Shown here: in pieces, positions 1 through 64,000 of the stretch
Layout: every line of letters starts with the position of its first letter
How positions within the stretch are numbered: the first letter of the stretch is position 1
NCBI RefSeq assembly: GCF_001984195.1
Contig: NZ_MTQN01000010.1
Span: 372,001 to 436,000 of the forward strand
Direction of reading: 5' to 3'
Origin: Kribbella sp. ALI-6-A
GTDB lineage: Bacteria; Actinomycetota; Actinomycetes; Propionibacteriales; Kribbellaceae
DNA length: 64,000 nucleotides
Position numbers and translations under genes: made by a program
The notes under the pieces: model-generated
Databases searched by the model: none
Told to the model about the DNA's origin: nothing
Seen by the model: the letters and a program-made list of their open reading frames with translations, nothing else

Positions 1-808
1 CACCGCCCTGACCGAATCCGTTCTCGCCGGGGAGCGGGGGCCCGCGCCGTCGACGGTGCCGGTGATCAGCGCGTTCTGGTTGCACAACACGACCCGGCTG
101 CCCGGCGCCGACGTGACGTACAAGAACTACTACGTCCTGCTGCGGGTCGGCGAGGTCTTCGGCGCCTGCGCGTTCGAGGAGGGCGAGCTCGACCCGTCGT
201 ACTGCGCGGACGTGTCCGGGCAGTCGTTGGAGGCGCTGCTGGTGGACGCGCCGCTGCCCGTGCGGATCGCCGCGCTGGATGCCTACCTGGCCTCGGTCGA
301 GCCGCATCACGAGGCCGCCGGTGCCGAGGAGATCGTCCTGCCCGCCGGTACGCCGGACGTCCGCGCCCGGGCGCGTGACGCGGCCGTGGCCGGGCTGCTG
401 GATGTCGCCGAGGGCTCGAAGGTGGCGCTGATCGGCGTGGTGAACCCGCTCGTGGACGCGATCACGTCACGAGGCGGTATCTGTTTGCCGTGCGACTTCA
501 ACCTGCGTGAGACCGCCTCCGGACTGCCGGTTTCCCGCGACATGACGGAGGTTCTGGACGCCGCCGACGCGGTCGTGGCGACCGGAATGACGTTGAGCAA
601 CGGAAGTTTCGACGTTCTCCTCGACCGTTGCCGTGAGCAAGCGAAGCCGCTGGCCGTCTATGCTCAGACCGGAAGCGCGGTGGTGCGCGCCTTCCTCGGC
701 TCCGGGGTCACCGCGGTGTCCGCCGAGCCGTTTCCCTTTTCCCAGTTCAGCTCCCGCCCGACGAGCTTGTACCGCTATCACTTCCAGGACGGAGCGTTCC
801 GCACGTGA
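1..808 (+). CDS. DUF364 / Rossmann-like putative heavy-metal chelation protein (5' end outside window)
   Basis: The reading frame is open from base 2, so the true start probably lies upstream; a GTG at 56 would give 250 residues. The C-terminal half has a Rossmann-type layout (VALIGVVNPLVDAI, then VVATGMTLSNGSFDVLL) resembling the DUF364 family, a putative metal-chelation domain. The stop overlaps the GTG start of the following MFS transporter by 4 nt, so the two are cotranscribed and probably act together, for example making or handling and exporting a small metal-binding molecule (inference). Substrate and reaction are unknown. Confidence 0.6.
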   Translation, partial: TALTESVLAGERGPAPSTVPVISAFWLHNTTRLPGADVTYKNYYVLLRVGEVFGACAFEEGELDPSYCADVSGQSLEALLVDAPLPVRIAALDAYLASVEPHHEAAGAEEIVLPAGTPDVRARARDAAVAGLLDVAEGSKVALIGVVNPLVDAITSRGGICLPCDFNLRETASGLPVSRDMTEVLDAADAVVATGMTLSNGSFDVLLDRCREQAKPLAVYAQTGSAVVRAFLGSGVTAVSAEPFPFSQFSSRPTSLYRYHFQDGAFRT

Positions 809-2097
809 GCACCGACAGCCGCAACCCAGCTGTGTCATCGTCCACCATCACCCCCTCGGCCCCGGCCGCTGCTGTTGCCTCGGGCACCGGGTCGGCAAGT
901 GCCGGAGCCGTCCCGGGTGATCTGGCGATGACCCGCCGGCTCTGGCCGTTCCTGCTGGCCTCGACGGTGAGCCTGATCCCGTTCACCGTGTTCGGCATGT
1001 ACCTGGTGCCGATCGCGGACGCGGCCGACGGCAGTGTGGCGGAGATCGGCGGGCTGCGGGGGCTCGGCGGTCTGGCGGCGCTGGTGGTCGGGTTCGCGCT
1101 CGCGCCGCTGATCGACCGGCTGGCGCGTGAGCTGGTCGCGGCCGGTGGGCTGGCGCTGCTCGGGCTGTCCGCGCTGCTCGGTGCGGTCGGCAACGTGTTC
1201 GCGCTGGCCACGTTCTGCCTGCTGATCGGCGCGTCCACCTCGATCCTCGGGCCGTCGATCGGCGCCGCGGCGGCGGACCGGTTCAACTCGCCGGCGGCTG
1301 CCGGCCGGGCCGCCACGCTGGTCTCGGCGACCACGTCGATGATGGCGATGCTCGCTGCGCCGGTGCTCGCCGTACCGGGTCTCGTCTGGGGCTGGCGGGG
1401 CAACCTGATCGCCGCCGCGGTGATTTCGCTCGCGCTCTCCGCCGCGTTCTTCTGGCGGGGCCGCGGCCGCAAGGCGCCGATCCGGGCCGAGGGGGCCGCC
1501 CGGATGAGCTACCTGGCGACGTACCGGGAACTGGCGCGGATCCCCGGCGCCGTGCCACTGCTGGCGGTCGCGATGCTGCGGACCGCCGCCTTCATGGGGT
1601 ATCTGGCCTACCTGGCGGCGTTCTACGACGAGAAGTTCGCGCTCGAGCCCGGGTGGTTCGCGCTGGTGTGGTCGCTGAGCGGGGCGTCGTTCTTCCTGGG
1701 CAATCTCTTCGCGGGCCGGTTCCTGGCGCTCGACCGGCCGTGGCTGGGTGCCGACAAGCTGCTGGTCGCGGGCGTCGTCGCCGCGCTGGTCAGTGTGACG
1801 GCCTTCTACTTCTCCCCGACGCTGCCGACCACGCTAATCCTCACCGCGTTGATGGGCGCCAGCCACGCCACCGTCGCCGCCTGCGTCACCACCCTGCTCG
1901 TACGGCGTAGTGGCGACCTGCGCGGCTCGGCGCTCAGCGTCAACGCCGCGGGGATGTCGCTGGGCGTCTTCCTCGGCGCCGCGATCGGAGGTCTCGGGCT
2001 CGGGCTGGCCGGCTACCCGGGTACCGCGGCCGCGTTCGCCGCGATCACGCTGCTGGCCCTCGTGTTCGCTCTGCGGGTCCGCGCCACCGACAGCTGA
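805..2097 (+). CDS. MFS transporter
   Basis: This 430-residue protein has about 12 hydrophobic segments spread over its length and an Ala/Ser-rich soluble N-terminus of about 35 residues. It fits the major facilitator superfamily of proton-coupled transporters, probably an exporter. The GTG start overlaps the stop of the DUF364-like gene (GTGA), indicating translational coupling. Transport of the product or substrate of that neighbour is the simplest reading, but no substrate can be assigned. The gap to the next gene (2098-2244) shows only the promoter noted there. Confidence 0.8.
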   Translation: MSTDSRNPAVSSSTITPSAPAAAVASGTGSASAGAVPGDLAMTRRLWPFLLASTVSLIPFTVFGMYLVPIADAADGSVAEIGGLRGLGGLAALVVGFALAPLIDRLARELVAAGGLALLGLSALLGAVGNVFALATFCLLIGASTSILGPSIGAAAADRFNSPAAAGRAATLVSATTSMMAMLAAPVLAVPGLVWGWRGNLIAAAVISLALSAAFFWRGRGRKAPIRAEGAARMSYLATYRELARIPGAVPLLAVAMLRTAAFMGYLAYLAAFYDEKFALEPGWFALVWSLSGASFFLGNLFAGRFLALDRPWLGADKLLVAGVVAALVSVTAFYFSPTLPTTLILTALMGASHATVAACVTTLLVRRSGDLRGSALSVNAAGMSLGVFLGAAIGGLGLGLAGYPGTAAAFAAITLLALVFALRVRATDS

Positions 2098-2244
2098 CCC
2101 GCACCTCCTCCCCGCCCGCGCGCCGGATGGCCGTGCGCTGGGTGGGGGGAATCCCCGAGTGGGTCCCTGGGGTCTGGGCTGGCGACCCTGGAACGGGAGA
2201 TTTCGCGTTCCCGGTGGACGAAGTGCGGTCTATCGTTCGGAGTT

Positions 2245-2922
2245 ATGGAGAATCTGCCCGAGCGTCAGAATCCGCAGGCGCACCTGCGGGCGTCCGACAG
2301 CGACCGCGACCAGGTGGTCGAGGTGCTGCGGGACGCGTTGATGACCGGGCGGCTGACCCAGGACGAGCACGCCGAGCGGCTGGAGCAGACGCTGAAGGCG
2401 CGCACCCTCGGCGAGCTGGAGCCGATCACGGTCGACCTCGCCGTCCCGGGGCAGCCGTTCCGGCCGGTGACCGCGGCGCCGGCGGCGGCGCGGGTGCCGA
2501 TCGAGGAACCGGCGAATCCACAGGACAGCTTCGAGCTGGTGGTCGGCATCTTCGGCGGCGGCGAGCGCAAGGGCCGCTGGCGGGTGAAGCGCCGGACCAA
2601 CGCGCTGGCGCTGTTCGGTGGCTGTGACCTCGACATGGCCGACGCGGTCTTCGAGGGTCGTGAGGTGACCGTCTACGCGTTCGCCGTCTTCGGCGGCATC
2701 GACATCACCGTGCCGCCCGGCGTCGAGATCCGCAACCAGGGCATCGGCATCATGGGCGGCTTCGGAGTCTCCGGCGGCCAGGGCGAGATCGACCCGGCGG
2801 CGCCGGTCGTCGTACTGAAGGGGCTGGCGCTGTTCGGCGGGGTCGGCGCGAAGGTGTTCAAGCCGAAGAAGAACAAGAAGCGGAACAACCCCCACGGGCA
2901 CCACGGCCACCTGGGCCACTGA
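2245..2922 (+). CDS. DUF1707 (SHOCT-like) domain protein with LiaF-like C-terminus
   Basis: The N-terminal 60 residues contain the DUF1707 pattern (LRASDSDRDQVVEVLRDAL, then GRLTQDEHAERLEQTLKART). The C-terminal half repeats short 'FGGxxx' strands (VVGIFGGGERKG, LALFGGCDLDM, FAVFGGIDITVPPG), typical of the cell-wall-active antibiotic response (LiaF/DUF2154-like) beta domain, and ends in a Lys/His-rich tail. No membrane segment is seen. A -10 box TATCGT (2231-2236) sits 8 nt before the ATG, so the mRNA is probably leaderless or nearly so. A role in envelope stress sensing is an inference from the family. Confidence 0.75.
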   Translation: MENLPERQNPQAHLRASDSDRDQVVEVLRDALMTGRLTQDEHAERLEQTLKARTLGELEPITVDLAVPGQPFRPVTAAPAAARVPIEEPANPQDSFELVVGIFGGGERKGRWRVKRRTNALALFGGCDLDMADAVFEGREVTVYAFAVFGGIDITVPPGVEIRNQGIGIMGGFGVSGGQGEIDPAAPVVVLKGLALFGGVGAKVFKPKKNKKRNNPHGHHGHLGH

Positions 2923-2934
2923 TCGGGCGCCGGC

Positions 2935-4608
2935 TCAGATCCAGGACTTGAACCACATGCGGTTGAGCCAGTCCGGGTGCGGCAGCACCTTGTCGGTCAG
3001 GATCGGCCAGATGTAGGCGAAGTTGAGCACGACCAGGACGACGTAGGCGCCGACGACCGCGCTGCCGATCAGGCGGCGCGGGGTGGCGGCCTGGAAGGCG
3101 GTTCGGGCCGGACCGAGGATCTTGCCGAGCACGAGCGAGACCGCCATCACCGTGAACGGGATCATCGTCACGGCGTAGAAGAAGAAGATCGGCCGGCTGT
3201 CGAAGAAGAACCAGGGCACCCAGCAGGTCAGGTAGCCCACGATCGGGACGCCGAAGCGCCAGTCGCGCTGGGCGATCCACAGCACCAGCGAGGCCAGCAG
3301 CGCGAGCGCGCCGCCCCACCACAGCAACGGCGTACCGACCGCGGAGATCACCGACAGGCAGTTGGTGCCCTGCGGCGCCTCGCAGCCGTTGGTGCCGGGC
3401 TTGATGTCGTTGACCGCGTCGAAGCCGATCGGGCGGGCGATGATCGGCCAGCCGGCCGGGTGCGACGAGTACGGGTGGGTGGCGTTCTTGATGTAGTCGC
3501 CGGTGTGGAAGGCGAGCACTTCCTGGTGGTAGTGGATCAGCGAGCGGAAGTCGTCGGGCACGACCTTCATCACGCCGTGTGCCGGGTTCTTCGAGGCGTA
3601 GTCGTGGTCGTAGGCGTTGTCGTGCAGCAGCCAGCCGGTCCAGGTCGCGGTGTAGGTGACCAGGGCGACCAGCACGATGCTGAGGAACGCCGGGATCCCG
3701 TCGACCACCACCGAACGCCAGAACGGACGCCGTACGCCGATCGCCCGGCGAGCGCCCAGATCCCAGGCGAAGGCCAGCAGGCCGAAGCCGGCGATCACCC
3801 AGACCGCCGACCACTTGGTGCCGAGCGCGAGACCGAAGCAGACGCCGGCCGCGATCCGCCACGGCCGGACCAGCAGCAGCCGGCCGACTGCGCGCCGGGT
3901 GCCCGGGCCGGTGCCGTCCTCGAGGGACTCGGCGTGCCGGCGGCGCGTCCAGTCCCGGTCGGCGACCAGGCAGGACACAGCCGCGACCAGCCAGAACGCC
4001 AGGAAGATGTCGAGCAGGGCGACCCGCGACATCACGAAGTGCAGGCCGTCGACGGCGAGCAGCAGTCCGGCGATGCCGCCGATCAGCGTCGAGCGGGTCA
4101 TCCGGCGGACCGTGCGGATCACCAGCAGCACGGTCAGCGTGCCGAACAGGGCCGGCATGAACCGCCAGCCGAACGAGTTCATCCCGAACAGCTGCTCACC
4201 GGCCGCGATCATCCACTTGCCGACCTCGGGGTGCACGGTCAGGCTCGGGGTGTCCTTGAAGACGTCCAGGTTGCCCGCCAGGATCTGCTTGTCGGCGATG
4301 CCCTCGGGCTTGTCGATGAACTGCCGCGCGTAGCCGAACTTGAGCAGCGAGAACGCGTCCTTGGCGTAGTACGTCTCGTCGAAGACGAACTTCACCGGGT
4401 TGCCCAGGTTCCAGAACCGCAGGATCGCCGCGAACGCCGTGATCGCCAGCGTCGCGATCCAGCCACCGTCGAAGTCCCGCGGCATCGGCGGGTACAGCCG
4501 CTCCTTGACCGGCGGCAGCCGCCGCCCGAACGCGTCCCGTCCGAGCGTCTCCAGCGCCGGTGCGGAACCCGCGCCCTGGTCATCGATCACGGCAGTCACG
4601 CCCGCCAT
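2935..4608 (-). CDS. pmt: Dolichyl/polyprenyl-phosphate-mannose protein mannosyltransferase
   Basis: About 557 residues, polytopic, GT39/GT-C fold. It transfers mannose from polyprenyl-phosphate-mannose to Ser/Thr of exported proteins at the outer face of the membrane. The first loop after TM1 has the conserved FVFDETYYAKDAFSLL segment with the catalytic-type Asp-Glu. VHPEVGKW, a SRVALLDIFLAFW helix and LALGTKWSA also match the family. It is divergent from rsmI, as in many actinobacteria. ATG 4608 gives MAGVTAVIDD; GTG 4599 is an alternative favoured by a TACGAT -10 box (4607-4612) that overlaps the ATG and would make a leaderless transcript from 4599. Confidence 0.93.
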   Translation of the reverse strand: MAGVTAVIDDQGAGSAPALETLGRDAFGRRLPPVKERLYPPMPRDFDGGWIATLAITAFAAILRFWNLGNPVKFVFDETYYAKDAFSLLKFGYARQFIDKPEGIADKQILAGNLDVFKDTPSLTVHPEVGKWMIAAGEQLFGMNSFGWRFMPALFGTLTVLLVIRTVRRMTRSTLIGGIAGLLLAVDGLHFVMSRVALLDIFLAFWLVAAVSCLVADRDWTRRRHAESLEDGTGPGTRRAVGRLLLVRPWRIAAGVCFGLALGTKWSAVWVIAGFGLLAFAWDLGARRAIGVRRPFWRSVVVDGIPAFLSIVLVALVTYTATWTGWLLHDNAYDHDYASKNPAHGVMKVVPDDFRSLIHYHQEVLAFHTGDYIKNATHPYSSHPAGWPIIARPIGFDAVNDIKPGTNGCEAPQGTNCLSVISAVGTPLLWWGGALALLASLVLWIAQRDWRFGVPIVGYLTCWVPWFFFDSRPIFFFYAVTMIPFTVMAVSLVLGKILGPARTAFQAATPRRLIGSAVVGAYVVLVVLNFAYIWPILTDKVLPHPDWLNRMWFKSWI

Positions 4609-4672
4609 CGTACGGAGCCCCCGGTCACACCGTCTCCCGACACCGCCGGGGCGGGCTGCGATGATGGCCCGC

Positions 4673-5515
4673 GTGACTGGGCGACTGATCTTGGCGGGGA
4701 CTCCGATCGGGGATCTGGGGGACGCCACGCCGCGGTTGGCGCGGGTGCTCACCGAGGCCGACGTGGTGGCGGCGGAGGACACCCGGCGGTTGCGGCGGCT
4801 GACGTCGGAGCTGGGGATCGTCGTCGGTGGGCGGGTGACGAGTTTTTTCGAGGGCAACGAGCGGGAGCGGACGCCTGAGCTGGTGGCGGCGATGGCGGAG
4901 GGGCAGACCGTCGTGGTGGTGACCGACGCGGGGATGCCGAGCGTGTCGGATCCCGGGTACCGGCTGGTGGCGGCGGCGATCGAGGCGGGGGTCGTGGTGA
5001 CGGCCGTGCCGGGGCCGTCGGCGGTGCTGACGGCGCTGGCGCTGAGCGGGTTGCCGGTGGACCGGTTCACGTTCGAGGGGTTTCTGCCCCGGAAGCCGGG
5101 GGAGCGGCTGAAGCAGTTGCAGGAGCTGGCCGGCGAGCGGCGGACGATGGTGTTCTTCGAGGCGCCGCACCGGCTGGCCGCGTCGCTCGGCGCAATGGCC
5201 GAGGCGTTCGGGGCGGATCGGCGGACGGCGGTGTGCCGGGAGCTGACCAAGACCTACGAAGAGGTGAAGCGGGGACCGGTCGGAGAGCTGGCCGAGTGGG
5301 CTGCCGACGGGGTTCGCGGAGAGATCACGGTGGTGGTCTCGGGAGTCGACCCGTCCGCCCGGCAGCTGGGGCCGGCGGAGCTCGCCGCCGAGGTGGCGGC
5401 CGACGAGGAGGCGGGGACCCCGCGCAAGCAGGCGATCTCCGACGTGGCCAAGCGGTACGGCGTACCGAAGCGGACGGTGTACGACGCCGTACTGGCTGCT
5501 CGCGAACCCCGGTAA
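4673..5515 (+). CDS. rsmI: 16S rRNA (cytidine(1402)-2'-O)-methyltransferase
   Basis: RsmI uses SAM to 2'-O-methylate C1402 in the decoding centre of 16S rRNA. The SAM-binding tetrapyrrole-methylase-like fold shows in GTPIGDLGDATPRL, EDTRRLRRL, DAGMPSVSDPGYRLV, VPGPSAVLTALALSGLP and FFEAPHRL. At 280 residues it has the normal length, with a C-terminal HTH-like tail (GTPRKQAISDVAKRYG). GTG 4673 (VTGRLILAGTP) matches the usual N-terminus of the family and lies 7 nt after GATGAT; in-frame ATGs at 4661 and 4664 are alternatives. It precedes metG closely. Confidence 0.95.
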   Translation: MTGRLILAGTPIGDLGDATPRLARVLTEADVVAAEDTRRLRRLTSELGIVVGGRVTSFFEGNERERTPELVAAMAEGQTVVVVTDAGMPSVSDPGYRLVAAAIEAGVVVTAVPGPSAVLTALALSGLPVDRFTFEGFLPRKPGERLKQLQELAGERRTMVFFEAPHRLAASLGAMAEAFGADRRTAVCRELTKTYEEVKRGPVGELAEWAADGVRGEITVVVSGVDPSARQLGPAELAAEVAADEEAGTPRKQAISDVAKRYGVPKRTVYDAVLAAREPR

Positions 5516-5547
5516 AAGCACCTGGTCAGGCCCACTACGCTTGAGGT

Positions 5548-7119
5548 ATGTCCGGCGAGAAGGCTTACTACGTCACCACTCCGATCTACTACGTCACGGC
5601 CGCGCCGCACATCGGCAGCGCCTACACGACCGTGGCCGGGGACGTCCTGACCCGCTGGCACGCCCAGCGCGGCGAGCGCAAGTGGTACCTGACCGGTACC
5701 GACGAGCACGGCGAGAAGGTGCTGCGCAGCGCCCAGGCGCAGGGCATGTCGCCGCAGGAGTGGACCGACAAGCTGGTCGAGGAGGCGTGGAAGCCGGCCT
5801 GGGTGGACGTCGACGTCGACTACGACGACTTCATCCGGACCACCGAGCCGCGGCACACCGAGCGGGTCCAGGAGTTCGTCCAGGCGCTGTACGACCAGGG
5901 CGACGTCTACAAGGGCGAGTACGAGGGCCTGTACTGCGTCGGCTGCGAGGAGTTCAAGCTGCCGGCGGACATCCGCACCGACGAGGACGGCACGCAGCGG
6001 TGCATGATCCACGGCACCGAGCTGGAGTCGGTCTCGGAGACCAACTACTTCTTCCGGCTCTCGGCGTACGCCGACAAGCTGCTGGCCCTCTACGAGTCGC
6101 AGCCGGACTTCGTCGCGCCGGCCAGCGCGCGCAACGAGGTCGTCTCGTTCGTCAAGCAGGGGCTGCAGGACCTGTCGATCACCCGCTCGACCTTCGACTG
6201 GGGCATCCCGGTGCCCTGGGACTCCGACCATGTCCTCTACGTCTGGGTCGACGCACTGCTCAATTACGCGACCGCCGCGGGCTACGGCGCGGACCCGGAG
6301 CGGTTCGCCAGCCTCTGGCCGGCGGACGTGCACCTGGTGGGCAAGGACATCCTCCGCTTCCACGCGGTGATCTGGCCGGCGATGCTGATCGCCGCCGGGG
6401 TCCCGGTCCCGAAGCAGGTCTTCGCGCACGGCTGGCTGCTGGTCGGCGGCGAGAAGATGAGCAAGTCGAAGCTGACCGCGATCGCGCCGAAGGAGATCAC
6501 CGACCACTTCGGCTCCGACGCGTTCCGGTACTACTTCCTGCGCACGATCCAGTTCGGCTCGGACGGCTCGTTCTCCTGGGAGCACCTGAGCGCGGTCTAC
6601 ACCTCGGAGCTGGCCAACGGCCTGGGCAACCTGGCGTCCCGGATCGCGGCGATGGTCGGCAAGTACTTCGACGGCGTACTGCCGGAGCCGACCGACCACG
6701 GACCGGCCGAGCAGGCGCTGGCCGACAAGCTCGCCGAGGCGGTCGCCACGGCTGACAAGGCGATGGACGCGCTCGCGTTCCACGACGCGCTGGCCGCGAT
6801 CAACGACCTGGTCGGCGCCGTGAACGGCTACGTCTCCGAGCAGGAGCCGTGGAAGGTCGCGAAGGACGAGGCTCAGCGCGAGCGGCTGGCGACCATTCTC
6901 TACACCGCCGCCGAGGTCCTGCGCGGCGTCGCCGTCCTGCACAACCCGACGATGCCGAAGACCGCCGCGAAGCTGTGGACGTTGCTCGGCGCCGAGGCCA
7001 AGCTCGGCCCGCTCGCCGACCAGCGGATCCAGTCGGCCGGCGCCTGGGGCCAGCTCCCGGCCGGCTCGACGCTGACCAAGGGCGACGCGCTCTTCCCGCG
7101 CCTGACCGAAGAGGCCTGA
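5548..7119 (+). CDS. metG: Methionyl-tRNA synthetase, KMSKS-type with a single zinc knuckle
   Basis: Class I synthetase charging tRNA-Met. The signature is PHIGSAYT near residue 21 (HIGH motif with Ser as last residue), TGTDEHG, and GEKMSKSK with KMSKS at 303-307. The CP insert has one metal knuckle, CVGCEEF followed about 20 residues later by CMIH. The C-terminal anticodon-binding helix bundle contains VSEQEPWKVAK. There is no tRNA-binding EMAP domain. -10 box TACGCT (5536-5541) lies 6 nt before the ATG, so the mRNA is probably leaderless. This is the metG in the rsmI context conserved in actinobacteria; a second, different MetRS lies at 11888. Confidence 0.96.
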   Translation: MSGEKAYYVTTPIYYVTAAPHIGSAYTTVAGDVLTRWHAQRGERKWYLTGTDEHGEKVLRSAQAQGMSPQEWTDKLVEEAWKPAWVDVDVDYDDFIRTTEPRHTERVQEFVQALYDQGDVYKGEYEGLYCVGCEEFKLPADIRTDEDGTQRCMIHGTELESVSETNYFFRLSAYADKLLALYESQPDFVAPASARNEVVSFVKQGLQDLSITRSTFDWGIPVPWDSDHVLYVWVDALLNYATAAGYGADPERFASLWPADVHLVGKDILRFHAVIWPAMLIAAGVPVPKQVFAHGWLLVGGEKMSKSKLTAIAPKEITDHFGSDAFRYYFLRTIQFGSDGSFSWEHLSAVYTSELANGLGNLASRIAAMVGKYFDGVLPEPTDHGPAEQALADKLAEAVATADKAMDALAFHDALAAINDLVGAVNGYVSEQEPWKVAKDEAQRERLATILYTAAEVLRGVAVLHNPTMPKTAAKLWTLLGAEAKLGPLADQRIQSAGAWGQLPAGSTLTKGDALFPRLTEEA

Positions 7120-7123
7120 GCCG

Positions 7124-8437
7124 CTACGCCGAAGCCGTCGCCAGATACAGGGCGGCGGCTTCGGTGCGGCTGGTGACGGCCAGCTTGGTCAGGATGTTGG
7201 CGACGTGGTACTTCACCGTCGACTCGGTGATGTGCAGGGTGTCGGCGATGACCCGGTTGCGCTGGCCCTGGGCGAGCAGCGCGAGGACTTCCAGTTCGCG
7301 ATGGCCGAGGGTGGCCAGGGGTTCGGCGGTGAGGACCTTGCCGGCGGCGGACAGCGTGGTGGTCAGGGCACGGGCGGTCTTGGCGACGTCGGACAGGGCG
7401 ACCGGGAGCATGATGCGCAGCGTCAGGCCCCAGCCGGGTACGGCGTCGACGTCGAGGCGGCCGCCCTGGGCGCGGAGGCGTTCGGCGATCCGGCCGAGGT
7501 CCAGGCGGTCGTCGAGCACGCCGGGGCCGTCGTCGCGCACGGTCGCCTGCAGGCCGGTCGGGTTGAGCCGCCAGCCGACGCGGATCCGCCGTACGCCGTC
7601 CTGACCGAGGATCGCCAGCACCGCGGCGCGGACCGCCACCCGGGCAGCGTGGGCGACGTCCGACGGGATCAGGCGGTCGTTGCTGGGGGCATCCAGTTCG
7701 AGGTCGACGGGAAGGTGCCGCAGCAGGGTCTGCAGCGAGTCGGCCAGTCGCTGGAACGCCCGTCCGGCCGGTTCCTCGCCGGCGTCGGCGCGGTCGCGCT
7801 GGGAGTCGGTGCGCAAATCGGCCAAGGCGTTGAGGGCGAGCTCGACGGCCGTCGTACGGGCCGCGGCGTCGTCGATCCGGTTGTTGCGCAGTACGCCGAG
7901 CAGCGCGGCCAGGGTCGCCGTGTGGGCGTCGGTCAGCTCCGCGGCGACCACGTCACGCGCCATCGCGACCGCGCGGGACTGCGCCAGCACGCTCGGCTCG
8001 ATCTCGAGGGTGAGCCGGTTGAGGTGCGCGGTGACCACGTCCCACAGGGTCTGGACGAGCGGGAGGGTCTGCTCGGGGATCCGGGTGCCGGGGTCGAGTA
8101 CGAACGCCAGTACGGAGCCGCGGGGCGCGTGGTCGCTCGCGATGGCGAGCACAGTCTCCTCGACGCCGCCGATCTCGGCCTCGCCCTGCCACGGCCGTCC
8201 CGCGGAGACCGAGCCGAGGAACGGCGCGAGCTCGGCGCCGGTGATCACGGCGGTGAGCTTCGGATCGCCGGTCGCGCTCAGCGGTGAACCGGCGCACTGC
8301 GGTGACAGGTGGGCGGCCGCGCGGTGCGGGACGACGGTGGCCAGGGTCTCCGACAGCGCTTCGATCACCTGGGGCGGCTCGACCTGGACCAGGCGGGCCG
8401 CGGCGGTCAGAACGGTCACGGCCTCGGAGGACTCCAT
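7124..8437 (-). CDS. LuxR-type regulator fused to a histidine-kinase-like ATPase domain
   Basis: 437 residues. The N-terminal ~150 residues resemble a GAF-type sensor region. Residues ~160-230 form helices like a HisKA_3 dimerisation domain, but the usual ELHD phospho-acceptor motif is absent (VAAELTDAHTATLAALL instead). An HATPase_c-like part follows (ATVRDDGPGVLDDR, RLRAQGGRLDVDAVPGWGLTLRI). The end is a clear LuxR HTH (LGHRELEVLALLAQGQRNRVIADTLHITESTVKYHV). This puts sensor and output in one polypeptide without a receiver domain. It is convergent with metG, with 4 nt between them, and divergent from the quinone oxidoreductase at 8589, a candidate target. Confidence 0.8.
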   Translation of the reverse strand: MESSEAVTVLTAAARLVQVEPPQVIEALSETLATVVPHRAAAHLSPQCAGSPLSATGDPKLTAVITGAELAPFLGSVSAGRPWQGEAEIGGVEETVLAIASDHAPRGSVLAFVLDPGTRIPEQTLPLVQTLWDVVTAHLNRLTLEIEPSVLAQSRAVAMARDVVAAELTDAHTATLAALLGVLRNNRIDDAAARTTAVELALNALADLRTDSQRDRADAGEEPAGRAFQRLADSLQTLLRHLPVDLELDAPSNDRLIPSDVAHAARVAVRAAVLAILGQDGVRRIRVGWRLNPTGLQATVRDDGPGVLDDRLDLGRIAERLRAQGGRLDVDAVPGWGLTLRIMLPVALSDVAKTARALTTTLSAAGKVLTAEPLATLGHRELEVLALLAQGQRNRVIADTLHITESTVKYHVANILTKLAVTSRTEAAALYLATASA

Positions 8438-8558
8438 GTCACCAGGCTACGTGGGTTGATCCATCCACCCACCCGTTCTTCCGGACGGCGGACAGCTGGC
8501 CGAAAGGCCAGTCGGAAACCACGGCGGCGGCTCCACGCTGGAGGTCGAAGAGGATTGA

Positions 8559-8570
8559 TTGAGAACTCAA
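8559..8570. promoter_or_regulatory. Palindromic operator candidate upstream of the quinone oxidoreductase
   Basis: TTGAG-AA-CTCAA is a perfect 5-bp inverted repeat around 2 nt, 18 nt before the ATG at 8589 and within the 151-bp divergent region shared with the LuxR/ATPase gene. It is a plausible binding site for a redox or MarR/HxlR-type regulator; the regulator is not known. Confidence 0.35.
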
Positions 8571-8588
8571 CCACTAAGGACGGTTCTG

Positions 8589-9494
8589 ATGGAAGCGATC
8601 GTGTTCGAGCAGTTCGGTGGCCCCGAGGTGCTGCGCAGCCGCGAGATCGACGCGCCGCACGCGGGTCCGGGCCAGGTCCGGATCAAGGTCCTGGCGGCGG
8701 GGGTGAACCCGATGGACTACAAGATCCGCCGCGGGTGGTTCGAGGCGATGATGCCGACCACGTTCCCGGCGGTTCCCGGTCTGGAGGTCGCGGGTGTGGT
8801 GGACGAGGCCGGCGCGGGTGCGGAGTTCGCCATCGGTGACGAGGTCGTCGGGTGGGCGGCCACGGGCGGCTACGCGCAGCACGCGCTGCTCGGCAACGCC
8901 GTACGGAAGCCGGCGGGGGTGTCGTGGGAGCAGGCGGTCGCCGTACCGGTGGCCGGCGAGACCTCGCAGCGGGTGCTGGACGCGCTCGGCGTGAAGTCCG
9001 GCGAGACGCTGCTGCTGCACGGTGCGGCGGGTGCGGTCGGAGCGGTCGCGGTGCAGCTGGCGGTTGCGGCGGGCGTCACGGTGATCGGTACGGCGTCCGA
9101 GGCGAACCACGAGTACCTGCGGTCGCTGGGTGCCACGCCGATCGCGTACGGCGAGGGCCTGGTCGAGCGGGTGCGCGCGGTGGCGCCGGTCATCGACGCG
9201 GTCTTCGACGCCGCGGGCCAGGGCGGGCTGAAGGAGTCGATCGAGCTGCGGGGTGGGACCGAACGGATCATCACGATCGCCGACATGGGCGCGGGGGAGC
9301 TGGGCGTCGAGGTGTCGGTCGGTGGGACCGAGCCTGAGGTGGTGAAGCGCTGGCTTGGCAAGCAGCTGCAGCTCGCTGCCGACGGCAAGCTGACCGTCCG
9401 GGTCGCCGAGACGTTCCCGCTGGCGGAGGCCGCCAAGGCGCAGGAGATCTCGGAGTCGGGCCACGCCAAGGGCAAGCTCGTCCTTGTTCCGTAA
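8589..9494 (+). CDS. NADP-dependent quinone oxidoreductase (MDR superfamily, zinc-free)
   Basis: 301 residues. It has a GroES-like N-terminal domain (PGQVRIKVLAAGVNPMDYKIR, GLEVAGVVDEAG) and a Rossmann nucleotide-binding domain (LLLHGAAGAVGAVAVQLA), as in the quinone reductase/zeta-crystallin branch. The zinc-ligand cysteines of alcohol dehydrogenases are missing. It probably reduces quinones or alpha,beta-unsaturated carbonyls with NADPH. ATG 8589 is preceded by AAGGA. It stands alone, divergent from the LuxR-type regulator and followed by a strong hairpin. Confidence 0.88.
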   Translation: MEAIVFEQFGGPEVLRSREIDAPHAGPGQVRIKVLAAGVNPMDYKIRRGWFEAMMPTTFPAVPGLEVAGVVDEAGAGAEFAIGDEVVGWAATGGYAQHALLGNAVRKPAGVSWEQAVAVPVAGETSQRVLDALGVKSGETLLLHGAAGAVGAVAVQLAVAAGVTVIGTASEANHEYLRSLGATPIAYGEGLVERVRAVAPVIDAVFDAAGQGGLKESIELRGGTERIITIADMGAGELGVEVSVGGTEPEVVKRWLGKQLQLAADGKLTVRVAETFPLAEAAKAQEISESGHAKGKLVLVP

Positions 9495-9506
9495 GCGCAC
9501 CCACCG

Positions 9507-9537
9507 CCCGGGCCGCGTTCTTCGATCGCGGCCCGGG
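9507..9537. terminator. Bidirectional hairpin terminator
   Basis: An 11-bp perfect G/C stem (CCCGGGCCGCG / CGCGGCCCGGG) with a 9-nt loop sits between the convergent oxidoreductase (ends 9494) and the flavoprotein gene (ends 9608). There is no long T tract, which is usual for actinobacterial terminators. Confidence 0.7.
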
Positions 9538-9607
9538 GGGGATCCGGAGCGGAGTCGCTGCTGCGGTCACCGTGCGCGCGGCGCAGGATCTCCGACGCCC
9601 TCGCCGA

Positions 9608-10783
9608 TCAGGCCGGCACCTTCGCAGCGCGGCGGCTCACGACCCGCCGGCGGCGGGTCGGCATCCCGAACGTCGGGTTGGCGACGCCCCAGGCCGCGCT
9701 CTTGCAGATGAGCTCCTTGTAGACCGCGGCCTTGCGGCCCCGCAGCGAGTAGTTCACCGTCTGGTCGTCCGCGGTCACGTACTGGATCAGCCCGTGCTTG
9801 CGGCCCAGGCTGATGCACTGGTTGAAGTACCGCAGCGGCATGTGCGGGGCCTTCGCCCCGGTCAGCCGCGCGACGACCGCATCGGCGGCCTGACAGGCGG
9901 TCGGTATACCGGAGGCGCAGGACATCCGCAGGGGCTTCCCGGTGTTGCCCATCGCGTACGCCGCGTCGCCGATCGCGTAGACGTCCGGGTGCGAGACCGA
10001 CGCCATCAGGTCGTCCACGACGATCTGGCCGGTCGCGGTGGTTTCCAGCGACGTCGCGGCCGCGATCGGGTGGACCGCGAACCCGGCCGTCCAGACCGTC
10101 GTCGCCGCCGGGATCGCCTTGCCCGTTGTGGTGACGACCGTGCCGGGCTCGACCCGAGCGATCTCGGCGTGCTCGTGGACGGTGATGCCGAGCCTCCCGA
10201 AGACCTCGCGCAGGTGGGCCTGGGCCTTCGGCGACACCCAGTCGCCCAGACCGCCGGTGCTCACCAGCGCCACGTCGAGCTCCGGCCGGGCCTCGGCGAT
10301 CTCGGTCACCGCCTCGATTCCGGTCAGCCCGCCGCCCACGACCGTGACCGTCTGCCCGGCCTCCATCCGGGCCAGGCGCTCCCGCAGTTTCAGCGCCCCC
10401 GGCCGGCTCGCGATCTCGTAGGCGTGCTCGGCGACACCCGGTACGCCGTGGTCGTTCCAGCGGCTGCCGAGCGCGTAGACCAACGTGTCGTAGGTCAGCT
10501 CCTCGGAGCCGTCGGCGAGGGCGACGGTCTTGCGATCGACGTCGACACCGGCCACCCGCGCGATGCGCAGCTCGACGCCGGTGCCCGCGAACATCTCGTC
10601 CAGCGGGCGCGGCGTGAGGTCCTGGCCGACGGCCAGCTGGTGCATCCGGACCCGCTCGACGAAGTCGGGTTCGGCGTTCACGAGGGTGATCTGGACGTCG
10701 TCACGGTGCAGCTGCCGAGCGAGGCGGCCGGCAGCGGTGGCGCCGGTGTAGCCGGCGCCGAGGACGACGATGTGGTGCTTCAT
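9608..10783 (-). CDS. NAD(P)/FAD-dependent oxidoreductase (type II NADH dehydrogenase-like)
   Basis: 391 residues with two dinucleotide folds: VVLGAGYTGATAAGRLA at the N-terminus for FAD and VTVVGGGLTGIEAVTEIAE near the middle for NAD(P)H. A late FAD motif is VYAIGDAAYAMG. The layout fits the NDH-2/pyridine nucleotide-disulfide oxidoreductase family, but no C-terminal membrane helix is evident. ATG 10783 follows AGGAG. The gene lies 97 nt downstream of an ECF41 sigma factor gene on the same strand and has a matching promoter-like element (10816-10843), so it is the likely sigma target. Confidence 0.88.
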   Translation of the reverse strand: MKHHIVVLGAGYTGATAAGRLARQLHRDDVQITLVNAEPDFVERVRMHQLAVGQDLTPRPLDEMFAGTGVELRIARVAGVDVDRKTVALADGSEELTYDTLVYALGSRWNDHGVPGVAEHAYEIASRPGALKLRERLARMEAGQTVTVVGGGLTGIEAVTEIAEARPELDVALVSTGGLGDWVSPKAQAHLREVFGRLGITVHEHAEIARVEPGTVVTTTGKAIPAATTVWTAGFAVHPIAAATSLETTATGQIVVDDLMASVSHPDVYAIGDAAYAMGNTGKPLRMSCASGIPTACQAADAVVARLTGAKAPHMPLRYFNQCISLGRKHGLIQYVTADDQTVNYSLRGRKAAVYKELICKSAAWGVANPTFGMPTRRRRVVSRRAAKVPA

Positions 10784-10815
10784 GTCCGGCTCCTGTCTGT
10801 GAGGTTGTGCCCCTT

Positions 10816-10843
10816 GAACCGGGCAGCCTCCGGATTCCTGACA
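10816..10843 (-). promoter_or_regulatory. Putative ECF41 sigma-factor promoter for the flavoprotein gene
   Basis: On the minus strand TGTCAG (10843-10838) is followed after 16 nt by CGGTTC (10821-10816). ECF41 promoters are known to have a TGTCA-type -35 and a CGT/CGG-type -10 at this spacing. The -10 ends 32 nt before the ATG at 10783, leaving room for a short leader with the AGGAG ribosome binding site. Assigned from the pattern and gene linkage only. Confidence 0.55.
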
Positions 10844-10880
10844 GGTTCCGGACGTGAAGCAGGTCACACCATGGCCGTGC

Positions 10881-11825
10881 TCACCAGCCCGCCACCAGCG
10901 GTTCGCCGTGATCGGCCGCGTTCCACCGGGCGGTCGCCCGCTCGAGCTTGTCGGGGTTGACCGCGCTGCGGACCGCCGTGACGCCCTCGGCGGTGACCTC
11001 GAGCACCATCACTCCGACGACCCGGCCGTCGACCACGGCCACGACCGCCGGCTCGCCGTTGGCGACGTCGGCGTACACGTCGGGGCGGCCGCCGACCATC
11101 GCACGCTTGTGGTCGGCGGGCTTGAACAGGCCGCGCAGGAACTTGGCGACCGCCAGAGCACCGGTGAACGGGCTGGCCTTGGCCGGGATCTTGCCGCCGC
11201 CGTCGCCGACCGCGATCGCGTCACCGGTCAGCAGCTTCACCAGCGGCTCGGTCCGCCCGCTGGTGGCGGCGGCGAGGAACTCCTCGACGATGCGGCGGGC
11301 GGCCGCCTCGTCGACCGCCGCCCGCGTCCTGCCGTCGGCGACGTGCTGCTTGGCCCGGTGGAAGATCTGCTGGCTGGCCGCCTCGGTGATGTCGAGGATC
11401 TCGGCGATCTCGCGGTGCGGGTAGTCGAACGCCTGGCGCAGGACGTAGACCGCCCGCTCGTTCGGCGACAGCCGCTCCATCAGCGTGAGCACGGCCATCG
11501 AGACCGACTCGCGCTGTTCGACGGTCTCGACCGGTCCGAGCAGCGGGTCGCCGGACAGCAGCGGCTCGGGCAGCCACTGGCCGACGTAGGTCTCGCGGCG
11601 GGCACGAGCGGAGGTCAGCTGGTTCAGGCACAGGTTGGTGAGCACCTTGGTCAGCCAGGCCTCGGGGACCTCGATTCCGTCGCGGTCGGCGGACTGCCAG
11701 CGCAGGAACGTCTCCTGGACGGCGTCCTCCGCCTCGCCGGCCGAGCCGAGCAGGCGGTAGGCGATCGCCCCGAGCCGTGGCCGGGCGGCTTCGAACAGGT
11801 CGACGTCGCTGACAGTCAAGGACAT
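10881..11825 (-). CDS. sigJ: ECF41-family RNA polymerase sigma factor with SnoaL-like C-terminal domain
   Basis: 314 residues. Sigma region 2 ([26 protein letters not shown]) and region 4 ([42 protein letters not shown]) are followed by a ~110-residue SnoaL_2-like domain. The ECF41 hallmarks are present: WLPEP in the linker between regions 2 and 4, DGGGK in the C-terminal domain, and NPDKL near the end. In this family the fused domain replaces an anti-sigma factor and modulates activity. It is usually linked to an oxidoreductase, carboxymuconolactone decarboxylase or epimerase gene, here the flavoprotein downstream. TACCGT lies 6 nt before the ATG, giving a leaderless pattern. Confidence 0.93.
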
Positions 11826-11887
11826 GGACCAACGGTAGCCCGCGTAATCCGGCTGCATGCCGAGAACTGCTCTTCTACAGTCACGGC

Positions 11888-13660
11888 ATGACTCACATCC
11901 TGGCCGCGGTGGCCTGGCCCTATGCCAACGGGCCTCGGCACATCGGGCACGTCTCCGGTTTCGGTGTTCCTTCGGACGTGTTCAGCCGGTACCAGCGGAT
12001 GATGGGTCACGACGTGCTGATGGTCTCGGGCACCGACGAGCACGGTACGCCGATCCTGGTGCAGGCCGAGCGCGAAGGCGTCAGCCCCCGCGAGCTCGCC
12101 GACCGGTACAACCGGGTGATTGTCGAGGACCTGCAGGGCCTCGGCCTGTCGTACGACCTGTTCACCCGGACCACCACCCGCAACCACTACGCCGTCGCCC
12201 AGGAACTGTTCAGAACCGTTCATCGCAACGGTTATCTCGTGCCGCGCACCGCGATGGGCGCGATCTCCCCGACCACCGGTCGCGCCCTGCCCGACCGCTA
12301 CATCGAGGGCACCTGCCCGATCTGCGGGTACGACGCCGCGCGCGGAGACCAGTGCGACAACTGCGGCAACCAGCTCGATCCGGTCGACCTGCGTAACCCG
12401 CGCAGCCGGATCAACGGCGAGACCCCGAAGTTCGTCGAGACCGAGCACTTCTTCCTCGACCTGCCGGCGCTGGCCGACGCGCTCGGCTCCTGGTTGCAAA
12501 CCCGCGCCGAGTGGCGCCCGAACGTGCTGAAGTTCGCCACCAACCTGCTCGACGACGTCCGCCCGCGGGCGATGACCCGCGACATCGACTGGGGCATCCC
12601 GGTCCCGCTGCCGGGCTGGGAGGACAACCCGGCCAAGCGGCTCTACGTCTGGTTCGACGCCGTCATCGGCTACCTGTCGGCCAGCGTCGAGTGGGCCCGC
12701 CGCTCCGGCGACGACGACGCCTGGCGCGCCTGGTGGTGCGACCCCGACGCCCGGTCGTACTACTTCATGGGCAAGGACAACATCACCTTCCACGCGCAGA
12801 TCTGGCCCGCCGAGCTGCTCGCGTACAACGGCCGCGGCGCGCGTGGCGGCAGCCCCGGCCGGTACGGCGTACTGAATCTGCCGACCGAGGTGGTCAGCAG
12901 CGAGTTCCTCACCATGGAGGGCCGCAAGTTCTCCTCGTCGCGGTCGGTGGTGATCTACGTCCGCGACGTGCTCGAGCGGTACGGCGCCGACGCGCTGCGC
13001 TACTTCATCGCGGCGGCCGGCCCGGAGGCGCACGACACCGACTTCACCTGGGCCGAGTTCGTCCGTCGCAACAACGACGAGCTGGTCGGCACCTGGGGCA
13101 ACCTGGTGAACCGGACGGCCTCGATGATCGCGAAGAACTTCGGCGCGATCCCGGAAGCCGGCGAGCTGACCACCGCCGACCACGACCTGCTCGCTCGCAG
13201 CCGGGCGGCGTACGGCGTCGTCGGGGAGCATCTCGAGCACCAGCGGCTCCGGCAGGGCATCGGTGCCGCGATGCGGCTCGCCACGGACGCGAACCAGTAC
13301 CTGTCGCAGCAGGCGCCGTGGAAGGAGTCCGACCTCGAGCGCAAGGGCACGATCCTGCACGTCGCCGCGCAGGTGGTCACGGACACCAACCGGCTGCTGG
13401 CGCCGTTCCTGCCGCACGCGGCCCAGCAGGTGCACGAGACGCTCGGCGGGACCGGCGCGATCACCGATCGCCCGGAGATCCGTGAGGTTGCCGATCTGGA
13501 CGGCGGCCCGGGCTACCCGGTGATCACCGGCGATTACGGCCGGGCGGCGTCGTGGGCGCCGCAGGCCGTCGTACCGGGGACTGTGGTGGCGGCGCCGCGG
13601 CCGGTGTTCGCGAAGCTGGCTCCGTCGGTGGTCGACGAGGAGCTGGCCCGGCTGGAATGA
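11888..13660 (+). CDS. metG: Second methionyl-tRNA synthetase, KFSSS-type with two zinc knuckles
   Basis: 590 residues. Class I signature is [15 protein letters not shown] (complete HIGH) and [10 protein letters not shown]. The CP insert carries two metal knuckles, CPIC (143-146) and CDNC (156-159). [15 protein letters not shown] and [16 protein letters not shown] are MetRS motifs. The KMSKS loop reads KFSSS (347-351), as in eukaryotic-like/MetRS1-type enzymes. It differs strongly from the MetRS at 5548, so it is a separate lineage rather than a recent duplication. TACAGT lies 6 nt before the ATG (leaderless pattern). It is divergent from the ECF41 sigma gene. A back-up or inhibitor-insensitive role is an inference. 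Confidence 0.95.
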
Positions 13661-13723
13661 CGCCTTTGTCCAAGACCGTGACGGGCGACCGGCTTATGGT
13701 CGAGGAGAAGGGAGTTGAGGACC

Positions 13724-14152
13724 ATGGCCGGATACGTGGCCACCGCACGAGTCGAGATCGAGGCGTCGCCCGAACGGGTCTGGCAGGTGCTGCTGGACCC
13801 GGTCGCGACCAAGGAGTTCATGTTCGGGTCCGAGGTGGAGACCGACTGGCAGGCCGGGAGCCCGATCACCTGGACCGGCGAGTACGAGGGCAAGGCCTAC
13901 CAGGACAAGGGCAAGGTGCTGGCGGTCGAGCCGGGCCGGCGGCTGCAGGTGACGCACTACAGCCCGATGAGCGGGCAACCCGACGTACCGGAGAACTACC
14001 ACACGCTGACCTACGAGCTGAGCGGCGGGAACGGGAAGACCCAGCTGTCGCTGAGCCAGGACAACAACGCGTCCGAGGAGGAGGCCGAGCACTCGCGCGG
14101 GATGTGGGAGATGCTCGTGCAGGGCGTGAAGAAGGTTGCCGAGTCAGGCTGA
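13724..14152 (+). CDS. SRPBCC (AHSA1-like) ligand-binding protein
   Basis: 142 residues with the START/Bet v1-like pattern: an N-terminal strand (ATARVEIEASPERVWQVL), the GSPITWTGEYEGKAYQDKGKVLAVEPGRRL core and a long C-terminal helix ending VQGVKKVAESG. Proteins of this fold bind hydrophobic ligands; no specific function can be given. The ATG is chosen because GGAGTTGAGG precedes it. A GTG 9 nt upstream is possible. It stands alone between metG and the membrane protein pair. Confidence 0.75.
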   Translation: MAGYVATARVEIEASPERVWQVLLDPVATKEFMFGSEVETDWQAGSPITWTGEYEGKAYQDKGKVLAVEPGRRLQVTHYSPMSGQPDVPENYHTLTYELSGGNGKTQLSLSQDNNASEEEAEHSRGMWEMLVQGVKKVAESG

Positions 14153-14222
14153 GTCAGTGCAGGACCCAGGGTTCGTTAAGCTGCGACGACTTGTTGTCTG
14201 GTGGGAGTAGCAGAGACCTCTG

Positions 14223-16466
14223 ATGTCCGTGCGTGTGCTTCGGCCCGCCTTGTGGATCGCCCTGCCCGTCGTGACGGTCCTGACGATGGCGGCGGTCGGG
14301 GACCCGGTCACGGAGACCATCAGGTACCTGATCACCTGGCTGCTGACGGTGCTGCTGCCCGGCGTACTGATCTGGCGGGTGCTGGCCGGTGGGCGGTCGG
14401 TGCCGCAGGACCTCGGGTTCGGCGCCGTGATCGGCATCTGCTGGCAGCTGAGCGTCTGGGCGGTGTGCACCGGCCTGGGAGTGCCGGGTCTGCAGTGGGT
14501 CCTGGCGCTCGGGTTCTACGTGGTCTTCTTCGCAGTTCCTGGTCTGCGGCGGCGAGTGACCTGGCAGCCCGGGCCGAGCTGGTGGCAGCCGGCGATGGCA
14601 GTGCTGCTGCTGATCGCCGTGGTGCGGACAGTGGCCGGGCTGCTCCGGGTCTGGCCGCTGCCGCCGATCGCCTTCGACCGGCACCAGGACTTCTGGTACC
14701 AGCTCGGCCTGATCCAGGCCCTCAAGCACGACATCACTCCGCCCGACCTGTCGGTGCTGGGCGAGCCGTTGATCTACCACTGGTTCGCCAACGCCTCGAT
14801 GGCCGGGCAGTCCGCGATGGCCAGTGTCGAGCCGTCGCACGTGCTCATGCACCAGTGGCAGATCACCTTCGTGATCAGTCTGGTCCTGGCCGGCTGGGCC
14901 GCGGGCGAGGCGCTGACCGGCAAGACGTGGGTCGGTGCCGTGGCCGGCCTGCTGACCGGGGCACTGCCGGGCACGCTGCAGCTCGCTGCCAAACCCATCG
15001 TCGAGGCGTCGCCGGCCCAGGTCGTGCAAGGCCCGACCGGTGCGCTCGCTGTACTGGTAATGCTCGGTCTGGTCGGCCCGACCGTGCTGATCCTGCGCAA
15101 GCAGGCCACAGGCGGCACCTGGCTGGCGATGGCCCTGATGATCGCGCTGGCGACCGGCACCAAGCCGACCGTGCTGCCGATCATGCTGGCGGGCTCGGCG
15201 ATCGTCGGCCTGTACGCCTGGATCAGCGAGCGGGTCCTGCCCTGGCGGATCGTCGCACTCGGTGCGATGGCCGGTGCGTTCTTCCTGGCGGCGACCTTCG
15301 CCCTGACCGGCAGCACGGGTGGCAGCCGGATCCAGATCCTGGCCGCGCTCCGGGTGCAGCCCTTCTACGCGTCCGTCTCGGGTGACCGTTCCTACCCGGC
15401 GACCGGCGGCTGGGTGCTCCCGTCGATCGCCACCGGTGAGCCCCGGCTGCTGCTGTTCGCCGCGAGCCTGCTCGCCTACTACCTGCTGATCAACTCGGCC
15501 CGCCTGCTCTCCCTGCTCGGTACGACGACCAGCCCGGCGCGCCGCGATCCGGCGTACTGGTGGGTGGCGGGCTGTGTCGCAGCGGGGACCGGCATCACGC
15601 TGGTGTTCTCGCACACGGGCTACTCGGAGTACCACTTCCTGCGCACCGTCACAGCGATCGGTGTGGTCGGCACGGTCGCGGTGGCGGCCACACTGGTCGA
15701 CGAAACGACGCGGTGGCGACCGGTCCTGGTCGCCGGGGCCGCGGGCTTGGTGACAGCTCTGCTGATCCGGCTGCTCTGGTTCCACGTTCCCGACGTACCG
15801 ACGACGGTCGGGCGGGCGATCGTGGCGCTGGTCGTGCCGTTCCAGGTGCTCGCCGTGGTCGGGCTGATCGTGGTGGTGCTGACCAGACGACGTAGCCGGT
15901 CCCTGATTCTCCTGCAGGTCATCGCACTGGTCGTCGCGGCCGGCCTGCCGAACCAGCTGTCGGTCATGTCCGGCAACGTCTACCGCTTGGCCACCGGGCA
16001 GCCGGTGGTCGCTGATCAGAACGACCGGGTCTACCTGACCGAGAACGAGCAGCAGGCGATGATCTGGCTCGGCGAGAACGCCGCACCCGGCGACGTGGCG
16101 GTCAGCAACGTGTTCTGCATGCCGCCGCGCTTCCGCCCGGGCTGTCCGGACGACGCCTTCTGGACCTCCGGGCTGAGCGGTGTCCAGCAGTACCTGAGCG
16201 GCTGGGCCTACGCCCCGAAGAACCTCCAGGCGACCCAGAACAAGACCAGCTTCCTCACCCAGCCGTCACCGTGGCCGGACCGCCTCCAGCAGAGCCTGGA
16301 CGCCGTACAACGGCCGACGCCGGCCCTGCTGACCAAGCTGAAGCGAGAGATCGGCGTCGACTGGATCATCGCCGACCTCCGGGCCGGCCCGGTCTCGCCC
16401 GCTCTCGACCGCCTGGCCGAGCCGTCCTACGCGAACGCGGACGTCCGGATCTACCGCTTGCGCTGA
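14223..16466 (+). CDS. Large polytopic membrane protein, GT-C glycosyltransferase-like, copy 1
   Basis: 747 residues with roughly 14 hydrophobic segments, then a C-terminal soluble domain of about 160 residues. After the early helices there is a conserved loop FDRHQDFWYQLGLIQALKH and GEPLIYHWFAN, followed by FALTGSTGGSRIQ and FSHTGYSEYHFLRT. An Asp in an extracytoplasmic loop after the first helices is what GT-C transferases use, so a lipid-linked sugar transferase acting on envelope polymers is plausible but unproven. Its paralogue follows directly. I do not recognise the family by name. Confidence 0.6.
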   Translation: MSVRVLRPALWIALPVVTVLTMAAVGDPVTETIRYLITWLLTVLLPGVLIWRVLAGGRSVPQDLGFGAVIGICWQLSVWAVCTGLGVPGLQWVLALGFYVVFFAVPGLRRRVTWQPGPSWWQPAMAVLLLIAVVRTVAGLLRVWPLPPIAFDRHQDFWYQLGLIQALKHDITPPDLSVLGEPLIYHWFANASMAGQSAMASVEPSHVLMHQWQITFVISLVLAGWAAGEALTGKTWVGAVAGLLTGALPGTLQLAAKPIVEASPAQVVQGPTGALAVLVMLGLVGPTVLILRKQATGGTWLAMALMIALATGTKPTVLPIMLAGSAIVGLYAWISERVLPWRIVALGAMAGAFFLAATFALTGSTGGSRIQILAALRVQPFYASVSGDRSYPATGGWVLPSIATGEPRLLLFAASLLAYYLLINSARLLSLLGTTTSPARRDPAYWWVAGCVAAGTGITLVFSHTGYSEYHFLRTVTAIGVVGTVAVAATLVDETTRWRPVLVAGAAGLVTALLIRLLWFHVPDVPTTVGRAIVALVVPFQVLAVVGLIVVVLTRRRSRSLILLQVIALVVAAGLPNQLSVMSGNVYRLATGQPVVADQNDRVYLTENEQQAMIWLGENAAPGDVAVSNVFCMPPRFRPGCPDDAFWTSGLSGVQQYLSGWAYAPKNLQATQNKTSFLTQPSPWPDRLQQSLDAVQRPTPALLTKLKREIGVDWIIADLRAGPVSPALDRLAEPSYANADVRIYRLR

Positions 16467-16550
16467 CGTCGCCAGCGGCAACCAAAGCGGACTTTCATCA
16501 CGTCTTGGCTACGTGAGCAAGATTTTCGCGCTGTCAGGCATCTACTCAGT

Positions 16551-18809
16551 ATGACGATCTCCGCAGTGGTGGGCCGTGGGGCCCAGCTCGCGCTGTGGGC
16601 CGTCGTTCCGCTCACCGTGCTCGTGCTGCTGGACGACTTGGGGCATCCGGCGGCTGCGACCGCCAGGTACCTGGCCGCGTGGGCAGTGCTCGTGCTGCTG
16701 CCGGGCACTCTGCTCTGGCGGACGCTGACCGGCGGCCGCTCGTGGGCCCAGGACCTCGGCTTCGGCTCGGTGCTCGGCCTGGCGTGGGCGCTCGGCGTCT
16801 GGGCGGTCTTCACCGGAGTCGGCTACCCACGCCAGCAGTGGATGGCCACGGTCGGCCTGGTGCTCGCGCTCCTTCCACTGGTACGCCGGAGGTCCCCTGA
16901 GCGGATCAGGTGGCTGCCGGTGATGGTGCTCGGCCTGGTGCTGGCTGCCGTCCGGGTGTTCGTCGAGCTGCTCCGGTTGGTGCCGCTGCCGCCGGCTCAG
17001 TTAGGCAGGCACCAGGACGTGTGGTTCCAGCTCGGACTCGTCCAGGTGCTCGAGAAGCACGTCGTACCACCTGATCCGTCGGCTGCCGGTGAGCCGCTGA
17101 TCTACCACTGGTTCACCAATGCGCTGATGGCCGCGCACGGGCAGGTGTCCGGCGTCGGCGCACCGGAGGTCCTGCTGCACCAGTGGCCGATGACGATGGC
17201 GCTGACCTTCGTCCTGGCCGGCTGGGCCGCGGGGGAGTTGCTCAGCGGCATCCGCTGGGCGGGCCCGGTCGCCGGTCTGGTGTCGGGTGTGTTCGCCGGC
17301 GGGCTGCGGCTGACCGACGAGCCCGGCGTCGACATGGCCGGTGCCTTGAGCATCCAAGGGCCGACCGGGACGCTCGCGGCGGTGATCATGCTCGGGCTGG
17401 TCGGTCCGACGGTGCTGATCCTTCGTAGGCAGGCGGGAAAAGGCACCTGGATCGCACTGGTGATGCTGCTCGTGCTGGCGTGCGGAACGAAGCCGACACT
17501 GCTGCCGATCATGGCGGCGGGCTGTGCCGTCGCAGGGGTTGCCTGCTGGCTGCTGGAGCGGCGATTCCCCTTGCGGGTGGTCGTTCTGGGGCTGCTCTGC
17601 GGTGGGCTCTTCCTGGCCGCGACGTCCACGCTGACCGGTAGCACGGGCGGCAGCCGGATCCAGTTCCTCGCCGCGCTGCGAGTGCTCCCGTACTACGCAG
17701 TCGTGACCGGCGACAGGTCCTTCCCGACGTACGGCGGCGTCGTGGTGCCCGGCATCGCGAACGACGGGCTCTGGTACTTCGCGGCTGTCCTGGTCGCCTG
17801 GTACTGCGTGCTGAGCCTGCCGAGGCTGCTCGCGGTGGTCGGGATCACGCTCCACCCGACGCGGCGCGATCCGGCGTACTGGTGGGCGGCGGCCTGTGTC
17901 GCCGCGGGTGCGGCGATCACGCTGGTGTTCTCGCACACGGGTTACTCGGAGTACCACTTCCTGCGGACCGTCATCCACCTCGGACCGGTTGTGATGGTCG
18001 CCGTCGTCGCCCGGGTGCTCGGCGACGAGATCCGGCACCGCAAGGTCTGGATCCCGCTGGCGGTCAGCCTTTCCGGCGGCGTCGGTACGGCGGTGGTGCT
18101 CAACCAGGTGTGGCCTGCCGTGGTGGTGACCAACCAGAGGGAAGCAGCGCTCGATCTGCTCGGGCCGGCCGCGGCGCTGGTCGTCGCTGCCGGTGTCGGC
18201 GTACTGCTGATCCGCCGCGTCGTCTCACCGCGGCACTGGCCTCGGGCACTGGTCGTCTACGCGACCTGCTTCCTTGCAGCGTCCAGTCTGCCGGCGCAGA
18301 CGACGTACCTGGCAGTGGCGTCGTACGGGGCTGTGATCGACCGGCCGGTCACCACTGGGCAGGGCACTCGGATCTACCTGACCCGGGCAGAACAGGAGGC
18401 GATGCTGTGGTTGCACGGACACGCCGGGCCGGAGGACGTCGCCGTGAGCAACGTCTTCTGCATGCCGACGCGTTACCGGCCTGGCTGCCCCAATGACGCG
18501 TACTGGGTGTCCGGACTGAGTGGTGTCCAGCAGTACCTCGGCGGCTGGGCCTACGCGCCGCAGAACCTGGCTGCGACCAACCACACCAGGAGCTACCTGT
18601 CGCTGCCGCCGCCCTGGCCGGACCGGTTGGCGGACAGCCTGGCCGCCGTCGAGCGTCCGGCACCTGAGCTGCTGGCCAGGCTGCGGGACCAGCACAGCGT
18701 CGACTGGATCATCGCCGACCTGCGCGCCGGCCCGGTTTCACCCGCCCTCGACACGCTGGCCCAGCGGGCCTACGCGAACTCCGACGTCCGGATCTACCGC
18801 CTGCGGTAA
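16551..18809 (+). CDS. Large polytopic membrane protein, GT-C glycosyltransferase-like, copy 2
   Basis: 752 residues, a clear paralogue of the gene at 14223 with the same layout and landmarks: LGRHQDVWFQLGLVQVLEKH, GEPLIYHWFTN, STLTGSTGGSRIQ, FSHTGYSEYHFLRTV and the C-terminal AVSNVFCMPTRYRPGCPND, GLSGVQQYLGGWAYAP, VDWIIADLRAGPVSPALD. The soluble end is more conserved between the copies than the membrane part, suggesting that it carries the shared function. The 84-nt gap between the copies contains no terminator. The C-terminal domain reads like an extracytoplasmic sugar- or acceptor-binding domain (inference). Confidence 0.6.
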   Translation: MTISAVVGRGAQLALWAVVPLTVLVLLDDLGHPAAATARYLAAWAVLVLLPGTLLWRTLTGGRSWAQDLGFGSVLGLAWALGVWAVFTGVGYPRQQWMATVGLVLALLPLVRRRSPERIRWLPVMVLGLVLAAVRVFVELLRLVPLPPAQLGRHQDVWFQLGLVQVLEKHVVPPDPSAAGEPLIYHWFTNALMAAHGQVSGVGAPEVLLHQWPMTMALTFVLAGWAAGELLSGIRWAGPVAGLVSGVFAGGLRLTDEPGVDMAGALSIQGPTGTLAAVIMLGLVGPTVLILRRQAGKGTWIALVMLLVLACGTKPTLLPIMAAGCAVAGVACWLLERRFPLRVVVLGLLCGGLFLAATSTLTGSTGGSRIQFLAALRVLPYYAVVTGDRSFPTYGGVVVPGIANDGLWYFAAVLVAWYCVLSLPRLLAVVGITLHPTRRDPAYWWAAACVAAGAAITLVFSHTGYSEYHFLRTVIHLGPVVMVAVVARVLGDEIRHRKVWIPLAVSLSGGVGTAVVLNQVWPAVVVTNQREAALDLLGPAAALVVAAGVGVLLIRRVVSPRHWPRALVVYATCFLAASSLPAQTTYLAVASYGAVIDRPVTTGQGTRIYLTRAEQEAMLWLHGHAGPEDVAVSNVFCMPTRYRPGCPNDAYWVSGLSGVQQYLGGWAYAPQNLAATNHTRSYLSLPPPWPDRLADSLAAVERPAPELLARLRDQHSVDWIIADLRAGPVSPALDTLAQRAYANSDVRIYRLR

Positions 18810-18822
18810 GTAGGCTGGGCGC

Positions 18823-19737
18823 ATGTCTACCGAGCGTGTGGAGGTCGATCGTCCGACGCGGGAACGCGCTGCCATCGGGGAGGACGGGCGGTCGCGGGAC
18901 CGCAGCCGGCCGGCGGTGCCGGACCAGTTGCCGATGAGTGTCGTCGACGCGCACTGCCACCTGGACATCGCCGACGGCGAGGACGGCCACTGGCTGAGTC
19001 CGGCCGAGGCGATCAAGCTGGCCAGGTCGGTCGGCGTGACCCGGATCGTCCAGGTCGGCTGCGATCTGCCCGGCGCGGTCTGGGCGGTCGAGGCCGCCGA
19101 GCAGTACCCGAACCTGATCGCCGGTGTCGCCCTGCACCCGAACGAGGCGCCGAAACTCAAGCAGGCGGGCGAGTTGGACAGTGCGCTGGCCGAGATCGAG
19201 CGACTGGCGCGCAGCTCGGCCAAGGTGCGCGTGATCGGCGAGACCGGGCTGGACTACTTCCGCACCGGCGAGGACGGCCGGGCCGCGCAGCACGAGTCGT
19301 TCGCCGCGCACATCGCGCTGGCCAAGCGGCTGGACAAGACGCTGATGATCCACGACCGCGACGCGCACGACGACATCCTCGCGATCCTCGACAGCGAAGG
19401 CGTTCCGGACCGGGTGGTGATGCACTGCTTCTCCGGCGACACCGAGTTCGCCCGCAAGTGCGTCGAGCGCGGCGCGTTCCTGAGCTTCGCCGGGGTGGTC
19501 ACGTTCAAGAACGCCCAGTCGCTGCGCGACGCGCTGGCCGTCACGCCGCTGGACCGGGTGCTGGTGGAGACCGACGCGCCGTACCTGACGCCGTCGCCGC
19601 ACCGCGGGCAGCCGAACGCGTCGTACCTGATCCCGCACACGGTCCGCAAAATGGCCGGCGTCCTGAACATCTCGGTCGCCGAGCTGTGCGCGGCGCTGTC
19701 GAACAACGCCGACCGGGCGTTCGGCGGTCGCTGGTAG
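18823..19737 (+). CDS. tatD: TatD family metal-dependent deoxyribonuclease
   Basis: 304 residues, TIM-barrel amidohydrolase fold. Metal ligands are visible: VDAHCHLD (first His pair), GETGLDYFR (Glu), MIHDRDAHDD (His), VMHCFSGD (His) and VETDAPYLTP (Asp). TatD acts as a 3'-5' DNA/RNA exonuclease. An N-terminal Arg/Glu-rich extension of about 37 residues precedes the barrel. TAGGCT (18811-18816) stands 6 nt before the ATG, so the mRNA is likely leaderless and this start is favoured. It begins the tatD-nitroreductase-rpfB-rsmA-ispE block. Confidence 0.94.
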   Translation: MSTERVEVDRPTRERAAIGEDGRSRDRSRPAVPDQLPMSVVDAHCHLDIADGEDGHWLSPAEAIKLARSVGVTRIVQVGCDLPGAVWAVEAAEQYPNLIAGVALHPNEAPKLKQAGELDSALAEIERLARSSAKVRVIGETGLDYFRTGEDGRAAQHESFAAHIALAKRLDKTLMIHDRDAHDDILAILDSEGVPDRVVMHCFSGDTEFARKCVERGAFLSFAGVVTFKNAQSLRDALAVTPLDRVLVETDAPYLTPSPHRGQPNASYLIPHTVRKMAGVLNISVAELCAALSNNADRAFGGRW

Positions 19738-20351
19738 TGGAGTTCTCCGAGGTCGTCCGGCGGCGCCGGATGGTGCGCGACTACGACCCCGACCGGCCGG
19801 TGCCGGCCGACGTCCGGGAGCGGATCCTGGCGAACGGCCTGCGCGGGCCTTCGGCGGGGTTCAGCCAGGGGTGGGCGTTCCTGGTGCTGGAAGGCGCCGA
19901 TCGGGAGCGGTACTGGCGGATCACGGCCGCCGACGTCGACGAGAAGTATGTGCGATGGGTCACAGGACTGCGGCGCGCGCCGCTGCTGATCCTGGCCTTC
20001 GCCGACAAGACGGCATACCTCGACCGGTACGCCGAAGCCGACAAGGGCCGGACCGATCGCGACGAGTCGCGCTGGGCGGCGCCGTACTGGTTCGTGGACA
20101 CCGGGATGGCCTCGTTGCTGATGCTGCAGACAGTGGTCGACGAGGGGCTGGGAGCCTGCTTTTTCGGCGTACCGAGCGGGTTGGTGGGGGCGGTGAAGGC
20201 GGAGTTCGGGGTGCCCGAGGACCTCGCGTTCGTGGGGGTGATCTCGATCGGTTACCCGGCCCCGGACCGGCGGTCGCCGTCACTGCGCCGAGGCCGCCGC
20301 GGCGTCGCCGAAGTGGTGCATCGCGGGCAGTGGGGCCGGCACACCGCGTAG
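19737..20351 (+). CDS. Nitroreductase family flavoprotein
   Basis: 204 residues. The N-terminus FSEVVRRRRMVRDYDPDRPVP with RILANGLRGPSAGFSQGW is the FMN-binding nitroreductase pattern; DTGMASLLMLQTVVDEGLGACFFGVP is the second conserved block and FVGVISIGYPAPD the third. It reduces nitroaromatics or quinones using NAD(P)H; the substrate is unknown. GTG 19737 shares one base with the tatD stop (TAGTG), so the genes are coupled. Confidence 0.85.
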   Translation: MEFSEVVRRRRMVRDYDPDRPVPADVRERILANGLRGPSAGFSQGWAFLVLEGADRERYWRITAADVDEKYVRWVTGLRRAPLLILAFADKTAYLDRYAEADKGRTDRDESRWAAPYWFVDTGMASLLMLQTVVDEGLGACFFGVPSGLVGAVKAEFGVPEDLAFVGVISIGYPAPDRRSPSLRRGRRGVAEVVHRGQWGRHTA

Positions 20352-20391
20352 TCGGCCCATTACACCTTTTTCCGCCGCGCCGACGAGTCGA

Positions 20392-20421
20392 TTGGCACTC
20401 TCCGCACTTCTTCGTTACTGT
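20392..20421 (+). promoter_or_regulatory. Candidate promoter of rpfB
   Basis: TTGGCA (20392-20397) and TACTGT (20416-20421) are 18 nt apart and followed by a long leader of about 145 nt before the GTG at 20571. The leader is GC-rich with several inverted repeats. I looked for the c-di-AMP riboswitch core that often precedes rpf genes in this phylum and did not find it. Confidence 0.4.
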
Positions 20422-20570
20422 CTCGTGATGTTGGCCGGGATCGGGGAAGGTTCCGGATGGCATGCCCCTCGGCACAGACCAAGGTCGCCGGGCCGTTCGC
20501 GGCTCGGAGAACCCGGTGTGCGCCAGTGCCGTCGGACCCCGTGCCCGGGTAGCCCTACCTGGGAGCATGA

Positions 20571-21695
<1,125 letters not shown>

Positions 21696-21729
21696 TCATC
21701 ACCCCGAACGGCCTGCCACACTGACCGGT

Positions 21730-22617
21730 GTGACCAGCGCTGATTCCTCCACTTCCGCCGGGCCGAGGCTTCTCGGTCCGGCGGAAGTGCGTTCGCTGGC
21801 CGCGTCGCTCGGGATCCGCCCGACCAAGCAGCGCGGCCAGAACTTCGTCATCGACCCGAACACTGTGCGCCGGATCGTGCGCGCCGCCGAGCTGGACGAG
21901 GCCGGCGAGACGGTCCTCGAGATCGGACCGGGCCTGGGCTCGCTGACCCTGGCGCTGCTGGCCGCCGGGCACCGGGTCACCGCGGTCGAGATCGACTCGG
22001 TGCTCGCCGCCGCTCTGCCGTCGACGATCGGCACCTACGCGCCCGGGCAGGCCGATCGCTTCTCCGTCGTCGAGGCCGACGCAATGGAGGTCGGACCGGA
22101 CGCCATCGGTACGCCGTCCGCCTGCGTCGCGAACCTGCCGTACAACGTCGCCGTACCGGTCCTGCTGCACCTGCTGGCGATCGCGCCGTCGCTGCGGCAC
22201 GGGCTGGTCATGGTCCAGTCCGAGGTCGCCGACCGGCTGGCCGCGCCGCCCGGGTCGCGCACGTACGGCGTACCGTCCGCCAAGGCCGCCTGGTACGCCG
22301 AGGTGCGCCGCGCCGGCCCGATCGGGCGCAACGTCTTCTGGCCCGCCCCGAACGTCGACTCCGGCCTGGTCGCCTTCGCCCGACGGGAGCCCCCGGCAAC
22401 GACCGCCTCCCGCGAAGAGGTCTTCGCGGTGATCGAGGCCGCCTTCTCCCAGCGCCGCAAAACCGTCCGCTCGGCCTTGGCCCGCTGGGTCCCGGACCGG
22501 GCGCTGCTGGACGAGGTCTTCGCCACGGCAGGCATCGACTCGTCGCTGCGCGGGGAAATGCTGGGCATCACGGAGTTCGCCGCGCTCGCAGACGCGAAAC
22601 GGCAACTCATGTCCTAG
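21730..22617 (+). CDS. rsmA: 16S rRNA (adenine(1518)/(1519)-N6)-dimethyltransferase
   Basis: RsmA/KsgA dimethylates two adjacent adenines in helix 45 of 16S rRNA. 295 residues. Motifs: [25 protein letters not shown] motif [32 protein letters not shown], catalytic NLPYNVAVP (NLPY), and C-terminal [15 protein letters not shown] 21730 (VTSADSS) lies 7 nt after a weak CACACT box. It lies between rpfB (34 nt upstream) and ispE. Loss of this enzyme gives kasugamycin resistance. Confidence 0.96.
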
Positions 22618-22626
22618 GGTGTGGCC

Positions 22627-23556
22627 GTGCCACCATCAGCCCAGGTCACGGTGCGGTCCCCGGCCAAGATCAATCTTGGCCTGTCCGTCGGGCCGCCGCG
22701 CCCGGACGGGTTCCACCCGCTCGCGACCGTCTACCAGGCCGTCGCCCTGTACGACGACGTGACCGCGACGCTGCGCGACGACGCCGAGATCACCGTCGAG
22801 GTGGTCGGCGACTTCGCCGTCGACGTACCGACCGACGACTCGAACCTCGCCGTCCGCGCCGCCCGGCTGCTGCAGGCCGAGTACGACGTCGAGGTCGGCG
22901 TCGACCTGAGCATCCGCAAGACCATCCCGGTCGCCGGGGGCATGGCCGGTGGTTCTACTGACGCCGCAGCGACCCTGGTCGCCTGCAACCGCCTCTGGGG
23001 CCTGCAACTCACCCAGCCCGAACTCCAGCACCTGGCCGCCGACCTGGGCAGCGACGTACCGTTCTGCCTGGTCGGCCACACCGCGCTCGGCCAGGGCCGG
23101 GGCGAACAGGTCACCGAGGTGATGTCCCGCGGGACCTTCCACTGGGTCTTCGCCATCGCCGATGGGGGACTGTCGACTCCGCAGGTGTACGCCGAGCTGG
23201 ATCGCCTCCGCCCACTCCGGCGGGTCGAGGCTCCGGAGGTGCGTCCAGAGCTTCTCTCGGCGTTGCTCTCGGGCCGCCCCGCTGCGTTGGCGGTTGCTCT
23301 CAGCAACGACCTACAGGCCGCGGCGCTGTCGCTGCGGCCGGAACTGGGCACGACCCTTCAATTCGGCCTGGACCAAGGCGCACTGGCCGCGATGATCTCC
23401 GGCTCCGGTCCGACCTGCCTGTTCCTCGCCGCCGACAGCCGGCGCGCGGTCGACCTGGCCGTCGAACTGGCCGAGTCCGGCCTGTGCCGCATGGTCCGCC
23501 AGGCGGAGGGCCCGGTCCCGGGGGCACGCATCCTCCCGGCCATCGTCAACCGGTAG
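22627..23556 (+). CDS. ispE: 4-diphosphocytidyl-2-C-methyl-D-erythritol kinase
   Basis: GHMP kinase that phosphorylates CDP-ME in the MEP isoprenoid pathway. 309 residues. Motif 1 is VRSPAKINLGLSVGPPRPDGFHPL, motif 2 (ATP loop) is IPVAGGMAGGSTDAAATLVA, and motif 3 is ISGSGPTCLFLA. GTG 22627 is preferred because TAGGGT (22615-22620) then lies 6 nt upstream, the spacing seen at other leaderless genes here; GTG 22621 is the alternative. In related genomes an ABC-F gene normally follows; here about 4 kb of other genes intervene. Confidence 0.95.
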   Translation: MPPSAQVTVRSPAKINLGLSVGPPRPDGFHPLATVYQAVALYDDVTATLRDDAEITVEVVGDFAVDVPTDDSNLAVRAARLLQAEYDVEVGVDLSIRKTIPVAGGMAGGSTDAAATLVACNRLWGLQLTQPELQHLAADLGSDVPFCLVGHTALGQGRGEQVTEVMSRGTFHWVFAIADGGLSTPQVYAELDRLRPLRRVEAPEVRPELLSALLSGRPAALAVALSNDLQAAALSLRPELGTTLQFGLDQGALAAMISGSGPTCLFLAADSRRAVDLAVELAESGLCRMVRQAEGPVPGARILPAIVNR

Positions 23557-23703
23557 AAGAACAGAGAGAAGAACAGAGTAGTTGCGGTTTGCGCTCAAGT
23601 TGTCGTGGCTTGTGGTGCTGTTGAAGACGGGTGCCCGGCACTAATCGAATCAACCATCGTCGATGGCCTGCTCGTAGCGCAGTCGTGCAGATGAGCGCCT
23701 TGG

Positions 23704-23904
23704 TCAGATCGCCGCCTGGATCCGGCGTTGATCGTCGATGTAGATGAGCCTGAGTTGCCGGAGAACCGGAACGTCTCCAGAGAGGTCCGAGGTCTCCAGT
23801 TCGACAGTTGAAGGTCGTCGTGCTGGCAGACGGTCGACGTACAACCGATGACGGTAAGCTCGCCTCGATTGAGTCTGCCGGTGCTCGGCCCAAGATTTCG
23901 TGCG
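23704..23904 (-). pseudogene. Open-frame remnant in a 613-bp gap (unidentified)
   Basis: The gap 23557-24169 between ispE and the ATP-grasp gene has lower GC than its surroundings and no intact gene. One minus-strand frame is open without a start for about 66 codons, bounded by TAG at 23905-23907 and ending TGA at 23704-23706. It reads like a real C-terminus (AYRHRLYVDRLPARRPS, then VPVLRQLRLIYIDDQRRIQ). I do not recognise the family. It may be what is left of a gene brought in with the neighbouring insertion. Confidence 0.3.
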
Positions 23905-24169
23905 CTAGGCGAGCCGAGTGCCAAGTGCGATTCCTGCCAAGTGGTCGACCATAAAGCTCTACCGGTGATCCGTCCCGGATGAGCAGGCGCTGCCGGTGGC
24001 GAACGGTGGCCGTGAGTCGTGCCGGTTGGGCGGAGTGGAATTCGCTGGGGTTTTAGAAGAGCCGACCTGCGAGGGAATTCACTGGATGGCGCAAAGGGTG
24101 TGGGTTGCTGCCAGGCGTGGCCGGTGATCCGCGCCGGCCCGGTGACAGGTGCCACCGGGCCGGACATCG

Positions 24170-25492
24170 TCAGCGTTGGTGGAAGCAGCAGGTCGCGGTC
24201 GCGCCGGTGGCCATGTTGACCACGCCGCCGTCCAGTTCCTGCGAGCCGCGGATGAGGAAGCCGCCTAGGCCGTCGGAGACCAGGAAAGCTCCCCAGGTCA
24301 GCAGCCATTGCTCACTGCCCTCGTCGGTGAGGAACACCTCGGGCACCGGTCGGATCCGGCGCTGGAGGACCCACGGGTTGTCCATCGCCTCGGCGATTCG
24401 TGCCGCCCAGGTCGACTCGTCGGTCAGCCAGCCGAGCAGTACGCCGTCGCCGCCGTGCAGCGCCGTCGGCTTGAGGACCAGCTCCTCGCGGTTGGCGAGG
24501 GCGTACTGCTCCAGGTCGACGCGCTCGCCGTCGACGGTGACCGGTCCGCTGCGGACCATTCGGGTCCACGGCAGGATGCGGTCGAGCGCGGCCAGTTCGT
24601 CGGCCGGGTAGCGGTCGCGGTAGGCCTCGTCGGACAGCAGCGCGAGCGCGCCCTTGCTGCCGTACAGCTCGGCGTCCAGCGGGGTGAAGATCGCGACGTG
24701 GCCCTGCTCGGCCGCCTGCAGCACGGGCTCCAGCAGCTCGACCGCGCCCGGCTTGAGTACGTCCTCGATCATGAACAGCCGGAACACCACGTCGATCGCG
24801 CGGTCGCCCAGCCAGATCCGGTCGTCGCGGTACTCCAGCGCGTCGACCGGGCACGGGATTGCGTCGATGCCCAGCGGTTCGAGCATCTGGGCGCTCTTGT
24901 GCAGCTGGCGTTCCAGGTCGGGATAGCTGTCGGGGAAGTCGGCGATCGCCATCACCGGGCGGACGCCGGTCGGCACCTTCGCCTCGGTGACGATGGTGCG
25001 GACCACCTCGGTCATCGTCTCGGCGTACGTCAGGTCGTTCGCGGCGACGAACTCGGCGATGAACGGGTGCTCCAGCATCGCCGCGTTCAGTACCGGGTTG
25101 TCGACGCCGCCGACGGTGCTGCCCATGTTGATCTCGAGCAGGTGGAAGCCGTCGGCGTCGCGGTACAGGTCCGCGCGGCCCATCCGGCTCGGCGCCGGAC
25201 CGCGGCCGCGGCAGATCGCCCGTACCTGGGTCTCGGTCATGCCGACCGTCCGGGCGAACTCGGCGAGGTCGCCGCCGAAAACGCGCTCGGGCAGTCTGGT
25301 CAGGGCCGAGTGCAGCAGGTCGAGATCCGCGACCAGTTGCCGGTACGGCGCGGCTTCCAGGAAGGTGGGCCGGCTCAGGCACCGGCCGAGGTAGGTGGTG
25401 GCGTCGAGCTCGGGGGCGGCAGCGGCGAGAACGGCGCTGGCCTTGGGGCCACGATCGGCGGCCGCTCGGAGGTAGTCGTCCGTCAAAGACAT
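24170..25492 (-). CDS. Circularly permuted ATP-grasp-like protein
   Basis: 440 residues. The N-terminal half has RADLYRDADGFHLLEINMGSTVGG, resembling the 'LExN' acid/amide metal site of pre-ATP-grasp proteins. The C-terminal half has ELVLKPTALHGGDGVLLG (nucleotide Lys and Gly loop) and NPWVLQRRIRPVPEVF. This order is typical of circularly permuted ATP-grasp enzymes, which join a carboxylate to an amine; the substrate is unknown. The end is unusual (ATCCFHQR with two adjacent Cys). ATG 25492 has AAGGAG 7 nt upstream. It is divergent from the ribosomal protection gene. Confidence 0.65.
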   Translation of the reverse strand: MSLTDDYLRAAADRGPKASAVLAAAAPELDATTYLGRCLSRPTFLEAAPYRQLVADLDLLHSALTRLPERVFGGDLAEFARTVGMTETQVRAICRGRGPAPSRMGRADLYRDADGFHLLEINMGSTVGGVDNPVLNAAMLEHPFIAEFVAANDLTYAETMTEVVRTIVTEAKVPTGVRPVMAIADFPDSYPDLERQLHKSAQMLEPLGIDAIPCPVDALEYRDDRIWLGDRAIDVVFRLFMIEDVLKPGAVELLEPVLQAAEQGHVAIFTPLDAELYGSKGALALLSDEAYRDRYPADELAALDRILPWTRMVRSGPVTVDGERVDLEQYALANREELVLKPTALHGGDGVLLGWLTDESTWAARIAEAMDNPWVLQRRIRPVPEVFLTDEGSEQWLLTWGAFLVSDGLGGFLIRGSQELDGGVVNMATGATATCCFHQR

Positions 25493-25655
25493 CGGGAACT
25501 CCTTGTGTCCACGACGCCCGAGAACCCTTGTTCCGCGAAGTGTTTCAAACAAGACCTGGGCGGCCGTGTGGGCCGCAGGCTACTTGTCACGGCAGGCACT
25601 TTGAAAGGGGTTGGAAAACCACCTGCGGCCGGCGTTGTCCCGGCGTTACGCTCGT

Positions 25656-25665
25656 CAAACGTTTG
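25656..25665. promoter_or_regulatory. Palindrome CAAACGTTTG in the leader of the ribosomal protection gene
   Basis: A perfect 10-bp palindrome 25 nt before the leader ORF, in the 259-bp divergent region. Upstream, CTTGTT and AACAAG form a further inverted repeat (around 25529-25555). These could be operator or attenuator stems; which is not decidable by eye. Confidence 0.3.
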
Positions 25666-25690
25666 TCTTGCCTCGTGAAGGAGCCTCCTA

Positions 25691-25789
25691 ATGCGCCGAC
25701 TTTCGATCCGCCCCGTCTCCACCCAACGGATCGAGACCCGCATGAGGACCTTTGAGCACACTGACGATGGGAATTCTGGCGCATGTTGA
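25691..25789 (+). CDS. Leader peptide ORF overlapping the start of the ribosomal protection gene
   Basis: A 32-codon ORF begins MRRLSIRPVSTQRIETRM and runs past the TTG start of the downstream gene in another frame, stopping at 25787. It has one of the strongest Shine-Dalgarno sequences in the window, GAAGGAG 7 nt before the ATG. That site sits in AGGAG-C-CTCCT, so it may be masked by pairing. Arg-rich short leaders commonly control ribosome-targeting antibiotic resistance genes by ribosome stalling; that role is inferred here from position and design. Confidence 0.5.
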   Translation: MRRLSIRPVSTQRIETRMRTFEHTDDGNSGAC

Positions 25790-27731
25790 CGCCGGCAAGA
25801 CCAGCCTGACCGAGCGGCTGCTGCACGCGGCCGGCGTGATCGACCGGGTCGGCAGCGTCGACGCCGGCAGTACCCGGACCGACACGATGGACCTCGAACG
25901 CCGCCGCGGTATCACGATCCGCTCCGCGGTGGTGTCGTTCGAGCTGTCCGGCCTGACCGTCAACCTGATCGACACCCCCGGCCACTCCGACTTCATCGCC
26001 GAGGTCGAGCGCGCGCTCTCGGTGCTCGACGGCGCCGTACTGGTGCTGTCGGCGGTGGAAGGTGTCCAGGTGCAGACGCGCCTGCTGATGCGCACGCTGC
26101 AGCGCCTGCGCATCCCGACGCTGCTGTTCGTGAACAAGATCGACCGGATGGGCGCCCGGTACGACGAACTGCTGGCCGATGTCCGCCGCTTGCTGACCCC
26201 GGCGGCGATTCCGCTCGGCACGGTGCGGGATCTCGGCGCCCGGAGTGCCCGGTTCGTGCCGTATACGCCGGGGACGGGGGCAGTGGACGAGTTGCTTGCT
26301 GAGCGCAACGATATGTATCTGGAGAGGTATCTGGCGGACGATCTGACTGCCGCTGATCAGCAGACGGAACTCGCCGACCAGGTCCGGCGGGCGTTGGTCC
26401 AGCCGGTGTACTTCGGCTCGGCGATCACCGGCAACGGCGTACCGGAGCTGATCGAGGGGATTCGTACGTTGTTGCCCTGGGCAAGCGGATCGGCCAAGGA
26501 TCCGTTGCAGGCATCGGTTTTCAAGGTGGAGCGTGGGGCGGCGGGAGAGAAGATCGCGTCGGCGCGCGTCTTTGCCGGCACCCTGCGGGCGCGCGAGCAG
26601 ATCGAGGTCCATCGAGGCGAGCAGGCTGTGCTGCGCTCGTCCGCGCCGGCCTCGCCGGGCGCCGGAGGCGGTTCGGCCCGGGGAGCGTCGTACTTCGCGA
26701 AACCCACGTCTGTCCAGGTCTTCGCCCGCGGTGAGACCGAGCGGGTGGAGGCAGTGGAAGCCGGACGGATCGTCGCGTTGCGAGGCCTCAAGGAGATCCG
26801 CATCGGGGACCAGCTCGGCGGTCCCGGGGACCGGGGTGGGCAGCTGTTCGCGCCACCGACGCTGGAGACGGTGGTACGGGCGGGGGATCGGATCAAGCTC
26901 TTCCAAGCGCTGCAGCAGCTCGCCGAGCAGGATCCGCTGATCCGCGTCCGCAAGGACGACGAGATCTCGGTCAGCCTGTACGGCGAAGTGCAGAAGGAGG
27001 TGATCGCCAGCCTGCTCGCCGACGAGTACGGCCTGGCGGTGACCTTCGACGAGACCCGGCCGATCCACCAGGAACGCCCGATCGGCAGCGGTACCGCCGT
27101 GCGGGAGATGGGGGCGCCCGACAACCCATGGGTGGCGACCGTCGGCTTCCGCGTCTCGCCCGCGCCGGCCGGTACCGGGATCGACTACCGGCTGGAGGTC
27201 GAGCTCGGCGGCCTGCCGCGCGCGTTCCACACCGCGATCGAGGAGACCGTGCGGCAGACGTTGTTGCAAGGGTTGTCCGGCTGGGAGGTGGACTACGTCC
27301 GGGTCGACCTGATCCGGACCGGCTACTCGTCGCCGGTCACGGTCGCCATGGACTTCCGCCGGCTCGTCCCACTGGTCTTGCTGGAAGCTCTCGCCCAGGC
27401 CGGCACCACCGTCGTCGAACCGGTGAACCATTTCGAACTCGACCTGCCGCCCGACTCGGTCTCACCAGTTCTCGGGCGCCTGGCCGAAGCCCACGCGACC
27501 GTCGAAACCAGCCGGATCGACGCCAACCACGCGCAACTCACCGGCCTGATCCCAGCCGGGCGCGTGCATGCCTTCGAGACCCAACTTCCCGGCCTCACCC
27601 ACGGCGAAGGCATCCTGCTCAGCACCTTCGCGGCGTACCACCCCGTGCCCGGTACGCCGCCCACCCGGCCCCGCACGGACGGCAACCCGCTGAACCTCAA
27701 GGAGTACCTGCTGCACCTCAACCACCAGTAG
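25752..27731 (+). CDS. Tet(M)/OtrA-type ribosomal protection GTPase
   Basis: 659 residues, EF-G-like. It binds the ribosome and ejects tetracyclines with GTP hydrolysis. GTPase motifs: AHVDAGKTSLTERLL (G1), RRRGITIRSA (switch I), DTPGHSDF (G3), FVNKIDRMG (G4). EF-G domains II-V follow, with GYSSPVTVAMDFRRLVPLVLLEAL and the C-terminal AYHPVPGTPP. TTG 25752 gives MSTLTMGILAHVDAGKT, matching the usual N-terminal length; ATG 25767 is possible. GAGGA lies upstream. It is preceded by a leader ORF and followed by a hairpin. Self-resistance or low-level intrinsic resistance are both possible; no biosynthetic genes are nearby. Confidence 0.9.
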   Translation: MSTLTMGILAHVDAGKTSLTERLLHAAGVIDRVGSVDAGSTRTDTMDLERRRGITIRSAVVSFELSGLTVNLIDTPGHSDFIAEVERALSVLDGAVLVLSAVEGVQVQTRLLMRTLQRLRIPTLLFVNKIDRMGARYDELLADVRRLLTPAAIPLGTVRDLGARSARFVPYTPGTGAVDELLAERNDMYLERYLADDLTAADQQTELADQVRRALVQPVYFGSAITGNGVPELIEGIRTLLPWASGSAKDPLQASVFKVERGAAGEKIASARVFAGTLRAREQIEVHRGEQAVLRSSAPASPGAGGGSARGASYFAKPTSVQVFARGETERVEAVEAGRIVALRGLKEIRIGDQLGGPGDRGGQLFAPPTLETVVRAGDRIKLFQALQQLAEQDPLIRVRKDDEISVSLYGEVQKEVIASLLADEYGLAVTFDETRPIHQERPIGSGTAVREMGAPDNPWVATVGFRVSPAPAGTGIDYRLEVELGGLPRAFHTAIEETVRQTLLQGLSGWEVDYVRVDLIRTGYSSPVTVAMDFRRLVPLVLLEALAQAGTTVVEPVNHFELDLPPDSVSPVLGRLAEAHATVETSRIDANHAQLTGLIPAGRVHAFETQLPGLTHGEGILLSTFAAYHPVPGTPPTRPRTDGNPLNLKEYLLHLNHQ

Positions 27732-27742
27732 CCGTACGCCGC

Positions 27743-27767
27743 GGCGGTGGGCACCCCGTCCACCGCC
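27743..27767 (+). terminator. Hairpin after the ribosomal protection gene
   Basis: An 8-bp stem GGCGGTGG / CCACCGCC with a 9-nt loop, 12 nt after the stop codon and upstream of the ABC-F promoter. Confidence 0.5.
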
Positions 27768-27815
27768 ACGGCGCCGTCCGGGCACATCTGCGTGATCACG
27801 TACCCTGGGGCGGTT

Positions 27816-29651
27816 ATGGCTGCCACCCCCGCACCCAATCTGGTCAATCTCGAAGCCGTCTCCAAGGGCTTCGGCACCCGGCTTCTGCTCGACAAGGTGA
27901 GTCTCGGCGTCGGCCGGGGCGACCGGGTCGGAGTGGTCGGGCGGAACGGGGACGGCAAGTCGACGCTGCTGCAGCTCCTCGCCCGCCGGGAAGAGCCGGA
28001 CGACGGCCGCGTCACGCAGAACCGCGACCTCCGGCTCGGCTACCTCGGCCAGAGCGACGACCTGGACCCGAACCTCACCGTCAGCCAGGCGGTGCTCGGC
28101 GACGCCGAGACCTACACCTGGGCGGCCGATCCGCGAGCGCGCTCCGTGATGGAGCACCTGCTCGGTGAGATCGACCACGAGGCGCTGATCGGCACGCTGA
28201 GCGGTGGCGAGCGCCGCCGGACCTCCCTGGCGAGGCTGCTGCTGACCGACGTCGACCTGCTGGTGCTGGACGAGCCGACCAACCACCTGGACATCGAGGC
28301 GGTCAACTGGCTCGCCGCGCATGTGGTCGACCGGGCCGGTGCGCTGATCGTCGTCACCCACGACCGGTGGTTCCTCGACGCGGTCTGCACGCAGACCTGG
28401 GAGGTGCAGGGCGGCCGCGTTTCGTCGTACGACGGCGGTTATGCGGCGTACGTGCTGGCCAAGGCCGAGCGTTCGCGTTCCGAGCAGGTGAGCGAAGCCA
28501 AACGGCAGAACCTGCTGAAGAAGGAGCTGGCCTGGTTGCGCCGCGGCGCACCGGCCCGGACGTCGAAGCCGAAGTTCCGGATCGACGCGGCGAACGCCCT
28601 GATCGAGAACGAGCCGGCGCCGCGCGACAAGCTCGCGCTTTCGAAGCTGGCGACGTCCCGGCTGGGCAAGGACGTGTACGACGCCGAGAACGTCACCTTG
28701 AAGTTCGGCGACCGGGTGATGCTCGACCACGTCACATTCCGGCTCGGCCCGGCCGACCGGATCGGGCTGCTCGGCCCGAACGGCGCCGGCAAGACGACGT
28801 TCCTCAAGGTGCTGACCGGTCAGCTCGCGCCGGACTCCGGCCTGGTCAAGCAGGGCAAGACGGTCCGGATCGCGAACCTGTCGCAGACCCTCGACGAGGT
28901 CGACGGCATGAAAACCGTGCTCGCGCACATCACCGACATCAAGCGCACGGCGGCACTGGCCGGGCACAGCGGTGAGCTGACCTCGTCGCAGCTGCTCGAG
29001 CGGTTCGGCTTCACCGGCGACAAGCTGACCACGCGGATCAGCGACCTGTCCGGTGGCGAACGACGCCGGCTGCAGCTGCTTCGGATCCTGCTGGACGAGC
29101 CGAACGTGCTGATCCTCGACGAGCCCACCAACGACCTGGACGTCGAGACGCTGACCGTGCTGGAGGACTTCCTCGACAGCTGGCCCGGGGTCGTCGTGGT
29201 GGTCACGCACGACCGGTACTTCCTCGAGCGGGTCAGCGACATGGTCTACGCGATCATGGGCGACGGCAACGTGCGGCACCTGCCGCGCGGGGTCGAGCAG
29301 TACCTGGACGAACTCGAGACCGGTACGCCGGGGCGTCGGGTCGTCGTCTCGGGGGTTTCCGCGTCTGGTTCGGTCGCGGCCCCTGAGGTGAGCGCCGGTA
29401 CGCCGAGCGCGCCCGCTGCCGCGCCGATCGACGCTGCCGCGGCGCGGGCGGCGAAGAAGGAGCTGAACCGGATCGAGCGACAGCTGTCCAAGCTGGCCGA
29501 CACCGAGAAGAAGCTGCACGACCAGCTCGCTGCTCACGCGAGCGACTACGGCCGGCTCGCGGAGCTGGACACGGAACTGCGCAAGCTCAATGAGGAACGC
29601 GAAGAGCTGGAAAGCGCGTGGCTGGAAGCGGCGGAGCGCGCGGAGAGTTAG
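27816..29651 (+). CDS. ABC-F family ATP-binding protein
   Basis: 611 residues, two ABC domains and no membrane domain. Walker A: GRNGDGKSTLLQ (note Asp in place of the usual Ala/Ser) and GPNGAGKTTFLK. Signatures: LSGGERRRTSLARL and LSGGERRRLQLL. Walker B: LLVLDEPTNHLD and VLILDEPTNDLD. A linker of about 75 residues lies between the domains and a C-terminal coiled coil contains KKELNRIERQLSKL. It is Uup/housekeeping-like, acting on ribosomes rather than as a transporter. TACCCT (27801-27806) lies 9 nt before the ATG. This gene normally follows ispE in actinobacteria. Confidence 0.92.
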   Translation: MAATPAPNLVNLEAVSKGFGTRLLLDKVSLGVGRGDRVGVVGRNGDGKSTLLQLLARREEPDDGRVTQNRDLRLGYLGQSDDLDPNLTVSQAVLGDAETYTWAADPRARSVMEHLLGEIDHEALIGTLSGGERRRTSLARLLLTDVDLLVLDEPTNHLDIEAVNWLAAHVVDRAGALIVVTHDRWFLDAVCTQTWEVQGGRVSSYDGGYAAYVLAKAERSRSEQVSEAKRQNLLKKELAWLRRGAPARTSKPKFRIDAANALIENEPAPRDKLALSKLATSRLGKDVYDAENVTLKFGDRVMLDHVTFRLGPADRIGLLGPNGAGKTTFLKVLTGQLAPDSGLVKQGKTVRIANLSQTLDEVDGMKTVLAHITDIKRTAALAGHSGELTSSQLLERFGFTGDKLTTRISDLSGGERRRLQLLRILLDEPNVLILDEPTNDLDVETLTVLEDFLDSWPGVVVVVTHDRYFLERVSDMVYAIMGDGNVRHLPRGVEQYLDELETGTPGRRVVVSGVSASGSVAAPEVSAGTPSAPAAAPIDAAAARAAKKELNRIERQLSKLADTEKKLHDQLAAHASDYGRLAELDTELRKLNEEREELESAWLEAAERAES

Positions 29652-29670
29652 TACGGCGGGGAGAGACCTC

Positions 29671-29739
29671 CCCACGCGCCGCTCCGCGCGCTCCTTCGTC
29701 GCGTGCTTCGCGGTGCTCCCGCCCGCCCGATCAGGGGCA
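29671..29739 (-). repeat. Dispersed intergenic repeat, copy C
   Basis: On the minus strand this ~69-nt stretch matches 42922-42991 at roughly nine positions in ten by eye, sharing GAGCACCGCG, GCACGCGACGAAGGAGCGCG and GGCGCGTGGG. It directly abuts the 36-nt tandem repeats and lies 19 nt after the ABC-F stop, in the 876-bp gap 29652-30527. Confidence 0.75.
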
Positions 29740-29742
29740 CGC

Positions 29743-29830
29743 GCTGCCGCGCTGAGGTACGCGCTTCGCGCTGTGCGCGCTGCCGCGCTGAGGTACGCGC
29801 TTCGCGCTGTACGTGCTGCCGCGCTGTACG
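29743..29830. repeat. 36-nt tandem repeat, two full copies plus a partial third
   Basis: Copies start at 29743, 29779 and 29815; each begins GCTGCCGCGCTGAGGTACGC (the third diverges after 12 nt). The first two differ only in the last few bases. Shorter GCGCTG and TACGCGCT units continue to about 29870. There are no spacers, so this is not CRISPR. It is not coding in any convincing frame. Confidence 0.8.
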
Positions 29831-30177
29831 CGCTGTCGCGCTGAGCACGCGCTGCCGCCGGAGTATTCGCTCGTGCGCAAGAACGCCCATCGGCGCGCGG
29901 ACGGTTGTGGCGGATCGAGGCGCGGCGGCGATGTGCCTGACCACTGAGCGCGGGTGTCGCATCGGTCAAACTGCTACCGGGTTGCCTGTCGCCCGGCATG
30001 CACGGTCGTGCGCTTCAGCATGGAGTCCCAGCTTCAGCGCGACGCCACATCGGGGTCGCTGGCCGGTGGAACTCACTAAACCGCCGAGTAACACCGCCGG
30101 AACCCCCTGAAGCCCCGATGCGCCGAATCCCCAGCATTTCGGCTTGTGTATACATGATCAAATTCCCGACGCCGTGA

Positions 30178-30225
30178 ATCGCGGCGTGCGCTCCCATCCC
30201 CTGTGATTGGGAGCGACGCCGCGAT
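30178..30225. other. Long hairpin in a non-coding gap
   Basis: The left arm (30178-30196) and right arm (30208-30225) pair over 18 bp with a single bulged G and an 11-nt loop; the arms begin ATCGCGGCGT and TGGGAGCGAC. It lies in the convergent gap 29652-30527. The rest of the gap is moderate-GC and shows a GTTGC-N5-GCAAC dyad at 30433-30447 but no gene. A terminator or a small structured RNA are possible. Confidence 0.45.
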
Positions 30226-30527
30226 CACCTGGGTGAGCGGGCCCCGTGCCGGTCCACGTTGTCCGGGCCCCGAGCCCCGGACACCATCGACCTCTCTCGG
30301 CGAACCACCTCTTGCCGCCGAAAGAACCTTGTTCGCGACGATGCGTAGCCATAAACGCACCGACAGTGAGGACATTAGTGCGCGTGATGACTCAGTGTCG
30401 ACAGCCGTTCGCTACAGCACCTTCACGATCCGGTTGCAACTAGCAACGATCGGGCCGGGTATTAAGTGACGCGCCGTCTTTTCGGATTATTCGAACGTTA
30501 TTCGGCCGGTTTCCGGAGGTTGAATCT

Positions 30528-31025
30528 TCAATGCGTTTCCTGGTCGAACGGGCCGACCAGATCGCGCAGCAGACGGGCGAGTTTGGCCTGGTCCCGGTCG
30601 GTGACGGCGGCCAGGAGGGTGCGCTCGTGGGCGAGCAGGTCGGCCAGTGCCGCGTCGACCGCGTCGCGGCCCGCGGTGGTCAGCTGGACCAGTACGCCAC
30701 GCCGGTCGGCGGGATCCGGGAGTCGCTCGACCAGGCCGCGGGCGGCCAGGCGGTCGACGCGGTTTGTCATCGTGCCCGAGGTCACCAGCGTCTCCTTGAG
30801 GAGCCGGCCGGGGGAGAGTTGGTACGGCGCACCCGCGCGGCGCAGCGCGGCCAGGACGTCGAACTCCCAGGACTCCAGTCCGTGGGTCGCGAACGCCTGA
30901 CTGCGGGCGCGGTCCAGATGCCGGGCGAGCCTGCTCACCCGGGACAGCACCTCCATCGGTGCCACGTCGAGATCGGGGCGCTCCCGGCGCCAGGCCTCGA
31001 TCAGCCGGTCGACCTCGTCTTTCAT
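30528..31025 (-). CDS. MarR family transcriptional regulator
   Basis: 165 residues with a winged HTH: GLESWEFDVLAALRRAG, LSPGRLLKETLVTSGTMTNRVDRLAARGLVERLPDPADRRGVLVQLT. Regulators of this type are usually released from DNA by phenolic ligands or oxidation; only one Cys-poor HTH is visible, so ligand sensing is likelier. TACTCT (31038-31033) lies 7 nt before the ATG on the minus strand, a leaderless pattern. It is divergent from a methyltransferase gene with two shared palindromic operators, so autoregulation plus control of that gene is likely. Confidence 0.88.
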   Translation of the reverse strand: MKDEVDRLIEAWRRERPDLDVAPMEVLSRVSRLARHLDRARSQAFATHGLESWEFDVLAALRRAGAPYQLSPGRLLKETLVTSGTMTNRVDRLAARGLVERLPDPADRRGVLVQLTTAGRDAVDAALADLLAHERTLLAAVTDRDQAKLARLLRDLVGPFDQETH

Positions 31026-31049
31026 GGGATCGAGAGTATCCGTCAAGAC

Positions 31050-31063
31050 TCTTGACATCAAGA
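31050..31063. promoter_or_regulatory. MarR operator 1
   Basis: TCTTGACATCAAGA, a 14-bp near-perfect palindrome (6-bp arms around AT). Its TTGACA (31052-31057) can serve as the -35 of the plus-strand methyltransferase promoter with TAGGGT (31077-31082) as -10, so binding would block it. Confidence 0.7.
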
Positions 31064-31095
31064 CACCTCGCGGGCGTAGGGTGAGGTCGTAGGTA

Positions 31096-31109
31096 TCTTG
31101 ACGTCAAGA
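31096..31109. promoter_or_regulatory. MarR operator 2
   Basis: TCTTGACGTCAAGA, a perfect 14-bp palindrome 46 bp centre-to-centre from operator 1 and 22 nt before the methyltransferase ATG. The two sites share the same half-site and flank the divergent start region. Confidence 0.75.
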
Positions 31110-31131
31110 GATCTCGTATGAGGAGCCCACG

Positions 31132-32052
31132 ATGCGCACGTCCCCGGTGTGGAACCCGCAGCAGTACGGCAAGTACGCCGACGAGCGGGGCCGCCCGTTC
31201 GCCGACCTGGTCGGCCGCATCGGGCCGATCCGTGGGAACGGGCAGGTGGGTGCTCCCAACACACCCGATGCGCCCGCGGTCGGCGCCACCAGGGCAGCCG
31301 ACGCGGCTGACGCGCCCGCAGTCGGCGCCCCCAGCGCCGCCGACGCCGCCAATCCCGTCGTGATCGACCTCGGCTGTGGCCCGGGCAACCTCACCGTCGG
31401 CCTGCTAGACCGGTGGCCCTCGGCAACCATCCTCGGCGTCGACAGCTCCGCCGAGATGATCGCCGAAGCCGAGAAACTCCGCTCGGACCCCGCGATCGCC
31501 GCCCGCCTCACCTTCGAGGTCGGTGACCTCCGCGACTGGTCCGCCCCGGCGGAGTCGATCGACGTCATCGTCACGAACGCGACCCTGCAATGGATCCCGG
31601 AACAACTCGACCTGCTGCCCGGCTTCGTCGACGCGCTCCGGCCCGGCGGCTGGCTCGCCATCCAGATCCCCGGCAACGGCGACGCGCCCTCGCACGCGAT
31701 CCTGCGTGAGCTGGCCGAGCGACCGCCGTACGCCGAGTACGCGGCGGGCAAGTCGTTGCGGCCGGACGTCCCGGGTCCGGCGGAGTACGTCGAGGCGCTC
31801 AGCGCGCTCGGATGCACCGTCGACGCCTGGGAGACGACGTACAGCCACCTGCTGCCCGGCGACAACGCCGTACTGGAATGGGTGAAGGGGACCGGCGCGC
31901 GGCCGGTGCTGCAGTCGTTGCCCGACGGGCTGCGGGAGCAGTTCGAGGCGGAGTACGGCGCTCGGCTCGCGGAGGCCTATCCGCGGCGGGAGTTCGGCAC
32001 GTTGCTGCCGTTCCGGCGGATCTTCGCGGTGGCGCGGAAGGCGGAGCGGTGA
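31132..32052 (+). CDS. tam: Trans-aconitate 2-methyltransferase-like SAM methyltransferase
   Basis: 306 residues. The N-terminus VWNPQQYGKYADERGRPFADLVGRI is the Tam signature, followed by SAM motif I VIDLGCGPGNLTVGLL, GVDSSAEMI and the post-motif VTNATLQWIPE. Tam methyl-esterifies trans-aconitate to remove this inhibitor of aconitase. Between signature and SAM motif there is an unusual ~40-residue Ala/Pro-rich insertion with a degenerate duplication (DAPAVGATRAADAADAPAVGAPSAAD would be the region; key unit PAVGA twice). It is controlled by the divergent MarR gene (inferred) and overlaps the next gene by 1 nt (TGATG). Confidence 0.82.
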   Translation: MRTSPVWNPQQYGKYADERGRPFADLVGRIGPIRGNGQVGAPNTPDAPAVGATRAADAADAPAVGAPSAADAANPVVIDLGCGPGNLTVGLLDRWPSATILGVDSSAEMIAEAEKLRSDPAIAARLTFEVGDLRDWSAPAESIDVIVTNATLQWIPEQLDLLPGFVDALRPGGWLAIQIPGNGDAPSHAILRELAERPPYAEYAAGKSLRPDVPGPAEYVEALSALGCTVDAWETTYSHLLPGDNAVLEWVKGTGARPVLQSLPDGLREQFEAEYGARLAEAYPRREFGTLLPFRRIFAVARKAER

Positions 32053-32399
32053 TGCGGCTCGACCACGTGCAGGTGTCCTGCCCACCGGGCGGTGAGGACG
32101 TGGCGCGGGCGTTCTACCGCGACGCCCTCGGGATGACCGAGATCGCGAAACCAGCGTTGCTCGCGGCAAGGGGTGGATGCTGGTTCGAGCAAGACGACGC
32201 CGAGATCCACGTCGGGGTGGAGACCGACTTCCGGCCGGCGCGGAAGGCCCATCCGGCGTTGGCAGTCGACGACCTGGACGCACTGGCCGCCAAGCTGGAA
32301 ACACTCGGCTACCCGGTGACCTGGGACAACGACACCATCCCCGGCCGCCGCCGCTTCCACACCGCCGACGGCCACGGCAACCGCATAGAGATCGTCTAG
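32052..32399 (+). CDS. Glyoxalase/VOC superfamily protein
   Basis: 115 residues with the VOC beta-alpha-beta pattern: MRLDHVQVSCPPGGEDVARAF, YRDALGMTEI, the central GCWFEQDDAEIHVGVE and the C-terminal GRRRFHTADGHGNRIEIV. Metal-ligand positions His5 and Glu at the C-terminus can be seen. The ATG overlaps the tam stop by one base, so the pair is an operon. Substrate unknown; it may be a dioxygenase, a glyoxalase or a binding protein. Confidence 0.8.
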   Translation: MRLDHVQVSCPPGGEDVARAFYRDALGMTEIAKPALLAARGGCWFEQDDAEIHVGVETDFRPARKAHPALAVDDLDALAAKLETLGYPVTWDNDTIPGRRRFHTADGHGNRIEIV

Positions 32400-32408
32400 C
32401 AAAACCGC

Positions 32409-32454
32409 AGCGTCCGAAGAACCGTGCGCTACAGGCCACGGTTCTTCGGACGCT
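32409..32454. terminator. Bidirectional terminator with an 18-bp perfect stem
   Basis: Arms 32409-32426 (AGCGTCCGAAGAACCGTG) and 32437-32454 pair perfectly around a 10-nt loop, between the convergent VOC gene (ends 32399) and the ABC permease gene (ends 32463). It is among the strongest hairpins in the window. Confidence 0.85.
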
Positions 32455-32462
32455 GGCAGGAA

Positions 32463-34919
32463 CTACTCCGAGGCGAGGGCTCCAGCGGGAGCGACCTTCG
32501 CCGCGCGACGAGCCGGCAGCACCGACGCGAGCAGACCGGCGATCGCCGCGACCAGCGCGATCGTGACCAGCAGAGCGACCGGTACGGCGTACTGGACCTT
32601 GCCGTCGGTCTGCGAGCTCATCAAGGCCGCGGTGCCGGTCCAGCCGTACACCAGGCCGAGCACGATGCCCAGACCGGCCGCGACCAGGGCCATCAGCAAC
32701 GATTCGACAGCGAGCATTCCGCGCAGCTGGCGGCGGGTCAGACCCATTGCCCTGAGCAACGCGTTCTCCCGGGTGCGTTCGAGCACCGACAGGCTGAGCG
32801 TGTTGCCGACGCCGACCAGTGCGATCAGCACCGACACCCCGAGCAGGCCGACTGCGACGATCAGCAGTACGTCGAAGATCTGGGTGTAGCTGCTGCGTTC
32901 GGCCAGACCGCCTTCGACGTTCAGTACCTTCACCGACGGCAGCGACTGCTGGACCGCGTCGATCACGTCGGGCCCGTCCGCCTTCGGGTCGGAGGCCAGC
33001 CAGAAGCCTGAGACCTTCGCCTGCGGAGCCAGTCTTTGCAGGTCGGTGTCGGTGATCGTGATCGGGTCCAGACCGACGGCCTGGTGGGCCTTCAGGGTGA
33101 TCTTGTTCCCGCCCGCGACCAGCGTGAGGTCGGAACCCTCCTGCAGAGACAGCATCCGCAGGGTGGGTTTGTCGAGCAGCGCAACCCCCGGCTGCAACTG
33201 GCTGACCAGTTGGGGGTTGTGGACGACCGGACCGGTCTTGGCCTGGTCGACACCAGTGATGCTCAGTGTCTCCTGCCCGGCCTTCACATCGACGCTCCGC
33301 ACCGGAACGACCTGGGTGATGCCCTTGATGTCGCGCAGTTGCTGCTCCGCACTGGCCGGGAGCTTCGCGTCGTACGTGCGGACCATCAGGTCGACCGGGT
33401 ACTGGTCGTCCATCGTCACGTCGAAGGTCTTGCGAACCGACGCGATGCCCACGCAGGTCAGGCTGATCAACGTGACACCGATCAGCAGCGCGGACGTGGT
33501 GGCCGCCGTACGGCGGGGGTTGCGGACGGCGTTCGCCACCGCGATCCGAGCCGGTACGCCGCCCTTGCGGGCCGGCAGCGCGCCGAGCAGCCGGACCAAC
33601 GCCGGGACGAGCAGCGAGCCGATCGCCAGGACGCCGATGAACGACAGCACGCCGCCGGCGACGCCGATCACGACCTGACCACCCGCAGCGCTTGCCGCGA
33701 GCAACAGTCCACCGCCGGCCAGGAGCAGGAAGCCGAGCACGATCCGGACGATGCCGCGCTTCGACGCGGCCGCCGGGGCCGCCTCCGGGCGCAGGGCCGC
33801 CAGCGGCGCGACCTTGGTGGCGCGGCGGGCCGGGACGATCGCGGCCAGGACGGTCGCGACGGTGCCGAGCAGCAGCGGCGCGAGGATCGACACCACGTCG
33901 AGGTGCAGACTGATCGGCGGCAGTTCCAGGTCGAACTCCCGCGACAGTGCCAGGCCGAGGGCCGACAGCGCGATTCCGACCACCACGCCGACCGCGGAGG
34001 CGACCAGGCCGACCACGGCCGCCTCGGCGAGCACCGAAGAGAACACCTGCCGGCGGGACGCGCCGACGCAGCGCAGCAGCGCCATCTCGCGGGTGCGCTG
34101 GGCGATCACGATCGTGAAGGTGTTCGCGATCACCAGGCAGGCGACGAACAGGGCGATCACGGCGAACATGCCGAACACCCCGCCGAGCACGTCGATGCCG
34201 TTGGTCAGCCCCTTCACCTCGTGATCGATCCAGCCGGCGCCGGTGTAGACCTGCAGGCCGGAGGCCATCGGCGTGATCGCGGCGACCAGGGCTTCCTGGT
34301 CGATGCCCGGCTGGGCGGCGATCTTGATCTGGTTGATGTAGCTCTGCGGTTCGAAGATCTTCACCGACTGCGGCGTCGCCACGGCCGAACCGGAACCGAA
34401 GCTGGTGCTGTCGTCGAGGATGCCGACGACGGTCACGGTCCAGCGCTTGTTGTCGTACGAGCTGAGCTGGAGCTTGCTGCCGAGGGCGACCTTGTTCTTC
34501 TCGGCCGTCCGGGCCGGCAGCGCGATCTCAAGCGTGCTGGCGGGCAGCCGGCCCTGCGACGCTTTCGGGCCGGCGATCTTCGACGTGTCGTAGAGCGCGT
34601 TCACGCCGAGGTACGTCGGGCGGACCTGACCGGCCCACTGGACCTGCAGGTACGCGCCGGTGTCGACGACGACCGACGCGGCCTGCGGCAGCTTGCGGAG
34701 CGCGGCCGCGTCCTTGGCGTCGACCGAGCGCTGGTCGCTGACCACCACCGCGTCGACGCCGGCGTTGGCCTTGCCGATGGTCTGGTCGATCCCGTGCGAC
34801 GCCGAGGCGTGCACGGACAACGCCAGGGTGCCGAAGCCGACCCCCAGCACGATCGCCAGGCAGGCGGCGATCAGGCGGCCCATGTGGGCGCGCAGCGAGG
34901 AGAGGATGGAGCGTCGCAC
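32463..34919 (-). CDS. FtsX/MacB-type ABC transporter permease (two FtsX domains)
   Basis: 818 residues. TM1 near the N-terminus (LIAACLAIVLGVGFGTLAL) precedes a large extracytoplasmic MacB-PCD-like domain. FtsX domain 1 follows (TFTIVIAQRTREMALLRCVGASRRQVFSSVLAEA), then a second periplasmic-type domain and FtsX domain 2 (TLSLSVLERTRENALLRAMGLTRRQLRGML). Both domains end in the PARRATKVAPLAAL / PARRAAKVAPAGAL motif. With the upstream ATPase it forms a mechanotransmission or lipoprotein/antibiotic exporter. GTG 34919 lies 2 nt after the ATPase stop. Confidence 0.92.
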   Translation of the reverse strand: MRRSILSSLRAHMGRLIAACLAIVLGVGFGTLALSVHASASHGIDQTIGKANAGVDAVVVSDQRSVDAKDAAALRKLPQAASVVVDTGAYLQVQWAGQVRPTYLGVNALYDTSKIAGPKASQGRLPASTLEIALPARTAEKNKVALGSKLQLSSYDNKRWTVTVVGILDDSTSFGSGSAVATPQSVKIFEPQSYINQIKIAAQPGIDQEALVAAITPMASGLQVYTGAGWIDHEVKGLTNGIDVLGGVFGMFAVIALFVACLVIANTFTIVIAQRTREMALLRCVGASRRQVFSSVLAEAAVVGLVASAVGVVVGIALSALGLALSREFDLELPPISLHLDVVSILAPLLLGTVATVLAAIVPARRATKVAPLAALRPEAAPAAASKRGIVRIVLGFLLLAGGGLLLAASAAGGQVVIGVAGGVLSFIGVLAIGSLLVPALVRLLGALPARKGGVPARIAVANAVRNPRRTAATTSALLIGVTLISLTCVGIASVRKTFDVTMDDQYPVDLMVRTYDAKLPASAEQQLRDIKGITQVVPVRSVDVKAGQETLSITGVDQAKTGPVVHNPQLVSQLQPGVALLDKPTLRMLSLQEGSDLTLVAGGNKITLKAHQAVGLDPITITDTDLQRLAPQAKVSGFWLASDPKADGPDVIDAVQQSLPSVKVLNVEGGLAERSSYTQIFDVLLIVAVGLLGVSVLIALVGVGNTLSLSVLERTRENALLRAMGLTRRQLRGMLAVESLLMALVAAGLGIVLGLVYGWTGTAALMSSQTDGKVQYAVPVALLVTIALVAAIAGLLASVLPARRAAKVAPAGALASE

Positions 34920-34921
34920 GG

Positions 34922-35701
34922 TCAGGCCCCCAGCTGCCGCAGGGCGCCGAGCACGGTCTCGGGCGTCGGCTCGAGCAGCTCTCCGGCCAGCTTGCCGTCG
35001 GCCAGCAGGACCACGCGGTCGGCGTACGAGGCGGCGAGCGGGTCGTGGGTGACCATCACGACGGTCTGGCCGAACTCGCGCACGCTGCGGCGCAGGAAAC
35101 CGAGCACCTCGGCGCCGGAGCGGGAGTCCAGGTTGCCGGTCGGCTCGTCGGCGAAGACGACCTCGGGCCGGCCGACCAGTGCGCGGGCGACGGCCACGCG
35201 CTGCTGCTGGCCGCCGGACAGTTCCGATGGGCGATGGGTGAGGCGGTCCTGCAGGCCGAGTACGTCGATCAGGGTGTCGAGCCACTCCTGGTCGGGCTTG
35301 CGGTTGCCGAGCTCCAGCGGCAGCAGGATGTTGTCCTTGGCCGAGAGCATCGGGAGCAGGTTGAACGACTGGAAGACGAAGCCGATCCGGTCGCGGCGGA
35401 TCCGGGTCAGCTCGGCGTCCGGCAGGGTGGTCAGCTCGGTCTCGCCCAGCAGCACCTGGCCCGAGGTGGGCGTGTCGAGGCCTGCCAGACAGTGCATCAG
35501 CGTCGACTTGCCGGAGCCCGACGGGCCCATGATCGCGGTGAACCGGCCGACCCCGAAGTCGACGGACACCCCGTCGAGGGCCGCCACCGCGGTGTCGCCC
35601 TGCCCGTACACCTTGCGGAGCTCGTGAGCGCGGATCGCGGTCCCGGGGGCGCTGTCCTGCGGCAAACGGCCGAGCGGGAGCTCGCCGGTCTGGATGGTCA
35701 T
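34922..35701 (-). CDS. ABC transporter ATP-binding protein (LolD/MacB type)
   Basis: 259 residues. Walker A GPSGSGKSTLMH, Q-loop FVFQSFNLLPMLSAKDN, signature LSGGQQQRVAVARAL, Walker B VVFADEPTGNLDSRSG, switch His VTHDP. 'DEPTGNLD' and QSFNLLP are typical of the LolD/MacB/FtsE class that pairs with FtsX-type permeases. ATG 35701 has AAGGAG 5 nt upstream. It is the first gene of the pair; the 224-bp divergent region to the carboxylate-amine ligase gene should hold its promoter. Confidence 0.94.
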   Translation of the reverse strand: MTIQTGELPLGRLPQDSAPGTAIRAHELRKVYGQGDTAVAALDGVSVDFGVGRFTAIMGPSGSGKSTLMHCLAGLDTPTSGQVLLGETELTTLPDAELTRIRRDRIGFVFQSFNLLPMLSAKDNILLPLELGNRKPDQEWLDTLIDVLGLQDRLTHRPSELSGGQQQRVAVARALVGRPEVVFADEPTGNLDSRSGAEVLGFLRRSVREFGQTVVMVTHDPLAASYADRVVLLADGKLAGELLEPTPETVLGALRQLGA

Positions 35702-35925
35702 CGGTCTCCTTGGTGTACCTCGTGAACGAGCCTGTCCCGCCCACGTCATCGAAGGTATTGATTCGCGGCGCCGGTCTCGTCGGACCAGGGAATGGACTCG
35801 GCGTACGACCTGGGTCGTAGCCGAGCGCAACCTGTGTGAGCCGACAGCTTTCCGGTCAGCGAGATCGGAGGATCGGGGCCGATTGCGGGGGAGAAGGGAG
35901 GGGTATCGGAAGGGCGGGTTCGGCA

Positions 35926-37113
35926 GTGAGCCCGAAGGATGCCGTGGCGCGGTCCGCGTCCGGTACGAACGAGGGGCTTCGGGTGCTGCGTGTGAAGGAC
36001 CGTGACGGGGTGCCGGAGGCGGCTGCGAACGCCGTACCGGATGCCGCGTCGTTGCGGGCGTTGTTCGCGAGCACCGTGCCGGGGACGGTCGGGTTCGAGG
36101 AAGAGCTGCTGGTGGTGCATCGGGGCAGCTGGATGCCTGCCGACGCTTCCGCGCTGGTCGCCGGTGCTGGTGACACTCGGGTGAAGACCGAGTTGCCCGC
36201 TTGCCAGCTCGAGATCGCGACGTCCGTGCACGAAAAGGTGACGGAAGCCGTCGAGGAGTTGCGTTCGTGCCGGGCGTTGGTCGCCGATGCCTGCGGGCCG
36301 GATCTGGCTGTGATCGCCGCGCCGGTTCATCCTTTGCTCGACGGACCGACCGCGCTGGCATCCACGCAACGGGCCGCTGAGCTGGGAGATCGCTACCGAG
36401 AAGTGATCGGACGGCAACTGGTCTCGTCGCTGCAGGTCCACCTGGCGTTCGGTGACGCCGACTGCACCTTGGGTGTCTACCACGCGTTGCGCGACGTCCT
36501 GCCTGAGTTGGCCGCGTTGGCTGGTGCCGCGCCGTTCTTCGCGGGACGTGACACCGGGTTGTGTTCGGTACGTCCGGTGATCGCGTCCGAGCTGCCACGG
36601 CAGGGCGTGCCGCCGATCATCAACTCCTGGGAGGAGTTCGCCGACGACCTCGCCTGGATGGTCCGGGGGAGCACCATGGCCGACGGGTCGGAGTGGTGGT
36701 GGGAGCTTCGGCCGCATCTACGGTACGGAACGCTCGAACTGCGGGTGCTCGACGTCCAGGCGACGGTCGAGCGGACCAGCGCGATCGCTCGCTTCGTCCA
36801 CGCGCTCGGCGCCCACCTCGCCTACCAGCACCACGTCCGCGAACTGCCGCCTCCCGCACCGAGCTGGCGAATCGCCGAGAACCGGTGGTCCGCGCTCCGC
36901 GACGGCGTCCGCGGCGAACTGCTCGACCTGCGGACCGGATCGGTCCTCCCGACCCGCCGTCGTCTGCACGACCTGATCGACGCCGCCGAGCCGTACGCGC
37001 CGGGCGGGCTGGACGACGTACGGGCGCTGGTGGAGGACCCACCGGTCGATCAGCTGCGCGCACTCGGACCCGAGCGCGTCGTCCCCTGGCTCGCGGAGGT
37101 GTTCACCGCATGA
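35926..37113 (+). CDS. Glutamate-cysteine ligase type 2 / YbdK-like carboxylate-amine ligase
   Basis: About 395 residues. GTVGFEEELLVVHRGSW contains the GxEEE-type metal/ATP site of the GCS2 family. CQLEIATSVHEKVTEAVEEL, QVHLAFGDAD, the core SEWWWELRPHLRYGTLELRVLDVQATVE and NRWSALRDGVRGELLD also match. These enzymes join an amino compound to a gamma- or alpha-carboxylate; the product here is unknown. The start is uncertain: GTG 35926 is used, and upstream GTG 35836 is in frame. Its stop overlaps the following methyltransferase ATG (ATGA), so they act together. Confidence 0.85.
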   Translation: MSPKDAVARSASGTNEGLRVLRVKDRDGVPEAAANAVPDAASLRALFASTVPGTVGFEEELLVVHRGSWMPADASALVAGAGDTRVKTELPACQLEIATSVHEKVTEAVEELRSCRALVADACGPDLAVIAAPVHPLLDGPTALASTQRAAELGDRYREVIGRQLVSSLQVHLAFGDADCTLGVYHALRDVLPELAALAGAAPFFAGRDTGLCSVRPVIASELPRQGVPPIINSWEEFADDLAWMVRGSTMADGSEWWWELRPHLRYGTLELRVLDVQATVERTSAIARFVHALGAHLAYQHHVRELPPPAPSWRIAENRWSALRDGVRGELLDLRTGSVLPTRRRLHDLIDAAEPYAPGGLDDVRALVEDPPVDQLRALGPERVVPWLAEVFTA

Positions 37114-37751
37114 AACTGCTGACCCTGCCCGGCGTCTTCGCCCCCATCTCCGACTCGTGGATGCTTGCCGACGCCATTCGCGCGGAGACGCGCGGGCCCG
37201 GCTCGCGAGCCCTCGACATCTGCACCGGCAGCGGCGTGCTCGCGCTGACCGCCGCGCAGTGCGGGGCCGAGGCCACCGCGATCGACGTTTCCCGGCGCGC
37301 CCTGCTCACCGTGCGCCTGAACGCTCGCCGGGTTGGTGTGTCCGTGCGGACTCGGCGAGGGCGAACGTTCGGGCCGGTCGCAGGGGAACGCTTCGACCTG
37401 ATCGCCAGCAACCCGCCGTACGTGCCGTCGCCGCGTCCCGACGTGCCGCGCCGGGGCGCCAGCCGGGCCTGGGAGGCCGGGCACGACGGGCGCATCGTCC
37501 TGGACGCCATCTGCGACGGGGCTCCGGATCATCTGACGCCCGGCGGGGCCCTGCTTTTGGTCCACTCGTCGCTGATCGGCACGGAGAAGACCCTGGACCG
37601 CCTGCGCCAGGCCGGCCTGGTGGATGTCGAGGTCCGCTCCTCCGTCCGCGGCCCTCTGGGTCCTTTGATGAAGGCTCAACAGGCCGCCGGGACAATCCCC
37701 GCCGACGTCGACGAGGAGGACGTGGTCATCATCCGGGCCGTCGCTCCCTGA
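37110..37751 (+). CDS. PrmC/HemK-like SAM methyltransferase
   Basis: 213 residues. It has SAM motif I RALDICTGSGVLALTAAQ, acidic loop ATAIDVSRRAL and the N6-methyltransferase catalytic NPPYVPSPRPD. NPPY methyltransferases modify glutamine, adenine or similar amides. It is shorter than PrmC because the N-terminal substrate domain is absent. Translation is coupled to the GCS2-type ligase by a 4-nt overlap, so methylation of the ligase product or of a related small molecule is plausible (inference). Confidence 0.85.
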   Translation: MKLLTLPGVFAPISDSWMLADAIRAETRGPGSRALDICTGSGVLALTAAQCGAEATAIDVSRRALLTVRLNARRVGVSVRTRRGRTFGPVAGERFDLIASNPPYVPSPRPDVPRRGASRAWEAGHDGRIVLDAICDGAPDHLTPGGALLLVHSSLIGTEKTLDRLRQAGLVDVEVRSSVRGPLGPLMKAQQAAGTIPADVDEEDVVIIRAVAP

Positions 37752-37775
37752 CCGTCGGGTGCTTGAATCATCCGC

Positions 37776-38174
37776 ATGTCCCGTCCGCTTCTGATCGGCC
37801 TGTACGTCGCTTGGCCGGTGGTCATCGCCGTCGTACGTGCTCGGGTTCGCCGCCGATTCGTCGCCGTCTCGGTGTTGGGTTGGCTGGGCGGCGTGGTGAT
37901 CGCGACCACTGCGGAACCGGTCGGCACGGGGCTTGTTGTCGGACTGCCCGTCGGAGTGGGCCTGTTCCTCTCCGCATGGCTGATCACCTTCCAGGGGATC
38001 ACCTTCGAATGGGACTACAGCAAGACGTACGGGGAGGACCCTCGGCCGGCCCCGACCGCTGAGAAGGTGGCCGCCCTGCTGGTGACCTTGCTCGGTTTGT
38101 CCGGGATCGCGGTGTGTGCTTGCGGCCTGAGTCGTGGTCGGCGGTTCGGCCTACAGTCCTCCGCATGGATCTGA
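37776..38174 (+). CDS. Small membrane protein, unidentified
   Basis: 132 residues with four hydrophobic stretches (LLIGLYVAWPVVIAVV, VSVLGWLGGVVIATT, LVVGLPVGVGLFLSAWLI, VAALLVTLLGLSGIAVCAC) and an acidic/Pro loop TYGEDPRPAPTAE. I recognise no family. Its end overlaps the next gene by 10 nt. Confidence 0.6.
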   Translation: MSRPLLIGLYVAWPVVIAVVRARVRRRFVAVSVLGWLGGVVIATTAEPVGTGLVVGLPVGVGLFLSAWLITFQGITFEWDYSKTYGEDPRPAPTAEKVAALLVTLLGLSGIAVCACGLSRGRRFGLQSSAWI

Positions 38175-38494
38175 ATGACTACCAGCAGGCAGCCCTTCGC
38201 ACCGCGGCACCGAAGGACAAACACAACGAGCTCTTCCATCTCTTGCTCGGGCTGGTCGGCGAAACTGGTGAGATCGCCGAGAAAGCCAAGAAGATCGTCC
38301 GCGACAAGGACAGCGACTTCTCCCAGTGGGACATCGAAGACCTCACGAAAGAGTTGGGTGACACGCTGTGGTACGTCGCTGTCATCGCGGACCATTTCGG
38401 TGTCCCACTCGAAGATGTTGCCCAGCGCAACATCACGAAACTTGCCGACCGGCAGAAGCGAGCGGTGCTCGGGGGGAGTGGAGACAATCGTTGA
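38165..38494 (+). CDS. MazG-like nucleotide pyrophosphohydrolase
   Basis: 109 residues, all-alpha NTP-PPase: LNDYQQAALRTA, the metal site LLGLVGETGEIAEKAKK (EExxE-type Glu cluster), KELGDTLWYVAVIADHFGV (ExxD). These enzymes hydrolyse (d)NTPs to monophosphate and pyrophosphate, for house-cleaning. TACAGT (38152-38157) is 7 nt before the ATG, a leaderless pattern, so it has its own promoter inside the preceding gene. Confidence 0.85.
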   Translation: MDLNDYQQAALRTAAPKDKHNELFHLLLGLVGETGEIAEKAKKIVRDKDSDFSQWDIEDLTKELGDTLWYVAVIADHFGVPLEDVAQRNITKLADRQKRAVLGGSGDNR

Positions 38495-38512
38495 GTCGGC
38501 AATGTGGACGTT

Positions 38513-39007
38513 TCAGTCCCACCACATGATGGTTCCGAAACCTCGCTCCGCAGCGCCACGGTAGAAGTCACAGAGCGCACGGAAGTGCTCGCAAAGGTAC
38601 GCAGCCGGCCGATCCATGCGCTCGAACTGGGGGAGTCGACCAAATGCGTCGTGAGCGGACGGAAAGTCGAGCCCGGCAAGCACCTGCAGCGACTTGTCGA
38701 TCTCAGCGACCTGGGTCGATGAAAGAGACGAGACAGGATGCTCCCAGATGGTCTCCGGCATGTCGCGGTACGCCGGGTTGAGCTCGCCCTCGCCACGTGT
38801 TGCTCGGGTGAGCGCCGCCAGGAGCTTCGCGTCCACACGGGCGATCATTGCCGCTTGCATCAATAGCGTCGGAGCCCAATCGAGATCCAGGTAGTCACTC
38901 GACTTCAGGCCACGGAACGAGCAAACGTCATCCAGTACCGCGATGGATGTGCTGCACTCCGAGATCATCGCGTCGCTCAAGCGAGCAAGGTTCTGTGTGA
39001 CAGCCAC
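38513..39007 (-). CDS. DUF1877 (YfbM-like) protein
   Basis: 164 residues, starting MAVTQNLARLSDAMI at GTG 39007. The YLDLDWAPTLLM and MPETIWEHPVSSLSSTQV segments plus the C-terminal FYRGAAERGFGTIMWWD fit DUF1877, a family of unknown function often found near toxin/immunity and accessory genes. It is convergent with the MazG-like gene. The upstream gap to 39157 holds no clear Shine-Dalgarno, so the start is less certain. Confidence 0.7.
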   Translation of the reverse strand: MAVTQNLARLSDAMISECSTSIAVLDDVCSFRGLKSSDYLDLDWAPTLLMQAAMIARVDAKLLAALTRATRGEGELNPAYRDMPETIWEHPVSSLSSTQVAEIDKSLQVLAGLDFPSAHDAFGRLPQFERMDRPAAYLCEHFRALCDFYRGAAERGFGTIMWWD

Positions 39008-39156
39008 TGGATCAGTATCTCGCGGGCATCCGCATCCAGCGGATCCTCTCGTCGGCATCGGCGTGGGTTGGCCGTTGTTGCTGCACATCTCGAGTACGCC
39101 GCCCGATCCTCCGCATCGTCCCCTCGCGCTCGCGGGATGTGCGCCACGATAGGTCC

Positions 39157-39486
39157 ATGCGAGTCGACCTGTCGGGGACACAGTGGGATGCAATGGAGCA
39201 GGGCCGGCTCACCAGCCCCGACGGAGTCCTCTTCCAGCGGCGCGGCACCAAGGCCAAGCGGCGAATCTGCGACGAGGCGATCTCGCGCGGGGCGCCCCTC
39301 GTGTTGTTCTACTGGGCCGGCGGTCAGTTGGACTGGCTCGACGGTCCCGACGCACAGGCTGTGTGGCAGAGCGTTCGCGCCGCTGTGACCGTCGAGCCGC
39401 GGGCACGTGGGGAACTGGAATGGACGGCCGGCCTCTGGCAGTCCGAAGCAGACCAGACTGTCGTGGTGCTGACCGGACACTGCTGA
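39157..39486 (+). CDS. Hypothetical protein
   Basis: 109 residues, start MRVDLSGTQWDAMEQ. It is soluble and Trp-rich (YWAGGQLDWLDG, ELEWTAGLWQSEAD). There is no signal peptide or membrane segment and no family I can name. It lies between DUF1877 and a broken glyoxalase gene in the accessory stretch 38-43 kb. Confidence 0.5.
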   Translation: MRVDLSGTQWDAMEQGRLTSPDGVLFQRRGTKAKRRICDEAISRGAPLVLFYWAGGQLDWLDGPDAQAVWQSVRAAVTVEPRARGELEWTAGLWQSEADQTVVVLTGHC

Positions 39487-39501
39487 GGCAAGCCGCTCAT
39501 C

Positions 39502-39784
39502 TTGCGTCTTCCCGCTTCTGTTGTCCACATCAACCCGATCCTGAACGTTTCCGATCTACAGGCCAGCACCAGGTTCTACACAGAAGTCCTTGACTTCGAA
39601 CTCCTTGGCACCTTCGGAGATTCCAGCCGATCTCGGCGTCGTCCGCTGGGACGAGCACGAGATCATCCTGATGCCGTACGCCGGCGACGATGGCGAATTC
39701 CGCGCCGCCGACCCGGACGGACATGTGCTCAGGGTGTTCCCGGGTTCTCCGAGGAATAGTCGATCGGGCACAATGCCGCGGTGA
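39502..39784 (+). pseudogene. Glyoxalase/VOC gene, frameshifted and internally deleted
   Basis: Frame 1 from TTG 39502 reads VVHINPILNVSDLQASTRFY and TEVLDFELLGTFGD, the start of a VOC protein. The matching C-terminus is in another frame: GVVRWDEHEIILMPY, then EFRAADPDGHVLRVFPGS, ending at 39784. The frame changes between about 39610 and 39640. The total of ~95 codons is shorter than the ~120 of intact members, so part of the middle appears lost. Confidence 0.75.
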
Positions 39785-40155
39785 GCCGCCCTACATTGAC
39801 CTCGCTGACGTTTGCTGGCATGGACGACGTGACAAGTGTTGCTGACTTGCTGGCCCGCACCCTCGGGCTCGAGTTCGAGCCACGCAGCAGCGACTATCGC
39901 GGGGGCGACTACTTCCTCGCAGGCGACTGGCGGCGCGATGACTTCCCTGAATTGGTCTATGTCCAGCCCAACGAGGACCTCGAAGAGCCTGCGGAACCGG
40001 AGTACGCGGCTTATCCGACGCTGGTGTACGTCGAGAGCACACTCCGCGCGGATCAACTGATGCAGGCCCTCGCCAGCACTGATCTTGTCCTCGTACGACG
40101 GGAGGATTGGGACGGTCTGCGGGACTCCGCGGCCACACCTGCTCCGTCCTACTGA
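39781..40155 (+). CDS. Hypothetical acidic protein
   Basis: 124 residues, acidic. It begins MSRPTLTSLTFAGMDDVTSV and contains SDYRGGDYFLAGDWRRDDFPELVYVQPN. The layout resembles small immunity-type or DUF proteins but no family is recognised. GTG 39781 overlaps the pseudogene end by 4 nt. CACAAT (39769-39774) lies 6 nt upstream, which fits a leaderless start. Confidence 0.5.
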   Translation: MSRPTLTSLTFAGMDDVTSVADLLARTLGLEFEPRSSDYRGGDYFLAGDWRRDDFPELVYVQPNEDLEEPAEPEYAAYPTLVYVESTLRADQLMQALASTDLVLVRREDWDGLRDSAATPAPSY

Positions 40156-40180
40156 GCCGGGCGGCAGCACGCAAATGCGC

Positions 40181-40228
40181 GCGGGAGCACCACGCGACAC
40201 GCGACGAGGAGTGGGCGTAACCGGCGCG
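40181..40228 (+). repeat. Dispersed intergenic repeat, copy B (diverged)
   Basis: This stretch shares GGAGCACCACGCG, CACGCGACGAGGAGTG and AACCGGCGCG with copies at 42922-42991 and (inverted) 29671-29739, with more substitutions. It lies in the 273-bp gap 40156-40428, which has no gene. Confidence 0.6.
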
Positions 40229-40428
40229 GTCTCTCGAGCTCCCTGCCATGCTCGGCGCTCAGCGAGGAGGCGGGCCGAAGCACGCTGAATCGTCTACAGC
40301 CGACCATTGGGGTCGGAGCCGTTGGGGTATGGGTCGGGGTCTTCCCTGATTGACGACCGACGTCGCTCGACAGAAGGTGGAGAACCGGCAGCCGTATCCG
40401 TGCGGCTCTGTCCAGAGTGGGGGACCTT

Positions 40429-40662
40429 GTGACGGATCCAGAACTGGTACGAGAGCTGACGCAGCTTCGTGAGGCCGTCGACCGGCTACGGGAAACGTTC
40501 GAGTCGGCAGCCAGTTCGGCCGGCCCAGCCGGGCAGGGGAGTCCAGGGGATCCAGAAGCGCGTCTGCGGAGGTTGTCCGCGCTCTTCGAAGATGGCGTCA
40601 TCACTGATGAGGATTTCGAGGACGGCAAGCCGGCGCTACTAGCCGAGCTCATGCAAGCCTGA
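40429..40662 (+). CDS. Small SHOCT-domain protein
   Basis: 77 residues. An N-terminal amphipathic helix (PELVRELTQLREAVDRLRET), a Ser/Gly/Pro linker, then the SHOCT-like LRRLSALFEDGVITDEDFEDGKPALL. SHOCT is a short oligomerisation domain. GTG 40429 has GGGGGA 5-6 nt upstream; GTG 40417 is in frame. Function unknown. Confidence 0.6.
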   Translation: MTDPELVRELTQLREAVDRLRETFESAASSAGPAGQGSPGDPEARLRRLSALFEDGVITDEDFEDGKPALLAELMQA

Positions 40663-40712
40663 TCCCACACTTCTGAAGCCACTGACGCGCGCTCGGTTGC
40701 TCGACCTTGGGC

Positions 40713-41386
40713 ATGTCTCACGCCACGCTGCTGCTGACGGCCGGAGTTCCTGTTCACGTGGTCGACCTCGGCCCGCATCGGGCCGTTCAGACACTGCGGT
40801 TCTGGGCAATCCGCCTGCTCGTCGCCGGTGCCAGGATCGAGACCGTTCGCTCACACCCCACCGTGAATGACCTCGCTAGGCTCCTCGCCGACGGCGGGGT
40901 CACCGCCGGTCCCTCACCGTTGCCCCAGATCGAGGGCAGCGACGCGATTGAGGTCGAGCGGATCGTGTGCCGCGCAGGCACCGTATCGCTTGCCGGACAC
41001 GTCCTGGTCGCCGCAGAGATCCTCGGCGGTCGCCGAGTCGGGATCCGCATCGAACCAGGCGTGTTGATGTTACGACCTCGACACCCGCGAACTGCTCCGC
41101 GTCCGGCCCAACCCGCTGGCCATGGACCAGGCCCACCGCCACGACCATCGTCGAGCCCGTTCGAGTGCAGCGCCGTGCCAGCAACTCCGGCGTGATCATG
41201 GTCTGCGGCCAAAAGGTCGCCCTCGATCGCGCCCAGAAACACGAAACCGTCACCGTGCTCACGTCCGAAACCACCCTGGCCATCGAGCTCCCCGACACCG
41301 ACACCCAGATCGTCCGCCGCACCACCACCCAGCCAGTGCGCAGCATCAAAGGCCGGCGACCCCGCACCGCGACGCCCAACTCGTAA
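40713..41386 (+). pseudogene. Transposase/integrase C-terminal remnant with two frameshifts
   Basis: Three frames carry one protein. The first reads VERIVCRAGTVSLAGH and EILGGRRVGIRIEPGVLM. From about 41075 a second frame gives YDLDTRELLRVRPNPLAMDQ. From about 41140 a third gives VQRRASNSGVIMVCGQ, HETVTVLTSETTLAIEL and VRRTTTQPVRSIKGRRP. This is the beta-rich C-terminal domain of actinobacterial IS481-like integrase-core transposases. The DDE catalytic core and terminal repeats are missing. It is a decayed insertion. Confidence 0.75.
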
Positions 41387-41422
41387 GCCCACCTGTCACG
41401 CGGACAGGGCAAACTATTGGGC

Positions 41423-41839
41423 ATGTTGAGCCCAGCGGCCTTCGCCGAGCAAAAACGAGAGATCTGCCGATCCGGACCGCCTAGCGAGGGTGACAACCTG
41501 CTCGGCATGGAGATCGACTTTCTCACCTGGTTAGGAGACCCGATTTACGCCGACCAGCCACACGAGTTGCTGGACGACGCCGTCGTCCAGCGAAACGAAC
41601 GAGGCGAGTGGCTGATAGACGCCTCGGCGACCGCAAAGCCCGGTGTGACCGCCGGACAAGTCGAGGTAGCTCTGTCCACGGCCTGGACACAGGACCTCCG
41701 ATACGAGTACCGCGAGGCGCACACACTCCTCACCGAACCGACGTCGGTCACACTGCAGGCCGTGACACAGGGCGGCCCAGACGACCTATGGGTCACCGCA
41801 CAAGTACGAGTGGCGCTGTCCACTCCCTCTCCGGCCTAG
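41423..41839 (+). CDS. Hypothetical protein
   Basis: 138 residues, start MLSPAAFAEQKREIC. It is soluble and mildly acidic, with segments MEIDFLTWLGDPIYADQPHE and DLWVTAQVRVALSTPSPA. No family is recognised and there are no membrane segments. It lies 37 nt after the transposase remnant and may be part of the same accessory DNA. The gap 41840-41963 holds nothing visible. Confidence 0.45.
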   Translation: MLSPAAFAEQKREICRSGPPSEGDNLLGMEIDFLTWLGDPIYADQPHELLDDAVVQRNERGEWLIDASATAKPGVTAGQVEVALSTAWTQDLRYEYREAHTLLTEPTSVTLQAVTQGGPDDLWVTAQVRVALSTPSPA

Positions 41840-41963
41840 CATCAGAGCCCAGCGACCGCGGATCGCAACCTCAATTTCCTGGCTCACAGGTCGCACATCA
41901 GTTGGCGGACATGTGTCGCGGATCTATTGGCGGGTGAGCTGAGGCAAGCATGGAGCTTTCGGG

Positions 41964-42566
41964 TCAGGCGAACCGGTTGGCCGATGGCTCCGGAGGCGTC
42001 GGGAGGAAGCCACGCAACTGCGGCATACCCGCCATCTGGACGATCAACGCGAGGTGCTCGTACAGTCCGACCAACTGGACGTTCTCCGCACTGGGTCGCC
42101 CGCCGAGGGCGAGCAGCGGCACGAAGCCGTAGCACTGCTCGAACGCGGGTGTGCCCTCCCGATGCGTCGCCACCACCGCGGGATAGGGGTCCCACTCGAA
42201 CACCGGCCCGCGGTTCTCCGGCCGCTCCATCATCGCGACCAGTTCGCCGAACGGCGTTCCCGTGGGCACCAGGTCGATCACGCCGAAGCGGAACTTGATG
42301 ACGAAGAACACATCGTTCGCGTGGAAGATGACGTCACCGAGGCCGGTGGTGAACAGCACGGTCGAGTTGTCCGGGAATCCGACCACCCCGTCGAGCATCT
42401 GCGCGGCCCGCGCCGGATCGACGACCCGGAAGAAGAAGTCGCCCAGGTAGCCGGCGCCGTGCGTCCGCCACATGTCGACGACCTCGGCAGGTACCTGGCC
42501 GGAGAACCGTTCGATCGTCGATTCTTCGATCGTCGACACCCGACTGAATTCCCGAAACGTGGTCAA
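41964..42566 (-). CDS. GAD-like / DUF1851 domain protein (immunity-type)
   Basis: 200 residues. It opens with a GAD-like N-terminus (ESTIERFSGQVPAEVVDMW) and has a DUF1851-like core: DNSTVLFTTGLGDVIFHAN, PTGTPFGELVAMMERP, CYGFVPLLALGGRPSAENVQ and YEHLALIVQMAGMPQL. Members are often immunity proteins beside polymorphic toxins, but no toxin gene is visible here, so this looks orphaned. TTG 42566 is chosen because GGAGGAG stands 5-6 nt upstream. Confidence 0.72.
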   Translation of the reverse strand: MTTFREFSRVSTIEESTIERFSGQVPAEVVDMWRTHGAGYLGDFFFRVVDPARAAQMLDGVVGFPDNSTVLFTTGLGDVIFHANDVFFVIKFRFGVIDLVPTGTPFGELVAMMERPENRGPVFEWDPYPAVVATHREGTPAFEQCYGFVPLLALGGRPSAENVQLVGLYEHLALIVQMAGMPQLRGFLPTPPEPSANRFA

Positions 42567-42908
42567 CGGATCTCCTCCCCAGCGTGGCCCCAGGCCCCAC
42601 CCACCAGCTCAACACGCTTGTCCACCCAGACGATACTTTGTAGCCGGGCAACACTCAGGCAGAAGGTGCGGCCGTACCCCCGAACGATGGTGTTCACGCC
42701 GAACCGAAATGATCCCGGGCTGGTAGCTGGAACGTCAGCTGGTGGCGCTCGACGAGCTGGCTCCACCACCGAGAACAAACCGCCGGAGTCCGCTGTGGCG
42801 ATCAAGAACCGGTCGGTCCGGCCTTCCGGCATACCCGGCGTGAGCGCGCCCTGAGGTCGCCAGCACGATGCTCGCGCGTAGCGGTTCGCGCGATAAGCGC
42901 AAAGCATC

Positions 42909-42991
42909 GCGCGCCGGCGCGCACCCCTGACCGGGCGGGCGCGAGCACCGCGCGGCACGCGACGAAGGAGCGCGCGTAGCCGGCGCGTGGG
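42909..42991 (+). repeat. Dispersed intergenic repeat, copy A, with an adjacent palindrome
   Basis: 42922-42991 matches the inverted copy at 29671-29739 and, less well, 40181-40228. Just upstream is a perfect 14-bp palindrome GCGCGCCGGCGCGC (42909-42922). It lies in the 455-bp gap 42567-43021 between the GAD-like gene and tRNA-Gln; the rest of this gap shows no gene, only inverted GC-rich runs. Confidence 0.75.
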
Positions 42992-43021
42992 AAAACCACC
43001 CCACCGCACAACAGAGAGTTG

Positions 43022-43093
43022 CTCCCCCGCCAGGTTTCGATCCTGGTCTTCGAGATTCAAAGTCTCGCGGGCTGCCGATTACCCCACGGGGGA
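43022..43093 (-). tRNA. tRNA-Gln (anticodon UUG)
   Basis: A full cloverleaf reads on the minus strand. The acceptor arms are TCCCCCG/CGGGGGA and the D-stem is GGG/CCC. The anticodon stem is CGAGA/TCTCG with loop CTTTGAA (anticodon TTG). The T-arm is CCAGG/CCTGG with a 7-nt loop, and the discriminator base is G. No CCA is encoded. Its 3' end faces the accessory stretch on the left. Confidence 0.95.
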
Positions 43094-43152
43094 CCGCTGG
43101 TGCGTTCGGACAGTTTGCCATGGGTACCGGGGCGACACGCGAGGGGTTCCAT

Positions 43153-43185
43153 ACCTACGGTCCCGTAGGTTACGGTAGCGTAGGT
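43153..43185. promoter_or_regulatory. Two overlapping TetR operators before the desaturase gene
   Basis: Site 1 (43153-43170) is ACCTACGG-TC-CCGTAGGT, a perfect 8-2-8 palindrome. Site 2 (43168-43185) is GGTTACGG-TA-GCGTAGGT, the same layout with mismatches. Their centres are 15 bp apart. The desaturase ATG is 31 nt further on, and the TetR gene that probably binds here follows the desaturase. Confidence 0.8.
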
Positions 43186-43215
43186 AAGCAGTCCTCCAGT
43201 CAGAGGGAACACGAC

Positions 43216-44259
43216 ATGACTCCACCCGCCGTGGCAGCACCGGAGGCGCCGAGCCGCGCCCAGGACGTCGACGAGCTCGACATCGACACCGGAACGCTCG
43301 GGGGCGAACGCAAACAGATCTGGGAACAGGTCGCGCTGGCGTTGTTCATCGGGATCCCGTTCCTGGCTGTTCTCGCGGCGGTGCCGATCGCCTGGGGCGG
43401 GTTCCTGGGGTGGCGCGACATCGTGATCGCGGTGGTCTTCTACACGATCGCGGGTCACGGCATCTCGATCGGTTTCCACCGGCTGTTCACCCACAAGTCG
43501 TTCAAGCCGAACCGGGCGATGAAGTACGCCCTGGCGATCGCCGGCTCGCTGGCGATCGAGGGGCCCGTGGTGCGCTGGGTGGCCGACCACCGCAAGCACC
43601 ACAAGTTCTCCGACCGTGACGGCGACCCGCACAGCCCGTGGAAGTACGGCGACACGCTGGGTGCGCTGACCAAGGGTTTCCTGCACGCGCACATCGGGTG
43701 GTTGTTCGACACCGAGCAGACTCCGCAGCGGCAGTACGCGCCGGACCTGCTGAAGGACAAAGACATCGTCCGGGTCTCCCGGATGTTCCCGCTGCTGGTG
43801 CTGATCTCGCTGCTGCTGCCGGCCGTGATCGGCGGTCTGTGGTCCTGGTCGTTCGAGGGCGCGCTGACCGCGTTCTTCTGGGCCAGCCTGGTCCGGATCG
43901 CGCTGCTGCACCACGTCACCTGGTCGATCAACTCGATCTGCCACACGATCGGCGACCGGCCGTTCAAGAGCCGGGACAAGTCGGGCAACGTCTGGTGGCT
44001 GGCGATCCTCAGCCAGGGCGAGTCGTGGCACAACCTGCACCACTCCGACCCGACCTGCGCGCGGCACGGCGTGCTGAAGGGGCAGCTCGACACGTCGGCG
44101 CGCTGCATCTGGTTCTTCGAGAAGATGGGTTGGGTCAGCGACGTGCGCTGGCCGGTGCCGGAGCGGCTCGAGGCACGCCGGGTGAGCGCGGCGGAGCAGG
44201 CGGCCGAGAAGGCCGCGGAGAAGGCGGCGCGCAGCCGCCGGACCAAGGTCGCGGCCTGA
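43216..44259 (+). CDS. Acyl-CoA desaturase (membrane fatty acid desaturase)
   Basis: 347 residues. Three histidine clusters hold the di-iron centre: HRLFTH (88-93), HRKHH (125-129) and HNLHH (272-276). Two hydrophobic pairs flank them (LALFIGIPFLAVLAAVPIAW; VSRMFPLLVLISLLLPAVIGG). It introduces a delta-9-type double bond in acyl chains. A charged, Ala/Glu/Lys-rich C-terminal tail ends RRTKVAA. ATG 43216 has GAGGGA upstream. Regulation by the downstream TetR through the two operators is strongly suggested. Confidence 0.95.
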   Translation: MTPPAVAAPEAPSRAQDVDELDIDTGTLGGERKQIWEQVALALFIGIPFLAVLAAVPIAWGGFLGWRDIVIAVVFYTIAGHGISIGFHRLFTHKSFKPNRAMKYALAIAGSLAIEGPVVRWVADHRKHHKFSDRDGDPHSPWKYGDTLGALTKGFLHAHIGWLFDTEQTPQRQYAPDLLKDKDIVRVSRMFPLLVLISLLLPAVIGGLWSWSFEGALTAFFWASLVRIALLHHVTWSINSICHTIGDRPFKSRDKSGNVWWLAILSQGESWHNLHHSDPTCARHGVLKGQLDTSARCIWFFEKMGWVSDVRWPVPERLEARRVSAAEQAAEKAAEKAARSRRTKVAA

Positions 44260-44278
44260 GCGGGTCCGTGTCGCGATC

Positions 44279-44313
44279 CCGGCCGGCGCCCTCTTCGCGG
44301 GGCGTCCGGCCGG
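44279..44313 (+). terminator. Hairpin after the desaturase gene
   Basis: A 13-bp G/C stem with one bulged T (arms 44279-44291 and 44300-44313, CCGGCCGG at the base) and an 8-nt loop, 19 nt after the stop. Confidence 0.65.
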
Positions 44314-44367
44314 AAATCTCCCAGCACGGGACACCGCCGTACGGCATGATGCTGACGTGATCTCGAC

Positions 44368-45009
44368 GTGACGGAACCCAAACCGCGGCGGTCCACCCGG
44401 ATCCGGATGACGAGTGCGGAGCGTCGCGAGCAGCTCATCACCATCGCCCGCGGCCTGTTCGCCCAGAAGGGCTTCGAGGCGACCTCGGTGGAGGAGATCG
44501 CGGCCAAGGCCGAGGTCTCCAAGCCAGTCGTGTACGAGCACTTCGGTGGCAAGGAGGGCCTGTACGCCGTGGTCGTGGACCGCGAGGTCCGCAGCCTGCT
44601 CGACACCGTGACCGCGTCGCTGACCGCGGGCCGGGCGCACGAGCTGGTCGAGCAGGCGGCGCTCGCGCTGCTGGACTACATCGAGAACTCCTCCGACGGG
44701 TTCCGGATCCTGGTCCGGGATTCGCCGGTCGGATCGTCGAGCGGGTCGTTCGTCTCGATCCTCAGCGACGTCGCCACCCGGGTCGAGCACATCCTGGCCG
44801 AGGAGTTCAAGCGCCGCGAGCTGGACCCGAAAAACGCGCCGATGTACGCGCAGATGCTGGTCGGCATGGTCGCGCTGACCGGCCAGTGGTGGCTCGACGC
44901 ACGCCGTCCGAAGAAGCCGGACGTCGCCGCGCACCTGGTTAACCTGGCTTGGAACGGCCTGTCCGGCCTGGAAGCCAAGCCGACGCTGTCCACCCGCCCG
45001 CACAAGTAG
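44368..45009 (+). CDS. TetR family regulator, probably of the desaturase gene
   Basis: 213 residues. HTH: ERREQLITIARGLFAQKGFEATSVEEIAAKAEVSKPVVYEHFGGKEGLY. The C-terminal ligand domain (IENSSDGFRILVRDSPVG, YAQMLVGMVALTGQWWLDARRP) resembles the FasR/fatty-acid-linked TetR group that binds acyl-CoA or similar. GTG 44368 is the first good start. It lies after the desaturase and its hairpin, and its operators are likely those at 43153-43185. Confidence 0.88.
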   Translation: MTEPKPRRSTRIRMTSAERREQLITIARGLFAQKGFEATSVEEIAAKAEVSKPVVYEHFGGKEGLYAVVVDREVRSLLDTVTASLTAGRAHELVEQAALALLDYIENSSDGFRILVRDSPVGSSSGSFVSILSDVATRVEHILAEEFKRRELDPKNAPMYAQMLVGMVALTGQWWLDARRPKKPDVAAHLVNLAWNGLSGLEAKPTLSTRPHK

Positions 45010-45091
45010 GCCTCGGTCGGTCCCCGGTCGTAGCCCGACATCCGCCCGTGGACTGACCTTTCCGGCGGAAAGTCGCCGTACGCTGACCGGC

Positions 45092-46270
45092 ATGACGGGG
45101 TTCTTCACGGCTCGGCGCGTGTCGCCGCAGTCCAGGGCGTTCGACCTGCTGCTGGCGGGTGCATTGACGCTCTTTTTCGGCTTCCTCTCGCTGGCCCAGG
45201 CCGGGGTGGCCGGTGTGGTCGGCGTCGCCCTGCTGGTCCCGCTGATCTGGCGGCGCACCCATCCCGAGCTGGTCTTCTTCGGCGTCTCGGCGATTGCTGT
45301 CCTGCAGTGGCTGGCGGCGGTCGAGCTGCAGGCCGGCAACGTGGGGCTGCTCGTCGCGCTCTACACGATCTCCGTGTACGGCGAAGTCCGCTACAGCCGT
45401 TTCGCCCTCGGCATCGGCGGCCTCGGCGTCCTGATGGCCACCGCGCGGTACTACGCGAACTCCGACTGGCGGCAGCAGATCACGATGATGGTCGCGTTCG
45501 GCGCGGTCGTGTTCGGGGTCTGGGCCTTCGGCGAACGCCGCCGCACCCGCGGCCTGTACGTCGCCCAGCTGGAGGAGCGCGCCGCCCAGGCCGAACGCGA
45601 CCGGGACCGGGAGGCCGCGCTGGCGGTCTCCAACGAGCGGACCCGGATCGCCCGGGAGATCCACGACGTGGTCGCGCACGGCCTGTCGATCATGATCGTC
45701 CAGGCCGACGGTGGCCTGTACGCCGCGGACGCGTCGCCGGAGCAGGCGAAGAAGGCGCTGGCCACGATCGGCGACACCGGGCGCGCGTCGCTGACCGAGA
45801 TGCGCAAGATGCTCGGTCTGCTCAAGCAGGACGAGGCCAACGAGCTCGACCCCAACCAGCCGCGCCCGCAACCCGGCGTCTCCTCGCTGCCCGAGCTGAT
45901 CGAGAACGTTCGCGAGGCAGGCCTCACCGTCGACTACCAGGTCACCGGTACGCCGCGCGACCTGCCCGCGCTGCTCGGCCTGACGGCGTACCGGATCGTG
46001 CAGGAGGGGCTGACCAACACGCTCAAACACGCCGGCCCGGGAGCGCGCACGTCCGTGACGCTGGACTTCGGGCACGAGATGCTGACCGTGGTGGTCACCG
46101 ACGACGGCCGCGGCGGCGGGGTCGCCCCGAGCAACGATCCGGGCCACGGACTGGTCGGGATGCGGCAACGCGCCTCGATCTCCGGCGGTACGGTGAACGC
46201 CGGGCCCAAGGCGGGCGGTGGTTACGAGGTGGTCGCCAAGCTCCCGTACGCCGGACCCGTTGACCAGTAA
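45092..46270 (+). CDS. Two-component sensor histidine kinase (HisKA_3 / NarX-DesK class)
   Basis: 392 residues. Four to five N-terminal membrane helices with little extracytoplasmic domain span about 20-150. A coiled coil (LEERAAQAERDRDREAALAV) follows, then the H-box NERTRIAREIHDVVAHGLS with phospho-acceptor His, and the ATPase domain (VTDDGRGGGVAPSNDPGHGLVGMRQR). The membrane-embedded sensor suggests a lipid or envelope signal. TACGCT (45079-45084) is 7 nt before the ATG, a leaderless pattern. The response regulator gene follows after 27 nt. Confidence 0.93.
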   Translation: MTGFFTARRVSPQSRAFDLLLAGALTLFFGFLSLAQAGVAGVVGVALLVPLIWRRTHPELVFFGVSAIAVLQWLAAVELQAGNVGLLVALYTISVYGEVRYSRFALGIGGLGVLMATARYYANSDWRQQITMMVAFGAVVFGVWAFGERRRTRGLYVAQLEERAAQAERDRDREAALAVSNERTRIAREIHDVVAHGLSIMIVQADGGLYAADASPEQAKKALATIGDTGRASLTEMRKMLGLLKQDEANELDPNQPRPQPGVSSLPELIENVREAGLTVDYQVTGTPRDLPALLGLTAYRIVQEGLTNTLKHAGPGARTSVTLDFGHEMLTVVVTDDGRGGGVAPSNDPGHGLVGMRQRASISGGTVNAGPKAGGGYEVVAKLPYAGPVDQ

Positions 46271-46297
46271 GCGAAATCGAGCCGGAGGAACAACAGC

Positions 46298-46975
46298 GTG
46301 AGCGAGACCGACGACGGCGTGATCCGGGTCTTCCTGGTGGACGACCAGGAGCTGGTCCGGGCCGGCTTCACCATGCTGGTCGACTCCCAGCCCGACATGC
46401 GGGTGGTCGGCCAGGCCGGCGACGGTGGTGAGGCGGTGGAGAAGCTGCGGGTGACCGCGAGCGACGTCGTGCTGATGGACGTCCGGATGCCGCGGCTGGA
46501 CGGCGTCGAGGCGACCCGCCAGGTGCAGTCGTTGCCTCAGGCACCGAGGGTGATCGTGCTGACGACGTTCGACCTGGACGAGTACGCGTTCGCGGCGATC
46601 AAGGCCGGCGCGTCCGGCTTCCTGCTCAAGAACACGCCGCCGGCGGACCTGCTGTCGGCGATCCGTCAGGTGCATTCGGGCGACGCGGTGGTGTCGCCGA
46701 GTACGACGCGGCGGCTGCTCGAGCACTTCGCCGGTGCGCTGCCGGACGAGGACCGCGAGGTGCCGAACCTGGCCGACCTGACCGCGCGCGAGCGGGAGGT
46801 GCTGGTGGAGGTGGCCCGCGGGCTGTCGAACACCGAGATCGCCCAGCTGTTCACGCTGTCGGAGGCGACGGTGAAGACCCACATCGGCCGGATCCTGGCC
46901 AAGACCGGGCTGCGCGACCGGGTCGCCCTGGTCGTGCTCGGCTACGAAACGGGTTTGGTCAAGGCCCACGGCTGA
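46298..46975 (+). CDS. LuxR/NarL-type response regulator
   Basis: 225 residues. Receiver domain with acidic pair Asp15-Asp16, phospho-acceptor Asp61 (VLMDVRMPRLDG) and Lys in GFLLKNTPP. The C-terminal LuxR HTH is LTAREREVLVEVARGLSNTEIAQLFTLSEATVKTHIGRI. It partners with the kinase upstream. GTG 46298 has GGAGGA 9 nt upstream. The target is unknown; the desaturase/TetR genes upstream make a membrane-fluidity circuit conceivable, as with B. subtilis DesK/DesR. Confidence 0.94.
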   Translation: MSETDDGVIRVFLVDDQELVRAGFTMLVDSQPDMRVVGQAGDGGEAVEKLRVTASDVVLMDVRMPRLDGVEATRQVQSLPQAPRVIVLTTFDLDEYAFAAIKAGASGFLLKNTPPADLLSAIRQVHSGDAVVSPSTTRRLLEHFAGALPDEDREVPNLADLTAREREVLVEVARGLSNTEIAQLFTLSEATVKTHIGRILAKTGLRDRVALVVLGYETGLVKAHG

Positions 46976-47045
46976 GTTGGTGCCTGGCCTCTGATTGGGC
47001 GACCATGGGCACGCTTGGTCGAGGGGTGGGAGAGGGTCGGGTGTG

Positions 47046-48353
47046 ATGCCGGGGTTGTGGGCGGCGGTACGGCGGTGGGTGCTGTCCGAGGGGCCCGCGC
47101 TCTGGCCGGCGCTGGTCGCGATGCTGGTGGTCGGCGGCGGCCTGTGGGTCGGCGTCCCGCCACCCGGGCGGGACATCTCGCTGACCGCCGACGCGATGGC
47201 CGGTACGACGCTGCAGCAGGTCCGGCCGAGTCCGACCGGTGAGGTCGACCCGCGGCTCGGCGCTGCGGTGGACGCGATTTTGGCCCGGCGTGGCATCGCC
47301 GTGCGGCAGAACAACCTCCAGCAGTTCCTCAGCGATGTCGCCCCCGAGTTGCGCGACGAGCAGCGCCAGGTGTTCGAGAACATGCGCAAGCTCGGCATGA
47401 CCGTGACCTACCGCCGCGCCGAGGTCTGGACCAACTACCAGGCGGTACGCCGGTACGGCCTGGCCACCGGCACGTTCCGGGTCAGCCTGCGCTACCAGAT
47501 CGCCGGCAGCCGCCTCGCCCAGGCGGCGACCGACGTCGGCTACACCTACACCGTGCGCGACGGCCGGCTCTTCCTGGTCGACGACAACGACCTGGACCGG
47601 GCGATCGGCTCCGGCCGCCAGCCGTGGGACTACGGACCGATCGACGTCGTCAAGCGGCGCAACGTGCTGGTCGTGGTCGACCGCGGCCGGCTGGCGTACG
47701 CCGAGCGCCAGGCCGACGAGACGGTCGCGATGGCCCGCAAGATCCGCGCGCTGTGGAAGGGCCACCTGCAGATCGTCCCGATGGTCGTCGCGCTGCGCGA
47801 GCCGGGCGTGCTGACCGAGCTGCCGCCGACTCTCCGCGGCACCGAGCCGGCCCGGGTGCAGCCGATCCCGAGTCCGGCCGCGGACGGCCGCCCGGTCGGC
47901 GGCTGGATCGTCGTACGCCCGGAGGCTCAGGCGACCTTCGACTCGGCCCAGCTGAGCCACGCGCTGATGCACCTGCTGCCGGTCCGGCTCGGCGAGGAGG
48001 CGCCGCGCTGGCTCGTCGAGGGCATGGCCCAGTACGCCGAGAGCCGGCAGCTGGTCGCGACCGGCCGGGCCAAGCAGGTCGCGGCCGCCCGCGAGGACAT
48101 CACCCGCCGATCGCTCGGCGACCTGGTCCGGCTGCCGACCGACGACGAGTACCTGGCTACGGACAGTGACGGAATCAGCTGGCTCGCGGTCGAGCAGCTG
48201 ATCAAGCAGGTCGGGCTCAGGACGGTCACCGACTTCTACCTGCAGGTGGCCCGGCGGGGGTACAACCGGCCGGCCCAGGAGCGGCTGCTGCTGGAGTACA
48301 CCGGGTTCACCGAGCAGAAGCTTGTGGATGCGCTGCGAACCCTCGCACAGTGA
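47046..48353 (+). CDS. Membrane-anchored peptidase-MA-like protein with a degenerate HExxH site
   Basis: 435 residues. One N-terminal membrane helix (LWPALVAMLVVGGGLWVGV) and then an extracytoplasmic domain. The C-terminal part looks like a gluzincin: SHALMHLLPVRLGEEAPRWLVEGMAQYAE matches H-E-x-x-H...PxWLxEGxAxY, but the catalytic Glu of HExxH is Ala. The second-ligand helix WLVEGMAQYAE is intact. It is probably non-catalytic or structural. ATG 47046 has GGGAGAGGG upstream. It precedes glmU, with a hairpin between. Confidence 0.7.
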   Translation: MPGLWAAVRRWVLSEGPALWPALVAMLVVGGGLWVGVPPPGRDISLTADAMAGTTLQQVRPSPTGEVDPRLGAAVDAILARRGIAVRQNNLQQFLSDVAPELRDEQRQVFENMRKLGMTVTYRRAEVWTNYQAVRRYGLATGTFRVSLRYQIAGSRLAQAATDVGYTYTVRDGRLFLVDDNDLDRAIGSGRQPWDYGPIDVVKRRNVLVVVDRGRLAYAERQADETVAMARKIRALWKGHLQIVPMVVALREPGVLTELPPTLRGTEPARVQPIPSPAADGRPVGGWIVVRPEAQATFDSAQLSHALMHLLPVRLGEEAPRWLVEGMAQYAESRQLVATGRAKQVAAAREDITRRSLGDLVRLPTDDEYLATDSDGISWLAVEQLIKQVGLRTVTDFYLQVARRGYNRPAQERLLLEYTGFTEQKLVDALRTLAQ

Positions 48354-48369
48354 GCAAGTAGGCTGACGC

Positions 48370-48389
48370 GGGCGCCTGTTCCGGCGCCC
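48370..48389. terminator. Short hairpin between the peptidase-like gene and glmU
   Basis: A 7-bp stem GGGCGCC / GGCGCCC with a 6-nt loop, 16 nt after the stop. It may be a terminator or part of the glmU leader. Confidence 0.4.
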
Positions 48390-48437
48390 ACGCCCCACAC
48401 TCGCCTGAACGCGTAGGGAACCCGAGGAGAAGACCGC

Positions 48438-49895
48438 GTGACTTCCCACCGTCCTTCGGCGGTCATCGTGATGGCCGCCGGTCAGGGGACCCGGATGAAA
48501 TCCGCGACCCCCAAGGTCCTGCACGAGATCGGCGGGCGCAGCCTCGTCGGGCACGCGGTCGTCACCGCGCGTGCTCTCGCGCCCGAGCATCTGGTCGTCG
48601 TGGTCGGCACCGGCCGGGAGCAGGTCGAAGCGCACCTGGCCGCCGTCGACCCGGACGTGCGGACCGCCGTCCAGGAGCAGCAGCTCGGCACCGGCGACGC
48701 CGTCCGGGCCGGACTCACCGCCGTACCGGAAGGCTTCGACGGCACGGTCGTCGTCACCTCCGGCGACGTCCCGCTACTGACCGCCGAGACGCTGCTGGAG
48801 CTGACCGCCGAGCACGACAAGCAGGGCAACGCTGTGACGGTGCTCACCGCGCGCGTGCCCGACCCGACCGGCTACGGCCGGATCCTGCCGGGTCCGGACG
48901 GCACGGTCGCGGGCATCGTCGAGCACAAGGACGCCACTGCCGAGCAGCGCCAGATCGACGAGATCAACGCCGGGATCTACGCCTTCGACGCGGCCACGCT
49001 GCGCGACGGGCTGAGCCGCCTCACCACGGACAACGCGCAGGGCGAGCTGTACCTGACCGACGTCCTGGCGATCGCCCGAGGCGACGGCAAGCGGGTCGGC
49101 GCGTTCGTCACCGAGGACGCGATGCAGACCGAGGGCGTGAACGACCGCGTCCAGCTGGCCACGCTGCGCGCCGAGCTGAACCGGCGCACCCTCGACGCGC
49201 TGATGCGCTCCGGAGTCACCGTCGTCGACCCGAGCACGACGTGGGTCGACCAGACCGTCCAGCTCGAGCCGGACGTCACCCTGCTGCCGAACACCCAGCT
49301 CCACGGCGCCACCACGGTCGCCACCGGCGCCGTGATCGGCCCGGACACCACGCTGACCGACGTCCAGGTCGGCGAGGGCGCCACGATCATCCGCACCCAC
49401 GGCTCCGGCGCGCAGATCGGCGCGCGGGCCTCGGTCGGGCCGTTCGCCTACCTGCGGCCCGGGACGTCGCTGGGCGTCAAGGGCAAGATCGGCACGTTCG
49501 TGGAGACCAAGAACGCGGCGATCGCCGACGGCGCGAAGGTCCCGCACCTGACCTACGCCGGGGACGCCACGATCGCCGAGGGCGCCAACATCGGCGCCGG
49601 CACGATCTTCGCCAACTACGACGGGGTGAACAAGCACCACACGACCGTCGGCCGGCACTCCTTCGTCGGCAGCAACTCGGTGCTGGTCGCGCCGGTCGAC
49701 ATCGCCGACGGCGCGTACATCGCGGCCGGCTCGGCGATCGACCAGCCGGTGGCCCCCGGCGAGATCGCCGTCGCCCGTGGGCGGCAGCGCAACATCAAGG
49801 GCTGGGTCGCGCGCAGGCGGGCCGGAACGACAACGGCGAAGGCCGCGGAAGAGGCACTCGCCGACGCATCGGGCGACACTGGCGAGAAGGCGTAA
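48438..49895 (+). CDS. glmU: Bifunctional N-acetylglucosamine-1-phosphate uridyltransferase / glucosamine-1-phosphate acetyltransferase
   Basis: 485 residues. The N-terminal pyrophosphorylase has VIVMAAGQGTRMKSATPKVLHEIGG, VTSGDVPLL and INAGIYAF. The C-terminal left-handed beta-helix acetyltransferase has ATIIRTHGSGAQIGARASVG, GKIGTFVETKNAAIADG, GDATIAEGANIGAGTIFANYDGVNKHHT, GSNSVLVAPV. It makes UDP-GlcNAc for peptidoglycan. A short Ala/Lys/Glu-rich tail follows. The GTG start has GAGGAGAA upstream. prs follows after 15 nt as an operon. Confidence 0.97.
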   Translation: MTSHRPSAVIVMAAGQGTRMKSATPKVLHEIGGRSLVGHAVVTARALAPEHLVVVVGTGREQVEAHLAAVDPDVRTAVQEQQLGTGDAVRAGLTAVPEGFDGTVVVTSGDVPLLTAETLLELTAEHDKQGNAVTVLTARVPDPTGYGRILPGPDGTVAGIVEHKDATAEQRQIDEINAGIYAFDAATLRDGLSRLTTDNAQGELYLTDVLAIARGDGKRVGAFVTEDAMQTEGVNDRVQLATLRAELNRRTLDALMRSGVTVVDPSTTWVDQTVQLEPDVTLLPNTQLHGATTVATGAVIGPDTTLTDVQVGEGATIIRTHGSGAQIGARASVGPFAYLRPGTSLGVKGKIGTFVETKNAAIADGAKVPHLTYAGDATIAEGANIGAGTIFANYDGVNKHHTTVGRHSFVGSNSVLVAPVDIADGAYIAAGSAIDQPVAPGEIAVARGRQRNIKGWVARRRAGTTTAKAAEEALADASGDTGEKA

Positions 49896-49910
49896 CGGGA
49901 GGCAGTGGCG

Positions 49911-50891
49911 ATGAGCGGGATGAAGCGAACCACCGAGAAGAACCTGATGGTTTTCTCCGGCCGGGCCCATCCCGGTCTGGCCGAGGAGGTGGCCGAGCAG
50001 CTCGGTGCCGGCCTGGTCCCCACCTCGGCGTACGACTTCGCCAACGGTGAGATCTACGTCCGGTTCGAGGAGTCGGTGCGCGGTAGCGACGCGTTCGTGA
50101 TCCAGAGCCACACCTCGCCGATCAACGAGTGGATCATGGAGCAGCTGATCATGGTCGACGCGCTGAAGCGGGCGTCGGCCAAGCGGATCACCGTGGTACT
50201 GCCGTTCTACGGCTACGCCCGGCAGGACAAGAAGCACCGCGGCCGGGAGCCGATCTCGGCCCGGCTGATGGCCGACCTGTTCAAGACCGCCGGCGCGAAC
50301 CGGCTGATCTGCGTCGACCTGCACACCTCGCAGATCCAGGGCTTCTTCGACGGGCCGGTCGACCATTTGATGGCGCTGCCGATCCTGTCTGACTACGTCC
50401 GCGACAAGTACGGCGACCAGCAGCTGGCCGTGGTCTCGCCGGACGCCGGCCGGATCAAGGTGGCCGAGCAGTGGTCGGCCCGGCTGAACAACGCGCCGCT
50501 GGCCTTCATCCACAAGACCCGCGACATCGAGCGGCCGAACGAGACCGTCGCCAACCGGGTCGTCGGTGAGGTGTCCGGCCGGGTCTGCATCCTGGTCGAC
50601 GACATGATCGACACCGCGGGCACGATCACCAAGGCCGCCGACGCCCTGTACGCCGACGGCGCCGCGGGCGTGGTGATCGCGGCGACGCACGCGATCCTGT
50701 CCGGCCCGGCGGTGGACCGGCTGAAGAACTGCCAGGCCAGCGAGGTGATCGTCACCAACACGCTGCCGATCTCGGCCGAGCGCAAGTTCGACAAGCTGAC
50801 CGAGCTGTCGATCGCCCCGCTGATCAGCCGCGCGATTCGCGAGGTGTTCGAGGACGGATCGGTCACCAGCCTGTTCGAGGGCCGGGCCTGA
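49911..50891 (+). CDS. prs: Ribose-phosphate pyrophosphokinase
   Basis: 326 residues. Makes PRPP from ribose-5-phosphate and ATP. Motifs: MVFSGRAHPGLAEEVAEQLG, FANGEIYVRFEESVRG, FYGYARQDKKHRGREPISARLMADL, VDLHTSQIQGFFDGPVDHL, the PRPP loop VCILVDDMIDTAGTITKAA. ATG 49911 is used; GTG 49905 is in frame and nearer to GGAGG. It lies directly behind glmU, as in most actinobacteria. Confidence 0.96.
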   Translation: MSGMKRTTEKNLMVFSGRAHPGLAEEVAEQLGAGLVPTSAYDFANGEIYVRFEESVRGSDAFVIQSHTSPINEWIMEQLIMVDALKRASAKRITVVLPFYGYARQDKKHRGREPISARLMADLFKTAGANRLICVDLHTSQIQGFFDGPVDHLMALPILSDYVRDKYGDQQLAVVSPDAGRIKVAEQWSARLNNAPLAFIHKTRDIERPNETVANRVVGEVSGRVCILVDDMIDTAGTITKAADALYADGAAGVVIAATHAILSGPAVDRLKNCQASEVIVTNTLPISAERKFDKLTELSIAPLISRAIREVFEDGSVTSLFEGRA

Positions 50892-50914
50892 TCGGTCGGG
50901 AGAGGACGCCGCCG

Positions 50915-51676
50915 ATGCGGGTCGCCGTTTTCCATCCAGGAGCGATGGGGTCGCAGCTGGCCGCCCAGTTGGTGGCCGCGGGCCACGAGGTGCACTGGGT
51001 GCCCGAAGGCCGCAGTACGGCGTCCGTCGAGCGGGCCGAGGCGGCCGGGTTGGTCGGCGGCTCGTTCGAGGAGGTGCTCGGGGCGGCCGAGGTGGTGCTC
51101 TGCTCGTGTGCGCCGCAGGGAGCCGTCGGGATCGCGGAGCAGGTCGGGCGCAGTGGGTTCGCCGGGATCTACATCGAGGCGAACCCGTTGTCGCCGCGGT
51201 CGCTCGAGCGGGCGCAGGCGGCGTTGCCTGAGGCAACTTTCGTGGACGCCGGGGTGGTCGGTCCGCCGCCGAAGGGTGGGCCGAGCCCGACGCATCTGAT
51301 GCTGTCCGGAGCGGCGGCCCGGCAGGCGGCCGATCTGTGGGCCGGGACGGCGGTCACCCCGATGGTGGTGGGCGCGGAGCCGGGTGCGGCGAGTGCGGCG
51401 AAGTCGGCGTACGCGCTGTACAACAAGGGCAAGGCCGCGCTGGCGGTACTGGCGTTCGAGCTGGCAGCCGAGCACGGGGTGACCGATGCGCTGACCGCGC
51501 AGCACACGCGGCCCGACGGCGGCTCGCTGAAGGACCCGGGACTGCCCGAGCAGCTGCGGTCGGTGGCGTGGCGGTGGGGCCCGGAGTTCGACGAGCTGGC
51601 CGAGACGCTGGACGCGGCCGGCCTGGAAGGCGACGCCGCGCGGGCGTTGCGTCAGGTGTGGACGAAGCTCACCTGA
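50915..51676 (+). CDS. NAD(P)-dependent oxidoreductase, 6PGDH-like with DUF1932
   Basis: 253 residues. An N-terminal Rossmann fold of the 6-phosphogluconate/beta-hydroxyacid dehydrogenase type (MRVAVFHPGAMGSQLAAQLVAAGHEVHWV) and an all-alpha C-terminal DUF1932 domain (PGAASAAKSAYALYNKGKAALAVLAFELA). The catalytic Lys is likely in SAAKSAYALYNKGK. Substrate unknown. It starts 23 nt after prs; its end overlaps the convergent gene by 8 nt. Confidence 0.82.
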   Translation: MRVAVFHPGAMGSQLAAQLVAAGHEVHWVPEGRSTASVERAEAAGLVGGSFEEVLGAAEVVLCSCAPQGAVGIAEQVGRSGFAGIYIEANPLSPRSLERAQAALPEATFVDAGVVGPPPKGGPSPTHLMLSGAAARQAADLWAGTAVTPMVVGAEPGAASAAKSAYALYNKGKAALAVLAFELAAEHGVTDALTAQHTRPDGGSLKDPGLPEQLRSVAWRWGPEFDELAETLDAAGLEGDAARALRQVWTKLT

Positions 51677-52316
51677 GCCGGTAGTCGGTGAGCACGAACG
51701 GCGCCAGCCGCTCCACGACGCCGGTGAGACCTTCGAGCTTCGCGGTGACCTGCGGGATCGTGTAGTCGCCCGGCCCCCACGTCACCAGCGCGTCGCCCTC
51801 GATGCGCCACTCCAGGTCGGGGTGGGCGAGCATCCACTCCATCAGCCGCGGGTGCAGCACGGCCGAGGCGTAGCGGCCGTCGGCGCAGTCGACCCAGAAC
51901 GTGTCGTTGAAGGCGCCGCTTTCCAGTTCCAGGTCCGCAACGCCGAAGGCTCGGGCGATCGGGTTGTCCTTCACCAGCACCAGGCCCGGCAGCGGCACCG
52001 GCAAGATCACGGCGATCAGGTGGCACGAGTGGAAGTGGACCGAGCGCCTTCTGACTCTGACGTAACTGAAGTCGAAGGCGTGGAAAACATGCCCCCGGAA
52101 GTGCCCGGCGATCGCCCGTCGGGCTCGGCCGCGCTGGTAGATGCGCTGCGCGACCCCGACCAGGAACGGGTTCGGATCGGTCGGCTGCCAGCCGAGGGCG
52201 GCGGCCTCGGCCGCCCGGGCCGCGAACATCCGCCGCCGCTGCGCCACGACGTACGGCACCAGCAGCAGGCCGACCACCAGGAGGAGTAGCAGGACGACCA
52301 CCGCAGTCGTTCCCAT
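51669..52316 (-). CDS. Membrane-anchored protein, unidentified
   Basis: 215 residues. One N-terminal helix (VVVLLLLLVVGLLLVPYVV) followed by a basic region and a cytoplasmic-type domain with GWQPTDPNPFLVGVAQRIYQRGRARRAIAGH, SYVRVRRRSVHFHSCHLIAVILP and the C-terminal RLAPFVLTDYRLR. No family I can name with confidence. It reads as a single gene, isolated from the surface-protein operon by the hairpin at 52373-52409. Confidence 0.6.
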   Translation of the reverse strand: MGTTAVVVLLLLLVVGLLLVPYVVAQRRRMFAARAAEAAALGWQPTDPNPFLVGVAQRIYQRGRARRAIAGHFRGHVFHAFDFSYVRVRRRSVHFHSCHLIAVILPVPLPGLVLVKDNPIARAFGVADLELESGAFNDTFWVDCADGRYASAVLHPRLMEWMLAHPDLEWRIEGDALVTWGPGDYTIPQVTAKLEGLTGVVERLAPFVLTDYRLR

Positions 52317-52372
52317 CAGCAGACCCCGCGCAGTACGGACACCCGCAGCAAACTACTGGATCGCCGGGCCAC

Positions 52373-52409
52373 CCGTGGTTGGGAACGCCCCCCGCGTTCC
52401 CAACCACGG
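52373..52409 (-). terminator. Terminator with a 16-bp perfect stem, end of the surface/zinc operon
   Basis: Arms 52373-52388 (CCGTGGTTGGGAACGC) and 52394-52409 pair perfectly around CCCCC. It lies 6 nt after the stop of the last gene of the minus-strand operon 60174-52415. Confidence 0.85.
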
Positions 52410-52414
52410 ATGAG

Positions 52415-53053
52415 TTACGGCTGGACGGTGAAGGTGTAGGCCTTCTGCCCAGTGGTGACCGCGGCGCCGGCTGCCGTGGTGGCGGTCGCTTCGAAGACGA
52501 GGGTGTAGGTGCCGGCGGCTTCGAAGGCCCAGTTGGCATGGGCGTGGGTGTTGACGGGGAAGGAACGGTTGTCGGGCAGGCCGTTGCCACTGTCGTACCA
52601 GACCGTCGGCGTACCGAGGGAGCTGGTCGTGTAGAGGCTCACGCCGGCCGGACCGGTGGCCGACACCAGCCGGACGTTCACCGTGTTGCCCTGGAGCGCG
52701 CCGGACGGCACGCCCTCGGTGCTGAGGCCGGGCCAGACGATGGCGCTGGCCTGGGACTGCGGCAGGATCCAGACCGGCGACCCCGGCGTACCGAGGAACG
52801 CGTACGCCGAACCCGACGGCACGGTCGTCTTGCTGGCCGCGACCGCGTTGAGCACGACGTCGGCCGGGTTGCGGTCCACCGCCGGGGTGACGGTGCCGTC
52901 GCGCAGGTCGAGCGTCAGCGCCGTACCGGTCCAGTCGACGTCGAGGGCGTCCACGTGTCCCTGCGAGATCGTCGTCGCGGCGTGCGCCGGGGCGACGGAC
53001 AGCAGGGTCATCAGCGTGGCCGCGGCGGCGCCGATCAGCACCCGGCCCTTCAC
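52415..53053 (-). CDS. Secreted surface-anchored-repeat protein (choice-of-anchor M type), last gene of the operon
   Basis: 212 residues. A signal peptide (MKGRVLIGAAAATLMTLLSVAPAHA) and a single actinobacterial surface-anchored repeat: TISQGHVDALDVDWTGTALTLDLRD, FLGTPGSPVWILPQSQ, IVWPGLSTEGV and the signature HAHANWAFEAAGTYTLVFEATATTAAG. No C-terminal membrane anchor or sorting motif is visible, so it is probably released or held by other proteins. GTG 53053 overlaps the previous stop by 4 nt (GTGA). Confidence 0.82.
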   Translation of the reverse strand: MKGRVLIGAAAATLMTLLSVAPAHAATTISQGHVDALDVDWTGTALTLDLRDGTVTPAVDRNPADVVLNAVAASKTTVPSGSAYAFLGTPGSPVWILPQSQASAIVWPGLSTEGVPSGALQGNTVNVRLVSATGPAGVSLYTTSSLGTPTVWYDSGNGLPDNRSFPVNTHAHANWAFEAAGTYTLVFEATATTAAGAAVTTGQKAYTFTVQP

Positions 53054-53694
53054 GACACGACCTTGAAGCAGTAGGTGGCGACGGCCGAGCTGACCCGCTG
53101 GCCGGTGGCGGCCAGCGTGCCGGTGACCCGGACCTTGATCTGGTAGGTGCCGGGCGCCTCAAACGCCCAGTTGGCGTGCAGGTGACCGCCGGCCGTCGTA
53201 CTGACGCGGTCGGGCAGACCGTTGCCGCTGTCAACCAGTACGGTCGGCGTACCGAAGGCGTCGGTGGTGAAGATGCTGACGTCGCCCGGGCCGTTGACCC
53301 CGACCACGTCGACCTTCAGCGCGTCACCGGTGAACACCCCGGCGGCGACTTCCTCCGCACCGATCCCCGGCCAGAGCAGCTCGGGGTCCTGCACCTGCGG
53401 CAGTACCCAGGCCCGGCCACCGGCCGCGCCCAGGAACCGGTACGCCGGGTCGGCCGGCACCGCGATCTCGGCGCCGGGCTTGGCCACCAGCTGCACCTGC
53501 GACGGCGTGTACTCGGTGCCGCTGGTGTCGTCGTGCACGTGCAGGTCGAGAGCGCCGTCCTCGAAGGCGATCCCGACGACATCGACATGGCCCTGGTCGA
53601 GCACGACCCGGGGTGCGGCCTGGGCGGGAACCGCCAGGCCGGCGGACGCGAGCACTGCCACCACGGGCAGTACGACGCGAGAGGGTTTGCGCAT
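53050..53694 (-). CDS. Secreted surface-anchored-repeat protein (choice-of-anchor M type)
   Basis: 214 residues. A signal peptide (VVLPVVAVLASAGLAVPAQA) and one repeat: VVLDQGHVDVVGIAFEDGAL, FLGAAGGRAWVLPQVQDPELLWPG, and HLHANWAFEAPGTYQIKVRVTG. It ends VATYCFKVVS with a single Cys. It is a close relative of the next gene, probably a duplication. ATG 53694 is preceded by AAAGGAAA; it starts 12 nt after the permease gene. Confidence 0.82.
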   Translation of the reverse strand: MRKPSRVVLPVVAVLASAGLAVPAQAAPRVVLDQGHVDVVGIAFEDGALDLHVHDDTSGTEYTPSQVQLVAKPGAEIAVPADPAYRFLGAAGGRAWVLPQVQDPELLWPGIGAEEVAAGVFTGDALKVDVVGVNGPGDVSIFTTDAFGTPTVLVDSGNGLPDRVSTTAGGHLHANWAFEAPGTYQIKVRVTGTLAATGQRVSSAVATYCFKVVS

Positions 53695-53705
53695 GGATTT
53701 TCCTT

Positions 53706-54575
53706 TCACGGGCGGACGGGAACCACGGCCGTCGCGGACCTGCCGCGACGGTGGCTGAGCAGGCCGTGCCGGGGCGCGAACACCCAGCAGGCGACGAACA
53801 CGGCGGTGGCCGTGAGCACGATCAACCCGCCGGCGGCGAGGTTGAACGCGTAGGACAGGTAGAGCCCGGTCAGACCGGAGCCGGCGCCGATCACCGGCGC
53901 GATCAGCATCATCAGGCCGATCCGGTCGGTCAGCAGCCGGGCGCACGCGGCGGGGGTGATCAGCAGCGCGAGCACCAGGATGTTGCCGACGGCCTGCAAC
54001 GAGATCACGATCGCGACCGTCACCATCGCGTAGAGCGCCATGTCCAGCCAGAAGATCGGCAGGCCGGCGGCGCGCGCGGTCTCCCGGTCCAGGCCGACCG
54101 TGACGAGCTCCTTGTGCAGGCCGCCGGTGATCAGCAGCAGCACCGCGCCGGCGACGCCGACCGTGACCACGTCCGCGCTGCCGATGCCGAGCACCGAGCC
54201 GAACAGGAACGACTCCAGCGAGCCGCCGTACCCGGGGGCGGTGCTCATCACCACGATGCCGAGGCCGAACGCGGCGGCGAAGAACACGCCGATCACCGTG
54301 TCCTCCTTGAGCCGGCGGTTCTGTGAGACGACCGCGATCGCCAGCGCGGTGGCCAGTCCGGCGACGATGCCGCCGACCACCAGGCTGGTGTGCAGCACGA
54401 ACGCGATCGCGATCCCGGGAAAGACCGCGTGCGCGACGGCGTCGCCGATGAACGCCATCCCGCGCAGGGCGACGTGGCTGCCGATCACGCCGCAGACGAC
54501 GCCGGACATCAGGACGACGAGGAACGCGCGCTGCATGAACACGTGCTGCCAGGGCTCGGTGAAGAACTCGATCAC
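53706..54575 (-). CDS. Anchored-repeat-type ABC transporter permease (ZnuB-like)
   Basis: 289 residues, 7-8 membrane helices of the ABC-3 family for zinc/manganese: VVLMSGVVCGVIGSHVALRGMAFIGDAVAHAVFPGIAIAF, GTVLS-type region EDTVIGVFFAAAFGLGIVV, and AVGNILVLALLITPAACARLL. It forms the channel of a metal importer with the ATPase (overlap 4 nt) and the ZnuA-like binding protein of the same operon. A basic C-terminal tail ends SATAVVPVRP. Confidence 0.92.
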   Translation of the reverse strand: MIEFFTEPWQHVFMQRAFLVVLMSGVVCGVIGSHVALRGMAFIGDAVAHAVFPGIAIAFVLHTSLVVGGIVAGLATALAIAVVSQNRRLKEDTVIGVFFAAAFGLGIVVMSTAPGYGGSLESFLFGSVLGIGSADVVTVGVAGAVLLLITGGLHKELVTVGLDRETARAAGLPIFWLDMALYAMVTVAIVISLQAVGNILVLALLITPAACARLLTDRIGLMMLIAPVIGAGSGLTGLYLSYAFNLAAGGLIVLTATAVFVACWVFAPRHGLLSHRRGRSATAVVPVRP

Positions 54576-55318
54576 CGGGTCACCCCCAGGCTGTGCAGGA
54601 GCTGCTCGGACCGGGCGACGCCGAACGCCCGGAGCCAGACGGCGGGGTCGCGCAGCTCCTCCGGCGTACCGTCGGCGACCACGGTTTCGTTCAGCAGGCA
54701 GAGCCGGCTGCAGGTGTCGGCCGCCGCCGGCAGGTCGTGCGTCGTCATCAGAATCGCGATGCCTTCTCCGGTCAGCTCACCGAACAAGCGGGTGAGGATC
54801 TCCTGCGTCGGTACGTCGAGTCCGGTGAACGGCTCGTCGAGCAGGAGCAGGCGTGGCTGCAATGCGAGCGCGCGGGCGACCAGGACGCGCTGCCGCTGCC
54901 CGCCGGACAGTTCGCCGATCGGCCGCCGGCGCAGATCGGTGAGGTCGACGCGTTCCAGGGCTTCGGTGACCGCGGCGCGATCGGCCGCGCCGGGGCGACG
55001 CAACCAGCCGATCCGGTGGGTCCGGCCGGTCATCACGGCGGTGGCCACGTCGACCGGGTAGTCCCAGACGAACTCGTGCCGCTGCGGGACGTACCCGATG
55101 CTGCCGCGGGCTTCGGCGGGCGTTCGGCCGTTGACCGTGATCGTCCCGGTTCGAACGGCGAGCAGCCCGAGCAGGCAGCGCAGCAGCGTCGTTTTGCCGG
55201 CACCGTTCGGACCGATCAGGCCGACCTGTTCCGCTGAGGCGATCTGGAGGTTCACGTCGTGCAGGACCTGCCGGCCGCCGAGGTCGACCGCGACACCGGA
55301 GACGTCGAGCACGCTCAT
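54572..55318 (-). CDS. Anchored-repeat-type ABC transporter ATP-binding protein (ZnuC-like)
   Basis: 248 residues. Walker A GPNGAGKTTLLRCLLGLL, Q-loop IGYVPQRHEFVWDYPVDV, signature LSGGQRQRVLVARALALQPRLLLLDEPFTGLD (Walker B included), switch MTTHDLPAA. The 'PQRHEFVWDYPV' Q-loop region is typical of metal-chelate (zinc/manganese) ABC importers. It overlaps both neighbours by 4 nt, so translation of the operon is tightly coupled. Confidence 0.93.
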   Translation of the reverse strand: MSVLDVSGVAVDLGGRQVLHDVNLQIASAEQVGLIGPNGAGKTTLLRCLLGLLAVRTGTITVNGRTPAEARGSIGYVPQRHEFVWDYPVDVATAVMTGRTHRIGWLRRPGAADRAAVTEALERVDLTDLRRRPIGELSGGQRQRVLVARALALQPRLLLLDEPFTGLDVPTQEILTRLFGELTGEGIAILMTTHDLPAAADTCSRLCLLNETVVADGTPEELRDPAVWLRAFGVARSEQLLHSLGVTR

Positions 55319-56133
55319 CCGCGGGCCTTCCTCGTGCGCCGCAGGACGACCAGTACGGCGCCGACGAGCAGCACTGCCGCGCCACCGGCGATCGCCCAGC
55401 GCGGTACGCCGGTCGGCTGCGAGCTGGTCGCGGGGGTGCTCGCAGGGGTCTCGCTCGTCGCCGGCTCGACCGCGAAGGCCGTCCGGGCGTCGCCGGCGCC
55501 GGCGTACAGGCGCAGGGTGCCGTGGTCGGAGACGGTGGTGCCGTCGGTCAGCCGGGCCGACATCGCGACGTCCAGCAGATAGGTGCCTTCGGCATCGAAC
55601 GTCCAGTTGCCGTGCACGTGCGTGCCGACGTCCACGCCGGTCTGCTGGGGGAACGGCTTGCGGCTGTCGAACACCGGCGCCGGCTTGCCGAAGTCGGAGT
55701 TCAGGAACAGGGTGAAGGTGCCGGGACCTTCGACGCCCTGCAACGACCAGGTCACCTCACGATCGACCCGCTGGGCGACCTCGGTGTCCTGCGTGTTCCA
55801 GCCCGGCCACGGAATGCCCGCCTGCTGGACCTGCGGGATCACCCAGACCTTCTTCCCGGCCGTCCCGAGGAACGAGTACGCCGGATCGGCCGGAACCGTG
55901 ACCTGCGCCTTGGCCGACGCCTGCAGCACGACGGTGTCGAGCGGCCGCCAGACCGCGGGGTCGACGGTGTCGTCGCGCAGCTGGACGGTCCACCGGCCGT
56001 CGACGAACCGCGGGCCGAGATCGACGTGCCCGTCGGCGATCACCTTCTGCTCGGTCGGTGCGGGCTCGGCGTGGGCCGCGAGCGGAACGAACGCCGTGGA
56101 CAGCAGCAGCGCGGACAGCGCGAGCGCCTTCAT
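55315..56133 (-). CDS. Membrane-anchored surface-repeat protein (choice-of-anchor M type)
   Basis: 272 residues. A signal peptide (ALALSALLLSTAFVPLAAHA), one repeat (VIADGHVDLGPRFVDGRW, FLGTAGKKVWVIPQVQQ, PWPGWNTQD, HVHGNWTFDAEGTYLLDVAM), then a Thr/Ser/Pro-rich spacer, one C-terminal helix (WAIAGGAAVLLVGAVLVVL) and RRTRKARG. It is held in the membrane with the repeat outside. The ATG overlaps the stop of the binding-protein gene (ATGA). Confidence 0.85.
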   Translation of the reverse strand: MKALALSALLLSTAFVPLAAHAEPAPTEQKVIADGHVDLGPRFVDGRWTVQLRDDTVDPAVWRPLDTVVLQASAKAQVTVPADPAYSFLGTAGKKVWVIPQVQQAGIPWPGWNTQDTEVAQRVDREVTWSLQGVEGPGTFTLFLNSDFGKPAPVFDSRKPFPQQTGVDVGTHVHGNWTFDAEGTYLLDVAMSARLTDGTTVSDHGTLRLYAGAGDARTAFAVEPATSETPASTPATSSQPTGVPRWAIAGGAAVLLVGAVLVVLRRTRKARG

Positions 56134-57684
56134 CGCTTCCCTCCCAGGCAGCGCGTGAGCTCGTCGGCGTTGTGCCGCATCATCGCCGCGTAGGTCCGGG
56201 TCTGCGCGTCGAACGTGTCGCCGTACAGGGAGCAGACCTGGACGCCCTGGTCGTGTGCGACCTGGGTGAGCACCGAGGCGCGCTGGGTCAGGTTCGGTTC
56301 GGCGAACACGGCCGGCACCTTCAGGTTCCGGATCGTTTCGGTCAAGGTGCGGACCTGGTCCACGCTGGGCTCCTGAGCGGGGTTGGGCACCACGAATCCC
56401 GCCACGTGCAGCCCGTACGCCGCCGCGAGGTAGCCGAAGGCGTCGTGGGTGGTGACGAGCTGGCGCCGGGTGGGCGGAATGGTGGCGAGCTCGGTCCGGA
56501 CGTACTGGTCCAGGTCGTCGAGCTCGCGCAGGTACGTGGCGGCGTTGTCCTGGTAGACCTGCCGGCCGTCGGGATCGGCGCTCACGAGCGTGTCGCGCAT
56601 CAGTTGCACGTACGCCTTGGCGTTGGCCACGTCCTGCCACAGGTGCGGGTCGATCTCGCCGTGCACGTGCTTGCCGAGCACGGCTTGCGGCAGTTGGTGG
56701 ACCTGCGTCCCGGCCGCGCCGAGGAACGCGAACCGCGCGTCGTCCGGCACGGTCTCCAACGCCTTGTTCGGTACGTCGATCACCACCTGCCCGGCCGGTA
56801 CAGCGGTCTGGGTCGCGCCCGGCTTCTTCGAGTCGGAGTACGCGTAGACCTGGCCGTTGTCCAGATCGACGGTGAGATCGGTGTGGCCGCTGTCGAGCAC
56901 CGTCGCGCGACCACCGGCGGCCGGGGCGACGGAGTGCGGCTCCACGCCGACGGCGAACGTGAACGTGCCCGCGCCGAGCCGTTGCGGAGTGCTCCCGTCG
57001 CCGAGGTCGAGTGCGCCCTGGAGGGTGAGCCGGTAGACACCGGGCTTGGTGAAAGCCCAGTTCAGATGGGTGTGCGCGGCGGGTGGCAGGGTCGTCCGGT
57101 CCGCCGGGCCGAGGCCGTCGGTGGAGTCGAAGTACCGATCCGGCTCGCCGAGCGACTCGGTCAGGTAGGCGACCAGCGCGCCGGGGCCGGTGAGCTGGGT
57201 GGCCGAGAGCTGCACCGACGAGGTTCTCGTCGCGCCGCGGGCTTTGCCGGTGCCGCGGACGCGCAGGCCGAGCCAGAGCACATCGAGGCCGATGTTCTCG
57301 ACCAGCGGGATCACGTTGGCGCCGTACGACTCGGCGGCCTCGGCGAGGGAGACGTTCGGGCTGTCCTTTGGGGGCGTTGGCGTCGACCGCCTTGATCAGT
57401 GCCTGGGGCTCCAGCAGCAGGTGGTTGGTGAAGGTCACGTCCGCCTTGGCGACGCGCTTGGCGTCGGCGGGCGTCGGTTCGTACGAGTGCGGGTCGCCGC
57501 CGGCGGGGACGAGCGACGAGGCTTCCACCCGATCACCGCCGACGTGCTGGACGAGGTCGGCGAGGATCTCGGTCGTGGTCACCACGGTGACCTTCCCGTC
57601 GTCCTCGGACGCGCCGGCCGAGCAGCCGGTCAGCGTGACGGTGAACGCGAGCACGGCGGCGGTCAGTCGTGCGCGGCCGTTCAT
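56130..57684 (-). CDS. ZnuA-like metal-binding lipoprotein with an inserted surface repeat; frameshift in this sequence
   Basis: It starts MNGRARLTAAVLAF with lipobox LTGCSAG, then VVTTTEILADLVQHVGG and TNHLLLEPQALI (ZnuA N-half). At 57366-57374 (CCTTTGGGGG on the plus strand) the frame shifts: one extra base breaks DANAPK from SPNVSLAEAAESYGANVIPL. The second frame continues to 56130. It holds a surface repeat (AHTHLNWAFTKPGVYRLTLQG, DSGHTDLTVDLDNG) and then the ZnuA C-half (KHVHGEIDPHLWQDVANAK, TTHDAFGYLAAAYG, VPAVFAEPNL). So the solute-binding protein is split by the repeat, as known for this family. A sequencing error or a real mutation could explain the shift. Confidence 0.8.
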
Positions 57685-60174
57685 GCGTCACCTCGCCGGC
57701 GAGCAGCGACGACTCCGGCGGCACCGAGCAGCACGAGGACGATGCCGAGACCGATCCACGCGAGTCCGACCGGTGCACCCGCCGAAGCCAGCCGGCAGTC
57801 GGCAGCTTTCCCTGAAGGTGTTTCCGAACCAGCTGTCGGCACAGGACCAACCTGCAGGCGCACCGCCACCAGGAGCAGCGCTCGATCCGACGACGAAGGT
57901 GACCGTTTTGGTGTCGGTCGACTTCGAACCCGACGTCAGCGCCGCGGTGTGGGTGAAGCGGACCCGGTAGGTGCCCTCCTTCGTGAACGCCCAGTTGCCG
58001 TGCGCGTGAGTGCCCAGCGGCACGCGGTAGGTGTCCGGCAACCCGTCACCACTGTCGAAGATCACCTTCGGCTGCCCGAACGAGTCGAACTCGAACAACG
58101 CCAGCTTGCCCGGCCCGGACACCTGGTCCAGCCGCCAGTCCACCCCGCCCGTCACCTGCGCGGCGGAGAGCGCCTCGGTGTTCCAGCCGAGCCAGACCAC
58201 ACCGTCCTTCTGCGTCTGCGAGATCTGCCACAGCGGAGCGCCGGCCGTTCCGAGGAAGCCGAAGGCGCCACCGGGCGCTGTCGTCTTCGCCGCAGAGGTC
58301 AGCTGCACGGTCACCTGACCGGGATCGCGCCAGACCGGCTCCCCGGGCTTGGTGCCGTCCTTGATCCGCGACGACAGCGCCCCACCTTCGATGCGTACGG
58401 CGTAGTCCGCGTGGCCGTTGCTCAACGTCACTGTGCTCGCGGTGGACGTGGTCGGGGACGTCGTGGTCGAGGACGTCGCGGTGGGGGTGGCGCTGGTGGT
58501 GGCTGCCGGGGTCGTCGTCACGCAGGGCAGGAGCTTGCTCGGCGCGTCGCCGCCGCTACCGCCCGGCGCGGCGGTCCGGGTGGGGTTCGCAGCCGGCGGT
58601 GTGCTCGACGGGTCGGTGCTCGGCGCCTGCGTCGGCTGCGTTGTCGGCTGGGTCGGCGGTGGGGTCGTCGGAGGCCCGGTGGTTGGCGGCTGAGTGGTCG
58701 GTGGCTGGGTGGTCGGGGGAGGGCCGCCCGGGCAGAGGCCGGCGGGATCGGTCGCGCCGACCACGACCGGCAGAGTGGCCGTGTCGCTCAGCTTCTGACC
58801 GGCCTTCGTCGTCGCGGAGTAGGTGAAGGTCAACCGGTAGATGCCCTGCCGGGTGAACGCCCAGTTGCCATGAGCATGGGTCGGTCCGGCGAGCTGGATC
58901 CGCTGCGGGAGCGCCTTGCCGCTGTCGAGCGACACCAGCGGCCCACCGAACTGGTCGAACTGGTACAGCGCGACCTTGCCCGGCCCCTGCACCTTGTCCA
59001 GCGACCAGCTGACCGGGCCGCTCAGCGCGCTGTAGTCGACGGCCTCGGTGTTCCAGCCGGCCCACAGCAGTTCGTCGTTCTGCGTCTGCGGCAGCTGCCA
59101 GACCGTCGCGCCCGCCGCGCCCAGGAACCGGTACGCCGGTGCTGCGGGGACGGTCTCGTCCGCCGACGGGCGTACCTGGAAGGCGACCGAGCCCGGGTCA
59201 CGCCAGACGACGGTGCCGCGAGTGCCGTCCTTCACCTGGAAGCGCAGTCGGCCGGCGACGGTCCGCGCGGCCAGATCGACGTGCCCGGCGCTCAGCACGG
59301 TCACCGCACAGCCCGACGGCGGTGGGCTGCTCGGCGGGGTCGTGGGTGGAGTGCTCGGTGGCGTCACCGGAGGAGTGGTCGGTGGCGTCGTCGGAGGAGT
59401 GGTGGTGGGTGGTGTGGTCGGAGGCGTCGTGGGCGGAGTGGTGGGCGGGGTCGTCGGCGGCGTGGTGGGAGGCGTCGTGGTCGGCGGCTCGTACGGGCCC
59501 ACCACGAACGTGTACTCCACCGGCCCGCTCGTCACCGCCGTACCGGCCGCCGTGGTCGCCGACGCCTGGAACCGCAGCTTGTACGTGCCCAGCGCGCTGA
59601 ACGCCCAGTTGGCGTGCACATGCGCCCCGGTCCGCTGCCGCAGCGTCCTGTACGCCGGATCGGTCGAGCTGAAGACGCGCGTGACGGCAGAGCTGACCCC
59701 GTCGTAGTTGAAGAACACCTCCACCCGGCCGGGCCCTTCGGCGCTCACCAGGCTGAGCTCGACCACGTCGTCCTGCAATGCGCCGGCCGGAATCGTCTCG
59801 GTGTCCCAGCCCGGCCACAGCAGTTCGGGATCCTGCGTCTCCGGCGCGATCCACACCGCGGACCCCGGCGCGCCGAGGAACGCGAAGAGCGGGACGTCGG
59901 GCACCTCCAGCTTGGCGGTCCCCTTGTCCTCCAGGTTGAAGACCAGCCCGGCGGGATCGGCCTCCCGGCCGTCCACCAGTCCGATCCGGGTCTTCAGGCC
60001 GAGCGCCGACCCGTCGTACGTGGTGTGCAGGACGTCGGCGTGCACGGCCTGCAGCACCTCGGGAGCAGGCGCGGCCGGTACGGCGTGGGCCGGCCGGGGG
60101 ACGAGGGCGGGAACGAGCAGGAGCAGAACGGCCAAGGGCAGCAGCAGCCGTCGGCACAGGTGAGTGGCGGTCAC
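57681..60174 (-). CDS. Large surface protein with three choice-of-anchor M repeats and PPT linkers; frameshift near its C-terminus
   Basis: About 830 residues. A signal peptide (LLLPLAVLLLLVPALVPRPAHA) and three repeats (HVHANWAF, HAHGNWAF, HAHGNWAF signatures) are separated by PPTTPP-rich stalks and by a Pro/Thr/Ser stretch. The main frame ends at 57688 in basic residues. The proper anchor lies in another frame: AGAPVGLAWIGLGIVLVLL and AARRRGDA, stopping at 57681 and overlapping the next ATG by 4 nt, as all neighbours but one do. So there is a one-base shift at about 57800-57890. GTG 60174 is the start, because TTG 60201 lies inside the Zur-like box. Confidence 0.8.
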
Positions 60175-60195
60175 GAAGCGGGACTCTAACTGACT

Positions 60196-60210
60196 TGACA
60201 ATCATTTTCA
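60196..60210. promoter_or_regulatory. Zur-like box in front of the surface/zinc operon
   Basis: TGACAATCATTTTCA (reverse TGAAAATGATTGTCA) is a 7-1-7 inverted repeat with 6 of 7 matched pairs. It fits the TGAAAATNATTTTCA-type site of actinobacterial Zur. It lies 22 nt before the GTG at 60174, where a bound repressor would block the operon at high zinc. Confidence 0.75.
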
Positions 60211-60290
60211 GTAAGGCCGATCGATTCCCGCCCGGGTGACGGTGAAAAATCGTCGTCCGCGCGCCGGCCGCCGGAAGGTCTCGAACGGAT

Positions 60291-60320
60291 TTCCGGTCTG
60301 GGGCAGGTGGTGGGTAGACT
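60291..60320 (+). promoter_or_regulatory. Weak promoter candidate for rplY
   Basis: TTCCGG (60291-60296) and TAGACT (60315-60320) are 18 nt apart, giving a leader of about 200 nt before the GTG at 60533. The 322-bp gap 60211-60532 has no gene. The leader has inverted repeats (for example CTCGGCGAGG) and could fold, but I do not recognise a known RNA element. Confidence 0.35.
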
Positions 60321-60532
60321 GTTTTGGTTGCCTCGGCGAGGGACGCCCCCCGGACTGCGCTTGTCAAAGTGCTCTACTCCGAGAAGTGCTAGGCGGGCGC
60401 GGCTCCGTGATCGACGCGGTGGTTCGTTGCCTGACGCCTTCTCCGGAGTCAAGACGTGCCCGCTGAGGCCGCGGCAACCGGTTTCACCACCAGTCAACAG
60501 ATCACCGCAACAAGCTTGAGGGAGTTCATCTC

Positions 60533-61177
60533 GTGGCCGAGGTCAAGATCCAAGCCGAGTCGCGCACGGAGTTCGGCAAGGGTGCTGCCCGCCGAATCCG
60601 CCGGGACAACAAGGTTCCCGCCGTCCTCTACGGCCATGGCACGGACCCGGTGCACATCTCGCTGCCCGGTCACGACACCATGCTGGCCCTGAAGACCGCC
60701 AACGCCCTGATGCTGATCGAGGTGGAGGGCAGCGAGAGCCTGCTGGCGCTGCCGAAGCAGGTTCAGCGCGACCCGATCAAGGGCTTCATCGAGCACGTCG
60801 ACCTGGTGATCGTGAAGCGTGGCGAGAAGGTCCAGGTGGACATCGCCGTGCACGTCGAGGGTGACGCCGCCAGCGAGACCCTGGTCGTGCTGGAGAACGC
60901 CAGCGTCCTGGTCGAGGCCGAGGCGACCCACATCCCCGACGGCGTCGTCGTGTCCGTCGAGGGCCTCGAGGCCGGCGCCCAGATCCACGCCTCCGACCTG
61001 CAGCTGCCGGCCGGCACCACGCTGGCCGTCGAGCCGGACACGCTGATCGTCAACGTGACCGCCGCCGCGACCGCCGAGCAGCTGGACGCCGAGCTGGCCG
61101 AGGCCGAGGCCGAGGCCGGCATCGAGCGGGCCGAGCCGGAGAGCACCGACGAGCCGGTCGCCGCCTCGGCGGAGTAA
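60533..61177 (+). CDS. rplY: 50S ribosomal protein bL25 (CTC form)
   Basis: 214 residues, the long TL5/CTC type with a 5S rRNA-binding N-domain (VKIQAESRTEFGKGAARRIRRDNKVPAVLYGHG) and a beta-rich C-domain (PIKGFIEHVDLVIVKRGEKVQVDIAVHVEG). An acidic Glu/Ala tail of about 40 residues follows. The GTG start has TTGAGGGAG upstream. It starts the rplY-pth-mfd operon usual in actinobacteria. Confidence 0.95.
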   Translation: MAEVKIQAESRTEFGKGAARRIRRDNKVPAVLYGHGTDPVHISLPGHDTMLALKTANALMLIEVEGSESLLALPKQVQRDPIKGFIEHVDLVIVKRGEKVQVDIAVHVEGDAASETLVVLENASVLVEAEATHIPDGVVVSVEGLEAGAQIHASDLQLPAGTTLAVEPDTLIVNVTAAATAEQLDAELAEAEAEAGIERAEPESTDEPVAASAE

Positions 61178-61224
61178 GGCATTTCGCCGACACAGGCAAC
61201 GAACAGGAGAGGGCCGGGAGATCC

Positions 61225-61796
61225 GTGGCGGACGACGTGTGGTTGGTCGTCGGGCTGGGGAATCCCGGCCCTTCCTATGCCAAGACCAGGCACAACGTCG
61301 GCCAGATGGTGGTCGACGAGCTGGCCGGCCGGGTCGGCGGTGGCTGGAAGCAGCACAAGCAGGCCAAGGCCGAGGTGATCGAGACCCGCCTGAGCGGCTA
61401 CCGGACGATCCTGGCCAAGCCGCGCTCGTTCATGAACGAGTCGGGTGGTCCGGTGGCCGGCCTGCTGCGCTTCTACAAGGTCGAGCCGGCCAACCTGGTC
61501 GCCGTGCACGACGAGCTGGACATCGACTTCGCCGCCCTGCGGCTCAAGTTCGGCGGCGGCGACAACGGGCACAACGGCCTGCGGTCGATCCGCAAGTCGG
61601 TGGGCACCGGTGACTACCATCGAGTGCGGTTCGGAGTCGGGCGTCCGCCCGGCCGGCAGAACCCGGCGGACTTCGTGCTGAACGAGTTCTCCAGCACCGA
61701 GCGCAAGGACCTGCCGTTCGAGCTCGACCGGACCGCCGACGCCATCGAGTCGCTGCTGGCGGACGGACTCGAAGTGACCCAAGGGAAGTACAACTC

Positions 61797-61800
<4 letters not shown>
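61225..61800 (+). CDS. pth: Peptidyl-tRNA hydrolase
   Basis: 191 residues. It cleaves peptidyl-tRNA to recycle tRNA. Motifs: VVGLGNPGPSYAKTRHNVGQMVVDEL (with catalytic His20-type residue), KPRSFMNESGGPV, HDELDIDFAALRLKFGGGDNGHNGLRSI, GVGRPPGRQNPADFVL. GTG 61225 follows GGGAG. The stop overlaps mfd (GTGA). Confidence 0.96.

Positions 61801-64000
<2,200 letters not shown>

Follow-up and report, generated by a model that had tools for sequence, protein, structure and literature searches.

Type 1 and type 2 methionyl-tRNA synthetases (MetRS) reportedly occur as MetRS1 and MetRS2 pairs in Streptococcus pneumoniae and Bacillus anthracis, where resistance is the reported phenotype, and a resistance role is said to have been proposed for the paired MetRS of some Gram-positive bacteria. 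The actinobacterial genus Kribbella likewise includes genomes that carry one MetRS of each type. A broader class is that of homeoalleles, divergent forms of one synthetase that alternate between relatives, partly in the same synteny; in the available text of the account describing them (PMC3191353) there is usually one form per genome, and replacement in the same context is read to mean that the forms did not coexist in the past. That account covers TyrRS, ThrRS, SerRS and PheRS, and 'methionyl' is absent from its text. The Kribbella MetRS pair is probably a further case of these homeoalleles, sharing with those in the accessible portion of PMC3191353 the alternation of divergent forms and a common syntenic context, but differing in that 13 of the 37 genomes of the genus have the two forms together there. 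Another comparison is with LeuRS-A and LeuRS-B' of Haladaptatus paucihalophilus, which in the excerpted description (PMC3436685) are also adjacent divergent forms with flanks common to relatives; that pair is in a single archaeal species and is divergently transcribed, whereas the MetRS genes lie on the same strand and in many species. MetRS-like enzymes also take part in N-N bond (hydrazine) biosynthesis, and the extracts of PMC2922099 and PMC8664883 place cupin and lysine N-hydroxylase genes beside them.

The window, a 64,000-nucleotide stretch of a Kribbella genome, contains the two genes MetRS-A and MetRS-B (Table 1). They are separated by 4,768 bp, in line with the spacing of about 5 kb given in an earlier sequence-only reading, and translation of the window returns both ORFs stop-free and with unchanged boundaries, so that the intactness proposed there holds. 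The same reading placed the enzymes in different lineages, and they are indeed of type 1 (MetRS-A) and type 2 (MetRS-B). The possibility that both fall in one recent duplication clade was examined, and recent duplication of a single MetRS is ruled out by the type difference together with an identity of only 32% over positions 156–523.

Table 1. Features of the MetRS locus, in window coordinates.
Feature	Position	Strand	Basis
DUF1707 protein (not rsmI)	2245–2922		profile
pmt, protein O-mannosyltransferase; slot border	2935–5250	-	profiles
rsmI, 16S rRNA methyltransferase; upstream of MetRS-A	4400–5515	+	match spans residues 98–365
TACGCT, -10-like, 6 nt before MetRS-A ATG	5536–5541	+	sequence
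MetRS-A, type 1 methionyl-tRNA synthetase, 523 aa	5548–7119	+	profiles, motifs, tree, slot, 37/37 genus genomes
Variable insert between MetRS-A and MetRS-B: LuxR-type regulator, alcohol dehydrogenase, oxidoreductase, SigJ-like sigma factor	7124–11858		profiles
TACAGT, -10-like, 6 nt before MetRS-B ATG	11876–11881	+	sequence
MetRS-B, type 2 methionyl-tRNA synthetase, 590 aa	11888–13660	+	profiles, motifs, alignment, 13/37 genus genomes
Genes from MetRS-B to tatD: an AHSA1 protein, plus proteins of 747 and 752 aa that match no Pfam family	13715–18809	+	profiles
tatD, rpf, ksgA, ispE; other slot border	18823–23556	+	profiles

MetRS-A scores 655.8 with NCBIfam NF008900 (cut-off 598) and is also above the TIGR00398 cut-off, and it has PF09334 and Anticodon_3 domains. 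The signature ascribed to it, PHIGS and KMSKS with a single CxxC...CxxH knuckle, is present, with the knuckle reading CVGC...CMIH; it aligns with CVGC...CPIH of the 2csx chain and lacks the second-knuckle insert, which places MetRS-A in family C, described in the available text of PMC8165550 as binding one zinc. Of the type 1 signatures it has KMSKS but not HIGH, as every Kribbella row reads HIGS; on its NF008900 score above cut-off and its placement in the tree it is still classed as type 1. In that tree (a quick search with SH-aLRT only) Kribbella MetRS-A is sister to a family of the same order (f4).

MetRS-B is above the cut-off for TIGR00398 (462.4 vs 336.35) and below that of its nearest equivalog, the E. 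coli-type MetRS NF001100 (513.9 vs 587 bits), and by these scores it is classed as a member of an actinobacterial type 2 group outside the E. coli equivalog. It too has PF09334 and Anticodon_3, and the HIGH, KFSSS and two CxxC motifs attributed to it are found, the last as CPIC-x9-CDNC. Type 2 MetRS is defined by a CP domain whose two knuckles bind one zinc ion in family B and two in family A, and MetRS-B aligns over its full length, both knuckles included, with the chain of E. coli and with 1rqg. The two CxxC pairs correspond to the four distal-knuckle cysteines of the E. coli chain, and the cysteines of the other knuckle of the 1rqg chain are missing, so one zinc site appears more likely than two. 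The source species of the aligned PDB chains and the E. coli residue numbers of motif positions are presumed. KFSSS, GNLVNR and QAPW are retained in all 13 Kribbella MetRS-B; the HIGH pattern read 11 of the 13 rows and left two unread, and among the other B rows the KMSKS pattern matched 45 of 62. Among the matches listed, the identity of MetRS-B over its full length is 62–78% to MetRS from genomes in which no type 1 was matched.

The proximity of the two genes is not a matter of chance; it is explained by a single slot, pmt-[MetRS]-tatD-rpf-ksgA-ispE, that is common to both forms in Actinomycetes. The slot contains A or B in most sampled members of the class, and its flanking genes adjoin MetRS in 79 of 80 named B loci (three of them Kribbella). 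For A they do so at every one of 20 loci from other families and at all five close loci within the same order. There are exceptions, since all eight fetched B loci of two other same-order groups lie outside the slot, as do streptomycete-like and f21 loci (the group names 'streptomycete-like' and 'Nocardioides-like' are guesses). Slots were read from all ORFs, since the GC3 gene caller is unsuited to low-GC loci. On a tree of the flanking genes (72 loci) the A/B state changes nine times, at least five of them forced; the flank and B trees, like that of A, are quick searches with SH-aLRT only, and the B tree took in 77 of 109 B rows. A survey of 246 class genomes, with complete genome-level rows for every genome that matched, found B at 66% identity or more in 71, a type 1 match in 150, and both in four. 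The window's own genome is the only one of the 246 to combine such a B with a close A, the other three having B and a divergent type 1. Alternation between related genomes is thus seen in both the survey and the flank tree. Each form is the sole MetRS matched in many of the 246 genomes.

Within Kribbella, MetRS-A is present in all 37 genomes and MetRS-B in 13, and none has B without A (for a 38th genome the METC query alone was used, and it is outside these counts). B always adjoins A, except that in one genome it is on a different contig, flanked there by the usual neighbours. The Kribbella B sequences form one clade (support 100/100) that is weakly linked (77/83) to a B-only Propionibacteriales MAG, so the pair could be ancestral or B an early acquisition. 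Kineosporia is among the top named matches outside Kribbella, and an AU test with L033 rejects it as the closest kin of Kribbella B. Five gains or losses of B are reconstructed in the genus, of which only two are forced by supported branches (one genome with a single marker is excluded). B is best read as ancestral in Kribbella and repeatedly lost, and its patchiness may also reflect transfer between Kribbella species.

The surrounding genes give little indication of a fixed island or operon. The content of the insert between A and B is not constant among relatives, and its SigJ-like sigma factor gene is divergent from MetRS-B, with 29 bp between start codons. The AHSA1 gene and a homolog of the 747-aa protein gene are also present in seven genomes without B, and MetRS-B is preceded by a conserved promoter-like site of its own, so membership of such an island is unsupported. 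TACAGT precedes MetRS-B in the window and in 11 of 12 relatives, and TANNNT stands no more than 14 nt before MetRS-A in all 35 readable Kribbella loci; as background, 51 of 259 GC3-called genes have a TANNNT in the final 13 nt upstream, and so do 30 of 70 B genes from other genera. The leaderless-type promoters suggested earlier thus correspond, at the sequence level, to conserved promoter-like sites at both genes. No T-box or other known RNA control element was matched in Rfam at the gathering threshold in positions 1–32000 of the window, and a METC remnant was looked for in the interval from ispE to the window's 460-aa gene and not found. The annotated pmt start is probably too far upstream, the 5′ part overlapping rsmI, and the limited extent of the rsmI match indicates a later true start for rsmI.

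Measured against its flanks, Kribbella B diverges at about double the rate seen where B is the sole MetRS. The B/flank ratio is 1.32 in Kribbella and has medians of 0.32–0.70 in ten genera using B (disjoint pairs, 5 vs 23, p = 4e-5); with ksgA as the reference the contrast is weaker (0.96 vs 0.62) than with tatD or ispE. B is also faster than A in 45 of 45 Kribbella pairs. These pairs come from 11 of the 13 AB loci, two having no flank genes in the stretch, at flank distances of 0.04–0.6 only. Both enzymes are under purifying selection (omega 0.18 for MetRS-B), and omega, unlike the ratio of divergence to flanks, does not differ (10 AB loci for B, 7 for A). The A/flank ratio is 0.87 in B-holding genomes compared to 0.61, and we only note this apparent speed-up, as A of other families spans 0.52–0.91.

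Because A is constant and B is patchy and faster evolving, MetRS-A is most likely the housekeeping enzyme and MetRS-B accessory. The probable explanation of the pair, building on direct observation of its presence, type, slot, distribution, motif conservation and relative rates, is that A and B are homeoalleles of one essential function at one slot, with B a complete, dispensable and less constrained second MetRS. MetRS-A would be inherited and would charge initiator and elongator tRNA-Met; MetRS-B would have been its neighbor from roughly the last shared ancestor of the Kribbella sampled here, using its own promoter-like site, also charging tRNA-Met, probably at lower expression and in a backup role, and its several losses suggest that it can be dispensed with. 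A less favored alternative, which we consider rather unlikely but the strongest of the others, is that the AB state is a transient stage in which one form, B or A, is taking the place of the other, and has no function of its own. The alternation at the slot across the class fits this, as does a second slot in streptomycete-like genomes, one of which has both forms adjacent and an A end branch of 0.34, compared with 0.04–0.10 in four relatives; but the AB state spans the sampled Kribbella, both enzymes are under purifying selection, and losses remove B and never A.

The sequence-only reading suggested inhibitor resistance, and while it is possible that MetRS-B is insensitive to a natural compound inhibiting type 1 MetRS, the repeated loss of B, the lack of a recognizable inhibitor cluster and a mixed set of residues make it improbable. 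According to the available text of PMC8165550, MetRS1 inhibitors have less or no effect on type 2 enzymes, patchy B is compatible with intermittent selection, and the position equivalent to E. coli 257 is the type 1 Leu in A (36 of 36 Kribbella rows) and Val in B (13 of 13). This Val is not the Pro tied to type 2 insensitivity in that text, nor is the His or Ile of B at the presumed 237 position, where the alignment is uncertain, its Gram-negative Tyr; in A the pattern for position 237 matched no row, and the comparison there is confined to B. Pairwise omega has no sign of positive selection, and no MetRS inhibitor or inhibitor gene cluster was identified; between MetRS-A and tatD in the window no inhibitor cluster is recognizable, a weak negative as two proteins there have no Pfam match. 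Recruitment of MetRS-B out of translation, for example to biosynthesis, seems very unlikely. Its faster evolution than B of other genera could be so explained, and the genome does have a third MetRS-like ORF, L003 (454 aa, without an anticodon domain), that by its context is classed as biosynthetic: this paralog (L003/L267) sits between a cupin and a lysine/ornithine N-hydroxylase, like the hydrazine-synthesis proteins. L003 alone has that context. No cupin or hydroxylase was found among the neighbors of MetRS-A or MetRS-B, and both differ in having full anticodon domains; MetRS-B moreover has no constant partner gene alongside, keeps GNLVNR and QAPW, and has the 62–78% identity given above to MetRS from genomes with no type 1 matched.

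With the pair read as homeoalleles, these soil bacteria provide a living, genus-wide example, within the swap slot, of the 'both forms present' state, which in synthetase replacement usually has to be inferred, and this coexistence weakens the argument that same-slot replacement means that the forms never coexisted.

The PHIGS quoted for MetRS-A is itself unusual, as the second His of HIGH is lost in all MetRS-A read from Kribbella; HIGS was searched for in the 246 class genomes and not found outside the genus. We do not claim a speed-up of MetRS-A in the Kribbella stem, as the flanking genes have a matching long stem, judged by eye. Speculatively, long coexistence with a complete second MetRS may have relaxed constraint on the native enzyme of the ancestral Kribbella, leading to the loss of this His; lineages later without B would then translate wholly with an altered type 1 MetRS, and AB species might split the work by growth condition or inhibitor exposure. 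Genus-wide HIGS is a natural test of the need for the second HIGH histidine in a MetRS serving all protein synthesis.

The window (G000:C5:372001-436000) contains two unlike methionyl-tRNA synthetase (MetRS) genes, MetRS-A and MetRS-B, as the sequence-only reading had proposed, in a genome of 8.10 Mb in 12 contigs. Following the scheme in PMC8165550 and PMC9071491, MetRS-A is type 1, with one knuckle, and MetRS-B is type 2. Alignment shows that, of the knuckle cysteines, MetRS-B retains only the distal four, as does the E. coli chain. Its best named matches are three Kribbella records (82-87% identity), the basis on which the genome is assigned to Kribbella. The closest PDB chains are, in order, 1rqg (presumably the Pyrococcus MetRS), cytoplasmic MetRS (5gl7) and E. 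coli-type chains. The best reading is that the two enzymes are a homeoallele pair in its own swap slot, with MetRS-A the housekeeping and MetRS-B the accessory enzyme. Homeoalleles are described in PMC3191353 as synthetase forms that alternate between relatives, usually with one form per individual species; TyrRS forms can swap within one syntenic context there, which is taken to show that in such cases the two forms had not coexisted earlier. PMC3436685 describes an archaeon with two adjacent LeuRS forms, and therefore provides a precedent for adjacency. Neither deals with MetRS, and a search of mainly open-access literature found no papers on Kribbella MetRS.

Coordinates of the MetRS genes, of two large proteins near them and of a third MetRS-like gene (L267, a fetched locus in the window's genome, G000)
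Feature	Position	Length	Description
MetRS-A	5548-7119	523 aa	stop-free frame, catalytic and anticodon-binding domains
MetRS-B	11888-13660	590 aa	stop-free frame, catalytic and anticodon-binding domains
747-aa protein	14223-16466	747 aa	no Pfam match at E 0.001-0.01, no NCBIfam match at E 0.001
752-aa protein	16551-18809	752 aa	no Pfam match at E 0.001-0.01, no NCBIfam match at E 0.001
Third MetRS-like gene	within the region L267:9241-13421 (contig C6, around G000:C6:809241)	454 aa	no anticodon domain

MetRS-A is preceded by rsmI and pmt, and MetRS-B is followed by an AHSA1 protein, the two large proteins, and then tatD, rpf, ksgA and ispE. Between the two synthetases are genes for a LuxR-type regulator, an alcohol dehydrogenase, a pyridine nucleotide-disulphide oxidoreductase and a SigJ-like sigma factor, the last with its start codon 29 bp from that of MetRS-B. 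The gene content of this interval varies across the genus; only 4 bp separate the MetRS frames in one genome (G034), against 2.4 to 10.8 kb in the eight other loci measured, and in another genome (G014) the genes lie on two contigs that both end in this region. We note that an OtrA/TetM-like ribosomal protection protein, scoring 721.8 bits and thus under its family cut-off of 900, and then an ABC-F protein are encoded near the MetRS pair (25752-29651). The segment 38001-44000 has a G+C content of 0.63-0.66 vs about 0.70, includes a tRNA-Gln gene (43021-43093) and is a possible island.

The same slot is occupied by one or other form in many relatives. In A-only relatives MetRS-A adjoins pmt, tatD, ksgA and ispE, both within the order (63-73% identity; 5/5 loci) and in other families (all 20 fetched loci, picked without streptomycete-like genomes). 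MetRS-B is in this slot in named genomes of Micromonospora, Actinoplanes, Cellulomonas, Kineosporia, Streptosporangiaceae and others, with at least one border gene in 79 of 80 loci and at least two in 77 (three of the 80 are from Kribbella, and a short contig has no border gene), as well as in 6/6 further loci with MetRS-B of 68-78%. On a tatD+ksgA+ispE tree of 72 loci the A/B state requires nine changes, at least five of these being forced by well supported branches, and one switch falls within the group of Herbidospora and Sphaerisporangium. There are also departures. Two groups of the same order, a Nocardioides-like genus and family f2, have MetRS-B outside this slot in all eight loci fetched. 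Other positions are also taken by a more distant MetRS-B (45-49%, family f21; 2/2 loci), by the type 1 MetRS of streptomycete-like genomes (5/5) and, in family f4, by three divergent type 1-like genes (38%).

A second slot is seen in the streptomycete-like genus g28, where type 1 and a different type 2 MetRS (37-40% identical to MetRS-B) alternate beside common neighbour families, AspRS among them; two of the 12 loci have no common neighbour family and one has only one. In genome G113 (locus L227) both forms are in adjacent frames in a slot that differs from that of Kribbella. The type 1 MetRS of this locus has a long end branch.

Co-occurrence of the two forms is rare outside the genus. Among 246 genomes of the class, nearly full-length MetRS-B of at least 66% identity is present in 71 (and as fragments only in four more) and a type 1 match at E <= 1e-80 in 150, and both occur together in four: that of the window and three (G065, G111 and G181) with divergent type 1 matches (40%, 43% and E 6.6e-94, respectively). 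Within Kribbella, MetRS-A is in all 37 genomes and MetRS-B in 13, and none of the 37 has MetRS-B without MetRS-A. The sister of Kribbella MetRS-A, with an SH-aLRT of 95, is the MetRS-A of family f4, which belongs to the same order. The Kribbella MetRS-B sequences form one clade (support 100/100), whose nearest neighbour is from a B-only Propionibacteriales MAG, although this support (77/83) is not strong; grouping with a Kineosporia MetRS-B was rejected (p 0.0006). A 36-genome Kribbella tree built from MetRS-A, pmt, an MFS protein and the DUF1707 protein requires five changes in the presence of MetRS-B, only two of them forced. We read MetRS-B as ancestral in Kribbella and then lost repeatedly, because it forms one clade, is in one place, and its main split resembles the one in the genome tree; exchange between members of the genus could also have occurred. 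Genome G233, which has a type 1 MetRS, carries on two contigs (G233:C18:9011-9295 and G233:C36:300029-300313) a pair of 95-residue stretches with 77% identity to the beginning of MetRS-B; these are either remnants or small proteins. Two type 1 matches (66%) in genus g67 (G144:C160:9570-11135 and G214:C5:116929-118494) each contain one in-frame TGA within the matched stretch.

The most surprising single detail of the pair is the HIGS motif of MetRS-A, in which the second histidine of the class I signature HIGH is serine in all 39 aligned Kribbella rows (36 genomes, with three named loci duplicated) and histidine in all 30 other rows. A degenerate 26-base search for PHxGSAYTT (x being I, L, F, Y and similar by codon) matched only the window's own among the 246 class genomes, although type 1 genes differing elsewhere in the stretch escape it. 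In six Kribbella genomes (G002, G006, G009, G010, G015 and G016) a MetRS-B query at E <= 1e-10 retrieves MetRS-A alone, and the HIGS enzyme must therefore serve all translation there, barring a remote MetRS that escaped the search. Among class I enzymes of other specificities, changes at this histidine are tolerated; a literature search on the point found nothing. One speculation is that the presence of MetRS-B permitted the change from HIGH to HIGS; the motif is also fixed in Kribbella genomes without MetRS-B.

MetRS-B diverges rapidly in Kribbella. The median of its protein divergence relative to the flanks (tatD, ksgA and ispE) is 1.32 over 54 pairs, against medians of 0.32-0.70 in ten other named genera, where single pairs reach 1.15; for disjoint pairs, five from Kribbella (0.83-1.87) differ from 23 others (median 0.57; p 4e-5). 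Measured against tatD and ispE the difference is strong; against ksgA it is weaker (0.96 vs 0.62). The corresponding ratio for MetRS-A is 0.87 in Kribbella with MetRS-B, 0.61 without it and 0.52-0.91 in other families, and MetRS-B outpaces MetRS-A in 45/45 same-genome pairs. Synonymous divergence relative to the flanks is 1.09 for Kribbella MetRS-B (0.49-0.81 elsewhere), and for MetRS-A is 0.68 with MetRS-B and 0.49 without. Omega for Kribbella MetRS-B (0.18) is like that of MetRS-A (0.15-0.17) and within the range elsewhere (0.14-0.33), and purifying selection is therefore intact. GC3 is 0.91 for MetRS-B and 0.96 for MetRS-A. These values are those expected of a functional gene that is under weaker constraint and probably less expressed. 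A promoter-like TACAGT is directly upstream of MetRS-B in 12 of 13 genomes, with most bases farther upstream varying, and a promoter-like TANNNT precedes MetRS-A in all 35 loci read. MetRS pairs in S. pneumoniae and B. anthracis reportedly set a precedent for resistance; an inhibitor-resistance role for this pair is unproven.

The third MetRS-like gene is flanked by genes for a cupin and a Lys/Orn N-hydroxylase-domain protein, with an ATP-grasp protein farther along, and these neighbours match the N-N bond biosynthesis triad described in PMC2922099 and PMC8664883. Of 38 genomes in the genus, 19 encode a relative of the third gene with at least 70% identity, which in one of them is split into two pieces. 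A further paralog, 53-56% identical to the third gene, has ispE on one side and a 460-aa gene on the other in nine genomes (loci L109, L113, L115, L116, L117, L119, L126, L128 and L281; a paralog is also present in a tenth genome, G019), giving up to three MetRS-like genes within about 20 kb. The 122-aa neighbour of this further paralog, read in L115, has no cupin likeness by eye. This paralog is absent from the window, which does have the 460-aa gene (24170-25552).
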